Below, one piece after another: positions 1 to 64,000 of a stretch of 64,000 bases of DNA (position 1 is the stretch's first letter; the number at the start of each line of letters is the position of its first letter). The DNA is from Gammaproteobacteria bacterium. Its GTDB lineage: Bacteria > Pseudomonadota > Gammaproteobacteria > GCA-001735895. The position numbers were made by a program, and so were the translations under genes. The stretch lies in assembly GCA_024225395.1 (NCBI GenBank), contig JAAEMR010000011.1, positions 1-64,000 on the forward strand. The letters are read 5' to 3'. The notes beneath the pieces were generated by a model. That model was not told the origin of the DNA, searched no databases, and was given only the letters and a program-made list of their open reading frames with translations.

Positions 1-55
1 ATAACTGATAACTGATAACTGATAACTGATAACTGATAACTGATAACTGATAACT
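1..55. repeat. Heptamer tandem repeat (ATAACTG)n
   Basis: A perfect 7-bp unit, ATAACTG (CAGTTAT on the other strand), is repeated nearly eight times and ends seven bases before the stop codon of nadC. It may continue beyond the left window edge. Because 7 is not a multiple of 3 and the unit contains TAA and TGA, all plus frames are closed, so it is not coding. The reverse-strand phase AGTTATC resembles the AGTYNNN heptamers near position 4630. Confidence 0.95.
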
Positions 56-61
56 TTCTTT

Positions 62-892
62 TCAATCTATGAAACGTAAAGAAAAATCAATGGCTCGGAT
101 GTGTTTGGTCAATGCGCCGATTGAAATATAATCAACACCTGTTTTCGCCACCTGAAGAATATTCTCTTCGGTAATGTCACCCGAAGCTTCTAATTTTATC
201 CTTGAATCGTTAATAGTGACGGCTTGATGCAGCATTTCCAGATTGAAATTATCCAGTAATACACGATCAACTTTACATTCAATTGCCTGCTGTAATTGGA
301 GCAGGTTTTCAACCTCTACTTCGAGTAAAACTTTGGGCTTAAGTTGTCTGGCTTGTTGAACTGCTGATGCCATATCCCCGCAGGCCGCCAGGTGATTTTC
401 TTTCAATAGAAAAGCATCATACAAACCTGTGCGATGATTTAATCCTCCACCGCAACGTACGGCATATTTTTGAGCCAGTCTCAGGTTGGGAATAGTTTTA
501 CGGGTATCCAGAATTCGACAATGAGTTTCGCTGATCAAGTTTTGAAAATAATGAGTGATAGAAGCAGTTGCAGAAAGGGTCTGTAAAAAATTTAGTGCTG
601 TTCGTTCTGCGCTTAAAATAGCACGTGCATTACCACTGATTTTACATACAGATTGTCCAGCCGTTAAAGAGTCTCCATCAGTTGCTGACCAATCGATTTT
701 AAGGCTAGAATCAAGTTGATGAAAGCTTAGCTCGAACCATTCTGCACCACACAGGATAGCCGGTTCACGGCAAATAAGTTGTACTTCCAGGTTTGTATCG
801 GGGTTGATCAGTTGAACGGTAATGTCTCCGCTTTCTATATCTTCCTGTAGAGCAGATGCAACCTGCTGTTTAATAGTTTCTAAAGATAACAT
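62..892 (-). CDS. nadC: Nicotinate-nucleotide pyrophosphorylase (quinolinate phosphoribosyltransferase)
   Basis: 276 residues, the usual length of NadC. It converts quinolinate and PRPP to nicotinate mononucleotide in de novo NAD synthesis, in the cytoplasm. The N-terminal alpha/beta sandwich is followed by the barrel signature: TRKTIPNLR, KYAVRCGGGLNHRTGL with the substrate-binding Arg and His, then LLKENH, LLEVEVE, RVLLDNF and a C-terminal LEASGDI...YISIGALTKH segment. All expected active-site motifs are present, so it should be functional. The ATG start lacks a strong Shine-Dalgarno sequence. It is transcribed away from the LolA-like gene at 1044, and a heptamer repeat follows immediately after its stop. 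Confidence 0.96.
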   Translation of the reverse strand: MLSLETIKQQVASALQEDIESGDITVQLINPDTNLEVQLICREPAILCGAEWFELSFHQLDSSLKIDWSATDGDSLTAGQSVCKISGNARAILSAERTALNFLQTLSATASITHYFQNLISETHCRILDTRKTIPNLRLAQKYAVRCGGGLNHRTGLYDAFLLKENHLAACGDMASAVQQARQLKPKVLLEVEVENLLQLQQAIECKVDRVLLDNFNLEMLHQAVTINDSRIKLEASGDITEENILQVAKTGVDYISIGALTKHIRAIDFSLRFID

Positions 893-948
893 AAGAATTT
901 AATAATATATTAATATTAAGGCCGTTGATTTTTAATGGTTTTTTTTTA

Positions 949-979
949 TTGACAGCGACTTAAAAACAAGTACTGTTAT
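949..979 (+). promoter_or_regulatory. Candidate sigma-70 promoter for the LolA-like gene
   Basis: A perfect -35 hexamer TTGACA lies at 949-954, downstream of a T-rich stretch in the divergent gap between nadC and the gene at 1044. The -10 candidates are weak: TACTGT with a 16-bp spacer or TGTTAT with a 19-bp spacer. A transcript would have a leader of roughly 60 bases. Confidence 0.4.
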
Positions 980-1043
980 GTCAAATAAAAATTATAAGTA
1001 AATAACCAGAATAGATTCAATAACATTTTGAGAGGATACCCCC

Positions 1044-2009
1044 TTGTTTAATTTAAAATATTCAAAGTTAAAAATTACTGTTGCCGTTCTGGCTGTTTTT
1101 GGTAGTTCTATAGCAAGTGCTGATGTGACCAGAGCTCTTGCTATTCCATCCGGTACGCCAAGTGCAGATGAGATTATTGATCAGGTTTTCTTTGTCAATC
1201 ATTTTTATGCTTTCGATAACTATGGTATTGGTAAAAAAGGCAAAAAAATTACCGTTTTAATCAATAAATCAGCAGGAAAAAAACCAACCACCATAACCCT
1301 GGAACGTTATCTGAATAATAACTATGCTGATGATCCTTCAATTAAAGCACGTGATCTGGCAATTTTCCGTTCTGGTAAATTACGTGGAACAGGCATGTTG
1401 ATTACCGATTTCGATGAAGTTGGAAAGAATCAATCTTACGCTATCTGGATTCCCGCATTGCGTAAAATTCGTCGTTTTGCCGAACCAGCTCATGATGATG
1501 CCTGGGGTGGTACCGATTTTACCTTTGGTGACGTGTCGCTGCGAAAGCCTCATAACGAAACGCATGAGTTAATGGGCACTGAAAATTTTAAAGGTTGCCT
1601 GGGTGCAGTTGCACTGAAGGATAATGAGAAAAACAAGTACACACGTAAATTACCCGAAGCAGCCTGTCAACATGATGGCAAATCGGTTTATAAAGTAAAG
1701 AGTACAACCAAATTTGATAACTGGTGGTATGACGAACGCATCAGTTATGTTGATGCCAAAACATTTGCCGATTATCGAACTGATTATTACAAGGATGGCA
1801 AGCACATTAAAGTCATCGATAGAAACTGGGTACCTGCAGATAATGCGTCTGACCCTCGTCAGGTGGTATGGGGCTACTGGTATGGCAAAACTCTTGCTAC
1901 AGACCATGAGACCTGGGCGGTAATACCTAAAGAAGTTACTATTACTAATGACACCAAAAAGAAACAGAGTCTGTGGACTGAAAAAACCCTACGTAAGATT
2001 CGTCGTTAA
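1044..2009 (+). CDS. Outer membrane lipoprotein-sorting (LolA-like) periplasmic protein
   Basis: 321 residues with a signal peptide ending at about residue 26 (SIASA|D). The mature part matches the LolA-like family usually annotated 'outer membrane lipoprotein-sorting protein' (PF17131 type): a concave beta-sheet protein thought to carry a hydrophobic ligand across the periplasm. Visible features include GKLRGTGMLITDF, YAIWIPALRKIRRFAEPAHDDAWGGTDF and a basic C-terminus. The start is TTG at 1044, supported by GAGAGGA at 1030-1036 seven bases upstream; there is no other in-frame Met early enough to keep the signal peptide. It precedes a DUF1302-type barrel and an MMPL permease, a commonly recurring trio. 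Function of the trio (lipid or hydrophobic-compound transport) is inference; the ligand is unknown. Confidence 0.82.
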   Translation: MFNLKYSKLKITVAVLAVFGSSIASADVTRALAIPSGTPSADEIIDQVFFVNHFYAFDNYGIGKKGKKITVLINKSAGKKPTTITLERYLNNNYADDPSIKARDLAIFRSGKLRGTGMLITDFDEVGKNQSYAIWIPALRKIRRFAEPAHDDAWGGTDFTFGDVSLRKPHNETHELMGTENFKGCLGAVALKDNEKNKYTRKLPEAACQHDGKSVYKVKSTTKFDNWWYDERISYVDAKTFADYRTDYYKDGKHIKVIDRNWVPADNASDPRQVVWGYWYGKTLATDHETWAVIPKEVTITNDTKKKQSLWTEKTLRKIRR

Positions 2010-2023
2010 TACATAAATAAGCT

Positions 2024-2049
2024 GCCGGATACCTAATCCGGCGGTTTTT
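2024..2049 (+). terminator. Intercistronic hairpin/terminator
   Basis: Perfect 7-bp stem GCCGGAT/ATCCGGC with a 5-base loop, followed by GG and five T. It lies between the LolA-like gene and the DUF1302-type gene, so it probably attenuates transcription into the barrel and permease genes. Confidence 0.7.
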
Positions 2050-2093
2050 ATAATAAAACACTATTAACGAATAAAACTCAAAGAGGATAAACC

Positions 2094-4568
2094 ATGTTAA
2101 AACGTACATTACTCGCACAGGCGGTGGCTTTAGCCATCGTATTGCCTGGCGTTTCATACGCTGAATTTGAAATCAGCGGCGAAGCAAAAATTGAATATGA
2201 CATGTTCACTCAAGATGGCAGAGTCACTTCTGCTCCAGAAGATCATGAAGCATTTGACCCGCTCAAATCTGAATACAGTGTAAAACTATTTATCAATTCG
2301 GATGTGGGTGAAGAGTCTGCATTTCATGCCGAGCTGTTGCTCGCTGATGATGCTGAGGCTGCCAGTGATCGACTGGAAGGTGGAGAAGAATATACTCAGT
2401 ATGAAGTCTTACGTGAATTTTACTTTGATACCAACGCTGGTGGCTGGGACTTCCGTCTTGGTAAACAACAGGTAGTCTGGGGTACAGCAGATGGTATTAA
2501 GTTACTGGATATTATTAATCCGACTGACTATCGTGAGCTCAATCAGAACGTATCTGAAGATTCACGTATTCCGATCTGGATGATCAATGCTGAGAAATAT
2601 TTTGATAGCGGCAACAGCATTCAACTGCTTGTTACTGAATCCAAACCAAATTTTATGGCAGGTCTGGACGCCGACGGTGACAGCGGTGCGCCCTTCATTT
2701 TTAAAGGTGTTGAGACTATTACGGGACACACCAATGGCTTTCTGAATATCGCAAAGGATATGGGTAAAACTTCGGGTGTTTTCCAGACTTTGCTGGGTAT
2801 GGGTGGCTTAACAAGTTTAACGGCCGGTCCGATGGCTCTTACTACGGTAAGTGGTTTTACGGTTTTAGGTACGCCTAATGCTCCGTTGACTCCAGATGAT
2901 GGTGCTGATTTTGCTAATGGCGCTCACCCAATGACTTTTACTGATGTTGGTGCTGGTTTACAGGGCCCTGGTGGTACTATCACTGCAGGATCAGAGACAT
3001 ATGTTGTTTTTCCTGGTCCTGTTTTAGCAGGTACTACTAACAATGATCTGCTAAATGTAGTGTTCCTACCTTTTATGAACGGGCTACAAACGGGTAATGA
3101 GGTTCTTAATCAGGCTGCCAACACTGCAGGAGATCTGCTGAATAATTTTGGTGGTTATATGGGGCAGTTACAGGGAGGCCTGGTGGCTGCACAGACTTCA
3201 GGAATAGCTGATGGTGATCCATATACAAATACTCCAACGGCAGTACTTGATATAAATGGGAATGGTTTAGCTGATGTTAACGCGATCGGTTCAGCATTTA
3301 ATGAGCTGGGTCGTCAAATGACTTTAGCAGTTGCAGGGGGAATGGGTGTTCCAATTGCTAATCCTGCAGATCTAACTGACCCGTTAAATCAGGCAGCCTT
3401 AGGACAGATTGCCACCAACCTGGGTTTAGACCCTCTTACCATGACTCAGCAAGAGTTTGGGGTAGCTGTTCAGGGTGCTGCTTTTCAGGGCATGTCATCA
3501 ACATTCTTTAATAACTCAGAAACTAATCAATTTACCGGAACGCTGGATGTAACCAATCCAACCTCTGCCTTTGATTACATGGGCAATACCACTTTCGCAA
3601 CCTTTGATGCTTTTATCGGTATGAAAACGGATTACCGAAATCTTCATGAAGATGAAACTAATCAGAATTTTGGTTTTAGATATAAAGCTTCAACTGAAGG
3701 TGGAACCAATTACTCTCTGAACTATGCATATCGCTATGATGGTAACCCGGTTGTAGACATGCACTGGGAAGATAATACCGGTGATACTTTATCGGTTAAT
3801 AAAAATGTGACTTCAATAGATGCCTTAGGGCAGCCTAGACAAAATGCTGACGGGTCAAGTAATGGTAACCCTAACCCTGAAGCTTATACTGTTACAACAT
3901 TGTTTTTAACAAAGAGTGATGGCACTGTGTTCAGTTCACAAAATGGAATGAATCCCGCAACCCTGGTCTTTGAAGAGTCTTTGAATCAAATCAGTACTGT
4001 TGGAACATCATTTGATACCGCTCTGGACGGGTTGTCTATTCCTACCGTAATTCGTGGTGAGTTCTCCTATGATGTGGGTACCAAGCAGCCTGTTATAGAT
4101 CTTGATGAGTTAAGTATTGGTAATATTACCGAAGCCTTAACAATGCAGGATGCTGACATGTTCAAATATGTGTTAGGTGTAGACCTGACCGTTGCAACTA
4201 ATATGCTGGTCAGTACCCAGTTAATCCAGTTCTATAACCTCGATTACATTGATGAAGGAAATAAATATACCGGTGATTTTTCTTCAATGCATATTACCAA
4301 TGGAATGAAAAAGGGTGATGAAATTGAAACCTTTATTTCTTTCTTCCTGTCGAAGCCTTTTGGTTCTGATGGTCAACATCGTTGGAATAACATCATAATT
4401 TCTGAAAATGATGGTGGTTACTGGAACCGCTTCGATGTTGAATACAGCTTCAATGATGAGATGGTTGGTACCATTGAATATAATAAATACTGGGGTGATG
4501 AAGATACAATGTTTGGACAGTTTGAAGCTTCTTCAAATCTGCAACTGGGCTTTAAATACATATTCTAA
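2094..4568 (+). CDS. DUF1302-type outer membrane beta-barrel protein
   Basis: 824 residues with a signal peptide (cleavage after GVSYA, about residue 23). The N-terminal third carries the DUF1302 hallmark region: LGKQQVVWGTADGIKLLDIINPTDYRE, then EDSRIPIWMIN. The C-terminus consists of alternating aromatic strands and ends in Phe (...LGFKYIF), the outer-membrane assembly signal. Between about residues 190 and 490 is a Gly/Ala/Asn/Gln-rich, weakly structured insert (GGLTSLTAGPMALTT, NTAGDLLNNFGG) that looks like an added loop or plug domain. SD AGAGGA at 2082-2087 supports the ATG. Its place between a LolA-like protein and an MMPL pump suggests it is the outer-membrane part of the same export or uptake route (inference). 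Confidence 0.78.
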   Translation: MLKRTLLAQAVALAIVLPGVSYAEFEISGEAKIEYDMFTQDGRVTSAPEDHEAFDPLKSEYSVKLFINSDVGEESAFHAELLLADDAEAASDRLEGGEEYTQYEVLREFYFDTNAGGWDFRLGKQQVVWGTADGIKLLDIINPTDYRELNQNVSEDSRIPIWMINAEKYFDSGNSIQLLVTESKPNFMAGLDADGDSGAPFIFKGVETITGHTNGFLNIAKDMGKTSGVFQTLLGMGGLTSLTAGPMALTTVSGFTVLGTPNAPLTPDDGADFANGAHPMTFTDVGAGLQGPGGTITAGSETYVVFPGPVLAGTTNNDLLNVVFLPFMNGLQTGNEVLNQAANTAGDLLNNFGGYMGQLQGGLVAAQTSGIADGDPYTNTPTAVLDINGNGLADVNAIGSAFNELGRQMTLAVAGGMGVPIANPADLTDPLNQAALGQIATNLGLDPLTMTQQEFGVAVQGAAFQGMSSTFFNNSETNQFTGTLDVTNPTSAFDYMGNTTFATFDAFIGMKTDYRNLHEDETNQNFGFRYKASTEGGTNYSLNYAYRYDGNPVVDMHWEDNTGDTLSVNKNVTSIDALGQPRQNADGSSNGNPNPEAYTVTTLFLTKSDGTVFSSQNGMNPATLVFEESLNQISTVGTSFDTALDGLSIPTVIRGEFSYDVGTKQPVIDLDELSIGNITEALTMQDADMFKYVLGVDLTVATNMLVSTQLIQFYNLDYIDEGNKYTGDFSSMHITNGMKKGDEIETFISFFLSKPFGSDGQHRWNNIIISENDGGYWNRFDVEYSFNDEMVGTIEYNKYWGDEDTMFGQFEASSNLQLGFKYIF

Positions 4569-4586
4569 TAATAATAAAACTTGATT

Positions 4587-4612
4587 AAGGGGGCTTAGCC
4601 CCCTTTTTTTTC
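4587..4612 (+). terminator. Rho-independent terminator after the DUF1302-type gene
   Basis: Perfect stem AAGGGGGC/GCCCCCTT with loop TTA and a run of at least eight T. Very strong. It implies that the MMPL gene downstream is read mostly from its own promoter or by read-through. Confidence 0.92.
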
Positions 4613-4626
4613 TAAAGAATTCAAAA

Positions 4627-4694
4627 AGTTATAAGTCCTTAGTCGGCAGTCATGAAATAAAGGACTAGCGACTTGTGACTTACAACTTTCGACT
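4627..4694. repeat. Inverted array of degenerate heptamers (AGTYNNN ... NNNRACT)
   Basis: Four head-to-tail units AGTTATA, AGTCCTT, AGTCGGC, AGTCATG at 4627-4654, a 5-base spacer, then five reverse-oriented units AAGGACT, AGCGACT, TGTGACT, TACAACT, TTCGACT at 4660-4694. AGTCCTT pairs perfectly with AAGGACT. The array ends 12 bases before the GTG start of the MMPL gene. It is not explained by coding or by the terminator just upstream. Confidence 0.8.
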
Positions 4695-4706
4695 GAGGAT
4701 AGATCA

Positions 4707-7448
4707 GTGAGTAGTACTAAAAAAGAAAATTCATTGGCTTCCAGGTATGCAGCCTGGGTTATGCGAAATCGTATACTCGTCATAATGGTAGTGTTGATTA
4801 CGACCGTGCTATCAGCTCTTCAGATCCAGTACCTGGATGTACGTAACGACCCCGATACTCTGCTACCACCAACCAATCGATATGTGGCAACCAATGCTTA
4901 TGGTGAACAGAAGTTTGGTATGGGTAATATTATGGTGCTGGGGTTCATTCTTGAGCAGCCTGGCGATATCTATCAGCCATGGTTTATCAACCTGGTTAAA
5001 GAAATCCATGACAAGATGATTGCATTGCCGAATTCTCGTGCAAATAATTTCATGGACCTGGCCGCTCAAAAAATAAAATACATGGGGGCCAAAGATGGCA
5101 GCCTGGTGTTTAAACGCTTAATACCAGTGTCAGGTATTTCCGATGACCCGGTTAAAGCCAGGGCTGAACTGGCATTCCTGAAGGAAGGTCTTGAAAATAA
5201 TCCAGTTATGGCACCGATGTTGTTATATATGGAAGATGCTGACGGAAACCGTTGTGAAGTTTATGGGCAGGAAGGGTGTACAGCTCGCGGAACTTTTATT
5301 GTTGGTGATTATGACGATGGTGTTAAAGAAGTTTACCTGCCATGGGTTGCTGAAGTTAAAAAGATCGCTGATGAAGTTAATACTAAATATGCGGGTAAAG
5401 TTCAAATGCTGGTTGCGGGTGAGCCGTACTTTCTGGCCCATATGCTGTATGACCTGGTGGATAAGTGGTGGCTATTCGTAATCTCTATCCTTATAGTTTT
5501 TGTTATTTTATGGTGGCAAAACAAAGGGTGGCGAGGAGCTGTTTTTCCTTTACTGGGCGTTTTTTCTACTATTTTCCTGACGCTTGGCGTGATGGGTTTT
5601 ACCGCGTTTAAATTAACTACGATGATGGTTCTGACGCCGATGCTATTGCTCGCAGTTGGAACCGGACACGCGGTACAGGTCACACGGCGATACATGAGTG
5701 AAATGGCACTTAGTCATGGTAATACGATGGTGGCTTCGGAACAGGCGATAGCGCATACCATTGTTCCTGCAACATTGGCGATTATTACTGACATGGTGGG
5801 TTTTGCAACCCTGGCTCTGGTCGATATCTCGTTTTATAAGGCTTATGCCTATTTTGGCGTGTTTGGTATGGCAACATTGCTGATCACCACAACGACATTG
5901 ATTCCTATATTAATGTCATACTTCCCTCCAAAAGTAGATGCTGCTCACAGTGAAATGTTTGAGCCATCAGCGGTGGAAAACCTGGCTGCCAGCAAAGTCA
6001 CTTCACTGGTTATGGGGCCTGGAAAGTGGGTAGTAGTTCTTGTTGTTGGGTTACTCATTGCCTGGTCTGCTGTTGAAACCAGAATAAAAGATGGAACGAT
6101 GGATGACTTAATGCCGGGCGTCGAAAAAGGCATAAATTATTCTCGAGCTGCATTTAAAGGGCATTCTATTGTAGTGACTGATATCAATCGACTGGGTGAA
6201 GTTATGCCGGGCGTTATTTCAGTCAATATTCCTTTCACCAGTAGAGAGCCCTTGCCACCACTGTGTGATGATGAGGATGATGCTGGAAATCTGTTACCGA
6301 AAGGGTGCTGGGATGAGGATGAATTAGGTGCCCAGGGTATTATGAATGATGCCGAAGTGCTGGGAGCCATAGAGAAATTCGAAGCATGGCTTCGAACTCA
6401 ACCTAATATCGGGTTTACCGGTTCTTATGTTCAGTATATTCGTCTGACTAATATGCTGCTTTCTTCAGAGGGTGGTAAAGGTGATGACATGAATTTATTT
6501 CATGTCCCTAGTCAGGCATTTGTTGATAGTAATCTGGATATTTATGGAGATCCTGAAGACCCTGAATATAAACCTGATGCTAATTTTATCGTGCAAAACT
6601 ATAACGGTTTGCTTGAAGTTAATGTGAGTGATGGTGATCTGGATGCTTTCCTCGATTCTTCTACCTGGAATGAAGCGATTGTTATGGGTTTTGTCGATAC
6701 CATGGATCCGGTGCTAACGCACAAAGTGGTTGAGGATATTCATGAGTACTTACGCAAGCATCAGGATGAACCCGGGTTCAATAAAATAAAATTTGGATTT
6801 GTATCGGGCGATACAGTGACGATGCCTGAAACCGGTGATGTAGTAACCGTTGAAGAAGGTTACGGTTCGGCTGACCCTGGTGTTGGCGGATTCCTGGGTG
6901 CCACGGAAGCATCTCGCGAAGTTTCTTATGCAAACTGGTTGATTAGTCCGTTACAAACAGCACTGGCTATCTTCCTGATTGTGGCATTGATGTTTGGCTC
7001 AGTGACTGTAGCGCTATCATTAATAATTTTATTGATGGTGACGCTGTTTGCTCAATATGGAATGGGTGCGTATTTTACTTCGGTACAGAACTGGTCAGGA
7101 AACCTGGCTTTCCACTTACTGGTTACACTCAGTATTGCAATGGGACTCGGGGTGGATTATTCAATTTATCTGGTGGAAAGATTACGAGAAGAGTACCAGG
7201 CTTCTGTGGGGGACTGGTCTAAAACTGTTTACGAGACATTACGTACCACGGGTGGTGCAATACTGGCTTCTGTTATCGTTCTGTTAGGTAGTTTTATACC
7301 GCTGCTGTCGACTGATCTGGCGAATACCTGGGGATTAGGTATGTATATTAGTGAGGCATTGATTATCGATGTTTTTGCAGCCTTTACCTTCCTGCCAATA
7401 TTAATTTACTGGATGAAACCGGGTTATATATTTAAAACCAGTAAGTAA
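4707..7448 (+). CDS. MMPL/RND-family transporter
   Basis: 913-residue inner-membrane protein with the two-fold RND plan: TM1 near residue 20-40, a large periplasmic loop, a bundle of five TM segments near 255-400, a second TM after 'MGPGKW', a second acidic periplasmic loop, and a final TM bundle. The second bundle has the typical MMPL/HpnN-like signature SIAMGLGVDYSIYLVERLREEY, with the intramembrane Asp. The start is GTG at 4707 with TGAGGA just upstream. It follows the LolA-like and DUF1302-type genes, so a three-component hydrophobic-molecule transporter is likely. Substrate cannot be read from sequence; 'predicted exporter' is the safe name. Confidence 0.88.
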   Translation: MSSTKKENSLASRYAAWVMRNRILVIMVVLITTVLSALQIQYLDVRNDPDTLLPPTNRYVATNAYGEQKFGMGNIMVLGFILEQPGDIYQPWFINLVKEIHDKMIALPNSRANNFMDLAAQKIKYMGAKDGSLVFKRLIPVSGISDDPVKARAELAFLKEGLENNPVMAPMLLYMEDADGNRCEVYGQEGCTARGTFIVGDYDDGVKEVYLPWVAEVKKIADEVNTKYAGKVQMLVAGEPYFLAHMLYDLVDKWWLFVISILIVFVILWWQNKGWRGAVFPLLGVFSTIFLTLGVMGFTAFKLTTMMVLTPMLLLAVGTGHAVQVTRRYMSEMALSHGNTMVASEQAIAHTIVPATLAIITDMVGFATLALVDISFYKAYAYFGVFGMATLLITTTTLIPILMSYFPPKVDAAHSEMFEPSAVENLAASKVTSLVMGPGKWVVVLVVGLLIAWSAVETRIKDGTMDDLMPGVEKGINYSRAAFKGHSIVVTDINRLGEVMPGVISVNIPFTSREPLPPLCDDEDDAGNLLPKGCWDEDELGAQGIMNDAEVLGAIEKFEAWLRTQPNIGFTGSYVQYIRLTNMLLSSEGGKGDDMNLFHVPSQAFVDSNLDIYGDPEDPEYKPDANFIVQNYNGLLEVNVSDGDLDAFLDSSTWNEAIVMGFVDTMDPVLTHKVVEDIHEYLRKHQDEPGFNKIKFGFVSGDTVTMPETGDVVTVEEGYGSADPGVGGFLGATEASREVSYANWLISPLQTALAIFLIVALMFGSVTVALSLIILLMVTLFAQYGMGAYFTSVQNWSGNLAFHLLVTLSIAMGLGVDYSIYLVERLREEYQASVGDWSKTVYETLRTTGGAILASVIVLLGSFIPLLSTDLANTWGLGMYISEALIIDVFAAFTFLPILIYWMKPGYIFKTSK

Positions 7449-7470
7449 AAGACAATAATAAGAAAGTTTA

Positions 7471-7498
7471 AAGCCCGGGCAACCGGGCTTTTTTTTTG
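7471..7498 (+). terminator. Rho-independent terminator after the MMPL gene
   Basis: Perfect 8-bp stem AAGCCCGG/CCGGGCTT with loop GCAA, followed by a run of T. Closes the transport unit. Confidence 0.93.
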
Positions 7499-7503
7499 GA
7501 CAT

Positions 7504-7531
7504 GGATGTCCTTATGCTGCGAGGCCATGGA
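7504..7531. repeat. 28-bp direct repeat, copy 1
   Basis: GGATGTCCTTATGCTGCGAG plus GCCATGGA, identical to the copy at 7612-7639 except one base. The flank GGACAT(GG)ATGTCC at 7498-7511 forms a short palindrome and the right end has GGCCATGG. It has the look of a dispersed palindromic intergenic element. The gene-free stretch 7449-7831 holds only the terminator, this repeat pair and AT-rich DNA. Confidence 0.85.
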
Positions 7532-7611
7532 CGGCAACGAGCAGTATTTTCACCGAAGCCCAGAAGATGAAGGTTTTCCAGTATTTAATCAAACCGTTAG
7601 TGCTCTTACCA

Positions 7612-7639
7612 GGATGTCCTTATGCTGCGAGGCTATGGA
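7612..7639. repeat. 28-bp direct repeat, copy 2
   Basis: Second copy of the element at 7504, starting 108 bp downstream, 27 of 28 bases identical (T for C in the GCYATGGA part). No coding potential is convincing here. Confidence 0.85.
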
Positions 7640-7831
7640 TGAAACTATCAACTGTCCTCAGAGTATCAATTAATCTCAAAATAGTTATCTATCAACAAAT
7701 AATAAAAAAGCACCCATCATTTTTACTCTTACTTAAATTTATAATGGTGTTAGAATAGAATATTATAATAATAAATTTTTTATAAAGGGCGTTCTATTCC
7801 CACTACTTATTCAACTTAAAGGTAAAAAATA

Positions 7832-8311
7832 ATGCTAAAAAAGTCTAAATTATTTGTTTTTCTCTTACCATTACTCATGGTTTTTGGTTTCTCTAGCGCC
7901 CAGGCCTCTCAGGAAATGATAGTTGAAAAACTCAGCCCGCTGGGTTTTGATGAAACGGTTGCTAAAATTAAAAAAAATGCAAAAGCTTTAGGGTGGAAAG
8001 TTCCTAAAAGCTGGAAGAAAAACTTCCAGAAAAACCTCAAAAAAGTTACAAAAAAGGATATTGGTAAAAACCTTGTATTTTCAATGTGCGAGCCCTGGGC
8101 TGCAGTTAAACTGTTAAAGCATGATAAATACAAAAAATTCCTGGCGATGATGCCCTGTTCATTTGCTGTTTATGAAAAGTCTGATGGTAAGGTGTATGCA
8201 TCATTCATGAATATCCAGATGATGGGTCAAATGTATAAAGGTCAGAAAGAGATTGAAGAGCTGGTTAATGAACTCGGACCTCATATGGTGAAGATGGTTG
8301 ATTTTAACTAA
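7832..8311 (+). CDS. Secreted DUF302-domain protein
   Basis: 159 residues. Residues 1-25 are a signal peptide (cleavage at about AQA|S). The rest matches the DUF302 fold: 'LGFDETVAKIKKNAKALGWKVP' is the usual first helix-strand, followed by a segment with CEPWAAVKLLKHDKYKKFLAMMPC and YEKSDGKVYASFMN. The two Cys (in MCEPW and MPCSF) could form a disulfide. It is Lys-rich and strongly basic in the middle. Molecular function of DUF302 proteins is not established. It is monocistronic, with a candidate -10 TATAAT at 7764-7769 and a terminator downstream. Confidence 0.8.
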   Translation: MLKKSKLFVFLLPLLMVFGFSSAQASQEMIVEKLSPLGFDETVAKIKKNAKALGWKVPKSWKKNFQKNLKKVTKKDIGKNLVFSMCEPWAAVKLLKHDKYKKFLAMMPCSFAVYEKSDGKVYASFMNIQMMGQMYKGQKEIEELVNELGPHMVKMVDFN

Positions 8312-8330
8312 AATTCTTAACTGACAATTA

Positions 8331-8360
8331 AAAAAGCGCGCTGTAAGGCGCGTTTTTTTT
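8331..8360. terminator. Bidirectional terminator between convergent genes
   Basis: Stem AAAAA(G)CGCGC / GCGCGTTTTT with one bulged base and a 6-base loop. A-run on the left and T-run on the right let it serve both the DUF302 gene and the convergent DUF1841-nth-rnf transcripts. Confidence 0.85.
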
Positions 8361-8377
8361 GCCTGAAATATAAAGGA

Positions 8378-8794
8378 TTAAATTTTCTTCAGGCAATTCA
8401 GGTAGGCTGTTTCATCGGGCATTGTATTATTTTGTTGAGCTAGCCACAGTGCCTGTCCAAGGCATTCAATCATCGCGTGTTCTGCATCATGTTGACCTTT
8501 CTTTTTACTGAGCTTGTGGTGAATTCTTTTGATACCGGCCGGTCGATCTATTGAGGTTTGTTCACGTAGGGCTATGTGCATACCCATGTGTAAAAATGGA
8601 TTACTGTTTCCAGATTCCGGGTTGAACTCTATATTTTGAGCGGATTGACCCTGTTGCAGGATTGAATGGTATTCGGGGTGTAACTGAATTATATCGGCAA
8701 TCACCGACTCCATCGGCTCTAGTATTTGTCCATTTTGAAGCTTTTGCCAGACCGTTAAATAAACCTGTCTAATTTCATCTCTGTTTTGAAACAT
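8378..8794 (-). CDS. DUF1841 family protein
   Basis: 138-residue cytoplasmic protein without signal or TM segments. Recognisable family features are the N-terminal FQNRDEIRQVYLTVWQK, the central NPFLHMGMHIALREQTSIDRPAGI and the His/Asp-rich helix KKGQHDAEHAMIECLGQALW. DUF1841 genes commonly sit beside nth in gammaproteobacteria, as here (11 bases after nth). Function unknown; the context suggests co-transcription with rnf-nth. Confidence 0.85.
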   Translation of the reverse strand: MFQNRDEIRQVYLTVWQKLQNGQILEPMESVIADIIQLHPEYHSILQQGQSAQNIEFNPESGNSNPFLHMGMHIALREQTSIDRPAGIKRIHHKLSKKKGQHDAEHAMIECLGQALWLAQQNNTMPDETAYLNCLKKI

Positions 8795-8805
8795 TCAATT
8801 ATTCT

Positions 8806-9441
8806 CTAGCCAGAAGTTTTCTTTTTAAATTCACACAGGTCTTCAATTATACAACTACCACAACGGGGTGTTCGAGCGATACAGGTATATCTGCCATGAA
8901 GAATAAGCCAGTGATGTGCATCTAGCATAAACTCTTCCGGCACTAGCCTCATCAAGCGCTTTTCGACTTCAACAACATCTTTTCCGGGTGCAATTCCTGT
9001 ACGGTTTGATACTCGAAATATATGTGTGTCAACTGCAATGGTAGGTACTCCAAAAGCGGTGTTCAGTACGACATTAGCCGTTTTTCGACCAACACCGGGT
9101 AAAGCTTCAAGGCTATCTCTATCTTGTGGAACCTGTGAGTTATGTTTATCAATGAGTATCTGACAAGTTTTAATGATATTTTTGGCTTTAGAGTTAAATA
9201 AGCCAATGGTTTTAATGTAGTGCTTTAAGCCTTCTTCTTTTAGCGCAAGGATTGCCTCAGGGGTATTGGCGACTTTATAAAGTTTCATTGTGGCTTTGTT
9301 AACGCCGACATCGGTTGCCTGAGCGGAAAGCACAACTGATATCAGTAACTCGAACTCAGAAGTGTAATTAAGTTCTGTTTTGGGTTCAGGGTTTTGCTCT
9401 TTAAGGCGAGAGAATATTTGTATGCGTTTATTTTTATTCAT
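8806..9441 (-). CDS. nth: Endonuclease III (DNA glycosylase/AP lyase)
   Basis: Base-excision repair enzyme removing oxidised pyrimidines. From ATG at 9441 it is 211 residues, exactly the E. coli length, and begins MNKNKRIQIFSRL like the family. The helix-hairpin-helix LPGVGRKTANVV with catalytic Lys and the catalytic Asp in TIAVDTHIFRV are present. The [4Fe-4S] loop CIARTPRCGSCIIEDLC has the C-x6-C-x2-C-x5-C spacing. An upstream in-frame GTG at 9465 would add eight residues but is not supported by family length. It follows rnfE, the same order as rsxE-nth in E. coli. Confidence 0.96.
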   Translation of the reverse strand: MNKNKRIQIFSRLKEQNPEPKTELNYTSEFELLISVVLSAQATDVGVNKATMKLYKVANTPEAILALKEEGLKHYIKTIGLFNSKAKNIIKTCQILIDKHNSQVPQDRDSLEALPGVGRKTANVVLNTAFGVPTIAVDTHIFRVSNRTGIAPGKDVVEVEKRLMRLVPEEFMLDAHHWLILHGRYTCIARTPRCGSCIIEDLCEFKKKTSG

Positions 9442-9468
9442 TGTGTAAAGATGGTTCGCGCGCACACT

Positions 9469-10158
9469 CTACGTTGCTACAGGCTCTGCCTCTGAATCCG
9501 TTATTTTTGCAGCGGGTGCCTGGTAAAACCGGGTTTCGATAAGGTTCTTGGCGACGATCAATAATGCCAGCCCAAAGAATGCACCGGGAGGCAATATTGC
9601 CATCAGGAAACCACCATACTCTTCATTCAGAGTGAACTGTAGCGCACTAGCACCTTCTCCAAACATCAGGTTGGCATTGGCGAGTATGGTTCCAAAACCG
9701 ATAATTTCTCTTAACATGCCTAATATGGTCAGCACGATTAGAAAACCAAGTCCCATCATGAAACCATCCAGGGCAGATGCTGCGACAGGGTTTTTTGAAG
9801 CAAAACCCTCTGCACGGCCAATAATAGAACAATTGGTTACGATTAAAGGGATGAATATGCCCAGTACCAGGTAAAGATCATAAAACCAGGCTTGCATGGT
9901 GAGCTCAATGACCGTGACGATAGAGGCAATGATAAGTACAAATACCGGTAGACGAACTTCAGTTCTAACGACATTTCTAATTGCAGAAATAATGGTGTTG
10001 GATAAAACCAGGGTAATCAAGGTAGCAAGCCCCAGACCTATACCGTTTATGGTTGTGCTGGTTACGGCGAGTAACGGGCATAAGCCGAGTAATTGAACCA
10101 GGGCAACATTATTTTTCCACAATCCACTGCGGGTGATTTCAGCTGTTGATGCACTCAT
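9469..10158 (-). CDS. rnfE: Ion-translocating oxidoreductase complex subunit E
   Basis: 229-residue, six-TM inner-membrane subunit of Rnf/Rsx, which couples electron flow between reduced ferredoxin and NAD to cation movement. The start region NNVALVQLLGLCPLLAVT resembles RnfA ([16 protein letters not shown]), as expected of the RnfA/RnfE pair that share an intramembrane iron-sulfur site; the Cys of GLCPLL and a second Cys in VTNCSIIG are visible. It overlaps rnfG by four bases. The C-terminus (ITDSEAEPVAT) is a short hydrophilic tail. Confidence 0.95.
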   Translation of the reverse strand: MSASTAEITRSGLWKNNVALVQLLGLCPLLAVTSTTINGIGLGLATLITLVLSNTIISAIRNVVRTEVRLPVFVLIIASIVTVIELTMQAWFYDLYLVLGIFIPLIVTNCSIIGRAEGFASKNPVAASALDGFMMGLGFLIVLTILGMLREIIGFGTILANANLMFGEGASALQFTLNEEYGGFLMAILPPGAFFGLALLIVAKNLIETRFYQAPAAKITDSEAEPVAT

Positions 10159-10766
10159 TGGTAGAGCTCCTCCCGATTTAGTTGATAATACTCGAGGGTA
10201 TTTTTTACTGCCCTGACGATAGCTCTGGGAGTAATAGTTGCACCGGTAATTTGATCGAACTCTCCTCCATCGCGTTTAACTTTCCAAAAATCTACAACAG
10301 GGTTAATAAGGGATTTTCCATCAAAGCCTAAAATCCAGTCTGATTTACGAATCTCAATAGCGTCACCCAGGCCAGGCGTTTCATTATGTTTAACGGCTCT
10401 GACACCTGCTAAGGTCCCATCTTCATAAACTGCAATCAGCAGGTAAATATTTCCACTATAACCTCCGGGTGCGACAGTATTAAATACTACGGCTACGGGT
10501 TCACTTTGTTTTCTGGCTCGGTATACGACTGAATCTGAATCAGTTCCTAATAAAGTTGATGATGGAACCTGTAATGTATCCAGTGCAATATCATTATCCA
10601 TTTGATCCGACGGAATAAGGGCGTACAGGTTGCGCAACAGAACCTTTTTTTCGTTGGCAGCAATGCGTTCAAGGGTACTTTGCTGGGTAAATGCAACCAG
10701 AGTGGTACCGATGACTGAAAAGAGCCATAGCAAAAATCCGGAAATCATAATCTGCTTATAATTCAT
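10155..10766 (-). CDS. rnfG: Ion-translocating oxidoreductase complex subunit G
   Basis: 203 residues: one N-terminal TM anchor (about 9-30) and a periplasmic FMN-binding domain. The covalent flavinylation motif appears as DQITGATITPRAIV, where the second Thr of GATIT carries the FMN phosphate. GDAIEIRKSDWILGFDGKSL is the typical preceding region. It transfers electrons within the Rnf membrane arm. It lies between rnfD and rnfE, with a 4-base overlap to rnfE. Confidence 0.95.
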   Translation of the reverse strand: MNYKQIMISGFLLWLFSVIGTTLVAFTQQSTLERIAANEKKVLLRNLYALIPSDQMDNDIALDTLQVPSSTLLGTDSDSVVYRARKQSEPVAVVFNTVAPGGYSGNIYLLIAVYEDGTLAGVRAVKHNETPGLGDAIEIRKSDWILGFDGKSLINPVVDFWKVKRDGGEFDQITGATITPRAIVRAVKNTLEYYQLNREELYQ

Positions 10767-10775
10767 CGGTTTTTC

Positions 10776-11807
10776 CTAGTGGTCCTCCGGTGGATTCATG
10801 CCAAACACACGGGGCTGGGTGTAATAATCTATCAGAGGAACTGACATATTGGCCAGAAGAACGGCAAATGCCACACCATCAGGATAGCCGCCCCAACTTC
10901 GAATGATGTAGACCAGGGCACCAATCATGAAACCATAAATGAGCCGTCCTTTAACAGTCGTGGATGCCGTGACGGGATCTGTAGCAATAAAGAAAGCACC
11001 CAGCATCAAACCGCCGGAAAATAAATGAAAGCCGGGTGATGCGATACTATCAGGGTCAGCTATATAAAATGAAAAAGATAAAATTAACATGCCCAAGATC
11101 ACTGCTACTGGAATATGCCAACGAATTGTTTTTGTGAAAATCAGGTAAATACCCCCGATGAACCACCAGTTGGCAATCCATTCCCAGCCTACACCGGCAA
11201 AGCTGCCAAACACGGGAGACTGGCGTATCTCACTGATCATCATATTCAGGCTGAGGCTGGTTTTATATTGATCCAGCGGAGTGGCCGAGGTTAAAGTGTC
11301 CCACTGATGAATGTCGACAAGCCCGAGGCTATAGGAAAATGCCTGCACCAGAGTTAACGAGTCCGGGCTGATCTGTAGCGGCAAATACCAGGTTGTCATT
11401 TCTACCGGAAATGAAATCAGTAACACCACATATCCGACCATAGCCGGGTTGAAAGGGTTAAAGCCAATTCCGCCATATAAATGTTTGCCCGCAATCATGG
11501 CAAAGCCTATGCCGACAACTACCAGCCACCAGGGACTGTGCATGGGAATACATAATGCAAATAACCAGGCGGTGACAATGGCACTGTAATCAGACAGATA
11601 AGCTTTAAGGGGGCGTTTTCTGAGTAACAGAATAACGGTTTCAAACAATAAAGCAGAACTGATCGCTAATACCAGGTTGACGATTAGACCCATACCGAAA
11701 TACCAGATATAAGCAATTGTGCCGGGTATTAAGGCGATGATGACGTTCAACATCAGTCGGTTGGTTGATGCTGAAGGTGTTACATAAGGTGAGGAATAAT
11801 TCTTCAT
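10776..11807 (-). CDS. rnfD: Ion-translocating oxidoreductase complex subunit D
   Basis: 343-residue multi-TM subunit related to NqrB. The covalent FMN site is seen as TDPVTASTTVKGR (Thr within VTAST), and GIGFNPFNPAMVGYV is a typical family stretch. ATG at 11807 overlaps the rnfC stop. The subunit forms part of the cation pathway of the complex. Confidence 0.95.
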   Translation of the reverse strand: MKNYSSPYVTPSASTNRLMLNVIIALIPGTIAYIWYFGMGLIVNLVLAISSALLFETVILLLRKRPLKAYLSDYSAIVTAWLFALCIPMHSPWWLVVVGIGFAMIAGKHLYGGIGFNPFNPAMVGYVVLLISFPVEMTTWYLPLQISPDSLTLVQAFSYSLGLVDIHQWDTLTSATPLDQYKTSLSLNMMISEIRQSPVFGSFAGVGWEWIANWWFIGGIYLIFTKTIRWHIPVAVILGMLILSFSFYIADPDSIASPGFHLFSGGLMLGAFFIATDPVTASTTVKGRLIYGFMIGALVYIIRSWGGYPDGVAFAVLLANMSVPLIDYYTQPRVFGMNPPEDH

Positions 11808-13465
11808 GCATCATCCATTTTGTTTTGTGAACGCCTTGCATCGGCCTCATCAATCTGACGTTGTTGATCGGGGGTCAGGTTACCGGTGTTTTCTGGATCT
11901 ATTTGTTCGGCTTTTTTCCGTGCTTTCACTCTTTCCAGTGCTTCCTGAACTGCATCGGCAGATTGGCTGGTAGGGGCTTTATCACCAGTTTTTTCTTTTG
12001 CAGCCTTTTCAGCTGCTTTCTTTTTAGCCAGAGCTTCACGTTTTAATTTACGCTTTTCTTCATCCAGTATTTTCTGTTTGGCAATGCGAGCATCTCTAAA
12101 TTCATGACGTTTACGGGAACGATCAGATTTATAGGTTTTTCTGCGTTGCTCCCAGATTTCACCTTTTGCAAACCGGTAATACTGAACCAGGGGGATATGA
12201 CTCGGGCACACGGCTGAACAGCAACCGCATTCGATACAGTCGAACAGGTGATAACTTTCAGCCATATTAAATTGCTGTGTTCGACTGTACCAGTAAAGCT
12301 GTTGGGGTAGTAGTTGAACCGGGCACACCTCGGTACAACGTCCACAACGTATGCATTCCTGTGCTATTTCCTGCTCTTGCTGATCCATGACAAGAATTGT
12401 GTTGGTTGCTTTAACAACGGGAATTTGGTCGCTTTCTAAAGTGAGTCCCATCATTGGTCCGCCCATGATCAATTTAGGCTCTTCAATGGTATAACCACCC
12501 GCCAGCTTAATCAGGTGACTAACGGGTGTGCCTAAAGGGGTGAACCAGTTTCCAGGGTTTTTGACCCCGGGGCCGGTGACAGTAACGATCCGTGATGTGA
12601 GTGGTCGGGATTTATCTATAGCCTGAGAGATGGCAGCACAGGTTCCTACATTTTGACATAAAATACCAATTTCAAATGACAGCTGGCTACTGTGCACTTC
12701 TAACCCGGTCAGCAGTTTGATGAGCTGCTTTTCACCTCCTGACGGGTAAAGAGTTGGAATAATGCTGACCGTGGTATTTGTTAAGCTGGACTCAGATAAA
12801 GCTTGTTGCATTGCTTTAATTGCGACAGATTTATTGTCTTCTATTCCGATGATGGTTTTTTCAGGCTGCAAAATAGCCTGTAAGTAAGATATACCTTTAA
12901 AGATGATGGCCGCATAATTCCGCATTAATAAATCATCGCAGGTTATGTAAGGCTCACATTCAGCACCATTAATGATAAGTGTTTTAATGCCATGTTGATT
13001 TGCAGTTGTCAGCTTGGCGGCCGTTGGAAATACAGCACCACCTAACCCCACGATGCCGGCAGAGCGAATTTGCTCTAGTAAAGCCGTCTTATCTAAAGCT
13101 GTAGATTCTGTTGATCTTTTTCCAACCTCTATAGATTCATCTTTACCGTCTGGAACTATAATAAAACATTCTGCTTTCTGACCTGAAGCATGCGCGATGT
13201 AACGGCTTTCTATAGCTTTGACTGTGCCTGAAGTCGGGGCATGTACCGGAGCACTGACTAATGCCGATGATTCAGCCAGTAGTTGCCCGCGTTTTACCTT
13301 GTCACCTATAGTCACAACAGGCGTATTGGGTTCACCAATATGCTGGCTTACTTTAAGAATCAATTCATCTGCAAAGCTGGCAATTTGCAAAGGTTGAGTC
13401 AGTGATTCACTTTTATGATCATCAAGATGTAAACCACCATGGAATGAATAAACGCTATCAGGCAT
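11804..13465 (-). CDS. rnfC: Ion-translocating oxidoreductase complex subunit C
   Basis: 553-residue peripheral cytoplasmic subunit with the NADH/FMN domain ([31 protein letters not shown]) and two [4Fe-4S] motifs, [12 protein letters not shown] and [12 protein letters not shown]. The last about 120 residues are a Lys/Ala/Glu-rich, coiled-coil-like tail ([12 protein letters not shown]), shorter than the repeats of E. coli RsxC but of the same kind. It overlaps rnfB by eight bases. Confidence 0.95.
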
Positions 13466-14021
13466 GTTGATTACCTGATAGCGTTTCGGGTGCGGACCAT
13501 TTCCAGTCAGCCAGTGTCTGTTTTATTGGAACCATATCAATGCAATCTACCGGACAGGGTGGGAGGCAGAGTTCACAGCCTGTGCATTCATCTTCGATAA
13601 TTGTGTGCATGTGTTTAGCAGATCCCAATATGGCATCGACCGGACAGGCCTGAATACACAGGGTGCAGCCAATGCAGTTCATTTCATCGATGACGGCGAC
13701 TAGTGGAATGTCACTGTGTGCACCATTTTCTTCATTAAGCTCAAGCACCTCCATGTCGAGTAAATCGGCTAAAGCAATAATGGTTGATTCACCCCCCGGA
13801 GGACATTGATTGATGGGTGCTTCATCTTTGGAAATGGCTTCTGCGTAGGGGCGGCAACCCGCGTAACCACATTGGCCGCACTGAGTCTGAGGCAGAATCG
13901 CATCGATTTGATCGACGATCGGATTCCCTTCTACCTTGAAGCGAATAGCGGCATAACCCAGAATCAGGCCAAAACTTCCGGCAATGAAACTTAATGTTAA
14001 AACGGCGATAAGAACTAGCAT
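13458..14021 (-). CDS. rnfB: Ion-translocating oxidoreductase complex subunit B
   Basis: Ferredoxin-type subunit. An N-terminal TM ([21 protein letters not shown]) is followed by the Fe-S domain [18 protein letters not shown]...CPPGG and two 4Fe-4S motifs, [16 protein letters not shown] and [17 protein letters not shown] chose the ATG at 14021 (187 residues, close to E. coli RsxB, 13 bases after the rnfA stop) over a frame extension to 14072 that would overlap rnfA and add 17 unlikely residues. It is the entry point for ferredoxin electrons. Confidence 0.94.
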
Positions 14022-14034
14022 AATAGAAAAGGCA

Positions 14035-14616
14035 CTATACTTTAACCAGTCCACCCAGGCCCATAAAGGCAAGAGACATCAGGCCGGCAGTAATCAAGCC
14101 AATTGCTGCACCCTGAAATGGAGCAGGAACATCGGCTACATTGATGCGTTCACGCATGGCAGCAAACAGGATCAGTACCATGGAAAAACCCACTGCGGCT
14201 CCAAATCCATAAAAGGCTGACTCCAGAAAAGTATGATCTTCCTGAATATTTAATAAAGCGACGCCAAGAACTGCGCAGTTTGTGGTGATTAATGGCAGGA
14301 AAATCCCCAGCACGTTATGCAGTAGAGGACTTGTTTTATGTACCACCATTTCGGTGAAGTTAACCACGGCGGCAATGGTAATGATAAAAGCAATGGTGCG
14401 TAAAAACTCAAGATCAAGCGGGGCAAGCACCCAGTTGTTAACGATATAACTGAGAACGGCTGATAAGGTCAAAACAAAGGTAGTCGCCGCACTCATGCCG
14501 ATGGCGGTTTCTACTTTACGAGAAACCCCCATGAACGGGCATAGGCCGAGGAATTTAACCAGCACAATATTATTAACAAAAATTGTACTGATGAGTATTA
14601 GCAGGTATTCAGTCAT
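14035..14616 (-). CDS. rnfA: Ion-translocating oxidoreductase complex subunit A
   Basis: 193 residues, six TM segments, with [28 protein letters not shown] at the start and [13 protein letters not shown] in the middle; the two Cys are those that share the intramembrane cluster with RnfE. First gene of rnfABCDGE-nth-DUF1841, transcribed divergently from the multiheme cytochrome genes across a 206-bp gap. Confidence 0.96.
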
Positions 14617-14822
14617 GGGCGTGATTATACGGGTAAGCCCATAACATGCCTAGTTAGTCTTGGATAAAAACTGTCAAATATTTCTGACTGTGACAATTTG
14701 TCGCATTCCAGTTTTAAACAATTTTCTGGATAATACCTCCAACAAATTTAATCGGTACTGAGAGCTTTATTTTAATTGCAGTTAAGCCTGAGTAAGAAAA
14801 AATGAAAATGAGAGGTATAAAA
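14617..14822. promoter_or_regulatory. Divergent rnf / multiheme-cluster control region
   Basis: The gap contains an 11-bp palindrome GACAATTTGTC (14692-14702). Just upstream is a pair of half-sites TGTCA (14672-14676) and TGACA (14691-14695) in inverted orientation. On the minus strand TTGACA (rc of 14672-14677) could be an rnfA -35, with a poor -10. The symmetric sites could bind a regulator shared by both operons; which one is not deducible. Confidence 0.35.
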
Positions 14823-17747
14823 ATGATATCAACCAGCACACTGTTTTATCAAAGGGCTCGGACAAGAGTAATAATCAGTCTTGTTTTGACAGGGCTTCTA
14901 TTCAGTATGACAGGGTTAGCCAGGGCAAATGTCTATGATGAACCCTCTCTTCATATTGCTATCCCTTTGTATGATGAAGATGGAAATCATGTGCTGGACA
15001 GTGGCAAAGCCTATAGTCCAAAAGAAAGCTGTGGTGGCTCCTGCCATGACTATGAAAAAATTACTCATGCTTTTCATATCGAGCAGGGTCGAGATGAAAC
15101 CAGTGATGATTTTGGTGCCAGGATAGGTCTTAGTCAACTGGTTGGCCCCGGTTATTATGGTGGATATAACTGCATGGGTAGTAATAACCCTGATTCACTG
15201 GCTAAAAAATCTAACAGCAGTGCCAATGATTTTGGTGATCATGGTAGTGCGGGGTTGATCATGCGTTGTGAAAGTTGCCATGCCGGTGGTGGCTGGATGG
15301 AGAAGGATCGCAATGGAAATCGTTATGATGAGACTGACCCATCAACCGTTGCGGAGTTCGATGGTGACTATTATAACCGTGGAACGGATGAAAATAATCA
15401 TCACGTTGATTCTGATGTGGTGAGCCAATGGGACTGGAAAAAATCGGGTGTTGTAGAAAATGACTGTTTCAAATGTCACGCTGACCTGAATAATCTTGTG
15501 GTGATGGATGCGGAAATTGAGACCAGAAGTGCATCGAGTATGGCCAGTAACGTTCGTCGTGGAGTATTGATTGATCAGGGGCATTTTCGGGAATCCAATA
15601 CAGCTATTCTTGAGGTTTTGAATCTGAATATTGAAGATGATGAAGGGGAAGACCGGACACTGTTATCCTTTGAACGTGAAGATATGGTAACTTTAGATCA
15701 CGGTATGGAAATGCCTAAAGACGGTGAGATTTCCGATAAGGAAGTAGTGTTTGATGAAACGACCGGTGAGCCGATCATTAACTGGAATGCTGAAGCTTTT
15801 GATGACGAAAGAAAAGTGGCAATTCCCATGTTGCGCTTTTCAGCCAATGACAATTGCATGGCCTGTCATAGAACCAGTAATTCACGTCGTGGTTTTTACG
15901 GTTTTGGAGAAAATGCCGAGGCTGATCTTGATGATGATGGACTCATTGTTGAAGACTACCAGGACGATGTGCATAAAGGTAAAACATGGACAGAAGCCAA
16001 TGGTGAATCACGCACTATAGAAAATTGTAATGTCTGTCACTCACGTAATTATTATAACCCCAGTTCAGCCAGTGCAGATATGAATGCCAGTCATGATTTT
16101 CTGAAAGGGAACTCTGATATGGATGTGCATAATGATCGTGATTACAACCCGAATGCCAAATCCTGTGAGTATTGTCATGATAACTCTGATGCAGAGCTGG
16201 CTGTTCAGGCTAACCCATCCGGGGAAACCAATATGCAGGCGGCTCATGAAACACTATGGAAGCTCAGTGGAGACATGAGTGGACAACCCGCTGGTGAAGT
16301 TGAAAAAATTACCAAAGCCCATCTTGACGTGGTCAGTTGTCAGGCCTGTCATATCACTGATAAAGCGGCTAGAGGCAGAGATTTTGAGCCAATGTTCCGC
16401 TATCGAGAAGCAGAGAACGGTAAACAGACTATTGTTCCCTATAAGCCAAAACCGCGTTATTTCTGGAAAGATAATACGACAGGAGTGGTTTTGAACCAGA
16501 CTCAGCGCAACAGTGTTTTTCGAGAAATTAAAGATGATGAAGGTGACATAACGGGGGGCGCTATTTTTGATCCTGAAACGGGTGAAACCCTTGCCGAAGT
16601 GGGTGGAAGAATTTCTCATGGTAGTTTTCGATATAACGACCCTGAAGATTATGAAGGTTTTGCTGGCTTGAAACTGGCTTATGACAAGGTGCTCAAAAGT
16701 ATGGATATAGAAAATCCTGATGCCGTTCTGGTCTGGTCAGAGCCCAACCAGTACCTGATTTCACATAATACCCGTCCTGCCGTTTCCTCGGTGCAGTGTG
16801 AAGAATGTCATAGCTATAAGCAGGATGGCACGACCATCAGCGCACTGGTTTCTGATGATGGAATCTTTGGAGAGGATAACAGCTATGAAATAACCACTAT
16901 TGTTGATCCCAAACTGGTTACTGATGGCATAATTGTTTTCGATTACCCCTACATGAAAATGGATGCTGAGACTGGTGTTGTAACGGCTAATGTATCCGAT
17001 ATTCTGGCTTATAGTACGGTTGATCCATCCATGACTGCGCTGAAGTCTGCGGTAGCAAATGCTGCAACGGCAGCGGCTCAATCGCATACAGTGACCGAGT
17101 TGATAGATCAGGCGATGGCCTCAGCGGGCATATCAAATGCTGATGATGTGACTCAACTGGCTGACCAGTTAAGAAATACCAATGCATTCCTGTTCCAGTC
17201 TCGTCAGGGTGATTTTGCGATTCGTGATGTCATCGTTATTTCAGATGATGAAGATTTTGCAGATTATACGCTTCAAGTAAGCCTTGCCGATGATAATGCC
17301 AGTGCTAATGCAGCTGCAGCCGGTCTTGGTGACCTGGTTGCCGGGGCTGAAGTATTTTCTTTGCAGTTCAATAAACCTTCCGGAGAAAAACAAACATCAT
17401 TCAATTCTGCTGTACTCGTAAAACTGCCTTATAGCGGCAGCAGTAGTGATGCTGCAAAAATCAATATTATTACATCGACTGATGGAGAAAACTGGTCACT
17501 TATTGATCCTGCAGATATCTTAATTGTGCGGGCTCAAACAGACATGGAAGCGGGTTATATTGTTTTTCAAACGACTCATTTCAGTTACTACACCACAACT
17601 GAAGTAGCTGATTCCAGTTCCACGATACCTGCTGATGACAGTGATGATTCAGAGGGTAGTGGTGGAAGCCCGGGTTATTTGTTGCTGATGTTTGGACTGT
17701 TACTGACTGTTGTTAGAAATTTCAAATTAGTTTCTATCAGAAAGTAA
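14823..17747 (+). CDS. Large secreted multiheme cytochrome c (7 CxxCH + 1 CX3CH) with C-terminal membrane tail
   Basis: 974 residues from ATG 14823, chosen because GAGAGG ends seven bases upstream; an ATG at 14802 would add seven residues. A signal peptide (residues about 10-35) leads to a heme region with CX3CH (CGGSCH) and CESCH, CFKCH, CMACH, CNVCH, CEYCH, CQACH, CEECH, spread widely over about 650 residues, so the hemes lie in a large protein scaffold. After the last heme comes a heme-free domain of about 250 residues ending in beta-type sequence (INIITSTDGENWSLI), then an acidic Ser/Asp/Gly linker, a Gly-rich SGGSPG, one TM segment and a basic end. That tail resembles GlyGly-CTERM sorting signals. 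It is the first gene of the cytochrome cluster. Not assigned to a named family; a role as terminal or surface electron carrier is inference. Confidence 0.82.
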   Translation: MISTSTLFYQRARTRVIISLVLTGLLFSMTGLARANVYDEPSLHIAIPLYDEDGNHVLDSGKAYSPKESCGGSCHDYEKITHAFHIEQGRDETSDDFGARIGLSQLVGPGYYGGYNCMGSNNPDSLAKKSNSSANDFGDHGSAGLIMRCESCHAGGGWMEKDRNGNRYDETDPSTVAEFDGDYYNRGTDENNHHVDSDVVSQWDWKKSGVVENDCFKCHADLNNLVVMDAEIETRSASSMASNVRRGVLIDQGHFRESNTAILEVLNLNIEDDEGEDRTLLSFEREDMVTLDHGMEMPKDGEISDKEVVFDETTGEPIINWNAEAFDDERKVAIPMLRFSANDNCMACHRTSNSRRGFYGFGENAEADLDDDGLIVEDYQDDVHKGKTWTEANGESRTIENCNVCHSRNYYNPSSASADMNASHDFLKGNSDMDVHNDRDYNPNAKSCEYCHDNSDAELAVQANPSGETNMQAAHETLWKLSGDMSGQPAGEVEKITKAHLDVVSCQACHITDKAARGRDFEPMFRYREAENGKQTIVPYKPKPRYFWKDNTTGVVLNQTQRNSVFREIKDDEGDITGGAIFDPETGETLAEVGGRISHGSFRYNDPEDYEGFAGLKLAYDKVLKSMDIENPDAVLVWSEPNQYLISHNTRPAVSSVQCEECHSYKQDGTTISALVSDDGIFGEDNSYEITTIVDPKLVTDGIIVFDYPYMKMDAETGVVTANVSDILAYSTVDPSMTALKSAVANAATAAAQSHTVTELIDQAMASAGISNADDVTQLADQLRNTNAFLFQSRQGDFAIRDVIVISDDEDFADYTLQVSLADDNASANAAAAGLGDLVAGAEVFSLQFNKPSGEKQTSFNSAVLVKLPYSGSSSDAAKINIITSTDGENWSLIDPADILIVRAQTDMEAGYIVFQTTHFSYYTTTEVADSSSTIPADDSDDSEGSGGSPGYLLLMFGLLLTVVRNFKLVSIRK

Positions 17748-17749
17748 CG

Positions 17750-17983
17750 ATGGACTTTAAGTCAAAAAAACTCGGTCGATTGAAGCAGCTGGCACCCTGG
17801 GCTGCTGGCGCTTCACTGGCTGTGACTCATATAGCAATGTCTACAAACTGTACAGTGACCAGGGAAGGGCACTGTAATACCTGTGGCAGTTGTGCGGTTG
17901 CTCTTGTTGCCCTGGTCTCCTGGGCTGTTATGAAAAAAGGTGGACAGGAAGAACTCAGTAGTAATCAGCATAAAAGGATTTAG
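17750..17983 (+). CDS. Small cysteine-rich membrane protein of unknown function
   Basis: 77 residues, starting two bases after the preceding stop, so translationally coupled. A basic N-terminus (KSKKLGRLKQ) precedes a hydrophobic helix (about 15-30), a short loop with four Cys (NCTVTREGHCNTCGSC, including C-x2-C-x2-C) and a second helix (VALVALVSWAV), then a charged tail. This gives an N-in, C-in hairpin with the Cys cluster on the periplasmic side. It could bind a metal, an Fe-S cluster or heme through a non-standard site, or act in thiol chemistry during assembly. I do not recognise the family. Confidence 0.72.
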   Translation: MDFKSKKLGRLKQLAPWAAGASLAVTHIAMSTNCTVTREGHCNTCGSCAVALVALVSWAVMKKGGQEELSSNQHKRI

Positions 17984-17992
17984 AAAATTCCT

Positions 17993-19252
17993 TTGCGTTC
18001 ATTTTTTCTGATGTTGTTGTCATTAATGCCGGGCGTTGCAAAAGCTGGACTCTATGGGCAGGTTGATAGCCGTGTTCAAACCGATACCTATTTTAATAAT
18101 TCGATGGGTTTTGTCGAAGAATATGCCGAAATTCGTTTTGTTGATGAAGTCAATGGTGTTGAGTCGGGTTTAAGCCTGGCTTTGCGTCAGGATGATGAAA
18201 ATGAAGCTAATGTGTACCAGATGTATTTTTCAAAAAAACTGGACGGACTACTCTCAACTTATAAACTGGGCCGTTTTGAACGAGCAGATAGTTTAGGTTT
18301 TTATACCCTGGATGGCGCATTACTAAGCTCAGATAATGATGCTTTTTTGCTCAATATGTATGCAGGAAAACCTTCCAGAATTGATGATTATGCCGTGGTT
18401 AGTGGTGAAGCACTGTATGGTTTTGATTTTCATTTTTCACCTATCCAGTTTCCCCGGATATCTTCTGACATTGTATTCAAATCATCGGTTGCACGAATTG
18501 GCTGGCAGCGCCTGGAAGATGAGAAATCAGAAACTAAGCAGCATGAAACTCGTCTGAACTGGGGACTGAGTAGTTCAGGTGAAGTAACTAATAGTGTATT
18601 TCTGGGTTTTGGACTCGTTTTTAATGGTAGCTACCTGACCAGTGAACAGAGTACCGAACAGCTTCAATTAAAACTCTATGGTGATTTAGAAAAAAAGAGC
18701 CGATTACAAATTGACTATGAAACCTTTTCTCTTGATGACCCTGAATTATCGTTTAGAGAACAGTTTTATTCCGTTTATGTGAAGGGACGACAAACATCCC
18801 TGACCGCAAGCTATTTTTTTAGTTCCAGCGCTACAACAAACTGGAGTGCCAAAGGCCGCACGGTTTTACGAGAACATGGAGAAAGTGGCTATGGCTTAAC
18901 ATTAGGTGTGGACTTAAATAAATATTCTGCAACCGAATATCTGGCTCAGGTAGATTTTCTTCAGCTGGATGAAGACAGCGCTTTATCAGTATACGGTGAA
19001 ACGAATTATTCATTTTCACCATTAATTACATCAAGATTTAGTGCGGCAATTCAGCATCAACAGAAATGGTTGAGTGGTGATAACCAGGCAGTGGCCATTG
19101 AAGCAGATTTCCAGCAAATGTTGAGTTCTGATCTGTATTTTACTTTTTTTCTTTCCAGGGTGTGGAACAGTCATGTCGATGATGAATATCTATTTGGACT
19201 GAAATTGAGTTACCGTTTTGATGATCGAATTAAGGGTTGGTCAAATGAATAA
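17993..19252 (+). CDS. Predicted outer-membrane beta-barrel (porin-like) in the cytochrome cluster
   Basis: 419 residues with a short signal peptide (MRSFFLMLLSLMPGVAKA) if translation starts at TTG 17993; ATG 18011 would cut it. The mature protein is made of alternating polar/aromatic stretches (YAEIRFVDEV, TSLTASYFFSS, LYFTFFLSRVW, FGLKLSYRF) with short turns, typical of an outer-membrane barrel of perhaps 16-18 strands. It lacks CxxCH motifs. Placed among multiheme genes, it is a candidate conduit partner analogous in role to MtrB/PioB, but it is clearly shorter than those and no MtrB N-terminal CXXC was seen. The last residues (GWSNE) do not give a classic terminal Phe; YRF lies ten residues before the end. 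Confidence 0.65.
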   Translation: MRSFFLMLLSLMPGVAKAGLYGQVDSRVQTDTYFNNSMGFVEEYAEIRFVDEVNGVESGLSLALRQDDENEANVYQMYFSKKLDGLLSTYKLGRFERADSLGFYTLDGALLSSDNDAFLLNMYAGKPSRIDDYAVVSGEALYGFDFHFSPIQFPRISSDIVFKSSVARIGWQRLEDEKSETKQHETRLNWGLSSSGEVTNSVFLGFGLVFNGSYLTSEQSTEQLQLKLYGDLEKKSRLQIDYETFSLDDPELSFREQFYSVYVKGRQTSLTASYFFSSSATTNWSAKGRTVLREHGESGYGLTLGVDLNKYSATEYLAQVDFLQLDEDSALSVYGETNYSFSPLITSRFSAAIQHQQKWLSGDNQAVAIEADFQQMLSSDLYFTFFLSRVWNSHVDDEYLFGLKLSYRFDDRIKGWSNE

Positions 19253-19868
19253 GTTGAAACTTATTCGTTGTACTAGCGTGTTGATGTTATTTCTGATGAT
19301 GTCTCTTGCAGGAAATGCATCGGATACTAACAGTAATCCGCAAGATAAATCCTGGTGGCAAAAACGACATGATCGTGCTGATATTTTTTATCCCCATAAT
19401 GCACACATGGATGTGATGAAGCAGGAGGGTGACCCCTGTTTATTATGTCACTCATTTAACCGTAATAAGGTCGTTAATGCTGAACTGGTTAAATCAATAA
19501 CGACGATTTCCAATGAACCGCTGGAAGCGATTTGTCATGACTGTCATGTGGATAAGCAGAAGGCTCCTTATGAATGCGAGCTTTGCCACAATGACCCAAC
19601 GGTTATCTGGCCTGAAAATCATAATTTTGATTATATCGACCAGCATGCTGAAGATTCCCGGCTGGACAATGGTGAGTGTCAGACATGCCACCTTAAATTG
19701 TCTTTTTGTACAGATTGTCATTTTAGGCGTGACAGATCAAAACAGCGCCAGCATCAATTAGGTTATATCAATACCCACGGTATAGATTCACGTATGAATG
19801 CCTACTCCTGTTCACGCTGCCACAATGCTGGTTATTGTGCTGATTGTCATCGAGGTGGTTCACGATGA
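19245..19868 (+). CDS. Periplasmic heptaheme cytochrome c
   Basis: 207 residues from ATG 19245 (SD AAGGGTTGG at 19232-19240); the frame is open upstream but the signal peptide (KLKLIRCTSVLMLFLMMSLAGNA) fixes this start, which overlaps the barrel's stop codon. Seven CxxCH motifs: CLLCH, CHDCH, CELCH, CQTCH, CTDCH, CSRCH, CADCH. That is about one heme per 26 mature residues, a compact wire-like cytochrome. Additional His residues (HNAH, ENHNFD, HQLGYINTHG) could be distal ligands. Soluble periplasmic by prediction. Confidence 0.9.
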   Translation: MNKLKLIRCTSVLMLFLMMSLAGNASDTNSNPQDKSWWQKRHDRADIFYPHNAHMDVMKQEGDPCLLCHSFNRNKVVNAELVKSITTISNEPLEAICHDCHVDKQKAPYECELCHNDPTVIWPENHNFDYIDQHAEDSRLDNGECQTCHLKLSFCTDCHFRRDRSKQRQHQLGYINTHGIDSRMNAYSCSRCHNAGYCADCHRGGSR

Positions 19869-20842
19869 TAATCTTGAAGTATGTGTTGCCAGTTTTGAGT
19901 CTACTGCTGACAGCCTGCAGTGATTCAGCTAAGGACGAAACAGTATCGTCTGAAAGTGGCAACCTGATATTAACAGAATCTCATGGAGGAGGTGGTTCCG
20001 CATGGGGTTTAGTCGAATGTGATGGCTGCCATGGTTTGAATTCAATTCACCAGCAGGCTGATTCCATTCGTCCCATTGCACAAAGCAAGGGTTATGAAAG
20101 TTGTACCGGGTGTCATGGCACTAATGGGACTTCTGAACCCAGGAAATGCTTACTTTGTCATAACAGTACTGATTTAGCTGAAAGGCCAATCGTTGAGGGT
20201 AAACATGGTCATACCTTTATCTCAGAAGATACTGAAGCTTTAAAAGATGACCAATGTGTGGTGTGTCACCTGGCTTCAGACATGAATGGTGACTTTGATC
20301 CAAATCGTGATTTAACTAGACTTAAAGATTCCCGGCAACTTTACACGCCCTATACGTCAAGTTCTGAATTTTGTTTACGCTGTCATAATAGAGACCATCA
20401 GCAAACAGGTTTTGAACTGGATGTTGACTATGAAAACCCGCTGATCGCGATGTCTGATAATTATAAATACGTTGATAAACATGGTGAGAAAGCAGGTACA
20501 GGTGAAAGAACTTATGCAGGCCTACGAGAAGGTTACAGGTATGATAGTTTTGTCGAATGCACTGACTGCCATGCAATGCATGGTACTGATAATACAGGCT
20601 TGATTATTGATATTTCTAAGAAGGGTCTGGGTGAGCTTGATCCGGAAATCAGCAATAAACCTTATAGTATAAATAATGCTTCCGGTAATAATGCCGAGTT
20701 ATGTGTTATGTGCCATCAGATGAATGTATTGCTGGATGATGCAGAGCTGGATGCGGGGAATGGACTTTCCGGATTGCATAAAATAGCGGGTGATTGTCAG
20801 TTATGCCACAGTCATGGTGAAGCCGTGCAGGCGGGTATGTGA
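19865..20842 (+). CDS. Octaheme cytochrome c lipoprotein
   Basis: 325 residues from ATG 19865, overlapping the previous stop (ATGA), SD GAGGTGG. The N-terminus is a lipoprotein signal with lipobox LLTAC, so Cys at about residue 19 would be lipidated; the following SDSAKDE lacks Asp at +2, permitting Lol sorting to the outer membrane. Eight CxxCH: CDGCH, CTGCH, CLLCH, CVVCH, CLRCH, CTDCH, CVMCH, CQLCH. The heme-binding part resembles cytochromes with paired CxxCH motifs. Likely periplasmic-face or surface electron carrier; no paralogue in the window has the same arrangement. Confidence 0.9.
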   Translation: MIILKYVLPVLSLLLTACSDSAKDETVSSESGNLILTESHGGGGSAWGLVECDGCHGLNSIHQQADSIRPIAQSKGYESCTGCHGTNGTSEPRKCLLCHNSTDLAERPIVEGKHGHTFISEDTEALKDDQCVVCHLASDMNGDFDPNRDLTRLKDSRQLYTPYTSSSEFCLRCHNRDHQQTGFELDVDYENPLIAMSDNYKYVDKHGEKAGTGERTYAGLREGYRYDSFVECTDCHAMHGTDNTGLIIDISKKGLGELDPEISNKPYSINNASGNNAELCVMCHQMNVLLDDAELDAGNGLSGLHKIAGDCQLCHSHGEAVQAGM

Positions 20843-21702
20843 GCATGATGATACTGTTTTTATGTCTGCTTTTTGCAACAGTTTCCCATGCAGAAATTAA
20901 ACTCCCGCCTTTACATCATGTGGTGGATGTGGATGTGCCTGATTCAATGATGATAGCTGAAAAGTTTCCATTAAATAAAAAGGGCCAGATTGATTGTAAA
21001 ACCTGTCACGGTATAAAAAATATTGAAAAAATTTCGTTTGACGAAGTAGATAAAGATGCCGTTAATTTTTTCAGGCAGGGACCCTATCCAAAGCTCACTG
21101 ATTTCTGTTATCAATGTCATGATCGAGATATAAATAAGAGGGAAAATATTCATCAGCTTCTGGATGATAAAGGTGAATTAAAAAAACAGAAGTGTAAATA
21201 TTGTCATGTAGAAACTCCTGATCCCGGGAATAAATATGTTCGTGAAGATTTTGAGTTTAGATTACCCCCGCAAAAACTCTGCCTCGGTTGTCATTTAAAA
21301 ACGCCTCATCTTAATGCTAACAATCATTTGCTGGAAGTCGATGATGACATGTTAGAGCGGATAAAAAAATATGAGCTTGAACACCAGGTTAATCTTCCGC
21401 TGAATGGAAAATCAATAACCTGTATAAGCTGCCATGCTGTACATGAAAAAGGGGTACTGGATGTGCACAAAGCAGCTGGAAAACTGGTGCAGGATAGAAG
21501 CCTTGATCTAGGTATTGGTTATGAGAAACATGCCTGGAATAGCGTAGTGATGGAAGATAAAGAATCTCGGTTGAAACAGTTAGCAGGGCTTAGCGACAAG
21601 GAAATAGACCTTTCTTATCAGCGCATCAAGTATGAAGTGTTATTAAGACTACCCGCAAAAGATGGCACCTTGTGTCTGGTTTGCCACAAATTTGATTTAT
21701 AG
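20839..21702 (+). CDS. Periplasmic hexaheme cytochrome c
   Basis: 287 residues if GTG 20839 is used; ATG 20845 or 20848 fits the upstream GGCGGG better and keeps the signal peptide (ILFLCLLFATVSHA). Six CxxCH: CKTCH, CYQCH, CKYCH, CLGCH, CISCH, CLVCH. Many Lys residues make it basic. Sequence such as KTPHLNANNHLLEVDD and ISCHAVHEKGVLDVHKAAGKL provides possible distal His. It overlaps the octaheme lipoprotein gene and precedes the NapH-like fusion by five bases. Confidence 0.88.
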   Translation: MSMMILFLCLLFATVSHAEIKLPPLHHVVDVDVPDSMMIAEKFPLNKKGQIDCKTCHGIKNIEKISFDEVDKDAVNFFRQGPYPKLTDFCYQCHDRDINKRENIHQLLDDKGELKKQKCKYCHVETPDPGNKYVREDFEFRLPPQKLCLGCHLKTPHLNANNHLLEVDDDMLERIKKYELEHQVNLPLNGKSITCISCHAVHEKGVLDVHKAAGKLVQDRSLDLGIGYEKHAWNSVVMEDKESRLKQLAGLSDKEIDLSYQRIKYEVLLRLPAKDGTLCLVCHKFDL

Positions 21703-21707
21703 ATGTC

Positions 21708-23939
21708 ATGAATTTAATTAATCAGATATTAGCAATTCCGAATGGTCAGAAGTACAGGTATTTTATTATCATACTTGCCTGTTTTGCCATTCTTGCACCC
21801 TGGGTCTTTTTACCCAGCCTTGTTGGTAACTCCGATCTCTGCGGTAAAGTTTGTGTACGCCGATTTTTTCTCTATTTCCCCGGTATGACGCTGGAAGACC
21901 TTGGGAATCAGATGAGTGTTGCCTGGATAGGCGTTATTGCGTTGAGCGTTATCCTGATTACCAGTTTCTTTTTTGGACGGATGTGGTGTGGTTATATTTG
22001 TCCGATGGGTGGTTTTCCGGAGCTGGTTAGTCGAATGATTCCTGATCGCTGGAAAATTGAGTTTCGTGGTTTACCGCAGGTACCGATTCGTTATGGGTAT
22101 TTTAGTGTTTACCTGGTGCTGATGCCGATGCTCGGAATCAGTGCCTGTACGCTGTGTAATTTTGTAACGGTGCCACGAATATTTCAGGCTTTCAGCGGTG
22201 ATTTTATGGGCATTGCTTTTATCCTTTCTGCCGTTGGTCTGGTCAACCTGGCCCTGTTATTTCTGTTAGGTTTTTTTGCGGTTAAAGGTCGAGCCTACTG
22301 TCAGTTTCTTTGTCCAATTGGAGCCATGGATGGGCTGGTCAATCGACTGGGTTCAATGTTCCGCTTTACCCGCCATATCCGTGTTGAGCGTAGTCGTTGT
22401 ACTGGTTGTAATATCTGTGCACGCAATTGCATGACCGGGGCGATCAAAATGATCGATAGGATTGCCGTCGTTGATCAGCATTCCTGTATGTCCTGTCATG
22501 AATGTGTTGATGTGTGTGACTGGCATGCCATTGACTGGGTTGCTGTGCCACGTGTCGTAGAGCCCAAGCGTAAAAAGAAGGGTGCTGATTACTTTCCTCA
22601 CCCGGAGTGGAAAGCCGTACATGATCTTAAAAAGAAAGGCTGGAAGGTTAGTAGCTGGCAGCGGGTTGTGATAGGGATCATTTTCGGGCTTATTCTGTTG
22701 ATGATAGTTGTTACGCAGGTGGGAGCTGCAGAACGACACCCTGACCCGGATGGTTGTTTTACCTGCCATGCTTTGGAAGGGCTTGAATATGTTGATGAAA
22801 ATGGCGTATTACGAAATTCATCGATTGATAAATCACATTATTTCAGTTCTCTGCACGGCAGTGTTCCGTGTAAAGACTGTCATCGTAAGATACAGTATTT
22901 TCCGCATAAAGAGGAAAACGGAGAAGTCGATTGTGCAGAGTCCTGCCACGTGGAAGAACCGTCAGGAAAAGAAGCCTATTCACATAAAAAAGTAGTAGAA
23001 GAATTTCAGCAGTCTGCCCATGGCAAAGGCTGGAGTAAAGGATTAACCGGTGGTAATCGTCTTGAAGAGTCACTGGATGTCTATCCTTCCTGTCGCAGTT
23101 GCCATACTAATGAGCTTTACATTAGTCAAAAGGACCTACCTAAATTCAAGGACTCGTTTGCACACCTTGATACCGAGTGTGGTAACTGCCATCAGGGTGA
23201 GGTCTGGTTAAATCAGTTTGGTGGGCATATATTGCGCCGTTTTATCGGTTCGCGCTGGGGTAAAAATGATAAGAATAAAATGTGCAATGACTGTCATGCT
23301 GATCAAAAACGTATGGTGAAAGTTGAAATTGAAGATAAAAAGACCGGGGAGAAAAATCTGGTTAGTCCCAGGTTTGTGCTGGCCAGTGATAGTTATGAAA
23401 TGAGTTTGCATGGTCGACTGTTAAAATCAGGGGTGGAAGAAGGTGCCTCATGTATAGATTGCCATGCACCTGAAGGTTTCAGTCATGGCGTGAAAAGACA
23501 TGATGATCCTGAAGCGTCGACGCACACTGATAATCTGGCTAAAACCTGTGCTGCTTCTGGTTGCCATGGTTTTGCTACCAACCCGTTAAATACCGGTTTT
23601 GTAAAAACCGATTTACATGATATTGATATTATTCCATTTTTACACCCTGATTCACCACTGGATCAGTCCCGCATGGAATCAAACTGGGTGAAAGCTCTGG
23701 CAGCACTTCTACCGGTACTCATAATATTAGGTGGAGGTACTATTTTATGGAAAATATTTGGTAAAAAGAAAAATGTTATTTTTGCCGTAGTCGGGGGTGG
23801 CCATTTCCAGAAAAATGTATTAGGTAAAGTTCCGCGGAATAAAAGGCCGGTAAAAAAAGCAGTTGCCAGAAAGCCATCTGCTAACTCTAAAATCAAAGCT
23901 GAAGCTGATGTCAGTCCGGGTGAGAAAGCTGATGATTAA
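21708..23939 (+). CDS. NapH-like membrane ferredoxin fused to a periplasmic multiheme cytochrome
   Basis: 743 residues. Residues 1-285 are a NapH/NosR-type quinol dehydrogenase module: four TM segments, two C-x3-CP signatures (CGYICPMGG at 94, CQFLCPIGA at 198) and two 4Fe-4S motifs, CTGCNICARNC (231) and CMSCHECVDVC (260), which face the cytoplasm in NapH. After a basic linker a fifth TM (about 319-339) leads to a periplasmic domain (350-655) with six CxxCH (CFTCH, CKDCH, CRSCH, CGNCH, CNDCH, CIDCH), one CX3CH (CAESCH) and one CX4CH (CAASGCH). A last TM (about 664-684) and a 55-residue Lys-rich cytoplasmic tail follow. The CMSCH at 260 belongs to the ferredoxin, not to a heme. Likely role: quinol (or cytoplasmic donor) oxidation with delivery to periplasmic hemes, comparable to CymA/NapC in job but built differently (inference). 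Confidence 0.88.
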   Translation: MNLINQILAIPNGQKYRYFIIILACFAILAPWVFLPSLVGNSDLCGKVCVRRFFLYFPGMTLEDLGNQMSVAWIGVIALSVILITSFFFGRMWCGYICPMGGFPELVSRMIPDRWKIEFRGLPQVPIRYGYFSVYLVLMPMLGISACTLCNFVTVPRIFQAFSGDFMGIAFILSAVGLVNLALLFLLGFFAVKGRAYCQFLCPIGAMDGLVNRLGSMFRFTRHIRVERSRCTGCNICARNCMTGAIKMIDRIAVVDQHSCMSCHECVDVCDWHAIDWVAVPRVVEPKRKKKGADYFPHPEWKAVHDLKKKGWKVSSWQRVVIGIIFGLILLMIVVTQVGAAERHPDPDGCFTCHALEGLEYVDENGVLRNSSIDKSHYFSSLHGSVPCKDCHRKIQYFPHKEENGEVDCAESCHVEEPSGKEAYSHKKVVEEFQQSAHGKGWSKGLTGGNRLEESLDVYPSCRSCHTNELYISQKDLPKFKDSFAHLDTECGNCHQGEVWLNQFGGHILRRFIGSRWGKNDKNKMCNDCHADQKRMVKVEIEDKKTGEKNLVSPRFVLASDSYEMSLHGRLLKSGVEEGASCIDCHAPEGFSHGVKRHDDPEASTHTDNLAKTCAASGCHGFATNPLNTGFVKTDLHDIDIIPFLHPDSPLDQSRMESNWVKALAALLPVLIILGGGTILWKIFGKKKNVIFAVVGGGHFQKNVLGKVPRNKRPVKKAVARKPSANSKIKAEADVSPGEKADD

Positions 23940-24714
23940 ATTACTAATAGTAAATCTCTATCTGTTTCTCAGTTTTTCAGCAATGGCTGATAATTTATTT
24001 ATTGACCTGGTTGATGGTAAAAATGTTACCGAAAAAAATGTAAGGGAAGCTTTAAAACAACTCAGGGATCATAAAGAGGTAAAACTTAATAAAGATCTTT
24101 TGGTTAATCCTTTTCATCATAAAAAAGAAATTAAAGACAAACTCAAAAAACCATTTTGCCAGAACTGTCATCTTGAGAAACCACATCAGGTAAATCAACG
24201 AAATCGAAGTTTTCTTAATATGCATACTAAATATATCAGTTGCGAAACCTGTCATCTGAACAATCAAGTTTTGAAGCTGGAAAATAAATGGCTTGCTTAT
24301 GGATATCCGAATGTGGGGAAAGTAATTGATGTTTACAGCTCTGTTCATACTGAGGCTGAAAAGGTGAAAACTTCAATATTACCTCGACCTGGAGCTAAAA
24401 TTTCTCCTTTTAATAAGGGTAAAAAGGTTGTGGTTTTCAAGGATGAAAAATTTTCTATAGAAGTAGAAAAAAAATGGAAGACTTTGCCGGAAGAGGAAAA
24501 AGCTCGACTTAAAGCCAGCTTACATAAACCACTAAATAAAAAGGGACTGAGTTGTGATAAGTGCCATAGTGAAAATCAGAAGGTGTTAGATTTTAAATTA
24601 CTTGGAGCCAATCAGAAACAAACTCATTCAATTACCAGCAATGACATTGCTCAGTTTTTTGGGCGATATAAAAAAGACGGTGACAGACTTAGAATGAGCG
24701 ACCTGTTAAGGTAA
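23932..24714 (+). CDS. Triheme cytochrome c, periplasmic
   Basis: 260 residues from ATG 23932, overlapping the fusion gene's stop; the signal peptide (KLLIVNLYLFLSFSAMA) sets this start although the frame is open further upstream. Only three CxxCH: CQNCH, CETCH, CDKCH. The protein is very Lys-rich with long heme-free stretches (KFSIEVEKKWKTLPEEEKARLKASLHKP). It might be an adaptor for the neighbouring multiheme proteins rather than a wire itself. No named family recognised. Confidence 0.82.
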   Translation: MIKLLIVNLYLFLSFSAMADNLFIDLVDGKNVTEKNVREALKQLRDHKEVKLNKDLLVNPFHHKKEIKDKLKKPFCQNCHLEKPHQVNQRNRSFLNMHTKYISCETCHLNNQVLKLENKWLAYGYPNVGKVIDVYSSVHTEAEKVKTSILPRPGAKISPFNKGKKVVVFKDEKFSIEVEKKWKTLPEEEKARLKASLHKPLNKKGLSCDKCHSENQKVLDFKLLGANQKQTHSITSNDIAQFFGRYKKDGDRLRMSDLLR

Positions 24715-24716
24715 AA

Positions 24717-27383
24717 ATGGAAGCTTTCATCTCACCGTCAAAATCAAGTTTGCTGCTTCCATTATTATTTTTGTTAATACTGGTATCTCAAACTGCTGAA
24801 GGCAGTAAAGCCCGGCTTGAATCTATTCAAATTTATCGATCTGGCCTGGATCAGCCTTCAGATATTGCCGTTTCACAGGATGGACGATTTTATATTCTGG
24901 ATGGAAGTCATCACCGGGTTGTCGTGCTCTCTGAGCAAGGTAAGCGGCTATATACCTTTGGAAAAAAAGGTGGTGGAGAAGGAGAGTTGAATTCGCCCAT
25001 GGCCCTGGCCATTGAGGGTAATAGAGTTTTTATTGCAGACACGGGGAATCATCGACTTGCAGTATTTGAGTTGCGTGGATGGTTTGTAAAAAATATTCCA
25101 TTAATCTCTCAATCTAAATCAGCCGGTTTACCAGAACCGTCCGGACTGGTTGTCGAGGATGATGTGGTCACCTGGAGTGATCGAAAAAATCATCAGCTAT
25201 GCCAGACTAATCTGATTACAAAACAAGCTGCTATTTGCTGGGGGAGGCGGGGTGAACTAAAAGCTGAGTTTCAATTTCCATTCCATATAGCATCAGATCG
25301 TGATGGTTATCTGCATGTGGTTGACGTGCTGAATGGTCGGGTACAGATTTTCAATCGCAAGGGTAGATACTTTACACAGGTATCTCGATTTGGTGTTGCA
25401 CCCGGAGAGTTATACCGTCCCAATGGCATTACCTTTGCAGATGACGGTCGCATGTTTATCAGTGACAGTTATCGTGGCACAATTTCTATTTTTAAAAATG
25501 GTCGCTTTACGGGATTGCTATCAGTTGATGGAAACACTGCGGTAAGTTTTAAATCACCTGTCGGCCTGAACTGGTTTAAAGGACATTTGTATATTGTTGA
25601 TGTTATTGATAATGCGATTAAAGTGGTTGAAACAACATCCGCAAAGAGTAGCGTGCTTTTGCCTGGAAATATTACTTCAGGGAAAAATAAAACATCCCGC
25701 AAAAATTGTGATATTTGCCATTTTTCATGGGCAGAAGAGGCCCGCACTGAACAGAAACAACAGGATGGAGTGCTACCTGTAGCCAGTCAAAATATGTGTT
25801 ACAGCTGTCATCATGGAGCTGTTATAGATTCACGCCACGCCATAGGACGAGGTGAGCAACACCCTGATATTCACCATAAAACTAATCATAAAAAAAATAA
25901 TACGACACAGTCTAAGGATAAAATTTCTGCACAGTTTCCATTATTAGCCGATAAACAATTATCCTGTGGAAGCTGTCATACTCCCCATACCTCCGGTATT
26001 GATGAAGCTGAGACCCTGTATGAATCTCATGCAAATCCATGGCTTCGTGTGTTAAATAATGAGGGAGATTTATGCCAGAAATGTCACCAGTCAAAGCTGG
26101 ATAGTGCTCTCGATGAAAATTTTCCTTTAACCGGAGTTAATCATCCTGTAGGTATTTACCTTAAGGAGCCACCTGCTGTTGATTCAAAAGCTTATGCCAG
26201 TACAGATAAATTACAAAAGGGTTTACCTGCTGAGCTTAAGAATGCCGGTGCCAGTACGGGATCGCAACTTCAAATGCTGTGTCAAAGTTGTCACCAAATT
26301 CATGGGGCAGAAAGTAAATCATTATTAATATCCGGATTTAACAATAATGAACTGTGTAAATCCTGTCATGAAAATTTGCACAGTGAGAATAAAGAACAGG
26401 CAAGGCAAAAAGGTGTTCATCCCGTTAATATTAAAATAGATGAAGCGGTTGAGATTGATGGTAAAAAAATCAAACAGGTCACCTGTCAGGTTTGCCATTC
26501 AGTTCATAATGGAAGAGAAGATTCAAAGTTGTTAACACGAAGCACAGATGATGTTGAAAAGCTTTGTTCGACCTGTCATCAACGTCATCATGCTGAAGAT
26601 GAAAAAGAAGCCAGAAAAAAAGGGGTTCATGTCGTCAATGTAGAACTTGAAAAGCCTGTTGAAATAGATGGAAAGGAAATTTCCAAAGTAACCTGTCTGA
26701 GTTGTCATAGCGTACATGGCGGAAAATCGGGTACCCCCGTGTTACATGAGGAATATAAGAATGGAGAGTTATGCAGTAACTGTCATGAAGGAAATAATGC
26801 AGTTTATAATACTGATCATGATTTACGAATAACAGCTGAACATAGTCTCAATAAATTAGAGCAGACAACACAGCAGGCAGGAGTATGTGGAAGTTGCCAT
26901 AGTATGCATCAAGCCAAAACAGACGATAATTTTTTATTTTCAGCATCTAGTTTGCCATATAAAGGTAAAGAAGAAATATTTAAAAGGGACCAAATGTGTC
27001 TGGATTGTCACCATGAAAAAGGCAGTGCAAAGGATTCCCTGGTAAAATACTTTGATCATCCCTCAAAAGATCTTGTGTTACGTTCTGATCCAGAAATTAT
27101 GCCTTTACTGGATGAACATGAAAAAATAGCTGAATTTGGAGCTATAGCTTGTATCACCTGTCATGAACCCCACCATTGGGAATCAACTTATGAAGGTGCT
27201 GATAGTAGCATTCTTCAGGGAAAAGGAAGTAATCAACAAGGAAATGTATTAAATAGTTTTCTCAGAAGAAAGGGAATTACAGGTACTTTTTGTATTGACT
27301 GTCATGGGATTGAGACCCAGATAAAATATAAGTATTACCATGACAAGTTAAGCAGGGATATAGGAGTTGATTATATTGATTGA
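24717..27383 (+). CDS. NHL-repeat beta-propeller fused to a 14-heme cytochrome c
   Basis: 888 residues with signal peptide (LLLPLLFLLILVSQTAEG). Residues about 35-310 hold NHL-type propeller blades (QPSDIAVSQDGRFYILDGSHHRVVVLS, NSPMALAIEGNRVFIADTGNHRLAVF, RPNGITFADDGRMFISDSYRGTI). Residues about 335-880 contain 14 CxxCH: CDICH, CYSCH, CGSCH, CQKCH, CQSCH, CKSCH, CQVCH, CSTCH, CLSCH, CSNCH, CGSCH, CLDCH, CITCH, CIDCH. The spacing C-x2-CH...LL...LC-x2-CH is the doubled-CXXCH pattern (Paired_CXXCH_1). Two consecutive units starting at 26352 and 26562 are tandem duplicates of 70 residues (KGVHPVN.../KGVHVVN...). It begins three bases after the triheme gene. Probably extracytoplasmic, with the propeller as docking domain (inference). 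Confidence 0.9.
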   Translation: MEAFISPSKSSLLLPLLFLLILVSQTAEGSKARLESIQIYRSGLDQPSDIAVSQDGRFYILDGSHHRVVVLSEQGKRLYTFGKKGGGEGELNSPMALAIEGNRVFIADTGNHRLAVFELRGWFVKNIPLISQSKSAGLPEPSGLVVEDDVVTWSDRKNHQLCQTNLITKQAAICWGRRGELKAEFQFPFHIASDRDGYLHVVDVLNGRVQIFNRKGRYFTQVSRFGVAPGELYRPNGITFADDGRMFISDSYRGTISIFKNGRFTGLLSVDGNTAVSFKSPVGLNWFKGHLYIVDVIDNAIKVVETTSAKSSVLLPGNITSGKNKTSRKNCDICHFSWAEEARTEQKQQDGVLPVASQNMCYSCHHGAVIDSRHAIGRGEQHPDIHHKTNHKKNNTTQSKDKISAQFPLLADKQLSCGSCHTPHTSGIDEAETLYESHANPWLRVLNNEGDLCQKCHQSKLDSALDENFPLTGVNHPVGIYLKEPPAVDSKAYASTDKLQKGLPAELKNAGASTGSQLQMLCQSCHQIHGAESKSLLISGFNNNELCKSCHENLHSENKEQARQKGVHPVNIKIDEAVEIDGKKIKQVTCQVCHSVHNGREDSKLLTRSTDDVEKLCSTCHQRHHAEDEKEARKKGVHVVNVELEKPVEIDGKEISKVTCLSCHSVHGGKSGTPVLHEEYKNGELCSNCHEGNNAVYNTDHDLRITAEHSLNKLEQTTQQAGVCGSCHSMHQAKTDDNFLFSASSLPYKGKEEIFKRDQMCLDCHHEKGSAKDSLVKYFDHPSKDLVLRSDPEIMPLLDEHEKIAEFGAIACITCHEPHHWESTYEGADSSILQGKGSNQQGNVLNSFLRRKGITGTFCIDCHGIETQIKYKYYHDKLSRDIGVDYID

Positions 27384-27574
27384 GACTTTCCAGCTTGTAA
27401 TGAATGGTTAAAAAGCTAAGTTTAAATAGTTGTCATCTTGTGATGTGGTGCACAAAGATAAAATATCAGATGCCAGTTAAGCAGTCTGTTTAACCAAAAT
27501 CAGTAGGACATCACACTTTTTACGCTGGTAAAAACTACTATTGCCATATTAGTTTTTCATTATTCAGGTTTTAA

Positions 27575-30415
27575 GTGATCAATCATAAACTTCAACTATT
27601 CTTTAGAAGATCTAGGTCTAGATTTTTTTTACTGGTTACTGTGGTCATTCTCTCTGCCTGTGGAGGTTCTGAATCGGTTTCGAAGGATGTGCAGGAGTCA
27701 GTTAGCGACATAAAAGATGATGTAATAAGTGAAAATACCGTGAATGAACCTGTTTCGGGTACGGTGGTAAGTGAGCCAGATTCTATTGAAGTTAATCCTG
27801 TAATTATCGTACCTCCTGCTATTTCCGTGGTAGATAGCTCTGGATCTGAAACAACTGAAGCTGGGGAGTTGGCAGTAATAGAACCAGAAAAAGTAGAAGC
27901 GGAAATAATGTTTACTGAACCTGAGCTTCAGGGTATTTCTATGACTCCCTACACCGATACTCTGGCTAAAGGTACACGCTTAAACTTTTCAGTGACCGGT
28001 TATTATTCTGATAACACGACCAAAGATATCTCAACTCAGGTAATCTGGACTAGCCAGGCAGCTGATTTAGCTGTAGTTGATGAAATGGGTTCTGTTGAAG
28101 CTGTTGCTCCAGGAGTGGTGACAGTTACAGCAGCATTTAATGGCTTAACCGTTAATAAACAGTTAACGGTTACCCCGGCCACACTGGATTCTCTCGAAAT
28201 TATTCCTGTCCAGGCTGATATTGCTGCTGGTACCGGGCAAGATTACAAGGCCATGGGTAATTTTTCAGATGGTTCAGTACAGGATATTACACATCAGGTT
28301 AATTGGGAGAGTAGCAACATTCCGGTTGCTTCTTTTTCTACCTCTCAGGTAATGACCTACTCTGATGGAAACAGTGTTATTAGTGCATCACTAAATGGTG
28401 TTGAGTCACGTGCTGCATTGAAGGTGAATGCCGCAATACTGGACCGAATTGAAATTAATGCATTTAACTCTTCCCTGGCGAAAGGAACAAAGCAGCCTAT
28501 ATCAGTAAGCGGGTATTTTAGCGATAACAGTATTCAGGATATCACTCATCAGGTGAGCTGGCAGGTCGAAAACAATACTATTATTCAGGTTGATACAGAT
28601 GATGTATTTGTAACTGCTATCAATGTTGGTTTTAGTGATTTGACGGTAAGCCTTTCCGGTGTTAGTGCGTCAGCCAATGTGGAAGTTACAGATGCTGTCC
28701 TCTCATCCATCGAAATTCAACCGACTAATTCCGCTATTGCAGCTGGTTATCAACAGTTTTTTAGTGCCACAGGTATTTTTAGTGATCAATCTACACAGGA
28801 TCTTACTCAGCTAGTGAGTTGGTACTCTGCTAATCAGCAGTTAGTTGATATTGATAACCGTAAAAACTTCAAAGGTATAGCGACAGGTTTTGAACCGGGA
28901 GTAGCTGAGATCTCTGCGAAATACCAGCAGTTAAGTGTTCAAACCCGGTTTCATGTTACCGATGCCGTGCTGCTTAATATTGAAGTAGAACCGGCAGGCT
29001 TAAATGTTGTGCACGGTTTACAGCAACAGTTTACTGCTACTGCCTTTTATTCTGATGGCTCTCAAAAACAAGTTACTGATCAGGTCCAGTGGTTAAGCAG
29101 TGATAAACAGACTAGTTATATTACAGGTGAAAAACCGGGGTTGTTTAAGGCAAATGCTGAGGGGACTACCAGAATTATTGCCGCTCTTGATAATACCAGG
29201 TCGTTTACAGAGATGACTGTCAGCAAGGCTTCACTTGACAGTATGGAAATATCACTGGCTTCGAGCCAGATGCCTGCTGGTACTAATCAGCTGTTAGAGG
29301 TAACAGGATTGTATTCTGATGGAAGTAGCGTGGATATTTCCAGGCAGGTTATATGGCAAGTATCTAATTCTGAGCTGGCTATAGTGGACAGACTCAGTGA
29401 AAATGTCCTGTTTAAAGCAGCCAGGGCCGGCCCTGTTGAAATTAGTGCTCATCTGGATGGAGTTTCTGTAACTAAATCTATAGATATAACCTCTGCTACA
29501 TTGCAGCAGATACAGTTAACATCTGATAGTGATTTTCTATACGTTAACCAACAAATGCAAATTCAGGCAGAAGGCATTTATTCTGATGGTAGTGTTCAGG
29601 TTTTAACTTCTGATGTCAGCTGGTTCAGTGATGACCATAATATAGCCAGTATTAGCAATAGTGACGGTAATAAGGGAGAAATTAAAGCGATCACTAAGGG
29701 AGTCTTTGGTTTAACTGCTATATTTGAAGATTCAGTTTCAGATGTAACATTTTTAACAATTATGGATGATCCTGATATGCCAGCTGAAATAGGTATTCAG
29801 GCATCACCCAATGTGATTTTGAATAATGGTGTCGATTCGACTCTTGTCTCAGTAAGGGTTAAGCCCTTACAGCAGCAAGGAGTTATTGCTGATGGCACTG
29901 TTATTAACTTTGTCATTACAGAAGATGGAGTGGACAGAGTTGAATCAGCAATAACCGTTGATGGTGTAGCCAGCGTAGAGGTTAGTTCTGTAATTGAAGG
30001 TGTTGTTACGGTCAAAGCTGAAATGGATGCATATGATTTTGCAGCTACCACTCGTATACTCAGTACCTCAAGTTTTAATCAGGTATTGCAGGTAGCACCG
30101 CTTTATCAGGGCACTTTAAAAGAGAATGTTTACCTGAAAGGCAGTATGTTCGGATTGGTAATGAGGAACCTGTCTAATAGAGATTTTTCGTTGTTAGTTT
30201 TCCAGGTTAAAAATGGCGATGAACATTTACCCGATTCACCGGTGACGAATTCTGACCTGTTAAGTGATGGTGTTTTATCGGGTGGTGAATATACCGGGCT
30301 TTTGTATAAACTTGATAGTGATATAACCGATAATGGGATAACCGCGGGCTATATTTTAGGTGATCAGAGTATTCAGCAATTATTCGGGTTTATGCTAGGG
30401 TTTACTGCTCAATAA
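27575..30415 (+). CDS. Lipoprotein of bacterial Ig-like (BIG2) repeats
   Basis: 946 residues from GTG 27575. Lipobox LSAC gives a lipidated Cys followed by GGSES, then an acidic, Pro/Val/Glu-rich spacer to about residue 110. Seven Ig-like repeats of about 90 residues follow, each beginning A-x-L-x-x-I-E-I and containing G-x-YSDGS-x-x-D-ITxQVxW. An invasin-type domain (VRVKPLQQQGVIADGTVINFVITEDGVD) and a C-terminal domain of about 115 residues with no recognised family complete it. A surface or adhesion/matrix role is usual for such repeats. It lies 191 bp after the NHL-multiheme gene in the same direction, so it may belong to the same surface system, though it likely has its own promoter. Confidence 0.85.
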   Translation: MINHKLQLFFRRSRSRFFLLVTVVILSACGGSESVSKDVQESVSDIKDDVISENTVNEPVSGTVVSEPDSIEVNPVIIVPPAISVVDSSGSETTEAGELAVIEPEKVEAEIMFTEPELQGISMTPYTDTLAKGTRLNFSVTGYYSDNTTKDISTQVIWTSQAADLAVVDEMGSVEAVAPGVVTVTAAFNGLTVNKQLTVTPATLDSLEIIPVQADIAAGTGQDYKAMGNFSDGSVQDITHQVNWESSNIPVASFSTSQVMTYSDGNSVISASLNGVESRAALKVNAAILDRIEINAFNSSLAKGTKQPISVSGYFSDNSIQDITHQVSWQVENNTIIQVDTDDVFVTAINVGFSDLTVSLSGVSASANVEVTDAVLSSIEIQPTNSAIAAGYQQFFSATGIFSDQSTQDLTQLVSWYSANQQLVDIDNRKNFKGIATGFEPGVAEISAKYQQLSVQTRFHVTDAVLLNIEVEPAGLNVVHGLQQQFTATAFYSDGSQKQVTDQVQWLSSDKQTSYITGEKPGLFKANAEGTTRIIAALDNTRSFTEMTVSKASLDSMEISLASSQMPAGTNQLLEVTGLYSDGSSVDISRQVIWQVSNSELAIVDRLSENVLFKAARAGPVEISAHLDGVSVTKSIDITSATLQQIQLTSDSDFLYVNQQMQIQAEGIYSDGSVQVLTSDVSWFSDDHNIASISNSDGNKGEIKAITKGVFGLTAIFEDSVSDVTFLTIMDDPDMPAEIGIQASPNVILNNGVDSTLVSVRVKPLQQQGVIADGTVINFVITEDGVDRVESAITVDGVASVEVSSVIEGVVTVKAEMDAYDFAATTRILSTSSFNQVLQVAPLYQGTLKENVYLKGSMFGLVMRNLSNRDFSLLVFQVKNGDEHLPDSPVTNSDLLSDGVLSGGEYTGLLYKLDSDITDNGITAGYILGDQSIQQLFGFMLGFTAQ

Positions 30416-30423
30416 AACATCTA

Positions 30424-30455
30424 CCGTATTTTTTGCCTACGGGTGAGAAATACGG
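30424..30455. repeat. Inverted repeat after the Ig-repeat gene
   Basis: Perfect 8-bp arms CCGTATTT / AAATACGG with a 16-base loop. No T-run follows on either strand, so it is not a classic intrinsic terminator; it may stabilise the 3' end. Confidence 0.5.
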
Positions 30456-30461
30456 ATTAAT

Positions 30462-30501
30462 ATATCCACAGCTGAGTTATATATTCCCGGGCTGTGGATA
30501 T
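30462..30501. repeat. 11-bp inverted repeat between convergent genes
   Basis: Perfect arms ATATCCACAGC (30462-30472) and GCTGTGGATAT (30491-30501) around 18 bases, 24 bases from the trpB stop. Either a weak terminator for both genes or a protein site; no T-run. Confidence 0.6.
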
Positions 30502-30525
30502 TAAAAGGAAGAGTATATGTCCTGT

Positions 30526-31725
30526 TTACAGTCCTAGTTTATCTGCTACAAAATCAGCATCTTTATCACCACGTCCTGACAGGTTAACCAGAATAGTCTG
30601 GTCTGGACTCATGGTTGCTGCTTTTCGCATCGCATAAGCAACAGCATGTGCTGATTCCAGAGCCGGGATAATGCCTTCGAGGCGAGATAAGGTCATAAAA
30701 GCATCCAGGCATTCATTATCATCAGCTGTTTCGTATTCAACGCGTTTGATGTCTTTCAGGTAACAGTGCTGAGGTCCTACACCTGGATAATCCAGACCGG
30801 AAGCAATAGAGTAAACCGGTAGTGGGTTACCTTCTCCATCTTGAAGATTGTAGCATTCAAAACCATGAATGGCGCCTTTACTGCCAAGAGTTAAAGTAGC
30901 GGCATGTTCGTTGGTATCCAGTCCTTTACCGGCAGGTTCTACGCCTACTAATTTAACATCTTCATCATTTAAAAATGCGGTGAATAAACCAATGGCATTT
31001 GATCCACCACCAACGCAGGCAGTGACTATATCTGGCAATTTACCCTGTTTAGACAGGAATTGTTCACGTGCTTCACGTCCGACAATACTCTGAAAATCTC
31101 GTACCATTCTAGGAAATGGGTGAGGGCCAACCACAGAGCCTATTGCATAGAAAGAATTGACAGGGTCTTTCAGGTATTCTTCAAAAGCGCTATCGACTGC
31201 ATCTTTTAAAGTTTGGGTACCGCGTGATACTGGCACAAGTTTACAACCCAGTATTTTCATTTTGGTGACATTAGGGTGTTCTTTTTCGATGTCGATCTGT
31301 CCCATGTGAATCTCGCATTCAATACCGACCAGAGCACAGGCTGTGGCCAGGGCAACTCCGTGTTGACCGGCTCCAGTTTCAGCCAGTACTTTGGTTTTAC
31401 CCATGTGCTTGGCAAGTAATGCTTCACCCAGGCAATGATTGATCTTATGTGCACCAGTATGGTTAAGGTCTTCACGTTTAAAGAATATTTTTGCACCACC
31501 GATACTGTCAGACAATCTTTGAGCATAATAAATTGGACTGGGACGACCCGTGTAGTCGGCATTCAGTGAAGCTAATTCCTGCTGAAAAGCTTCAGTATGT
31601 CTAACTTTTTCATAGGCATCATTAATATCATCCATTATTTGAATTAATTGTGGAGGGATGACCTGTCCGCCGTATTCCCCGAAGTAACCTTTATCATCGG
31701 GCATAGGTGCAAAATCTATAGGCAT
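30526..31725 (-). CDS. trpB: Tryptophan synthase beta-chain type protein, without adjacent trpA
   Basis: 399 residues, the standard TrpB1 length. PLP Lys94 lies in GAHKIN, the catalytic Glu116 in ETGAGQHG, and the PLP-phosphate loop is GGGSNA. It would condense indole and serine to tryptophan. The segment [22 protein letters not shown] differs from the common [22 protein letters not shown], pointing to a divergent branch. No trpA, trpC or trpF lies nearby; the neighbours are nap and the Ig-repeat protein. AAGGA precedes the ATG. It may be a second, stand-alone copy acting on free indole; this is inference. Confidence 0.88.
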
Positions 31726-31790
31726 TATTTTTTTCCTTTGGTTGATTATTTACAAGTTACTATTTTTCGTTATTACTACGAAGATATAGT

Positions 31791-31814
31791 ATTGACTATG
31801 GCTTTGCAGTCAAT
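31791..31814. promoter_or_regulatory. Inverted repeat upstream of trpB / downstream of napF
   Basis: ATTGACT ... AGTCAAT, perfect 7-bp arms around 10 bases, seven bases beyond the napF stop and about 65 bases upstream of the trpB start. The half-sites resemble those of Crp/Fnr-type operators but the spacing is wide. Could be an operator for trpB or an mRNA hairpin after napF. Confidence 0.35.
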
Positions 31815-31820
31815 GTGAAA

Positions 31821-32360
31821 TTAGCTATTTGCAGTTGGATTTATATTAATAGCTGACGCAGGACAATTTGTGATACAGAATCCACAGCCATTACAGCTTT
31901 TGAGTGAAATGGATGGCTTTCTTTTTTTATTGAATTTGATGAGATCAACCGGGCAGCTGTTCATGCAGGACATGCAGGTAATATTGAGCCATGCATAGCA
32001 CTTTTCCTGATCCAGAAATGCATTTCCCAGATCTGGTCGGCTGTGTAGCGGGTCAGTCGTAAAATTAGGGCAGGCCTTGTTGCATTCGCTACAAAAGGTG
32101 CAGCCATTATTGTTGAAATCCAGATAAGGTTGGCCTGCCAAATCGTGGCTTTCTGGATGCAGTTTTATAATTTTTTGAGGACAGATTTTTTCACAGTTTC
32201 CTGCACAGTTTTGACAGTTACTGGCTGAAATACTGAGCCTTAAACCGGGCGGAATAAGACCAAGACGTTTTACCTGTACTTTAACCTCTTCTCGTCCTTC
32301 ACGAGTAAGTAACTTGCCGGTAAAAAATCCCCGACGAGACTTGTCTATAGAATCACTCAT
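31821..32360 (-). CDS. napF: Ferredoxin-type protein NapF
   Basis: 179-residue cytoplasmic protein starting with DKSRRGFFTGKL as NapF does. Four Cys groups: CQNCAGNCEKICP, CTFCSECNKACP, CMSCMNSCP and CNGCGFCITNCP, sufficient for three to four [4Fe-4S] clusters. NapF is thought to assist maturation of NapA before export. It is last in the nap operon and separated from napB by a strong hairpin. Confidence 0.93.
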   Translation of the reverse strand: MSDSIDKSRRGFFTGKLLTREGREEVKVQVKRLGLIPPGLRLSISASNCQNCAGNCEKICPQKIIKLHPESHDLAGQPYLDFNNNGCTFCSECNKACPNFTTDPLHSRPDLGNAFLDQEKCYAWLNITCMSCMNSCPVDLIKFNKKRKPSISLKSCNGCGFCITNCPASAININPTANS

Positions 32361-32379
32361 TTTAAAAACAAAGCTGTGA

Positions 32380-32411
32380 CTGCTGCTTAGTTACAATTAA
32401 CTAAGCAGCAG
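32380..32411 (-). other. Intercistronic hairpin napB-napF
   Basis: Perfect 14-bp stem CTGCTGCTTAGTTA/TAACTAAGCAGCAG with a 4-base loop (CAAT). In the transcript it sits 26 bases after the napB stop and about 20 before napF. The short U-rich stretch after it on the minus strand could make it a partial terminator; it could also protect the upstream mRNA. Confidence 0.75.
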
Positions 32412-32437
32412 CAAGAAAAATAACAGGCGTTTTTACT

Positions 32438-32926
32438 TTACTTGAAAAACAAGTTTTCAACGAGTGGTGGAGCATCTGATAATACAACATGACACTGTGT
32501 GCAGTTATAACGAGCACCAGCCACATCTTCTACACCACCCTGGCTTGTAAATGAGCCATAATGATTATCGGGCATAGGTAATTTTTTACCCACTCTCCAT
32601 TCACGTTTTAAATGCTTTCTTCTATCATGACAGTCGATACACTCATTATCTTCCATGGTAATTGGCATGTATTCTTCTATTGCATGGCCTATTTGTGGTG
32701 GTAGAGTTGAGTACGCGAGGGGTAAACGGTCTAATTCACCTGGCTCAGTAGTGCCAAATTTGGCAACTGGTGGTGTGGGAATATCAAACACACTTAGCTG
32801 GCTTAAGCCCATGTTGATATCATTCATGATGGCCGGGTCTACATAATCATTTGTTATCTGTTTCTGGCTGCAACCAAATATAATAGCTGCGAGTCCGCTC
32901 AGTAAGAGTATCTTATTTATTTTCAT
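32438..32926 (-). CDS. napB: Periplasmic nitrate reductase diheme cytochrome c subunit
   Basis: 162 residues with two CxxCH at about 96-100 (CIDCH) and 142-146 (CTQCH). The family segments PLAYSTLPPQIGHAIEEYMPIT, CIDCHDRR and MPDNHYGSFTSQG supply the axial His residues. It passes electrons to NapA. The signal peptide ends in AAIIFGC-SQK, a lipobox-like sequence, so NapB here may be a lipoprotein rather than a freely soluble protein. It overlaps napH (ATGA). Confidence 0.94.
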   Translation of the reverse strand: MKINKILLLSGLAAIIFGCSQKQITNDYVDPAIMNDINMGLSQLSVFDIPTPPVAKFGTTEPGELDRLPLAYSTLPPQIGHAIEEYMPITMEDNECIDCHDRRKHLKREWRVGKKLPMPDNHYGSFTSQGGVEDVAGARYNCTQCHVVLSDAPPLVENLFFK

Positions 32927-33912
32927 GCTGCTTTTCTCCTAAGGTCTGTTTCAGTAGGGTTATTAGAATTTCTGCTGGCTTCTTCGGCCTGCAGGTGTTG
33001 TTGGTTGTTTTGTGTCATCCATAATTTGAGATCAAATTGCAATGTATTTTCCGGGCATACGCCGATACATCGCCCGCAGTTAGTGCATTCACCGGCAGAG
33101 ATATAACCTTTGCTAGACGCCAGTTTTAAGTCCAGAACCTGGGGTTCAGGGCAAACTTTAGTGCACTCTACGCAATGTGTGCAAGTGGGAGTGTCAAAGC
33201 TGATGCGTAGAAATGAGAACTTGCCGACGATTGAATAAAATGCGCCGAGAGGGCACAGGTGACCACACCAGCCATCTTTCAGGATAAAAGCATCAAAGAT
33301 AAAAATACCCAGCAGGATGGCCCAGCCTGAACCTAGTCCGAATATTATTTCGCGGTGGAATATGCTTATCGGGCTAATCCATTCAAATGCGGCTACACCG
33401 GTAATAGCTGAAAGCACCAGTGTTAACGCCAGCATAATGTAACGAAACTTTCTGCTGAGTTGCATTGCGTTTTGAATATTCAGCTTTTTACGAATTTTTC
33501 CCGCCAGGTCACTGATCAGGTTGACAGGGCAAACCCATGAGCACCAGACACGTCCACCGACAATAAAATAAAAGGCAAGTACAATCAGTGCACCGATTAA
33601 AACTTCTGTTAACAGGGATTGTTGCGTCGCTAAAATTTGTAAAACGGCGAATGGATCAGCCAGTGGAATAAATCCGAATAACATTGAGCTGGACAGGTTA
33701 CCGCTGATTATGGGTAATTCGTTATAATTCCATGCCCAGTGAGCTGAACCGAAAAATAGTACTAAAGTTGAGATTTGTACAAACCGACGCAGAATCAGGT
33801 ATTTCCATACATTCAGTTTGCCACTAATACTATCCGGCATAACAAATGGCCTTACCGGCTTTCCGTTGGGGCCCATTTTAGGCTGATCGTTTATTGAATC
33901 AGAGTTAGCCAT
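32923..33912 (-). CDS. napH: Quinol dehydrogenase ferredoxin subunit NapH
   Basis: 329-residue membrane protein with four TM segments, C-x3-CP signatures CSWVCPVNLISDLAGK and CGHLCPLGAFYSIVGK, and two 4Fe-4S motifs CTHCVECTKVCP and CTNCGRCIGVCP near the C-terminus. With NapG it forms a quinol-oxidising module for NapB/NapA. It has an extended hydrophilic N-terminus (about 35 residues) and a C-terminal tail. Its TAATG overlap with napG shows coupling. The same module type occurs at the N-terminus of the multiheme fusion at 21708. Confidence 0.95.
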   Translation of the reverse strand: MANSDSINDQPKMGPNGKPVRPFVMPDSISGKLNVWKYLILRRFVQISTLVLFFGSAHWAWNYNELPIISGNLSSSMLFGFIPLADPFAVLQILATQQSLLTEVLIGALIVLAFYFIVGGRVWCSWVCPVNLISDLAGKIRKKLNIQNAMQLSRKFRYIMLALTLVLSAITGVAAFEWISPISIFHREIIFGLGSGWAILLGIFIFDAFILKDGWCGHLCPLGAFYSIVGKFSFLRISFDTPTCTHCVECTKVCPEPQVLDLKLASSKGYISAGECTNCGRCIGVCPENTLQFDLKLWMTQNNQQHLQAEEASRNSNNPTETDLRRKAA

Positions 33913-34682
33913 TACAACTCACCCGTATTTAACCAGTCGAGTCCAGTAGACTCGGCTTCAACAGGGACATCTTTTTTCAATGCTTCGGGTTCGTATTGCT
34001 GGGTAATGGAACTGTCATATTTCCAGCCAAGACGATAATGTTCTCCAACCACACCCTGTACCAGTTTTGGATGAACCACTTTTATGGCAGCTTCATCAGT
34101 TGGACAGGCTTTTTCACAGATACCACAACCGGTGCAGGCATCGCTGTGTACCAGTGGGATAAACATAGCATGATCACTGAGTTTACGTGGGTGATGCTCT
34201 ACAGTTATGGCAGTACCTTTAACCGGGCATTCACGGTGGCAGATTTCGCAACGCAAACCTAACCAGGAAAGGCAGTTTTCGATATCGATGACAGCAAGCC
34301 CCATGCGCGAGTCTTCAATTTTTTCCAGCTCAGGTGTCAATGCACCGGTTGGACAGGCCTTCATGCAGGGAATGTCCGTGCACATGTAACAGGGCACATT
34401 ACGCGGAATAAAATAAGGTGTGCCAATAGGAATTTGATCACTGGTATTCGCCAGTGTCAAAGTATCATAAGGACAGGAAGTCACGCATTGTCCGCATTTA
34501 ATACATTTGGCATTAAAATCATCTTCTTTTAAAGCACCCGGTGGCCTGATGGCATAGGGAGTTGCACGCGCTTCTTTTTGCAAAAGAGAAGCCCATACCA
34601 GGCCACCAGTTGCAGCAATAGCTGTATTTTGAGTAACTTTTTTTAAAAAATTACGACGTGCTTTAAGAGAAGTAGAGTTCAT
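33912..34682 (-). CDS. napG: Ferredoxin-type protein NapG
   Basis: 256 residues with a twin-arginine signal (ARRNFLKK...AIAATGGLVWASLL) and four 4Fe-4S motifs: CIKCGQCVTSCP, CYMCTDIPCMKACP, CLSWLGLRCEICHRECP, CTGCGICEKACP. Periplasmic electron carrier of the NapGH quinol dehydrogenase. No SD is evident; the start is fixed by the Tat motif. Confidence 0.95.
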   Translation of the reverse strand: MNSTSLKARRNFLKKVTQNTAIAATGGLVWASLLQKEARATPYAIRPPGALKEDDFNAKCIKCGQCVTSCPYDTLTLANTSDQIPIGTPYFIPRNVPCYMCTDIPCMKACPTGALTPELEKIEDSRMGLAVIDIENCLSWLGLRCEICHRECPVKGTAITVEHHPRKLSDHAMFIPLVHSDACTGCGICEKACPTDEAAIKVVHPKLVQGVVGEHYRLGWKYDSSITQQYEPEALKKDVPVEAESTGLDWLNTGEL

Positions 34683-34704
34683 CTAATATAATATCTGAGA
34701 AATA

Positions 34705-34734
34705 TTGTGCCCCACCGGTAACGGCAGGGCACAA
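34705..34734 (-). other. Intercistronic hairpin napA-napG
   Basis: Stem TTGTGCCC/GGGCACAA (8 bp) with an inner CCG/CGG stem and a GTAA (TTAC) loop, lying between the napA stop and napG start. Not followed by a T-run, so more likely an mRNA processing or stability element that sets napDA above napGHBF. Confidence 0.7.
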
Positions 34735-34744
34735 AGTTTACTCT

Positions 34745-37495
34745 TTATGCTTTATAAACTTTAACAGCGGCTTTTTTGAAGTCCGTTTCTTTAGACATAG
34801 GACATGTCATATCGATACAGATTTTGTTTACAAAAACACCTTCATCAAAGAATGGAGCAAAGGTATAACCTTTTGGCGGACGGTTACGTCCCTGAGTTTC
34901 CAGTACGGCCTTGATCTTACCGCGACGTGATTCGATCCAGACGATATCATTACGGCTCAGATTACGCTTACCGGCATCATCCGGGTGCATCCACAGTACC
35001 GCTGTTGGAACCGCTCTGTGTAATTCGGGAACACGACGAGTCATGGTACCTGTATGCCAGTGCTCGATAACTCGACCAGTTGAAAACCACAGATCATAGT
35101 TATTATCGGGTTGCTCTGGAGGTGCAGCATATGGACGGAAGAAAATCTTCGCTTTATGCGCCAGTTTGGTTTTTCCTTTACTGGTCGGCTTATCGAGATT
35201 ACCGGTTTTAAGTGCTTTCAGGGCTTTACCATAAAAATCAAATCCACTGCCTTTAGCAGCATAGGAATCATATTCTTCATTAAAGCGCCACATGGTTTCT
35301 TTACCATCAACAACAGGCCATCTCAGTCCACGAACGTCATCACGCATATAGGTATCAAAATCAGCCAGGTCATGAGCATGACCCACGCCAAATTGACGAT
35401 ACTCGTTGAATAATGCTTTTTCAGGGAACCAGCCATCACCTAACCAGTCGGAGGTGCTGTTAGCATGTCCTTTGGCTACGGCTTCATCAGGCCAGGCTAC
35501 TTTTTTGTTTTCTTTATGGGCAAATAAAACATCATATAAAGTATCTTCAGGTGAATAACCCATGGCTTCGGCTTCAGCAAGTACACTTGGTAACTTACCG
35601 TCTTCAAAACCCTTGGATTTTAAACCAGGAATGCTTTTCTCACCCCAAACTTCTTTCAGCTTGAAACGCTTGGAGAATTCCAGCATTTGCCATACATCGG
35701 TACGTGCATCGCCTGGAGCATTTACCTGTTGACGCCAGCCCTGAGTTCGACGCTCAGCATTTCCATACAATCCCCACTTCTCATAGATCATGGAAGTTGG
35801 CAGGATAAGGTCGGCCACCTTGGCTGATACCGTGGGATAAGGGTCAGAGCAAACGATAAAATTATCCATTTCGCGAGCAGCCTTAATCCAGTGATTAGCA
35901 TTAGCAGATGCCTGGAACGGGTTGTTCACCTGTACCCAGTTAAATCCTACCTTGCCGTCTTCCAGGCTACGTAGAATTTTCATGATATGCGTACCAACCT
36001 TGGGGTTCAGTGTTTTTGCGGGTAATTTCCACAGGTTTTCACTGAAGGCACGATGTTTAGGGTTGGCGACAACCAGATCTGCCGGTAGACGATGAGCAAA
36101 GGTACCTACTTCACGGGCAGTACCACAGGCTGATGGTTGTCCAGTCAGTGAGAAAGCACCGTTTCCAGGCATGGCCTGTTTACCCAGTAATAAATGAACC
36201 ATGTAAACCTGCTCATTCACCCAGCTACCACGATAGTGCTGGTTCATGCCCATAGTCCAGAAACTGACTACCTTGCGATTCTTTTCAATGTAGGTGTCGG
36301 CAAGAATTTGTAATTTCTTTTTGTAGTCTTCCATGGACTCATCCGGGTCACCTTTGGATAACTCGGCAACATAATCAAGCGTATAAGGCTCAACACCTTT
36401 CTTGAATTCTTCAAATTCAATCATCCAGTGCTTGACGGGCTTTTTGGTATTTTTCTGTTTTACTTTCATGCCTGCAGTTTTACGCTGGGCAATTGCTTCG
36501 TCTTTGTCCAGCGTGATTTCCAGCTCTTTTGCCTGAATATCTTTTTCAGCATCGAAAGCATATTTACTGGTTGCACGCATGCCGTAGCCGATATCGTAGG
36601 GACCGGTTGCGAATACACAGTGCTTGTCAACGAAATCGTGATTAACGGCATTACGTTTTACAATTTCGCGTCCGATATAATTAAACAGGGCTAAATCAGT
36701 GCCTGGTTTGAAAACGATTTCTACATCGGCAATATCTGATGTCTGATTTGAACAGGTTGTCAGGTTGATTAACTTGTAACCTTCTTCATCTGCTATTTTT
36801 CGGTCAGAAACTCGAGCCCACAGGATTGGGTGACATTCGGCCATATTGGCGCCCCAGGTGATGACGGTGTCTGTCAATCCAATGTCATCATAACAACCTG
36901 ATGGTTCATCGATACCAAAAGTCTGGATAAATGCTACTACGGCTGAGGCCATACAGTGACGTGCGTTAGGGTCGATGTTGTTACTGCGAAAGCCCGCCTT
37001 CATTAGCTTGGCTGCAGCATAACCTTCAGGAATTGTGTATTGCCCGGAACCGGTAATGGAAATGCCAGCAGGACCTTTCTCGTTATAATGTCTTTTAAAC
37101 TGTTTTTCCATTTCGTCGAAAGCGCGATCCCAGCTTACGGCCTTAAATTTACCATTTTTATCGAACTTACCATCGGTCATTCTAAGCAAGGGTTTGGTCA
37201 GGCGATCCTTACCGTACATAATCTTGCCATTGAAATAACCTTTGATGCAGTTTAAACCACGGTTAACCGGTGCATCCGGATCACCTTTGGTAGCAACGAT
37301 TCTGCCTTCTTTTGTGGCGACCATGATGCCACAACCTGTTCCGCAGAAGCGACAGACTGATTTGTCCCACTGCCAGTCTTGTTCTGCTTCGCTGGTCGTG
37401 CTTGCCTGGACAGCTGTGAGTGGAATACCGACAGTGGCTGCTGCCGATGCGGCGACGCTTGATTTGAGAAATTCTCTACGATTGACTTCTAACAT
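34745..37495 (-). CDS. napA: Periplasmic nitrate reductase catalytic subunit
   Basis: 916 residues with a Tat signal ([16 protein letters not shown]). The [4Fe-4S] ligands are C48, C51, C55 (CRFCGTGC) and C83, and the molybdenum ligand is Cys181 in [10 protein letters not shown], which distinguishes NapA from Asp-ligated enzymes. It binds bis-MGD and reduces nitrate to nitrite. It is longer than E. coli NapA (828); a charged insert around residues 310-380 ([35 protein letters not shown]) recalls the longer epsilonproteobacterial type. SD GGAGG precedes the ATG. All key motifs are intact. Confidence 0.97.
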
Positions 37496-37574
37496 TTGAC
37501 CTCCAAAGGTTAGTAACAGGCTGGTGCCAGTACTATTTCTAATAGTTTAATTTTATTGTTTAAGATGTAGCGGT

Positions 37575-37907
37575 TTATTGGTTTAAGTACTCAGGGATGC
37601 TGCAGCTGTCTGCCACCTGAGTACCACAGGTAGCATCGATATTTTCCAGATCAGAACTTGGATACAGGTTTTTATCTTCGCCAAAATAATGCTCGACCAT
37701 ATCAGCCAGAATTATACCCGGTAATGCTTTAATTTTTTTCAGGCCATTGACTTCATCATGTATTGCTTCAGCTTCCTGAATGATGATGATTTTGCCAGTT
37801 GATTCGTCATGATGAAAAACTTCAACATCCTGAATGTTGTTAAGTGTTTCTATCATATTAAGAGTGTTGTCTGGTTTTGTAGTGACCAGTATTGCTGATA
37901 AATTCAT
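37575..37907 (-). CDS. napD: NapA chaperone NapD
   Basis: 110 residues with the ferredoxin-like NapD fold: NLSAILVTTKP at the start, HHDESTGKIIIIQEAE, and KIKALPGIILADMVEHYF. It binds the Tat signal of NapA during cofactor loading. First gene of napDAGHBF, 79 bases upstream of napA. Its C-terminal 25 residues (with two Cys) extend beyond the usual domain. The ATG lacks a clear SD. Confidence 0.9.
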   Translation of the reverse strand: MNLSAILVTTKPDNTLNMIETLNNIQDVEVFHHDESTGKIIIIQEAEAIHDEVNGLKKIKALPGIILADMVEHYFGEDKNLYPSSDLENIDATCGTQVADSCSIPEYLNQ

Positions 37908-38351
37908 AGGACTAATTCTGGGTAAAAACTCTTTCTAATTGGAACATGGCTACAATATAAAGAGTGGTAACATAGGTTAATTAAATTTAAAAAACTTTTG
38001 CATTTGCTGTGAAATTTAATTATGAGAATGATTATTTTACTAATTTCAAATAAATCCATAAAAAACAGCCAGTTAGCATGTAGTTTTTGTTATAAAACTC
38101 AGCTTTTGGCTAGCTGAAAAATAGTCTAAAGTGTTAATTTACGCGAGCCATTTCAGCATAGTTTATTTATCTATTGGATGACATATGTCAAAGGTTAATA
38201 TGTTAATAAATATTCTTTTTTGTAGAAAATGATGATATTTAAACTTTATCTATAATAGTTCCAAATAATCAATTATAAGTATTTAAAAGTTGTTTATTGA
38301 AACCTGTGTTTTTAAGTTGAAAAGAATTTTATTTAAGGTCTGAATATAATA
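37908..38351. other. Gene-free nap upstream region
   Basis: 444 AT-rich bases between napD and the AEC carrier gene with no convincing coding frame. The only clear signal is the palindrome at 38179-38190. It probably carries the nap promoter and a long leader. Confidence 0.6.
38179..38190. promoter_or_regulatory. Palindrome TGACATATGTCA, candidate Crp/Fnr-family site
   Basis: Perfect 12-bp palindrome; on the nap strand the context reads TTTGACATATGTCATCC, with TTGAC/GTCAT half-sites four bases apart, the Crp/Fnr-family geometry. It lies about 270 bases upstream of napD, farther than usual for an activator, so its target promoter would have to be well upstream of the gene. Confidence 0.4.
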
Positions 38352-39284
38352 TCAATTCAGAGCCCACAACCAGCCACTCACTGATATGACTGACATCGCG
38401 GTTGCCAATAACACGACGCTGGCTGCAATTCCCTGACCCCTCTGGTACATGCTGGCAAACAGGTAGCTGTTAATTCCTGGAGCCATGGCTGCAATTAAAA
38501 CTGCCGTTCTGCTGATGGCTTGATCGACTAACAGCAGGTCACATATTAGCCAGGTTAAAGCAGGGTGAATAAAAAGTGAAAAAACTGAAACGGTACCTAC
38601 TTCTCCCAATGAATGGGAAAATTTATAACGAGTTAAAATGCCACCAAGACCAAATAGAGCGACGGGTAAAGCGGCATTACTGATAATCTCTATTGCAGAT
38701 GTAACAATTGTTGGCATAACCATACCGGACAGGTTGACCATGAAACCCAGACCAATTCCAATCATCAGGCTGTTTTTAAACATCGCTTTAACTATGACGC
38801 TAGTGGTTTCTGGCCATGATCGGCCATCTGTGCGTAAAACTTCCATTGAAGTAATGCCAAGCAGGTAACAAAATGGAGCATGGATAGAAATAATGGTGTA
38901 AACCGTCGACATATTATCGACTCCCCAGGCTCGTTCTGAAATAGGTAAGCCCAGTAATACTGAATTAGAAAATAGTGCGCCAAACCCGATAGCTATAGAT
39001 TCACCCGGGTGTTTTTTAAAACGCCAGTAAGCCAGCAAACTGGCTGAAGCAAAACTGACAGCAGCTGCGGTATAAAAAGCAAGCATAATGCGCCAGTCAT
39101 AGGCTGTGCTCAAATCCAGTGTCGAGGTTGCCTGAAACAATAGAGAAGGCACTGCGAACAGAATGGCAAACTTCATTAAACCATCGACCATGTGATCTGC
39201 AAAATAGCCTCGTCGAACGGTCATAAATCCTGCAGCAATGACCAGGAAAACAGGGGCAATGATGTTTAAGATGTGAAGCAGCAT
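38352..39284 (-). CDS. AEC family transporter (auxin efflux carrier-like)
   Basis: 310-residue inner-membrane protein with about ten TM segments. Family features: N-terminal IIAPVFLVIAAGFMTVRRGYF, a central break with LFSNSVLLGLPI, and APGINSYLFASMYQRG near the C-terminus. Such carriers export or exchange small organic acids (malate, malonate) and other anions; substrate unknown here. Single gene, 207-bp upstream gap without recognised sites. Confidence 0.88.
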   Translation of the reverse strand: MLLHILNIIAPVFLVIAAGFMTVRRGYFADHMVDGLMKFAILFAVPSLLFQATSTLDLSTAYDWRIMLAFYTAAAVSFASASLLAYWRFKKHPGESIAIGFGALFSNSVLLGLPISERAWGVDNMSTVYTIISIHAPFCYLLGITSMEVLRTDGRSWPETTSVIVKAMFKNSLMIGIGLGFMVNLSGMVMPTIVTSAIEIISNAALPVALFGLGGILTRYKFSHSLGEVGTVSVFSLFIHPALTWLICDLLLVDQAISRTAVLIAAMAPGINSYLFASMYQRGQGIAASVVLLATAMSVISVSGWLWALN

Positions 39285-39491
39285 GGGGTGGATAATCTGC
39301 CTATAAATAATTAGAATACATTTTTAATTTTTATTATGCTTGATTTTAATAAATCAGGTTGTGGAAAAGATCAATATTAGAAATAGCTGGTCTTTGTTAA
39401 AAGTTGCTTTGAGCAGGAGTTTATAGATAAAACTGCAGTGAATAGTGTGTCGTATAAATGTAATTAAAGGGTCGGAGGCTGAATCCCCGGT

Positions 39492-41873
39492 TTATACTAC
39501 ACCCCCTGGATTATCATTTAATACCTGGGTGAGCTTATCGATAGTGAGGGGTTTACTATAGAAATAACCTTGTAGCAGATCGCATTTCATTTGACTCAGA
39601 AGTTTTTTATGTTCCTCTTTCTCAACTCCATCTGCCACCACTTTTAAATTAAGTGCCCGGGCCATTGATATAATTGCATCAACCAGTCGAGCATCGCTTT
39701 CATTAACATCCATGTCCCTTACAAAGTCACGATCAATTTTGACTATGCTAACAGGGAAGCACCTTAGATAATTTAATGATGAATATCCCGTGCCAAAATC
39801 ATCTACTGCCAGTCTGATTCCAGATTCCTTAAGTTCATCTAATGCATTGAGTAGTTGTAAATCCTTATCAATTAAAAGGGATTCAGTGATTTCCAGAACC
39901 AGGTGCTTAGCGGGATATCCTGTTTGATTCAGAATGTCTTTTACACGCTTCCAGCAGAAACCTCCTTTAAATTGACGGATGGAAATATTAACTGCCAGAT
40001 ATGGAATATGTTGATGGCCCATTTCTCTCCATTTCATTGCTTCAATACAGGACTGGCGTAAAACCCATTCACCAATTTCAACAATGAGACCTGTTTCTTC
40101 AGCAACAGGAATGAATGTATCCGGCATTATCAGTCCTTTTTGCGGGTGTTCCCAGCGTAGCAGTACTTCAACACCCGCTAGCAGGTTTTGCTCCAGGTCG
40201 AGAATAGGCTGAAACGTAAGGAATAACTCATTCTGTTCTAATGCACGGCGTAAATCTTTATCAATTTCCAGAAAATGTCTGGCTAGATTAGTCATCTGCG
40301 GGGTGAAAAACTGAAAGGTATTTCGTCCCATTTCTTTTGACTGATACATAGCCATATCTGCATTTTTTAGCAAGGTACTGGTATCATCCCCATCCAGCGG
40401 ACATACGGTAATGCCAATACTTGCTCCGGTATAAATATCATGCCCTTCGAGAAAGAATGGCTTTGATAAAAGTGCTATGATTTTTTCAGCGATTAATGAT
40501 GCATGCATTTCATCGGAAATGTCAGACAGAATAATAGTGAATTCGTCCCCCCCTAACCGGGCAACCATGTCAGTATTTCTAACACAGCTATTAAGACGAT
40601 GTGCCACCTCTACAAGAAGCTTGTCTCCCATGGAATGCCCAAGCGTATCGTTAATGGCTTTAAAACGATCCAGATCTATATACAGTAAGACCAGTGTTTT
40701 TTCTAATCGTTTGATACTTTTAATTTCCTGGTCGAGATGATCCATGAAATTGGCTCGATTAGGTAATCTGGTTAAGGGGTCAAAGTTTGCCCTGAAACGT
40801 ATCTGTTCTTGCGCTTTTTTAAGAGCAGTGATATCGGTTCTAATACCAACGATTCCTCCCTCTGTAGTGCGTTGCTCGGTAACAAGCAGGCAACGCCCAT
40901 CGCTTAGCAGTTGTTCCCGGGAATCACCCGGATTAAGATGAGATTCAATGCGATTTTTAATATTGTCTTCTACTGATTCATCAGTTTTATAATGATTATT
41001 CAGGGCACTTTTGTTAACAACAGCTTCAAAGGTTATGCCCGGCACTAGTTGATCTCTTATTAATGGGTAAAAGGATTTATACTGGGAATTACATATAACC
41101 ATTCGATCTTCACTATCCCACAAGACGAACCCCTCAGTGATGGACTCAATAGCATCCTTGAGCCTCTCCTCGCTACGTTTCAATTTCAATGCTGAGGATT
41201 GTTGACGTAAAACAAAATAGATTAACGTGAATGACATCAAAGAGAAGATGGCAATTGTGATGACAGTGGCATTTTGAAGTTCTTCTATTCTGTTTGACTG
41301 AAATTTTAGTATATCTAAAGTTTTCCGGGATATAGCCAGGTAAAGTTTTTGGGCTTCATTCAGAGAACCAGAAAGGCGCTGATCCACTAATTTTAGAGTG
41401 ACTAAAGAATCCGGAGCAAAATTGTATACACCTTCATTCAGCCAGAGTTTTATATCAATTACAGCGGGATTTACAGCAGCATGAATTTCTGTTGCACCAA
41501 TAAGGTCATTGAAACTATATCTGTCACGTATGTATATTAAACGATCTTCGAGCTTATTGAATAAATTAATAGTCGTTTCATGATTATGCGTGGAGTGATT
41601 GATCTGAGATAGTTTTACCGAGTGAATCAGTTCTTTAACATCGTTCAGCAACAGGTCGATATCACTTTCCTGCTGGGATAAAGATAATGGCAAAGCATGT
41701 TTTATTTCACCCAGCGTTTGGTTTACATAGTAGATTATGAAAGTAGTACTTAACAGTATTATCCCTATGGACAGTAAGGTTGTCAGGGAGCCGGCAAGTA
41801 AATGACGTAGCCGAGATTTCATAGCCATATCGTTTATACCCGGAACAATCAAGTGTCGATTATCACTGGACAC
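39492..41873 (-). CDS. Membrane sensor GGDEF/EAL protein
   Basis: 793 residues. TM1 (about 26-50) and TM2 (about 200-220) enclose a periplasmic helical sensor domain (IRDRYSFNDL, LKLVDQRLSGSL). A PAS domain follows (IESITEGFVLWDSEDRMVICNSQYKSFY), then GGDEF with RLGGDEF intact and the RxxD inhibitory site (RNTD) five residues before it, then EAL with the signature residue changed (EVLLRW rather than EALLRW) but Glu, Asn, DDFGTGYSS and Lys of the active site kept (NIS, EITES, VKIDRDF). It could make and/or degrade c-di-GMP. Its GTG start overlaps the TAXI protein gene by 11 bases; an alternative ATG is at 41828. Confidence 0.9.
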   Translation of the reverse strand: MSSDNRHLIVPGINDMAMKSRLRHLLAGSLTTLLSIGIILLSTTFIIYYVNQTLGEIKHALPLSLSQQESDIDLLLNDVKELIHSVKLSQINHSTHNHETTINLFNKLEDRLIYIRDRYSFNDLIGATEIHAAVNPAVIDIKLWLNEGVYNFAPDSLVTLKLVDQRLSGSLNEAQKLYLAISRKTLDILKFQSNRIEELQNATVITIAIFSLMSFTLIYFVLRQQSSALKLKRSEERLKDAIESITEGFVLWDSEDRMVICNSQYKSFYPLIRDQLVPGITFEAVVNKSALNNHYKTDESVEDNIKNRIESHLNPGDSREQLLSDGRCLLVTEQRTTEGGIVGIRTDITALKKAQEQIRFRANFDPLTRLPNRANFMDHLDQEIKSIKRLEKTLVLLYIDLDRFKAINDTLGHSMGDKLLVEVAHRLNSCVRNTDMVARLGGDEFTIILSDISDEMHASLIAEKIIALLSKPFFLEGHDIYTGASIGITVCPLDGDDTSTLLKNADMAMYQSKEMGRNTFQFFTPQMTNLARHFLEIDKDLRRALEQNELFLTFQPILDLEQNLLAGVEVLLRWEHPQKGLIMPDTFIPVAEETGLIVEIGEWVLRQSCIEAMKWREMGHQHIPYLAVNISIRQFKGGFCWKRVKDILNQTGYPAKHLVLEITESLLIDKDLQLLNALDELKESGIRLAVDDFGTGYSSLNYLRCFPVSIVKIDRDFVRDMDVNESDARLVDAIISMARALNLKVVADGVEKEEHKKLLSQMKCDLLQGYFYSKPLTIDKLTQVLNDNPGGVV

Positions 41874-42879
41874 CCTTATTTATTACCCCTACTTCTTTAT
41901 AATATCGTTCAGCACCTGGGTGCAGTTGTACCGAGACTCCATCTAATGCAGATTCTAAGGTAATGATCTTACCTTTGGCATGTCCATTATCCAGTAATTT
42001 TCGGGAAGCTTTATTCCATAAAGCCCGCGTAATGGCATACACCAGGTCTTCATCAACATCGGCACCGACCATCCATTGGGCACCTACACTCACGGTATAT
42101 ATTTCTCCGATACCAGCATAGGTTCCTGCTGGAATTTTATTGCCAGAAAAAAATCGGTGTTTGTTGAGCATGGTTTTAGCTTCAGGACCATCAATTGGAA
42201 TAAGTTTTGCTTTGCCCTCAGCAGCCAGAATCTTAATGGAATTTGTCGGGTAACCGGCAACAATAAAAAAAGCATCCAGTTTATCCTGCATTATTCTTTC
42301 TACTGCCAGGTTGGGTTTGATGTATTCAGCTTTAAAATCAGTGCTGCTGAGTCCATAAGCATCGAGAACAATTCTTGCGTCAATTAATGTTCCTGATCCC
42401 GGTTCATCCAGGGAAACATGCTTACCTCGGAGATCCTGAACGGAGTTTATACCTGACCCAATTCGTGCAACAAGGTGAAGACTTTCTGGATACAGGTTGG
42501 CTATGGTGCGTAACTTTTCCATGCGGGGCTTGCCTTTGAACGTTTCTGTTCCGGTATAAGCCCAGTAAGCCACATCGGACTGAGCAAAACCTGATTCCAG
42601 TGAACCAGACTGGATAGCCGTAACGTTTGCAACGGAACCATTAGCAGATTGTGCTACCGCAATAAGGTTTGGTACTCCACAGCTACCACCGTGTTCACAG
42701 GAGTGTCCACCCGGTGGGTTGCTTACCGCCATGGCGAGTAATCCTCCTATGGGATAGTAGGTTCCACCAGACCCTCCGGTTCCAATTCTGAAAAAAGTCA
42801 TGTTTTGAACATCGGCAATAGCAATGCTTGCTAAGGCCATGAATGAAATTACAAAGCCTTTAAAAATAAACCTGGTCAT
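41863..42879 (-). CDS. TAXI family TRAP-type solute-binding protein
   Basis: 338 residues with a signal peptide (FKGFVISFMALASIAIA). Family features: MTFFRIGTGGSGGTYYPIGGLLA, SVANVTAIQSGSLESGFAQSDVAYWAY, and GSGTLIDARIVLDAYGL; C-terminus LHPGAERYYKEVGV. Such proteins bind small organic acids or amino acids such as glutamate. A Cys/His-rich loop (GGHSCEHGGSCGVPNL) is unusual-looking but occurs in the family. No TRAP permease is adjacent; instead it is coupled to a GGDEF/EAL sensor gene, suggesting a sensory rather than transport role (inference). Confidence 0.9.
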   Translation of the reverse strand: MTRFIFKGFVISFMALASIAIADVQNMTFFRIGTGGSGGTYYPIGGLLAMAVSNPPGGHSCEHGGSCGVPNLIAVAQSANGSVANVTAIQSGSLESGFAQSDVAYWAYTGTETFKGKPRMEKLRTIANLYPESLHLVARIGSGINSVQDLRGKHVSLDEPGSGTLIDARIVLDAYGLSSTDFKAEYIKPNLAVERIMQDKLDAFFIVAGYPTNSIKILAAEGKAKLIPIDGPEAKTMLNKHRFFSGNKIPAGTYAGIGEIYTVSVGAQWMVGADVDEDLVYAITRALWNKASRKLLDNGHAKGKIITLESALDGVSVQLHPGAERYYKEVGVINKGVQ

Positions 42880-43179
42880 TATCGCTTCTCAAGAAAAAGG
42901 TACCCTTTATCTCATGGTGTGAACCATAATTATTATTTCAAACTTTCCTTTCTAAATATAAAACTGAATTGACCCAAAAGGTACAATGCGGATTTTAAAT
43001 AATTCAGCGTTAAATAAAGCATAGACGGTTATTTGGTAAAATCCACTAGAGTGCTAATTTCATTTCACAGTCATTTACTACAATTTTGCAGTCTAGTTTA
43101 GACAGATAAGAAGGAGTAGAGTTATCCACTAAAATATGAATAAATTGAGATGCTTTCTGTTTCACTGAAGTAGTCTCAA
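42880..43179. other. Gene-free stretch upstream of the TAXI gene
   Basis: About 300 AT-rich bases with no convincing coding frame or strong repeat. Presumably contains the promoter for the TAXI-GGDEF/EAL pair. Confidence 0.5.
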
Positions 43180-43521
43180 TTAATTCAGTTTAAATGCATG
43201 ATGCCTTTCGTAAGCGACATCCATTAGCGGCATATCGGCTAGCCCCGTTTCTCTGGCATGTTCGATAAAGCCTGTCTTTCTCCAGAAGAATGCTCCCGGC
43301 ATGGTGGTTGGTATAACAACGACATAAAAAAGTGCATCATCCTGCTTTATTGATAAGTTTTTTTTATAATGAACAATTTTACAAAACTTCTACTTCTTGT
43401 CCTATACTTTCTAAATTAGATTTTCAATTATCGTGCTATAGCTTTGTTTTGGCCAGTCTATGGCGTTCAAATGACTGAAAAGGTTTTTGAATATATGATT
43501 TCTGTAAATACCTAAAGCCAT
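43180..43521 (-). pseudogene. Decayed protein gene, acetyltransferase-like ending
   Basis: Reading the minus strand from ATG 43521 gives a plausible 36-residue start (MALGIYRNHIFKNLFSHLNA...), then stops and frame changes. From 43389 to the stop at 43180 an open stretch ends MPGAFFWRKTGFIEHARETG...DVAYERHHAFKLN. The GAFFWRKTGF element looks like the last strand-helix of a GNAT acetyltransferase. I infer a degraded gene with at least two frame disruptions; the family is only a guess. Confidence 0.4.
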
Positions 43522-43543
43522 AGAGCTATTAAATAATAAGGTA

Positions 43544-46015
43544 TTGCAAGAGGTAAACAGTATCAGTACGCAGCAAAACTTTCGAATGAGTTTAGAAACT
43601 GAATTAGCACTGGAAAAAGAACGTGTCCTGTTTATTCAGGCACCGGCATCTAATGCGACCATTATAGTCATGAGTCTGCTACTTCTTTTAGTGCTCCATG
43701 ACAGGGTAAACAGCTTTCTTCTAACAATTATGGTTACCGGAGCATTGGCTTTCTCCGGGCTGAGAATATTAATCTGGTATATACACCGGATCAAACCTGA
43801 AAAGATGACCACTCAACAGTGGTTGAATACTTATACTGTTCTAACCGGGTTGTTAGGCATTAGTTTTGGGTCGGCCTTCTTATTTGGGTATTACAATCAG
43901 GATTCTATAGTTTCCTTTGTATTGAGCCTGGTGTTGTTTTCTGTAGTCAGTGCGGCCGGGTATGTCTTATCCTGTCATTTGCCCATTTTCATCGCCTATA
44001 CCTACCCCCAGGCTTTTATCTTTGCAGGTGTTCAGTTTATGAATCCCTCTTTTGCTGAAAAAATAATTGCCATATCAGTAATAGTCTATATGGTTATGTT
44101 GACGGTATTTACCCGTAATGCCAATGCTCAATTTAATCGAACTATTCGGCTACAACATGAAAACAAAAGTTTAATTGAAAACTTAAACAGGGAGGTTGAG
44201 CAAAGAGAGTATCTGATTGAAAAAAGAACCATGGAGTTGGTTGAAACTAATAAAACTTTAGGTTTGGAAATTAATGAGCGGAAAAATGCACAGGCAGAAA
44301 CAGGTTTTCAGGTTGCATTATTAAACTCAGTTTTAAACTCAACTCCGGACGTAATTTTCTATAAGGATTATGTGAACCAGGATGGATGTTATACAGGTTG
44401 TAATGAGGCATTTGTCAAGCTGGTGGGTTTGTCGGAGAATAATATTATTGGTCAAAATGATATAGATTTGTTTGGTGAAGAGGAAGGGCGTTATCTGCGT
44501 GCTAAAGATCAGGTCGCATTACATGCTGATGATACCTATATGTATGAGGAATGGGCAACCTATCCTGACGGGAAAAAAGTTTTATTAAGTGCGCTCAAAT
44601 CCCCGCTGTATGATCATAATCGGAACTTGCTGGGTGTTATTGGTGTAGGGCGTGATATCACTGATATGAAAATTACCGAGCAACAGTTAAAAAGAAATGA
44701 GCTGTCTTTACACCATCTGGCACACCATGACACCTTAACCGAGCTGCCAAACCGTTTATTACTGGTGGATCGTCTCAGGCAGTCTATAAAAAAGGCTGAA
44801 CGGGCTCAGGAAGGCCTGGCCGTGATGTTTATCGACCTTGATCATTTTAAAGAAATTAATGATAGTCTGGGGCATAGTGTTGGTGATCAATTGTTACAGG
44901 CTGTTGCAGCACGGTTAAAGGATACTATACGTAAGGAAGATACTGCAGCCCGGCTTGGCGGGGATGAATTTACCATTATTCTGGAACAGCTGGAAGATAG
45001 TAAATATGCATCAAAATTGGCAGAAAAATTATTGAAAGCATTTAAACAGCCATTAAAGTTACGTGAACGTGAGATTACCATTACCCTGAGTATTGGTATC
45101 AGCCTGTTTCCTGAACATGGCAATGATACAGAAACCTTATTACGAAATGCTGACTCGGCAATGTATCGTACAAAAAGTGAAGGTAGAAATGGTTTTAGTC
45201 TGTATACCGAAGATTTAACGAAAAGAGCAGTTGAACGTGTGCTGCTGGAGGCAGCATTAAGGAAAGCCATTGACAATAATGAGTTAGAACTTCATTTTCA
45301 ACCCCAGATAAAATTGAAAACTAATAAAATTGTCGGTGCTGAAGCACTGGTTCGGTGGATTCATCCCGAAGAGGGGTTATTGCCACCCGGTCGTTTTATT
45401 CCTCTGGCTGAAGAAATTGGTTTGATTGATGATATAGGGATGTGGGTTTTAGAGGATAGCTGTAAAAAAATCGTTGACTGGGAAGCTGCAGGAATTACTG
45501 ATCTGAAAGTGGCCATTAATATATCCGGTCGGCAGCTAATGGATCATGAGTTTGCTCTCAAAATAAGAAAGATACTTGACAGAACGGGTTGTAAACCTGA
45601 GTTGATAGAGCTGGAAATTACGGAAGATTACCTGATTAAACATCCCGAAAAAACAGTCAGCCAGTTTAATGAGTTAAGGGAAATTGGTATGCATATAGCT
45701 ATTGATGATTTTGGTACGGGTTACTCTTCATTAACCTATCTTAAACAGTTTCCAATCAGTAAACTTAAAATTGATTATTCTTTTATACGTGATGTGCTGG
45801 TAGATACCAATGATCAGGCCATTACCCGAGCAATCATTGCACTTGGGCAAAGTCTGGGTCTCACGGTTATTGCCGAAGGCGTGGAAAGTAAACAGCAAAG
45901 TGATTTTGTCATAGCAGAAGGTTGTGATGAAGCGCAGGGTTTTTACGTCGCAAGACCGATGCCCGAATTAAAATTTCTTGAATTTGTCCAAACAAGGGAA
46001 AGCATTAAATATTGA
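43544..46015 (+). CDS. Membrane PAS-GGDEF-EAL protein
   Basis: 823 residues if TTG 43544 is the start; ATG 43586 (minus 14 residues) is possible and neither has an ideal SD. About six N-terminal TM segments (residues 30-190) form a MASE-like integral sensor, followed by a coiled-coil (NKSLIENLNREVEQREYL), a PAS domain (LNSTPDVIFYKDYVNQDGCYTGCNEAFVKLVG), GGDEF with RLGGDEF and I-site RKED, and EAL with EALVRW, NIS, EITED, DDFGTGYSS, KIDYSF and AEGVES all intact. Both activities are possible. Followed 54 bases later by another GGDEF/EAL gene. Confidence 0.9.
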   Translation: MQEVNSISTQQNFRMSLETELALEKERVLFIQAPASNATIIVMSLLLLLVLHDRVNSFLLTIMVTGALAFSGLRILIWYIHRIKPEKMTTQQWLNTYTVLTGLLGISFGSAFLFGYYNQDSIVSFVLSLVLFSVVSAAGYVLSCHLPIFIAYTYPQAFIFAGVQFMNPSFAEKIIAISVIVYMVMLTVFTRNANAQFNRTIRLQHENKSLIENLNREVEQREYLIEKRTMELVETNKTLGLEINERKNAQAETGFQVALLNSVLNSTPDVIFYKDYVNQDGCYTGCNEAFVKLVGLSENNIIGQNDIDLFGEEEGRYLRAKDQVALHADDTYMYEEWATYPDGKKVLLSALKSPLYDHNRNLLGVIGVGRDITDMKITEQQLKRNELSLHHLAHHDTLTELPNRLLLVDRLRQSIKKAERAQEGLAVMFIDLDHFKEINDSLGHSVGDQLLQAVAARLKDTIRKEDTAARLGGDEFTIILEQLEDSKYASKLAEKLLKAFKQPLKLREREITITLSIGISLFPEHGNDTETLLRNADSAMYRTKSEGRNGFSLYTEDLTKRAVERVLLEAALRKAIDNNELELHFQPQIKLKTNKIVGAEALVRWIHPEEGLLPPGRFIPLAEEIGLIDDIGMWVLEDSCKKIVDWEAAGITDLKVAINISGRQLMDHEFALKIRKILDRTGCKPELIELEITEDYLIKHPEKTVSQFNELREIGMHIAIDDFGTGYSSLTYLKQFPISKLKIDYSFIRDVLVDTNDQAITRAIIALGQSLGLTVIAEGVESKQQSDFVIAEGCDEAQGFYVARPMPELKFLEFVQTRESIKY

Positions 46016-46069
46016 TACGTCGGGATAATTACCCATTTATAGAGTGTTATAAATTGTCAGTAAAAATTT

Positions 46070-48139
46070 ATGATTAATGATGTGCATATAAATCATCCTG
46101 TTGAGCTTGATCGACATACACTGCATTTATTCAGGGTTTCACCTGTGTCAATGTTTTTATCGAGCGTTACAGGTAAGCTGGAAAATATTAACCCCGCTTT
46201 AATTAAATTTCTGGGATATCAGCAAGAAGGAATTCATCTTCCCGATTTTATTACTGAACATCAGAATCAATTCAATCTTAGTCAAACTTTACTGAATACC
46301 ATTGAGACTGATGCCTATGATCCTGCTGTTATAGATTTTGAGTTTCAACATCAATCAGGAGATATTATTGCTGCCGAATTAACCGTTATACCTCAACTGG
46401 ATAAAGCAGGAAAAATCGTTAGTTATATTTCTCAAATTGTTGCCGTTCCCACTCAAAAAATAGCAACTGAACATTTGCAATTAGCTTCTCTGGTTTATGA
46501 TAAAAGCAGTGAAGGAATGCTGGTGACTGATAAAAATGGTGTCATACTCGATGTTAATTCTTCATTTACCAGAATTACTGGTTATTTAAAATCTGATGTC
46601 TGCGGGAAGAATGCAAGCATGCTGTCCTCCGGTCAGCAGGATAAATTATTCTATGACTTAATGTGGAACCAGATAAATTCTACCGGACACTGGAAAGGGG
46701 AGCTGTGGAATAGAAGAAAGCTTGGTTCAGTGTATCCTGTCATGATTAGTATAAACACAGATTTTGATAGTAATGGGCGAGTGAATAAAAGAGTTGCGCT
46801 GTTTTCAGATCTTACGGAAATTAAAGCTAAAGAAAAACAAATATTCCAGCAGGCTTACTATGACACCATTACAGGATTGCCTAATAGATCTTTATTTATT
46901 GAGCGATTGAACCACCTGATAAATTTAAAGAGTAGTCAGGAATCCTGTATTGCGCTGATGCTGCTTGATTTAGATGGTTTTAAAGAAGTTAATGACACCT
47001 TGGGTCATGAGGCTGGCGATGTAATGCTGAAAGAAACAGCCGAACGTTTATTGCTGTGTGTAAAAGAAAATGGAGAAGTGGCGCGATTAGGAGGGGATGA
47101 ATTTACCATTATCCTGCATGATATAAATCTTATTGAAAATACTGTACAGGCAATACTTAAAAAGCTGTCTCAACCCTACACACTGGAAAATGAGGGTATC
47201 TATATTTCTGGCAGCATTGGAATAACCCTGTTTCCAGATGATTCGGATGATGTTTCCGGGTTACTAAAAAGGGCTGACCAGGCTATGTATACGGTAAAAA
47301 GACAGGGTCGAAATGGATATAGTTATTTTACTCATTCTATGCGACAGAAAGCCCTCGATCGCCTTACCTCGATTAATGAATTACGGGAAGCCATAGAGAA
47401 ACAGCAATTTGTGTTGTATTACCAGCCTATTGTTAATCTGTCCAATGATGAAATTTTTAAAGCCGAGGCACTTGTTCGCTGGGTGCATCCGGATAAAGGA
47501 ATTATAAGTCCCGACCAGTTTATTCCTATTGCAGAGGAAACCGGATTAATTATTGAAATTGGAAAATGGGTAGTAAATGAAGCCTTGCAGCAGGTTTACG
47601 TCTGGCGAGAAACTCATAATGTGGACTTTCAGCTAAGCGTTAACGAATCTCCACTGCAATTTAAATCTGATGAAAATTCTTTCAAAAACTGGTTTGCTTA
47701 TCTTAAGAAACTGGATTTACCCGGGGAAGCTGTTTCGATAGAAATTACTGAAAACTTACTGATGGATTCTAGTGAGTCAGTGGATCTTAAGATGCAGAAA
47801 TTTAAAGATGCCAATATCAAGATCTCACTCGATGATTTTGGAACGGGTTATGCGTCGTTATCCTATCTCAAGCGTTTCGATATTGAATATTTGAAAATTG
47901 ATAAATCTTATGTTCAGAGTATGGAGCAGGATAAAGATGTACTGATACTGTGTGAATCAATTATTCAAATGGCTCATAAACTAGGTATTCTGGTCATTGC
48001 AGAAGGCATAGAGACTCAATCGCAACTCGATATATTAAATTCACTGGACTGTGATTATGGGCAGGGTTATCTGTTTTCCCGGCCAGTGCCTGTAGATGAG
48101 TTTGAATTAATGATTACAGATAAACAGCATCAAAGTTAA
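46070..48139 (+). CDS. Cytoplasmic PAS-PAS-GGDEF-EAL protein
   Basis: 689 residues, no TM segments. Two PAS domains (about 15-125, VSMFLSSVTGKLENINPALIKFLGY; and about 140-255, YDKSSEGMLVTDKNGVILDVNSSFTRITGY) precede GGDEF (RLGGDEFTII) and EAL (AEALVRW, EITENLL, DDFGTGYASLSYL, KIDKSYV, AEGIET). The position of the inhibitory RxxD reads KENG, so the cyclase should lack product inhibition if active. It follows the previous GGDEF/EAL gene in the same direction and may be co-transcribed. Confidence 0.9.
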   Translation: MINDVHINHPVELDRHTLHLFRVSPVSMFLSSVTGKLENINPALIKFLGYQQEGIHLPDFITEHQNQFNLSQTLLNTIETDAYDPAVIDFEFQHQSGDIIAAELTVIPQLDKAGKIVSYISQIVAVPTQKIATEHLQLASLVYDKSSEGMLVTDKNGVILDVNSSFTRITGYLKSDVCGKNASMLSSGQQDKLFYDLMWNQINSTGHWKGELWNRRKLGSVYPVMISINTDFDSNGRVNKRVALFSDLTEIKAKEKQIFQQAYYDTITGLPNRSLFIERLNHLINLKSSQESCIALMLLDLDGFKEVNDTLGHEAGDVMLKETAERLLLCVKENGEVARLGGDEFTIILHDINLIENTVQAILKKLSQPYTLENEGIYISGSIGITLFPDDSDDVSGLLKRADQAMYTVKRQGRNGYSYFTHSMRQKALDRLTSINELREAIEKQQFVLYYQPIVNLSNDEIFKAEALVRWVHPDKGIISPDQFIPIAEETGLIIEIGKWVVNEALQQVYVWRETHNVDFQLSVNESPLQFKSDENSFKNWFAYLKKLDLPGEAVSIEITENLLMDSSESVDLKMQKFKDANIKISLDDFGTGYASLSYLKRFDIEYLKIDKSYVQSMEQDKDVLILCESIIQMAHKLGILVIAEGIETQSQLDILNSLDCDYGQGYLFSRPVPVDEFELMITDKQHQS

Positions 48140-48331
48140 ATGGAGTATTTTTGATCTATAAAGTCTCTCAAATATATAAATTTGAGGCTCTCCGAGTTTA
48201 GAACTTAGTGAATCGATCAACCGATTTTATCGGGTTTGATTCCTGTCATCACCATGACTCAATTTAGCTGCTTTCTCTGGATTTAAGCATATTTGACTCA
48301 CCATGTAATAACACCTGAAAGTTTTACAGGA

Positions 48332-49345
48332 TTAAGCGGACTGATTGCTTCCATCCAGTTGTGCCCACTGGTTTTGCAAAATCAACTGCTGGATTAACTT
48401 TATATACAAATCACCCTTAGCTGAATATTTTTCCAGTCCATCTGCCATTTCATAGCCATCCAGCGTCATATCATTTCTACGTTGTTGCTGGCGAATTTCT
48501 CGAAGTTTGCTATAGGCCGGGTGGGAATTAAGGGTATGCATATAGTAGCTAACAGATTCCCCATAATGGTCAAATATTCTGACCAGATGTTTTTTTTCTG
48601 AATCTCTGTTTTTTGGTTTCAGCCCTTTGCTTTTATCGTATGTCCAGATACCAAATAAATTATTAGCTTCTGTGGCAAAGCGCGATTTACCCCAGGCGCT
48701 TTCATTTGCCGCTTGAGCCAATGTCAATGAAGATGGAATGATATCTATTTTAGTTAGAAGTTCTTCACGAGCTTGAGGTTTAGTGATCGGATTACCTTTG
48801 ACACGATATTTTTTAGCAATTTTCTTCAGCCAGCTTTTAGATTTTTCAGAAAGAGTAATGCCTGCTTCCAGTTGTTGGTTTATGGTTAAAACCTGTTTTC
48901 GTAACTGTTTTAAACGTTTATTTTCTTTGTCGATATAAGGCAACAGGTTTTCAATAAATATTTTTTTAGAAGAGGTACTACGTTGAGTAATGGGCTTTTT
49001 TGGCGGAAGAGCTTTTTTAATATCGGGTTTTACTACAGGCTTAGTTAATTTTGCAGGTACAAACTGAGGTGTAAAATAATTTTGCTGGGGATAGCCATAT
49101 CGTGGGTAGTTATTTGCTGGATAATTATAAACAGGGTTGCCGTAAGGGCGGGCATATGGCTGAGCATAAGGATTGTAATTTACCGGTGCAGCATAATAAT
49201 TTACCGGTGCAGCATAAACTGGATACGGATTATAACTCACCCGCTGCCAGGCCATGGCTTGAGTACTGAATAAACTCCACAGTAATAGTGCTGAGGCTAG
49301 TAACCTGCTAAAAATTATAAAACCTGAAACCCGGGGTAAAACCAT
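48332..49345 (-). CDS. Bax-like glucosaminidase (peptidoglycan hydrolase)
   Basis: 337 residues. A signal peptide is followed by a Tyr/Pro/Asn-rich low-complexity region (about 33-95, repeated AAPVNY and NPYA), a Lys-rich linker, and a C-terminal glucosaminidase domain (PF01832) of the E. coli Bax type: LTLAQAANESAWGKSRFA with the catalytic Glu, NNLFGIWTYDKSKGLKP, FDHYGESVSYYMHTLNSHPAY, EMADGLEKYSAKGDLYIKLI. It should cut N-acetylglucosaminyl bonds in the cell wall. The Tyr/Pro-rich region might anchor it to the wall or outer membrane. Confidence 0.9.
   Translation of the reverse strand: MVLPRVSGFIIFSRLLASALLLWSLFSTQAMAWQRVSYNPYPVYAAPVNYYAAPVNYNPYAQPYARPYGNPVYNYPANNYPRYGYPQQNYFTPQFVPAKLTKPVVKPDIKKALPPKKPITQRSTSSKKIFIENLLPYIDKENKRLKQLRKQVLTINQQLEAGITLSEKSKSWLKKIAKKYRVKGNPITKPQAREELLTKIDIIPSSLTLAQAANESAWGKSRFATEANNLFGIWTYDKSKGLKPKNRDSEKKHLVRIFDHYGESVSYYMHTLNSHPAYSKLREIRQQQRRNDMTLDGYEMADGLEKYSAKGDLYIKLIQQLILQNQWAQLDGSNQSA
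49177..49218. repeat. In-gene 21-bp tandem duplication
   Basis: Two adjacent copies of AATTTACCGGTGCAGCATAAT-type sequence, period 21 (starts 49177 and 49198), encode the repeated AAPVNYY/AAPVNYN in the glucosaminidase gene. Recent slippage or duplication, frame kept. Confidence 0.8.
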
Positions 49346-49510
49346 AGTCTAATATTTGTGCTGACAAAAAACCGAAGTATATTAGAAAATGCTTATATGG
49401 TCAATTTCAGGTATTGATTAATCTATCAGGTGCCAAAAAACCTTAAGGGCATGCTCCACGAACCAGGGCAGGAAGCGTGAAGGTAGAACAATGCAGGAGC
49501 AATTGTCGAG

Positions 49511-49643
49511 ACACGAAAAGCACAAAGAAAAACAACTATAGCTTGAGGAGATAAGCGGTTAAACCAGCCACTATCATAGTTTTGAAAACTTATGCTACAT
49601 TCAGACTTACCTTCGTATACTTCGTGCTATTCGTGGTGAAAAT
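49511..49643. repeat. Putative palindromic intergenic element with CACGAA motifs
   Basis: In the gene-free stretch 49346-49684, ACACGAAAAGCACAAAGAAA at 49511-49530 faces TTCGTGCTATTCGTGGTGAA at 49621-49640, an imperfect inverted match, with an inner AACTAT/ATAGTT pair. It resembles small non-autonomous intergenic elements but no target duplication was identified. The rest of the gap shows nothing clear. Confidence 0.45.
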
Positions 49644-49684
49644 CTTTTGACTTTATTAAATACACTGAAGTAGTTACATTATTT

Positions 49685-50746
49685 TTAATACTCATCGTAC
49701 CAGCTACCATCTTTTTTTCGGATGAACCAGTTATGACTATACCAGTGGAAACGGCCTTTCTGATTTGACGGCATGGTGCAATTAGTGCGATGACGACCTG
49801 GTTTTAAATCAAATTTTGGAGTGATAGATACACTATCTTTACGAGTATCCGACCAGCTGATATCGACATTGTCACTGCCCCCAACATAACACCTCAGGTT
49901 ACTTTTTGAATAACTTCCAGGCGCCAGTTGAAGATTTAGAGTGGGGCGCCACTGCCCGAGTTTGACTAACGGGTCCAGGGGTTCAGCTAGAGTTACCGGT
50001 AGAGGCAGGGTTTTTACCTTGGTAATAAACCCTTTCATATTGGCATAATTGGCTGCCATTGGAAAACGGGGTAAAGCACCCGGGTTTGCATCCGGCCAGG
50101 CAGGACCGGATTGTTGCCCAAAACCGGTCAGGCCCATGCCAGCAATTAAATCCACTAAAACGGGGTTGTACTCCCCATAGGGAAAAGCAAATAGACTGGG
50201 CTCGATACCGATTTCCTTTGTAATGCGATGTTGAGCAATCTGTATGTCCTGCCCCACTTTTGTTAACCACTGTTTATCTGTTTGCTGTGGGTTTTTCCGT
50301 ATCATATGCATATGGGCAAACCCATGATTTTCAAAGCTGACACCATTTTTTGACATTTCGCGCATTTGTGACCAGCTCATGGCCGCTTTAATACCTTTGT
50401 CGACAGCTTCAGTATTAACGAAAACAGTTAAAGGCCAACCGAGTTTTTTGAGCCTGGGGTAAGCTTCCCGGTAAACAGAGATATAAGCGTCATCGACCGT
50501 CAGGCTGACGCATTTGTCGGGTAATTCAAGCTGGTGCTTGAGTGATAAAGCCACGTCTCTTAGAGCTATGACATGAAAGTCATTTTGTTGTAAATATTCC
50601 AGATGATCATCAAATTGTTTGGGGGTAACGCTGGTGAGGGCAGGTGTTTTATCACTAAAGTGATGGTATTGCAGAATGACGCAATGATTGGCAGCGTAAG
50701 TCGAGTTAGCTAAAAATAGAAAAAATAATAACAAATAGCGGTTCAT
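49685..50746 (-). CDS. Polysaccharide deacetylase family protein (NodB-type)
   Basis: 353 residues from ATG 50746, chosen because it begins the signal peptide (MNRYLLLFFLFLANSTYA); an upstream ATG at 50824 would add 26 unlikely residues. Carbohydrate-esterase-4 motifs: SLTVDDAY (Asp pair), SFENHGFAHMHM (zinc His), FAFPYGEYN. The Thr-Val replaces the usual Thr-Phe in TFDD. A C-terminal beta domain (about 240-353) with Cys pair ends WYSHNWFIRKKDGSWYDEY. The PgaB/IcaB group of poly-GlcNAc deacetylases has similar N-terminal order, but no pga genes are adjacent. Likely acts on periplasmic or surface polysaccharide. Confidence 0.87.
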   Translation of the reverse strand: MNRYLLLFFLFLANSTYAANHCVILQYHHFSDKTPALTSVTPKQFDDHLEYLQQNDFHVIALRDVALSLKHQLELPDKCVSLTVDDAYISVYREAYPRLKKLGWPLTVFVNTEAVDKGIKAAMSWSQMREMSKNGVSFENHGFAHMHMIRKNPQQTDKQWLTKVGQDIQIAQHRITKEIGIEPSLFAFPYGEYNPVLVDLIAGMGLTGFGQQSGPAWPDANPGALPRFPMAANYANMKGFITKVKTLPLPVTLAEPLDPLVKLGQWRPTLNLQLAPGSYSKSNLRCYVGGSDNVDISWSDTRKDSVSITPKFDLKPGRHRTNCTMPSNQKGRFHWYSHNWFIRKKDGSWYDEY

Positions 50747-50922
50747 AATTTTGGTCAGGCTTTTAAAGAATGCAAGCTTAAAACAGTGCCTTTGATGAGT
50801 AAATATCCAATGCAGTAGATTCATGATCAGTGATGCAAAAACTGTTATAAATATTTACAATGTTGGGTTAAGGTATGAGGTAATAATTTTGTCATTAAAG
50901 CTCTATATCTCAGGAGTATGCT

Positions 50923-52302
50923 GTGAAGAATGGATTAAAAGTTGTCTGGATTGTATTTTTTGTATTGATCGGTGTTGCGGTCATTATGCTGGGATCTAAA
51001 TTTAAATCTCCGCTTAAAAAAGTAGAAACAGCTGAATTTGCAGCCAAAGCTAAAGTGATTTCTGTTCCTAAACTGAAGCTGAAAATTAATGCAATCGGTT
51101 ATGGCCATGTGAAAGCAACCGATCACTGGGATGCTGTAGCTGAAGTGGCTGGCAGGGTGGTCTTTCTTTCCGACAAACTTAAGGATGGTGAGTTTGTGTC
51201 TAAAGGTGATGAGTTGTTAGTGATTGATCCTAGTAGTTATCAACTGGCTCTATCTCAGGTTGAAGCACAGATAGAAACTTCAAAAATTAAAGATGAAACG
51301 ACTCGGTTATCGGTAAAAACCAGAAAGCAGGAATTGGACTTATTAGAGAATGAATTTCAACGTCAGCAGAAACTGGCTAAAAAAGGCAATGTTTCACAGT
51401 CAACTCTGGATACCACTCAGCGTAATTTATTATCAGCAAAAGGAAACCTGCAAACACTGCAAAACAACCTGTTAATAAACCGTGCAGAACGAGAAGTGTT
51501 ACTGGTTCAGCTGGAACAGACCCGCCAGGATTTAACTCGAACACGATTGATAGCCCCGATGGATGCGCGTATTACCGAGGTGAAAATAAGCGAATCTCAG
51601 TATGCTAATCGCGGGCAACACCTGTTCAGTGTTGATGGCATCGAGTCAGCTGATATCGAGTCTCAATTTCCCATTGGAAAGTTGAGACCACTGGTCAGTT
51701 CTTCAAAGAGTACAACTATAACTGGAAATGAATCAGGTTCAGGTAACTGGGTGCCGGGAGTAAAAGGCTTGCCGGCTCTGGTGAGTGTTCAACATGGTAA
51801 TCATAAAATAAGCTGGGATGCCATTATAAGTAGAGTATCGGCAACTATTGATCCTCAGACGCAGAGCCTGGGTATAGTGGCGACCGTTGACAAACCCTAT
51901 GAACAGGCGGCTTCTGCGCGTAGACCACCTTTAATCAGTGACATGTTTGTGCAGGTTGAATTACTGGGGCAAAATAATAATAAATTTACCGTTATCCCGT
52001 CATCGGCTTTACACGAAGGAAAAGTGTATGTGATGAATGATGAAAAGCGTCTGGAGTTTCGTCAGGTTAAAACAGGCTTTTATCAGGATGGTTATGTGGT
52101 TATCAATAAGGGCTTAAAACCGAAAGAGAAAATCGTAACCTCTGATCTGGTGCCAGCTATTGAAGGCATGTTGCTGCAACCGATGAAAGACAGCAAAACC
52201 ATGCAGCAATTATTTATGGATGCGATGGGTGAAATTCCTGAAGGTTTCAAAAAGAAAATGGCCGAGGAAAAAGCGGCCAGGGCTGACGGTAAACAACAAT
52301 GA
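50923..52302 (+). CDS. RND efflux periplasmic adaptor (membrane fusion protein)
   Basis: 459 residues from GTG 50923 with AGGAG six bases upstream. An N-terminal membrane anchor (VVWIVFFVLIGVAVIML) precedes the lipoyl halves (DAVAEVAGRVVFLSDKLKDGEFVSKGDELLVID and LIAPMDARITEVKISESQYANRGQHLF), which flank a coiled-coil hairpin (about 110-200). Beta-barrel and membrane-proximal domains follow (FTVIPSSALHEGKVYVMND, GLKPKEKIVTSDLVPAIEGM). It partners the permease gene that overlaps by four bases. No TolC-like gene is present. Confidence 0.92.
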   Translation: MKNGLKVVWIVFFVLIGVAVIMLGSKFKSPLKKVETAEFAAKAKVISVPKLKLKINAIGYGHVKATDHWDAVAEVAGRVVFLSDKLKDGEFVSKGDELLVIDPSSYQLALSQVEAQIETSKIKDETTRLSVKTRKQELDLLENEFQRQQKLAKKGNVSQSTLDTTQRNLLSAKGNLQTLQNNLLINRAEREVLLVQLEQTRQDLTRTRLIAPMDARITEVKISESQYANRGQHLFSVDGIESADIESQFPIGKLRPLVSSSKSTTITGNESGSGNWVPGVKGLPALVSVQHGNHKISWDAIISRVSATIDPQTQSLGIVATVDKPYEQAASARRPPLISDMFVQVELLGQNNNKFTVIPSSALHEGKVYVMNDEKRLEFRQVKTGFYQDGYVVINKGLKPKEKIVTSDLVPAIEGMLLQPMKDSKTMQQLFMDAMGEIPEGFKKKMAEEKAARADGKQQ

Positions 52303-55300
52303 TTCGTTATTTTGTCACCCATCCAACAGCTGCAAACCTGTTGATGTTGATTATCATGGTGCTGGGTCTGACGGCTTTACCCAAATTACAAAGAGATACC
52401 TTTCCCGTTATTCCAGCTACCGAGGTAGAAGTTCGCCTGAGTTATCCCGGCGCTACAGCTATGGATGTTGAGCAGGGTATTTGTCACGTGACCGAAGAAG
52501 CACTTGATACGGTGACCGATATCATAGAAGTGCGATGTGATGCGCGAGAAAATCTGGCCATAGTCACCGCTAAAATGCTGGAAACCGGTGACCTTGGAAC
52601 CTTTTATGATGATGTTAAATCAGCTGTGGAATCCATTACAACTTTTCCTGAAAAGGTTGAGCCGCCGAGTACCATTTTATTAGAGCGTACCGCTAATATT
52701 GCGAGTATTGCGATCACCGCTGAACCGGGAGTAGAAGTTAATATCGACTCACTCAATAGCTATGCTGAAAGAGTGAAAAGTAGAATATCCCGTGACCGGC
52801 GTATTGCTCAGGTGAAGTTACGTGGTTTTTCTAATCGTGAAATATTAATTCAACTGAGGAAATCTGAATTACAGAAATATGCGCTTACCGTGAATGATAT
52901 TACGCTTGCTATACGTTCTCAGAGTATCGATTCTCCGGCAGGTTCACTGGAGAATTCAAATGGTTCCATTATCGTTCGATATAACGAACAGAAAAAAACA
53001 CTCAATGAATTTTCCCGGTTGATTATTTTTTCCGGCAGTGAAGGTGGAACGGTGAGCCTGGGGGATATCGCCAGTATTTCTTATCGCTATGAAAAGCAGG
53101 AAGATAAAATTTTATTTAACGGTCAGCGAGCTGCTTTGCTGGATATGATTAAAACCACCCATCAGGATTCATTGCAGGTGATGGATGCGGTTAAGCAGAA
53201 CCTGGAACGTGAACGTAAAATGGCCCCTAAAGGCATACGTCTGGAAATCAGTCAGGATGTCACCCGGAATATAAAGGATCGCTTAAGGATACTGGTGGAA
53301 AATGGTGTTATGGGTTTGTTACTGGTATTCCTGACCATGTGGGCTTTCTTTAGTTTTCGTTATTCTTTCTGGGTCACGATGGGGCTTCCTGTTTCTTTTC
53401 TGGGCGCAATATTTGCGATGAACCTGTTTGGTTATAGTATTAATATGATAACCATGGTGGCGTTGCTGGTCGCCATAGGTCTATTGATGGATGATGCGAT
53501 TATTATCTCTGAAAATATCGCCACCCAAATTAAAAAAGGAAAGAATGCTTCGCAGGCTGCTATTGAAGGTGTGCAGCAGGTTTTGCCGGGTGTGTTATCT
53601 TCTTTCCTCACCACGATCATGATTGTCGGCCCATTATTTTATATGACGGGTAAAATGGGGGCAGTGTTAAAGTATATGCCGGCTGTACTGGTTATTACTC
53701 TGGCTGTTAGCTTGATCGAGGCCTTTTTGATTTTGCCTGCACACCTGAATCACTCAATTGCCCACATGCATAAAACCAGGCGCTCACGTTTTCATCTATG
53801 GTTTGAGCAGAGGTTTATTTCAGTGCGTGATTACTGGTTCGCACCGCTGGTCAGGCTTTCGGTAAAACGTCCGTATATTTCACTGGGAATTATGTTGTGT
53901 ATTTTATTAATGTCCTTTGCCACCATTCCTGCCGGGTTGCTTAAATTCAGAGCCTTTCCGCAACTGGAATCAGATGTGATTCAGGCCCGTATCCTTTTAC
54001 CTCAGGGAACGTCTTTACATCGCACTGATGAAGTTGTAAAAAAAGTTGAAGCTGGGCTAAAAGCTTTAAATGATGAGTATGCACCAGGGCAGAAAGGCGG
54101 TATTGATCTGGTCAGAAATATAACCGTTTTATACAACATGAATATAGATTCCAGGGAGAGTGGTACTCACATTGCTACAGTCAGTGCCGATTTAATTCGC
54201 GCAGAAAATAGAAATGGCAGTATAGAAAATATGTTACTGGACTGGCGACGATTGACTGGTGATGTGGGTGATATCATTAACCTGTCATTCACCGATAAAG
54301 AGCGTGGAGTGGCGGGTAAAGCCATTGATATTCGTCTGCAGGGTTCAAATCTTGATATGCTGAAAAAGGCATCTCTGGATTTACAGGCTTACCTGAAAGA
54401 ATTTAAAGGGGTCATAGAGGTTTATGATGATATACGACCTGGTAAGCCGGAGATCAGTATTCATTTGAAGAAACAGGCGGGAGTGCTAGGAATAAATTCC
54501 GCTCAGGTTTCTTCCGAAGTCAAAGCTGCATTACAGGGTACCACCGGGCTGGAAGTGCAGGTTTTAAAAGAGACACAGGCTGTTACTGTTCGTTTAGCTG
54601 ATCAGGATAGAAAAAACCTGAATGATTTACAGTTTTTACAAATTAGAAATAAATCAGGTCATCTGGTTTCACTGTCATCCGTAGCCGAGTTAACCATGAC
54701 CCGGGGCCTGTCGCGTGTACACAGGGTCAACGGGCAGCGCACGGCGACAATACAGGGCAAGCTGAATACCCGATTAGTTAATGCTTCCGAGTTGATGAAA
54801 CGTGTAAAGAAAGAATTCCTGCCACAGCTAAAGAAAAAATTTCCGGGCGTGAAACCTGCTTTTCAGGGGCAGGGCAAAGAAACATCGAATACATCTAACT
54901 CTCTGGTGATGAATTTGAGTATTGGTATTTTTGGTGTATTTGTTATTTTATCCTTCCAGTTCCGCAGTTATATTCAACCTGTAGCCGTTATGCTGGCAAT
55001 GCCTATGGGTGCAATCGGAGTATTCTGGGGGCATATAGCATTGGGCCTGGAGCTATCTATTCCTAGCCTGGTGGGAATGGCAACGCTTGCCGGTATTGTA
55101 GTGAATGATAATATCCTGCTGGTGACCTTTATTAAGGAGCGGCTAAAAGAAGGCATTGCTGTTGGTGAAGCGGTGCAACTTGCGGCTCATGATCGTTTTC
55201 GCGCTATTGTGTTAACCTCTTTGACCACTATTGCAGGGCTGTTACCCCTGTTAATGGAAACCAGTACTCAGGCTCAATTATTAATACCAATCGTTGCAAG

Positions 55301-55397
55301 CCTGGTTTTTGGACTGGCCAGTGCCACGTTGTTCTCCATTTTACTGGTCCCCGCTTTCTTCAAGATTCTTGATGACTGGATTGATTTAGAGGCTTAA
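52299..55397 (+). CDS. RND efflux permease (AcrB/HAE1-type)
   Basis: 1032 residues, the expected RND size. TM1 near residue 12-30, a large periplasmic porter domain, a TM bundle with VALLVAIGLLMDDAIIISENI (the proton-relay Asp pair), a second periplasmic domain and a second bundle with VGMATLAGIVVNDNILLVTFIKERL. Substrate class cannot be read; the divergence from AcrB suggests one of the many uncharacterised pumps. It overlaps the adaptor gene by ATGA and is followed six bases later by a decayed gene. Confidence 0.93.
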   Translation: MIRYFVTHPTAANLLMLIIMVLGLTALPKLQRDTFPVIPATEVEVRLSYPGATAMDVEQGICHVTEEALDTVTDIIEVRCDARENLAIVTAKMLETGDLGTFYDDVKSAVESITTFPEKVEPPSTILLERTANIASIAITAEPGVEVNIDSLNSYAERVKSRISRDRRIAQVKLRGFSNREILIQLRKSELQKYALTVNDITLAIRSQSIDSPAGSLENSNGSIIVRYNEQKKTLNEFSRLIIFSGSEGGTVSLGDIASISYRYEKQEDKILFNGQRAALLDMIKTTHQDSLQVMDAVKQNLERERKMAPKGIRLEISQDVTRNIKDRLRILVENGVMGLLLVFLTMWAFFSFRYSFWVTMGLPVSFLGAIFAMNLFGYSINMITMVALLVAIGLLMDDAIIISENIATQIKKGKNASQAAIEGVQQVLPGVLSSFLTTIMIVGPLFYMTGKMGAVLKYMPAVLVITLAVSLIEAFLILPAHLNHSIAHMHKTRRSRFHLWFEQRFISVRDYWFAPLVRLSVKRPYISLGIMLCILLMSFATIPAGLLKFRAFPQLESDVIQARILLPQGTSLHRTDEVVKKVEAGLKALNDEYAPGQKGGIDLVRNITVLYNMNIDSRESGTHIATVSADLIRAENRNGSIENMLLDWRRLTGDVGDIINLSFTDKERGVAGKAIDIRLQGSNLDMLKKASLDLQAYLKEFKGVIEVYDDIRPGKPEISIHLKKQAGVLGINSAQVSSEVKAALQGTTGLEVQVLKETQAVTVRLADQDRKNLNDLQFLQIRNKSGHLVSLSSVAELTMTRGLSRVHRVNGQRTATIQGKLNTRLVNASELMKRVKKEFLPQLKKKFPGVKPAFQGQGKETSNTSNSLVMNLSIGIFGVFVILSFQFRSYIQPVAVMLAMPMGAIGVFWGHIALGLELSIPSLVGMATLAGIVVNDNILLVTFIKERLKEGIAVGEAVQLAAHDRFRAIVLTSLTTIAGLLPLLMETSTQAQLLIPIVASLVFGLASATLFSILLVPAFFKILDDWIDLEA

Positions 55398-55403
55398 GCT
55401 GAA

Positions 55404-56232
55404 ATGCGGCCAAATGTAACCATCATGCTGGTAGATAATGGTTCGGCTAAACCTGCTGCTACTTTAATGCTTCGTCAACTGGCAGAGAGGTTAAGTCACA
55501 AATGTGGTCAACAAATTCATCCTGTATCTCTGCGCCATGCAGATCGCATCAGCAGTGAAAAACTTGATGGAAGCAGGGCTTTGATTTTTACGCCTTTTCT
55601 GCAGGAAAGGCTGGAAGCTGGCTGCAAAAAATTTTACTGATTCCTTTATTCTTCTCACAAAGTGGAGCAATCACCTGCTTTGTTCCTGGGCAGGTAAATT
55701 TGTTAGAAAAGCAGTATGGAGACATAGACCTTACGCTAACCGATGTAGTTTACCCTTAACCGGAAGGTGATAGCAGGCTGGTTGACATCCTGTTTGATAA
55801 TATCCAGCAATTGATAAAAGAGAGCGGATCAGACAGGCAAAACATTGTTTTAGTCGACCATGGTTCACCTTCCAGGGAGGTGACGGCGGTACGTCAACAG
55901 TTAGCTTCAAAATAGCAGCTAAAATTCGACAATCTGATGATAGATCAGGCCGTGATGGAACGGAGAGAGGGGAAACAGTATGATTTTAACGGACCACTAC
56001 TGGAACAATGGCTGGAACAAAAGGTAGCCAGAGGTGAGAAAAGTGCAATCGTTGCACTGATGTTTTTTTTACCAGGGAGGCATGCAGGGGATGGGGGTGA
56101 TATAGAACAAATATGTTTCGAATTGAACAGCAGTATCCGGGCTTTAAAGTTTATATCACTTCATTAGTTGCTGAACATACTGGTTTAATCGATTTACTTC
56201 TTCCAGAAGCAGTGACAGCTTTTAGTTTATAG
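55404..56232 (+). pseudogene. Decayed CbiX-like sirohydrochlorin chelatase-family gene
   Basis: Combining frames gives a recognisable CbiX-type protein: VTIMLVDNGSAKPAATLMLRQLAERL, LIPLFFSQSGAITCFVPGQ, IVLVDHGSPSREVTAVRQQLA, AVMERREGKQYDFNGPLLEQWL, VALMFFLPGRHAGDGGDIEQIC and finally YPGFKVYITSLVAEHTGLIDLLLPEA. The reading is broken by a -1 shift in the A6T4 run at about 55626-55636, an in-frame TAA at about 55757, a TAG at about 55912, and a second frame shift near 56115-56140. Two kinds of damage (stops plus shifts) make sequencing error unlikely as sole cause. The intact gene would have been about 275 residues, following the RND permease gene. Confidence 0.85.
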
Positions 56233-56582
56233 TTTTAGAAGGTATGTTTATTCTGGTTACCACATGAAAACAATCATAAAAATAATATAAAGGGGAATAA
56301 ATAAATTAATGATTGACTGAGATAGAGCTGCGATCCAAAAAGCGATATCTATATCATGTGTTTCAACCGTTAAGATAAAGTGAGCTCAACCCGGAATGGA
56401 GCCATATGTTCAAATAAGAACCATTTATAATCTTCAGGTGATTATGGAAAATAATAGGAGAGTAGTTAATTCAGGTGTTTGTTATAGTGATTTTAATATA
56501 ATATTTACTGAAAGCTAACAAAAGTTGCTAAGTTAAACTAACAGGTTCAAACTACGGCTATTATTTCAGTGATTTATAATAA
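56233..56582. other. Gene-free region upstream of the amino-acid ABC transporter
   Basis: 350 AT-rich bases with no convincing frame, repeat or hairpin. Presumably holds the promoter of the ABC ATPase gene. Confidence 0.5.
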
Positions 56583-57353
56583 ATGACCCCTTCTGCGGCA
56601 ATATCAATCAATAATCTGCACAAAACCTTTGCGGATAATGAAGTGTTGAAAGGCGTTTCATTATCCGCGAATCAGGGTGATGTGGTTTCTATACTGGGTA
56701 GTAGTGGTTCGGGGAAAAGTACCTTGCTGCGCTGTATTAACCTGCTTGAAGTACCTACTTCCGGTCAAATCAGTGTCAACGGTGAAGAATTAAACCTGAA
56801 AAAAGATCGACATGGTGACCTGGAACCCGTCGACCCGAAGCAAATTTCTCGTATTCGTTCGCGTTTATCGATGGTTTTTCAAAGTTTCAACCTGTGGTCT
56901 CATATGACTATTCTGGAAAATATCATTGAAGCCCCGGTGCATGTATTAAAAAAACCTAAGGCACAGGCCATTGAAGATGCAATGGAATTACTGAATAAGG
57001 TTGGTATTGCAGAAAAAGCGGATGCTTATCCAGGCGAACTGTCGGGTGGACAACAACAACGTGTTGCGATTGCCCGGGCACTGGCGATGGAGCCTGATGC
57101 TATGTTGTTTGATGAGCCTACCTCAGCACTCGATCCAGAACTGGTTAATGAAGTATTACAGGTCATGCGACAATTAGCTGAAGAAGGTCGCACGATGATT
57201 GTGGTAACGCATGAAATGGGGTTTGCGCGGGAAGTTTCTGATTATGTGATTTTTCTGCATGAGGGGAGAATCGAAGAACAGGGACCGCCCGATCAGGTTT
57301 TTGAAAGACCTGAGTCGGAGCGTTTTAAACAATTTTTATCCAGCGGCTTATAG
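56583..57353 (+). CDS. Polar amino acid ABC transporter ATP-binding protein (HisP/ArtP type)
   Basis: 256 residues with Walker [11 protein letters not shown]-loop [13 protein letters not shown], signature [19 protein letters not shown], Walker [15 protein letters not shown] and switch His in [12 protein letters not shown]. The stretch after Walker A ([26 protein letters not shown]) is the longer form seen in HisP/OccP. It energises import together with the genes at 57441, 58260 and 58960. Confidence 0.95.
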
Positions 57354-57440
57354 GCGTTGGTATTTTTTTTCCTGACTTCCTAAACTATTTCACTTCGAAT
57401 TGTAGTTAGGGTTTCAGGTTTACATCAACAGGAGATCAAT

Positions 57441-58190
57441 ATGAAAATTAAATTAACCTTGGTGACTGTATTATTCAGTCTGTTTTTTTTTGGTGCGGCT
57501 CAGGCTGATAAGATTCGAATAGCAACTGAGGGTGCTTACCCCCCATTTAATATGAAAAATACTAAGGGTGAGCTGATTGGTTTTGATGTAGAAATAGCGA
57601 AAGCCTTGTGTGAACAAATGAAAGCTGACTGTGAAATTGTCGCTCAGGACTGGGATGGAATTATTCCAGGACTATTAGCTAAAAAATATGATGCCATTAT
57701 TGCCAGTATGTCGATTACGGCAGAACGACAGAAAAAAGTGTCATTTACTGACCCTTATTATTCCAATTACCTGCGTTTTATAGCAAAAAAGAACAGTGGC
57801 TTAACTATTTCAAAATCAGGTCTGAAAGGTAAAAAATTAGGAGCTCAACGTGCAACTATTAGTGCTCAACACCTGGAAGATAACTTTAGAAAAACTGCTA
57901 ATGTAAAAGTTTATGATACCCAGGAAGCTGTATTCCTTGATTTAAAAGCCGGGCGTCTGGATTCAGTGCTTGTTGATGCATATCCTGGTTATGACTGGCT
58001 GACTCAACCTGATAATTCCGCTTATGATCATGTCGGAGATACTATTGATATTAATGACAAGATCGGCATTGCCATTCGTAAGGGTGATAGTGCTTTGGCG
58101 GATAAATTTAACAAGGCGTTAAAAGAAATTCTTGCCAGTGGTGCTTACAAGCGTATTAATGGTAATTACTTTCCTTTCAGTATTTATTAA
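57441..58190 (+). CDS. Amino acid ABC transporter substrate-binding protein (Lys/Arg/Orn/His or octopine type)
   Basis: 249 residues with signal peptide (LTLVTVLFSLFFFGAAQA). The LAO/HisJ/OccT-like fold is evident in IRIATEGAYPPFNMKNTKGELIGFDVEIAKALCEQM, WDGIIPGLLAKKYDAIIASMSIT with the acidic and Ser residues that hold the ligand, and FTDPYYSN. Cationic amino acids or opines are the most likely ligands. SD AGGAGA precedes the ATG. A terminator follows immediately, which should make this protein more abundant than the permeases. Confidence 0.92.
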   Translation: MKIKLTLVTVLFSLFFFGAAQADKIRIATEGAYPPFNMKNTKGELIGFDVEIAKALCEQMKADCEIVAQDWDGIIPGLLAKKYDAIIASMSITAERQKKVSFTDPYYSNYLRFIAKKNSGLTISKSGLKGKKLGAQRATISAQHLEDNFRKTANVKVYDTQEAVFLDLKAGRLDSVLVDAYPGYDWLTQPDNSAYDHVGDTIDINDKIGIAIRKGDSALADKFNKALKEILASGAYKRINGNYFPFSIY

Positions 58191-58197
58191 TCGACTG

Positions 58198-58225
58198 AAG
58201 CCGGGCTAGCCCCGGCTTTTTTTTT
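58198..58225 (+). terminator. Intra-operon terminator/attenuator after the binding-protein gene
   Basis: Stem AAGCCGGG/CCCGGCTT with a 5-base loop and a run of about nine T, located between the solute-binding protein and permease genes. Confidence 0.88.
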
Positions 58226-58259
58226 GTATCGAATAAAGACTTAGTTAGAAATTTAATTT

Positions 58260-58967
58260 ATGTTTGAATACCTTAGTTATGGTGATACAGGTTTTGGTGA
58301 TGAGCTATTAGCTGGCACATTACTGACCCTTGAACTCGCACTGGTTTCACTGGCTGTGGGAATCTTTCTCGGCCTGATAACGGCTGCTGCAAAATTATCT
58401 CAAAATCGTTTTTATCGTACTCTGGCACATTTATATACTGAGGTCGTTCGCGGTATACCTGAAATGCTGGTTGTTCTGGTGGTTTTTTTCGGTGCTTCAG
58501 TATTGATTCAAATAGTAGCTACCTGGTTTGACTATAACGAATACATTGAAGTAAATGCTTTTGTGGCAGGTGTTTTTGCACTGGGACTTGTTTTTGGAGC
58601 TTTTTCCAGTGAAGTATTTCGAGGTGCTTTTCTTGCTGTTCCAAAAGGGCAGCTTGAGGCTGCTGTTGCCTGTGGAATGAGTAACTGGCAGGTTTTTCAT
58701 CGCATACGCTTACCGCAAATGTGGCGTTTTGCCATCCCCGGGCTGGGTAATCTCTGGATGGTTTTGTTAAAAGATACCTCACTGATTTCAATAATTGCTC
58801 TGGATGAATTATTACGCTGGTCAAAAGTCGCTGCAGAGACATCAAAGCAACCTTTTACTTTTTATATAGCTGCTGCAGCCATTTACCTGTTTCTAACCAT
58901 TCTGTCTGACCTTGTGCGTAATTACTTTGAAGCTAAAGCTAATCGAGGTATAGCTCCTCATGCCTGA
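58260..58967 (+). CDS. Amino acid ABC transporter permease 1 (HisQ/OccQ type)
   Basis: 235 residues with five TM segments. The N-terminal GTLLTLELALVSLAVGIFLGL and the EAA loop KGQLEAAVACGMSNWQVFHRIRLPQM are diagnostic of the His/Glu/Gln permease family. VVRGIPEMLVVLVVFFG is the usual second-helix motif. It overlaps the next permease gene by eight bases; expression depends on read-through of the terminator upstream. Confidence 0.93.
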   Translation: MFEYLSYGDTGFGDELLAGTLLTLELALVSLAVGIFLGLITAAAKLSQNRFYRTLAHLYTEVVRGIPEMLVVLVVFFGASVLIQIVATWFDYNEYIEVNAFVAGVFALGLVFGAFSSEVFRGAFLAVPKGQLEAAVACGMSNWQVFHRIRLPQMWRFAIPGLGNLWMVLLKDTSLISIIALDELLRWSKVAAETSKQPFTFYIAAAAIYLFLTILSDLVRNYFEAKANRGIAPHA

Positions 58968-59646
58968 TTTCTCACTCATTACTCAATATGGCGATCGTTT
59001 TTGGGATGGAACCCTGATCACTTTAAAGCTGGTTTTTTTATCTTCTATTATCGGCTTGATGATTGCCTTGCCACTGGCTTTGGCGCGAAGTTCTAAAAAG
59101 CGTCGATACTGGATACCCGCTTACAGTTATATCTATTTTTTTCGTGGCACACCGTTACTGATTCAACTGTTTATTCTTTATTATGGTTTAGGCCAGTTTC
59201 CGATGATCACTGAAAGTTTTTTGTGGCCTGTTTTAGGTGATGCAGAATGGTGTGGTTTGATTGGCTTGACGCTCAATACGGCAGCTTACACGGCAGAAAT
59301 TTTACGCGGTGGAATTCGAGCTATTCCTCGTGGTGAAATTGAAGCGGCGAAAGCATTTGGTATGTCATGGGGGTTGATGCAACGTCGTATTGTATTACCC
59401 CGTGCTTTACGCATAGCCTGGCCGGCTTATGGAAATGAAGTGATACTGCTGTTAAAGGGCAGCGCCCTGGTCAGCACTATAACGGTGTGGGATTTGATGG
59501 GTGAGACTCGCTCGGTATTTTCCCGAACCTATGCGTTGGAGATTTTCCTGTATGCTGCCATTATTTATTTCTTGCTGACATTTGTTTTGACCCGGGTTTT
59601 TAACCTGATTGAAAAGAGAATCAACCGTTATCTTGTCTGCTATTAA
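58960..59646 (+). CDS. Amino acid ABC transporter permease 2 (HisM/OccM type)
   Basis: 228 residues, five TM segments. Family motifs: DGTLITLKLVFLSSIIGLMIALPLAL, FFRGTPLLIQLFILYYGL, and the EAA loop RGEIEAAKAFGMSWGLMQRRIVLPRAL. Forms a heterodimeric channel with the preceding permease. Last gene of the ABC operon; no terminator is evident before the convergent Crp-family gene. Confidence 0.93.
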   Translation: MPDFSLITQYGDRFWDGTLITLKLVFLSSIIGLMIALPLALARSSKKRRYWIPAYSYIYFFRGTPLLIQLFILYYGLGQFPMITESFLWPVLGDAEWCGLIGLTLNTAAYTAEILRGGIRAIPRGEIEAAKAFGMSWGLMQRRIVLPRALRIAWPAYGNEVILLLKGSALVSTITVWDLMGETRSVFSRTYALEIFLYAAIIYFLLTFVLTRVFNLIEKRINRYLVCY

Positions 59647-59667
59647 CCTGTCCGGTCAGATTCAGTA

Positions 59668-60438
59668 CTAGTAAAGTATATACGTATGCACGGTTGATTT
59701 ATCAAAACTGCCCAGCTCGCATAATTTATCGATATCATTAACTTTCAATGTTCTGGATGATATCTCCATTAACCCTCTTTCGCGTAATTCTCTTAAGGTT
59801 CTATTAACGTGAATTTTAGTCAGCCCTGTGGCATCACCAATATCTTCCTGAGACAGGGGGAAGTTTATATGATTGATATTTGGCTCGTGATAAATAGTTT
59901 TAATTCGATAAAATAATTCAGCACAAAAATGCGCAATTTTTTCAATCGCGCTATGTTGCCCGATAGTCAGTAAACGGTTTTGACATAAATTCATGTCTCT
60001 TGAATTGAGTTCGGTCAACCGCTGGGTAATATTCTTATTCTTACGAAATAATTCCGGCATATCATGGCGAGTAAATGCGCATAAAATGGTGTCAGTTAAA
60101 CTGATGCCTGAATAATTCATTGCGGCATCATTATGGGCCTGATAGCCAATAATGTCGCCCGGTAAGGCAATTTTAAGAATTTGCCGTTTACCATTTTTCA
60201 ATGTTTTATAGATGGCAATCCAGCCAAGATAAACAGTATATAAAAAATCACTGTGATGACATTCTCGAAAGACTTCCCTGTTAGCTGACAGCTTATATTG
60301 ACCGCTTCGATAATTTTGAGTACATGACAGGTCTTCTTCCGGAACACCGTGAAACAGGGCAAGTCGACGAATGGAACAGTTCGAGCAGGATGTTTGATTG
60401 TGTTGTATCGGTATTAATTCGGGTTTAATGTCAGTCAT
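59668..60438 (-). CDS. Crp/Fnr family transcriptional regulator
   Basis: 256 residues: cyclic-nucleotide-binding-like beta-roll (about 25-145) with GDIIGYQAHND in the position of the nucleotide pocket, dimer helix, and a winged HTH (SQEDIGDATGLTKIHVNRTLRELRERGLMEI). The N-terminus has an FNR-like CSNCSIRRLALF with Cys18 and Cys21, but the third FNR Cys position is Ala27; further Cys lie at 39, 60 and 120. The recognition helix is HVNRTLREL, not the ETISRLL of FNR, so its operator should differ from the FNR box. It may sense redox or another signal. Convergent with the ABC operon. Confidence 0.9.
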   Translation of the reverse strand: MTDIKPELIPIQHNQTSCSNCSIRRLALFHGVPEEDLSCTQNYRSGQYKLSANREVFRECHHSDFLYTVYLGWIAIYKTLKNGKRQILKIALPGDIIGYQAHNDAAMNYSGISLTDTILCAFTRHDMPELFRKNKNITQRLTELNSRDMNLCQNRLLTIGQHSAIEKIAHFCAELFYRIKTIYHEPNINHINFPLSQEDIGDATGLTKIHVNRTLRELRERGLMEISSRTLKVNDIDKLCELGSFDKSTVHTYILY

Positions 60439-60600
60439 GATTTTTAACTACCTTTTCTCAACCAGCTGAAGAATATATATTGTCGAAACAGATTTTTCAT
60501 TGCTGGAATAGTAATCTATTTCTTTATCAATTAAACCTTAATAGCTCAATACTTTTGTACATTTTTGTTAAGATAACTTTCTCAGTACAATTTACTGATT

Positions 60601-61029
60601 TTAATTCATACCTGCTTTCTTGTGTTGCTGCAAAACATGTTCTTCCATACCGGCTGGTTTCTGTAGATTTCCAGCATAGATATAACGGGCTATTTTTCTT
60701 GCATCTTCATTCTTGATAGCAACCGGTGGCATTAAATTAAAGCGGCGAATAGCCCCTCTCATCAAACTTCTATTTGGATCCTGTTTTTCTACCCATCCAC
60801 TCACTGCATTAACAAATGAATCTTCATCCCGATAATATCCAATATAATGCATTCTCACGGCTGCAATGGGAGGGGCAACTCTTTTACTCATATCCATACC
60901 ACCGGACATTCCATGGCAGGCATCGCAATAAACTTTATATAACTGCTCACCTTGTTGATGCTCAGCTGCAAATGCTGTTTGTGATATTGCGATTATTGCT
61001 GAAGCAATTAATAGTTTTGTGATTGTCAT
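60601..61029 (-). CDS. Monoheme class I cytochrome c
   Basis: 142 residues with a signal peptide ending QTAFA. One heme site CDACHG at about 35-40 and a likely distal Met in RFNLMPPVAIKNEDARKIARYIYAG. Between them is GMDMSKRVAPPIAAVRMHYIGYY, longer than in minimal c-type cytochromes. Periplasmic electron carrier. Located 162 bp upstream of the Crp-family gene in the same direction; the two may or may not be linked. Confidence 0.9.
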   Translation of the reverse strand: MTITKLLIASAIIAISQTAFAAEHQQGEQLYKVYCDACHGMSGGMDMSKRVAPPIAAVRMHYIGYYRDEDSFVNAVSGWVEKQDPNRSLMRGAIRRFNLMPPVAIKNEDARKIARYIYAGNLQKPAGMEEHVLQQHKKAGMN

Positions 61030-61115
61030 GTAAAAAAATCCTTAAAGATGATGTAATAATAGCCTTATTTTAATTATGATTAGTCGCTACATATAGTTGA
61101 ATAAATAGATCAAAT

Positions 61116-61459
61116 TTATTCGACTATGGGTGCATAGTGGTCAAAAATGAAATTACTGTTATCTTCAAATAAACCGGCAGCTATATGATATTGCTGACTT
61201 TGCTTTAGGCGGTACAACAAATGGCTGCCGCAGTTTTTGCAAAACCCTCGTTGTGCCCAGTCAGATGAGTCATATGCAGATATATTTTGTGTGCTGTTAA
61301 AGGAAACGTCAGATCCGCAATCAACCGCCATTAATGGTCCTTCACCCCATTTTCTACACATGCTGCAATGACAGCACCTACATGATCATTGACGTTACTG
61401 GCAGTGAATTGAACTGATCCGCACAGACAACTTCCATTTCCAATATTGTTATCAGTCAT
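61116..61459 (-). pseudogene. Decayed GFA (glutathione-dependent formaldehyde-activating-like) family gene
   Basis: From ATG 61459 the frame reads GSCLCGSVQFTASNVNDHVGA, then a one-base deletion near 61372 shifts the frame; with one base added it continues CHCSMCRKWGEGPLMAVDCGSDV...SSDWAQRGFCKNCGSHLLYR as in the family. The end jumps from FIFDH directly to YAPIVE, missing about 30 residues that normally lie between, so a second, in-frame deletion is likely. The zinc Cys groups (CLC, CHC-x2-C, CKNC) are all visible. Not expected to yield a working enzyme. Confidence 0.8.
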
Positions 61460-61495
61460 AATATGGACCGTTAAATTAAAGCTAATTTGCATTGG

Positions 61496-62845
61496 TTAGA
61501 GTATTAATGAGTAAACCAGTCCACAGACAGCACTGGCTGCAATAACTTTCACTATTCCAGTTTTATATTTGAACAGGGCTATGAATGCTGCTGCTCCGAT
61601 TATGGCTGCAAACCATTCAAAAGCATGGTCAAACCCCTGCGGCCACAGTACGTGATAAGCAAAAAATACTGCCAGATTTAAAACGACCCCGACGACTGCA
61701 GCGGTAATACCCGTTAATGGAGCGGTAAATTTCACGTCGCCACGGGTTGCTTCAACTGCCGGTCCACCCAGTAATATAAACAGAAAAGAGGGTAGAAAGG
61801 TAAACAGTGCAGCAATACTTGCACCGGCAGCACCGGCTATAAGCAGGGCATCCGGTCCAAAAACTTCTTTTGTCCAGCCACCAACAAAACCCACAAATGA
61901 AACAACCATAATGAGCGGGCCGGGAGTCGTTTCTCCAAGTGCCAGACCATCAATCATCTGGGTACCGGTTAACCAGCCAAACTGATCTACTCCGCCCTGA
62001 TAAACATAAGGTAAAACGGCATAAGCACCGCCAAAGGTAACAAGCGCTGCCTTGGTGAAGAATATGCCCATCTGGGTTAAGGTGCCTTGCCATCCATAGT
62101 TGATGATGAGTAGAGCCATAGCAGTAGCCCAGATGCTGAATCCCACTACGGCGAACACCAGTAGTCGACTCCATTTAAATTTAGCATGCTCAGGAACGGG
62201 GGTGTCGTCATCAATGATAGCTGCTCCATAACTCTCTTTTGAAGAACCATGATGACCACCGGCCTTAAATTTATGTTCAGCAACGTGTGAACCGATATAA
62301 CCGATAATACCTGCCATAAGAACGATATATGGGAATGGGATATCAAAAGCAAAAATAGCGATGAAGGCCAGCACAGCCAGTGCTCGTAGAACATTGTTGG
62401 GAAGGGCTCTGGAGCCAATACGGTACGCGGCAAATACGACTATAGCGGTTACCGCAGGTTTTATGCCGTATAAAATACCTTCGACTGCCGGTACGTCGCC
62501 AAAAGCAAGGTAAATCCAGGTCAGGCCGATAAGAATGAACAACGAGGGTAAAACGAATAGTACACCCGCCATGATGCCGCCACGCACGCCATGCATTAAC
62601 CAGCCAATATAAGTGGCGAGTTGCTGGGCTTCAGGTCCGGGGAGAACCATGGTGTAATTCAGTGCGTGTAAAAATCGATGTTCGGATATCCAGCGTCGTT
62701 TCTCAACCAGTTCCTGATGCATCATACTGATTTGACCAGCAGGGCCACCAAAACTGATAAAACCCAGTTTAAGCCAGTAAATGAAAGCTTCGCCAAAAGA
62801 GACGGGATCTGGAGCCTGTGTTGTTTGCTGAGAATTTGTAGACAC
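61496..62845 (-). CDS. chrA: Chromate transporter, long (two-domain) ChrA type
   Basis: 449-residue membrane protein with two homologous CHR halves. N-half: FGEAFIYWLKLGFISFGGPAGQISMMHQELVEKRRW and LPGPEAQQLATYIG. C-half: FFTKAALVTFGGAYAVLPYV and LALGETTPGPLIMVVSFVGFVGG. A hydrophilic linker (about 200-225, DDDTPVPEHAKFKWSR) joins them. ChrA exports chromate; some homologues act on other anions such as sulfate. No chrB or reductase is adjacent. Confidence 0.93.
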   Translation of the reverse strand: MSTNSQQTTQAPDPVSFGEAFIYWLKLGFISFGGPAGQISMMHQELVEKRRWISEHRFLHALNYTMVLPGPEAQQLATYIGWLMHGVRGGIMAGVLFVLPSLFILIGLTWIYLAFGDVPAVEGILYGIKPAVTAIVVFAAYRIGSRALPNNVLRALAVLAFIAIFAFDIPFPYIVLMAGIIGYIGSHVAEHKFKAGGHHGSSKESYGAAIIDDDTPVPEHAKFKWSRLLVFAVVGFSIWATAMALLIINYGWQGTLTQMGIFFTKAALVTFGGAYAVLPYVYQGGVDQFGWLTGTQMIDGLALGETTPGPLIMVVSFVGFVGGWTKEVFGPDALLIAGAAGASIAALFTFLPSFLFILLGGPAVEATRGDVKFTAPLTGITAAVVGVVLNLAVFFAYHVLWPQGFDHAFEWFAAIIGAAAFIALFKYKTGIVKVIAASAVCGLVYSLIL

Positions 62846-62991
62846 TAATTATATACCCCAGTGTTATTAGATTTTTTTAATCTACCATCGAAGTTTGACT
62901 GGAAATGATGTGAATTTTTGTTAGATGTATTGTATCGGTTTACCTGCCAGTTTATCACTACAGTTAGCGTGTTGATTAGCAAATTAAATTT

Positions 62992-63237
62992 TTAATCCGT
63001 CGATTTCTCTATTTCCTCAATGGCTTCACTGATGTTTGATAAACTATTCTGGATAACCGCCTGGGCATCCTGTAAGCCCTGATTATAATAATAGGGTCCT
63101 ATTTTATCTGAAAAAAAGTCCAGTAAAAATTCGGCATCAAACTGGCCGATATCCTGATCTAATTGCTGTTCAAAATAGCTTTGAATTTTAGCGATGATAG
63201 TTTCTTTTTTTTGACTGGAAAATTCAATAGTCGGCAT
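62992..63237 (-). CDS. DUF2164 family protein
   Basis: 81 residues from ATG 63237, chosen for the GGAGG eight bases upstream and the family start MPTIEFS; the frame extends seven codons further without need. Family core: KIQSYFEQQLDQDIGQFDAEFLLDFFSDKIGPYYYNQGLQDAQAVI. Small, acidic, cytoplasmic; function unknown. Coupled to the upstream gene by TAATG. Confidence 0.9.
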   Translation of the reverse strand: MPTIEFSSQKKETIIAKIQSYFEQQLDQDIGQFDAEFLLDFFSDKIGPYYYNQGLQDAQAVIQNSLSNISEAIEEIEKSTD

Positions 63238-63662
63238 TACTGTTTCCTCCAGAAGCATAAACTGCTGCCCAGCAAAGCTGTAGCAATAGATAAGTCAACG
63301 ATGGCAATGCTAATCAGCATGGTGTAATTGCCTTCTGCTATTCGTGAAAAATAAGCTCCCAGTGTAACCATCATGAATAAAAAAAAGAAAAAGCGAGGGC
63401 GATAACATTGCCAGATTTTAGGATGATACAAAGCATCAATGCGTTTGAGGTTTTTATAACACTGCCGGTTAAACAGGTATTTAGTTTTGATGCTACCTAT
63501 GACGAATCCCGCTAATAATGCTATCCAGATTCCGCTTAAATCAGGGGTTAAACTGGATGCATGAATTAACAGGCTGTAGCTTTTGAACATCAGTATCACT
63601 GCGCCAGATATCCAGATGATTGCAGCCATTAATTTAATGGTGTGAACAGTGGCGGTAAACAT
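63237..63662 (-). CDS. Small membrane protein of unknown function
   Basis: 141 residues with four predicted TM segments (about 9-28, 42-60, 90-108, 113-133) and a basic, Tyr/Arg-rich cytoplasmic loop between the second and third (KTKYLFNRQCYKNLKRIDALYHPKIWQCYRPR). No family recognised with certainty. Its stop overlaps the start of the DUF2164 gene, so the two are co-translated. Confidence 0.75.
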   Translation of the reverse strand: MFTATVHTIKLMAAIIWISGAVILMFKSYSLLIHASSLTPDLSGIWIALLAGFVIGSIKTKYLFNRQCYKNLKRIDALYHPKIWQCYRPRFFFFLFMMVTLGAYFSRIAEGNYTMLISIAIVDLSIATALLGSSLCFWRKQ

Positions 63663-63875
63663 ATCTTTAGCTGGTTTTTAGTTTCGAAGACGTGGCGGGT
63701 TGAAACAATATCATGTAATAGAGTTTGTTGGCAATGTGCTGAATATGCACGAGGATTTAAGATATGTCATTTGTGGATATAGATGGGTATTGATATAGTC
63801 CTCCCGATTGATCTAAATACCAGCTATCCCTATATTTAAAATTAAATTTTTTGAAGTCTGTCCACAGGAGTCCCC

Positions 63876-64000
63876 ATGATTTCAAAGTTACTATTCGCCA
63901 CTACTTTACTCTTTATCACTTTTTCATCCCATGCTGAAGTCGTCAGTGAAACCTTAATCATATTACAGCAGGATGGGCGCAGTTTTCTTCAACAGAGAAC
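63876..64000 (+). CDS. 5' end of a secreted protein, cut by the window edge
   Basis: ATG 63876 with AGGAG at 63866-63870 opens a frame to the window end (41 codons): signal peptide MISKLLFATTLLFITFSSHA, then EVVSETLIILQQDGRSFLQQR. Too short to assign a family. Confidence 0.75.
   Translation, partial: MISKLLFATTLLFITFSSHAEVVSETLIILQQDGRSFLQQR

Follow-up and report, generated by a model that had tools for sequence, protein, structure and literature searches.

The 64-kb window analysed here (the whole stretch of DNA, 64,000 nucleotides) contains a nine-gene cluster, g1 to g9 at 14823-27383 (+), that is orthologous to the MCA0424-MCA0433 operon of Methylococcus capsulatus. We consider it likely that the cluster is a trans-envelope conduit of the MCA0424-MCA0433 type, which would carry electrons from quinol to the cell surface for extracellular electron transfer (EET); we infer the order of the carriers, the direction of flow and the acceptor. 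An earlier note on this DNA had read the genes as a distinct quinone-to-surface conduit or a reductase for an unknown acceptor. Our analysis supports a distinct trans-envelope set, entered at the inner membrane through a NapH-like part and continuing by way of periplasmic carriers and a lipoprotein to a barrel and a surface cytochrome.

Re-checking of the ORFs recovered all nine genes that the earlier note had placed here, collinear on one strand and either overlapping slightly or separated by short gaps. Longest-ORF starts inflate some of the overlaps; signal peptides put the likely starts of g4, g5 and g8 at 19245, 19865 and 23908 or 23932, respectively. Translation of g1 probably starts at 14823, as had been called, with GAGAGG just 5' of this position, rather than at the alternative ATG at 14802. 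The nine genes may fairly be treated as one transcription unit; promoter-like and terminator-like matches are no more frequent within the cluster than in shuffled sequence. From g1 to g9 the proteins have 7, 0, 0, 7, 8, 6, 6, 3 and 14 CxxCH motifs (51 in all), and with two CX3CH and one CX4CH sites the seven multiheme cytochromes come to about 54 hemes, the figure given previously; the three odd-spacer sites are conserved in orthologues. A CMSCH in g7 (22485-22499 (+), residue 260) lies in the sequence CMSCHECVDVC of the 4Fe-4S part and is no heme site, and it had rightly been omitted from that count. Since the remaining ORFs of the window have only a handful of CxxCH, the density of heme motifs in the cluster is not due to chance. 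Motif counts are nearly fixed among orthologues: 7 in g4 (51/52), 8 in g5 (54/59), 6 in g6 (62/62) and 3 in g8 (33/33).

For M. capsulatus Bath, Larsen and Karlsen described a putative operon of eleven genes, with eight multiheme cytochromes, 58 CxxCH and a barrel, MCA0427, and thought electron transfer to the exterior plausible for it (2016, PMC4831470). Two of its proteins, MCA0424 and MCA0426, were obtained from the cell surface, and copper starvation raised all eight cytochromes 2.3-8.6-fold (PMC4831470). Our count in strain Texas gave 11 genes and 8 cytochromes, with 7+7+7+8+6+6+3+14 = 58 CxxCH, equal to the published operon. The window is like the M. capsulatus operon in gene order and heme counts, in the barrel, and in a NapH-like part followed by an octaheme part, then g8 and the 14-heme g9. 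Going by this order, g1 would correspond to MCA0424/0426, g2 to MCA0425, g3 to MCA0427, g4 to MCA0428, g5 to MCA0428b, g6 to MCA0429, g7 to MCA0430+0431, g8 to MCA0432 and g9 to MCA0433. The window differs in having a single g1 with a GlyGly-type tail, NapH fused to the octaheme part and a g5 lipobox, in lacking c553o genes upstream, and in that its host lacks pmoA. Given this gene-for-gene orthology, the view that no known layout matches the cluster is not supported. As to orthology with a characterised complex, an orthologous operon has indeed been described, but it is biochemically uncharacterised.

M. capsulatus Bath also reduces iron and gives donor-fed anodic current, both more strongly when starved of copper than when grown with it, and the current is partly lost on deletion of MCA0421 (PMC6281684). 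In strain Texas the operon is preceded by two genes of ~1,150 aa with 8 and 9 CxxCH, positionally MCA0423 and MCA0421; neither matches g1, and MCA0421 was rejected as a g1 orthologue. Because MCA0421 is an upstream neighbour with no detectable homology to g1, its deletion bears only indirectly on the conduit. We found no report of the nine-gene set outside M. capsulatus in the open-access papers searched, and the NapH-octaheme fusion and the surface anchor are features not described for the M. capsulatus operon. Our analysis adds the fusion in the sulfur-oxidiser branch, the g1 tails that track rhombosortase, a g1 heme core nearest to octaheme tetrathionate reductase (OTR), the apparent pairing of g2 with NapH-like genes, and the recurrence of the g6-g9 half with a different outer half.

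Whether the nine-gene order recurs in genome collections had been proposed as a check, and it does. When about 85,000 species genomes were scanned, 80 loci came up, about ten of them NapH-like genes only. These and two earlier loci were then searched by tblastn with all nine proteins: the full g1-g9 order is found in 29, and in 2 more with g1 duplicated (M. capsulatus Texas, L104, and L034), making 31 complete loci; most of the remainder are interrupted by contig ends, and the window's sister genome (L036) is counted once. Among 369 genomes of the same class, a protein search found full-length or nearly full-length g7 relatives in seven, including the window's own, and the cluster is present in 2/8 genomes of the window's genus, which marks it as an accessory trait. 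The cluster, whole or in part, is carried by dozens of species from marine, freshwater and symbiotic habitats, which include Beggiatoaceae (Halobeggiatoa, Parabeggiatoa, Venteria and Thioploca), Sedimenticola, the symbionts of Escarpia and Lamellibrachia, methanotrophic symbionts of Bathymodiolus, many Methylococcaceae, Methylothermaceae and one Nitrosomonas MAG. The cluster genes are partly dispersed in some Beggiatoaceae, and several methanotrophs have genes for cytochrome c maturation next to the cluster. Two loci have similar downstream genes (L025, 6316-10354, and L037, 16129-19774), encoding a Gly-rich lipoprotein, a Cys-rich protein, thioredoxin-like proteins and a small cytochrome c, and such genes are absent from the window.

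The order conserved across other genomes takes in the nine genes only, and two neighbours in the window were rejected as members. (i) The rnfABCDGE genes, with nth, lie divergent from the cluster at 8806-14616 (-); this neighbourhood is seen only in the window and its sister genome. (ii) A large lipoprotein with at least six Big_2 domains is encoded directly behind the cluster at 27575-30415, but it is not behind g9 in the sister genome. A third group, at 31821-37907 (-), is a nap operon (napF, B, H, G, A and probably D), with NapA at 1360 bits and NapG and NapH above their cut-offs; its reading as a sulfite/Psr-type operon was rejected. The host genome has a dsrA above cut-off and no pmoA, which together with the nap operon points to a nitrate reducer that is probably a sulfur oxidiser. 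It also has a separate OTR-family gene (G000:C193:12828-14192) that scores above the family cut-off.

The putative surface octaheme cytochrome g1 (14823-17747 (+)) has seven CxxCH and one CX3CH. The CX3CH, near 15030, is its first heme site, which is invariant in 40 orthologues as a site while its spacer ranges from CX2CH through CX3CH and CX4CH up to CX7CH; both g1 copies of M. capsulatus Texas have CX7CH there, so that published CxxCH counts may miss hemes. After the heme core, residues 747-931 form a ZU5-like domain in the AF2 model (Z 9.7). Searches of PDB sequences with g1, as a single sequence and as a profile, gave no match, and Foldseek gave no significant match; MtrC was absent among the Foldseek results, which excludes nothing. 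In the sulfur oxidisers g1 ends in a Gly-rich stretch, a hydrophobic helix and a basic end, of the GlyGly-CTERM type; the window's tail reads GSGGSPGYLLLMFGLLLTVVRN.., and the pattern is clearer in relatives (SSSGGG..LLLL..RRR). A GlyGly-CTERM-named model matches the g1 proteins weakly, in 2 members, and g1 of two relatives has a JDVT-CTERM tail (best 8.3e-12), while no sorting tail was found in the methanotroph or Nitrosomonas orthologues. Across genomes these surface-sorting tails track the presence of rhombosortase: profile searches found the enzyme above cut-off in the genomes of the window, G001, G172, L040, L053 and L055, and found none above cut-off in those of L037 (with the JDVT tail), L061, L097 and L104, the tail state of L055 and L061 being taken from their relatives. 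The host rhombosortase (TIGR03902, 131.9 bits, over the cut-off) is on contig C172, about 3 kb from gspD.

The passage through the outer membrane would be formed by g3 with g4 and/or g5. The AlphaFold2 model of g3 (17993-19252 (+)), built with 48 orthologues, predicts a barrel of 22 strands (pLDDT 87.7). Among known structures it is most like TonB-receptor barrels (Z 20.0, 337 residues, 4.8 A), but the modelled g3 barrel has no plug. No Pfam family matched g3, that of MtrB/PioB (PF11854) included, and MtrB has 26 strands as against the predicted 22. The 7-heme g4 (19218-19868 (+)), predicted to be periplasmic, is a candidate for the heme wire through the barrel. An LTAC lipobox marks the 8-heme g5 (19844-20842 (+)) as a putative lipoprotein; methanotroph g5 proteins have no lipobox, and this feature and the g1 anchor are both lineage-specific. 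We also noted g5 repeat proteins: a 24-heme protein at 2731-5682 of L077 consists of three g5 units in tandem, and one of L056 has two units.

According to a hydropathy scan, g7 (21708-23939 (+)) begins with a NapH-like Fe-S part that has four transmembrane segments (TMs); a fifth TM leads to the periplasmic octaheme part (six CxxCH, one CX3CH and one CX4CH), which is followed by a C-terminal TM. The odd heme sites, C409/C413/H414 and C614/C619/H620, are invariant in five orthologues. NapH of the periplasmic nitrate reductase shares with g7 the fold of four TMs and two 4Fe-4S clusters, but the host's true NapH is encoded separately in the nap operon (32923-33912) and g7 falls under the NapH cut-offs (TIGR02163, 68.2 vs 213; NF007013, 60.4 vs 234). 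A plasmid tblastn with g7 gave only remote NapH-like matches. The NapH-like and octaheme parts are fused in 27 loci and split in most others, the automatic call being unreliable at L025, where it picked a wrong gene, and at L041, owing to a frameshift or the assembly. In a FastTree tree of g5+g6+g7, midpoint-rooted and weak at some nodes, the methanotroph side is split throughout and the sulfur-oxidiser side is fused except for one nested split clade. A NapH homologue followed by an 8-heme protein is also known from ANME-2c, where it was likened to quinol:cytochrome c oxidoreductases (PMC9012536).

The small hairpin membrane protein g2 (17750-17983 (+)) has hydrophobic stretches flanking an invariant C-x(8-9)-CxxCxxC, possibly an Fe-S site, and is present between g1 and g3, or at the corresponding position, in 44 loci. 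At three further loci (L103, L105 and L107, on one Nitrospirota and two Lentisphaerae contigs) a g2-like CxxCxxC hairpin gene, judged by eye, lies directly behind a NapH-like gene with no cytochromes nearby. This arrangement suggests that g2 works with the NapH-like part, probably in the inner membrane.

The g6-g9 half appears to be exchangeable. It includes a periplasmic 6-heme cytochrome, g6 (20839-21702 (+)), and a periplasmic 3-heme cytochrome, g8 (23863-24714 (+)), both by prediction, and g9 (24717-27383 (+)), an NHL propeller with a 14-heme cytochrome part, whose PDB matches cover only the propeller and whose motif count is 12-20 among orthologues, mostly 12 or 14. Other gammaproteobacterial loci combine relatives of g6, the g7 octaheme part, g8 and g9 with a b561-type cytochrome b in place of NapH, a swap that supports the octaheme receiving its electrons from a quinol enzyme. 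At L117 and L119 a g6-g9-type half stands beside a different outer half: NHL, a 630-700 aa protein that is probably a barrel, NHL, and an 11-heme protein. Related cytochrome loci (L116-L119, L035 and L027) encode proteins with 18 and 24 hemes, NHL proteins as separate genes and a b561-type cytochrome b, and are possible Uet-like systems. The Uet system of Tenderiales and Gallionella has NHL-repeat proteins, small multihemes and a barrel; its members include the undecaheme UetJ, the tetraheme UetA, the trihemes UetDEG and the UetC barrel, with an undecaheme and tetraheme outer half (PMC10734462). The loci L116, L117 and L119 share the g6/g7C/g8/g9 half with the window and are like Uet by layout alone. 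The window is unlike Uet in having g1-g5 in place of the undecaheme/tetraheme outer half (the cluster has no 11-heme or 4-heme gene), and where it has NapH those loci have b561-type cytochrome b.

MtrCAB, MtoAB and PioAB are similar in working plan, with quinol entry, periplasmic carriers, a barrel with heme wire and a surface multiheme cytochrome. The earlier note had set the cluster outside the Mtr, Pio, Omc and Nrf layouts, and family profile searches agree. The best cluster scores are 55.4 bits (g9) for decaheme MtrA (TIGR03508; cut-off 192.2) and 27.7 bits (g5) for the OmcA/MtrC decaheme family (TIGR03507; cut-off 209.3), and the MtrB/PioB family has no match anywhere in the host genome. 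The EET genes of a Bothnian Sea Methylobacter (PMC13322032) and of Nitrosomonas communis (PMC10415592) are Mtr homologues, and were set aside as separate systems.

In the proposed mechanism, the NapH-like half of g7, probably with g2, would oxidise inner-membrane quinol and pass the electrons to the g7 octaheme; g8, g6 and the propeller-bearing g9 would ferry them across the periplasm, and g4 and/or the lipoprotein g5 would conduct them through the 22-stranded g3 barrel. After export by type II secretion, g1 would be retained on the surface by its rhombosortase-type tail and could hand the electrons to an acceptor outside the cell, for example Fe(III)/Mn(IV) oxide or humics. The conduit may serve as a relief valve or as an alternative respiration when oxygen or nitrate is scarce. 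Quinol entry fits the replacement of the NapH-like part by b561-type cytochrome b in related loci, the surface location of MCA0424 and MCA0426 fits a conduit that reaches the surface, and the outward direction is favoured by the anodic current of copper-starved M. capsulatus.

That current also speaks against an inward conduit, in which Fe(II), minerals, partner cells or sulfur compounds would supply electrons to the surface cytochromes, and an autotroph would use them, once in its quinone pool, for reverse electron transport. We regard this as decidedly improbable: methanotrophs, with no obvious need for electron uptake, are among the carriers. In its favour, most of the sulfur-oxidiser-branch genomes tested have dsrA, and the layout of the loci with the g6/g7C/g8/g9 half is similar to that of Uet, a system reported from cathode-oxidising Tenderiales. 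Somewhat better placed, though still unlikely, is the alternative that g1 is a true enzyme of the surface, an OTR/HAO-type octaheme reductase that acts on one particular soluble acceptor (tetrathionate, nitrogen oxide, sulfite or other) and is fed by the rest of the cluster. It is kept because the nearest known family to the g1 heme core, as judged from profiles and models, is OTR. All 40 g1 proteins match TIGR04315 (OTR; best 5e-16), and g1 has eight heme sites, like OTR (1sp3). An hhalign comparison of the g1 profile with OTR-family homologues gives probability 98.7 (E 2.8e-16, 137 columns), above the other cluster cytochromes, and 297 residues of the AF2 model align with 1sp3 (19% identity, Z 6.2). 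The TIGR04315 score of g1, however, is 39.7 bits, far under the family cut-off of 375; other cluster multiheme proteins match OTR too, at 1e-8 to 1e-10; the PDB profile search was without a match; an attempt to map the OTR active-site lysine onto g1 gave no position; and g1 departs from OTR in its extra C-terminal ZU5-like domain and sorting tail.

A non-respiratory role, as a surface metal-redox system that acquires or detoxifies copper or iron, seems to us very improbable. The M. capsulatus operon is copper-repressed, with a predicted FUR box and TonB-family genes near (PMC4831470), as might suit such a role, but NapH-type quinol entry and about 54 hemes would be costly for assimilation, and the limitation of the conserved order to the nine genes argues against it as well.

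We are evenly divided on the broader proposal that the cluster represents a widespread, unnamed conduit class of aerobic chemolithotrophs (sulfur oxidisers, methanotrophs and at least one ammonia oxidiser), with a plug-less 22-strand barrel, a sortase-anchored OTR-like octaheme terminus, NapH-octaheme quinol entry and a build of two exchangeable halves, of which one is also put to use in Uet-like systems. If the conduit works as proposed, organisms of sulfide and methane interfaces that are regarded as strictly dependent on oxygen or nitrate, animal symbionts and Beggiatoaceae among them, could pass electrons to solids once those acceptors run out. The surface cytochromes and electrode activity of M. 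capsulatus would be tied to a defined, conserved gene set, and g3, g4 and g7 would provide marker genes to detect the trait in further genomes.
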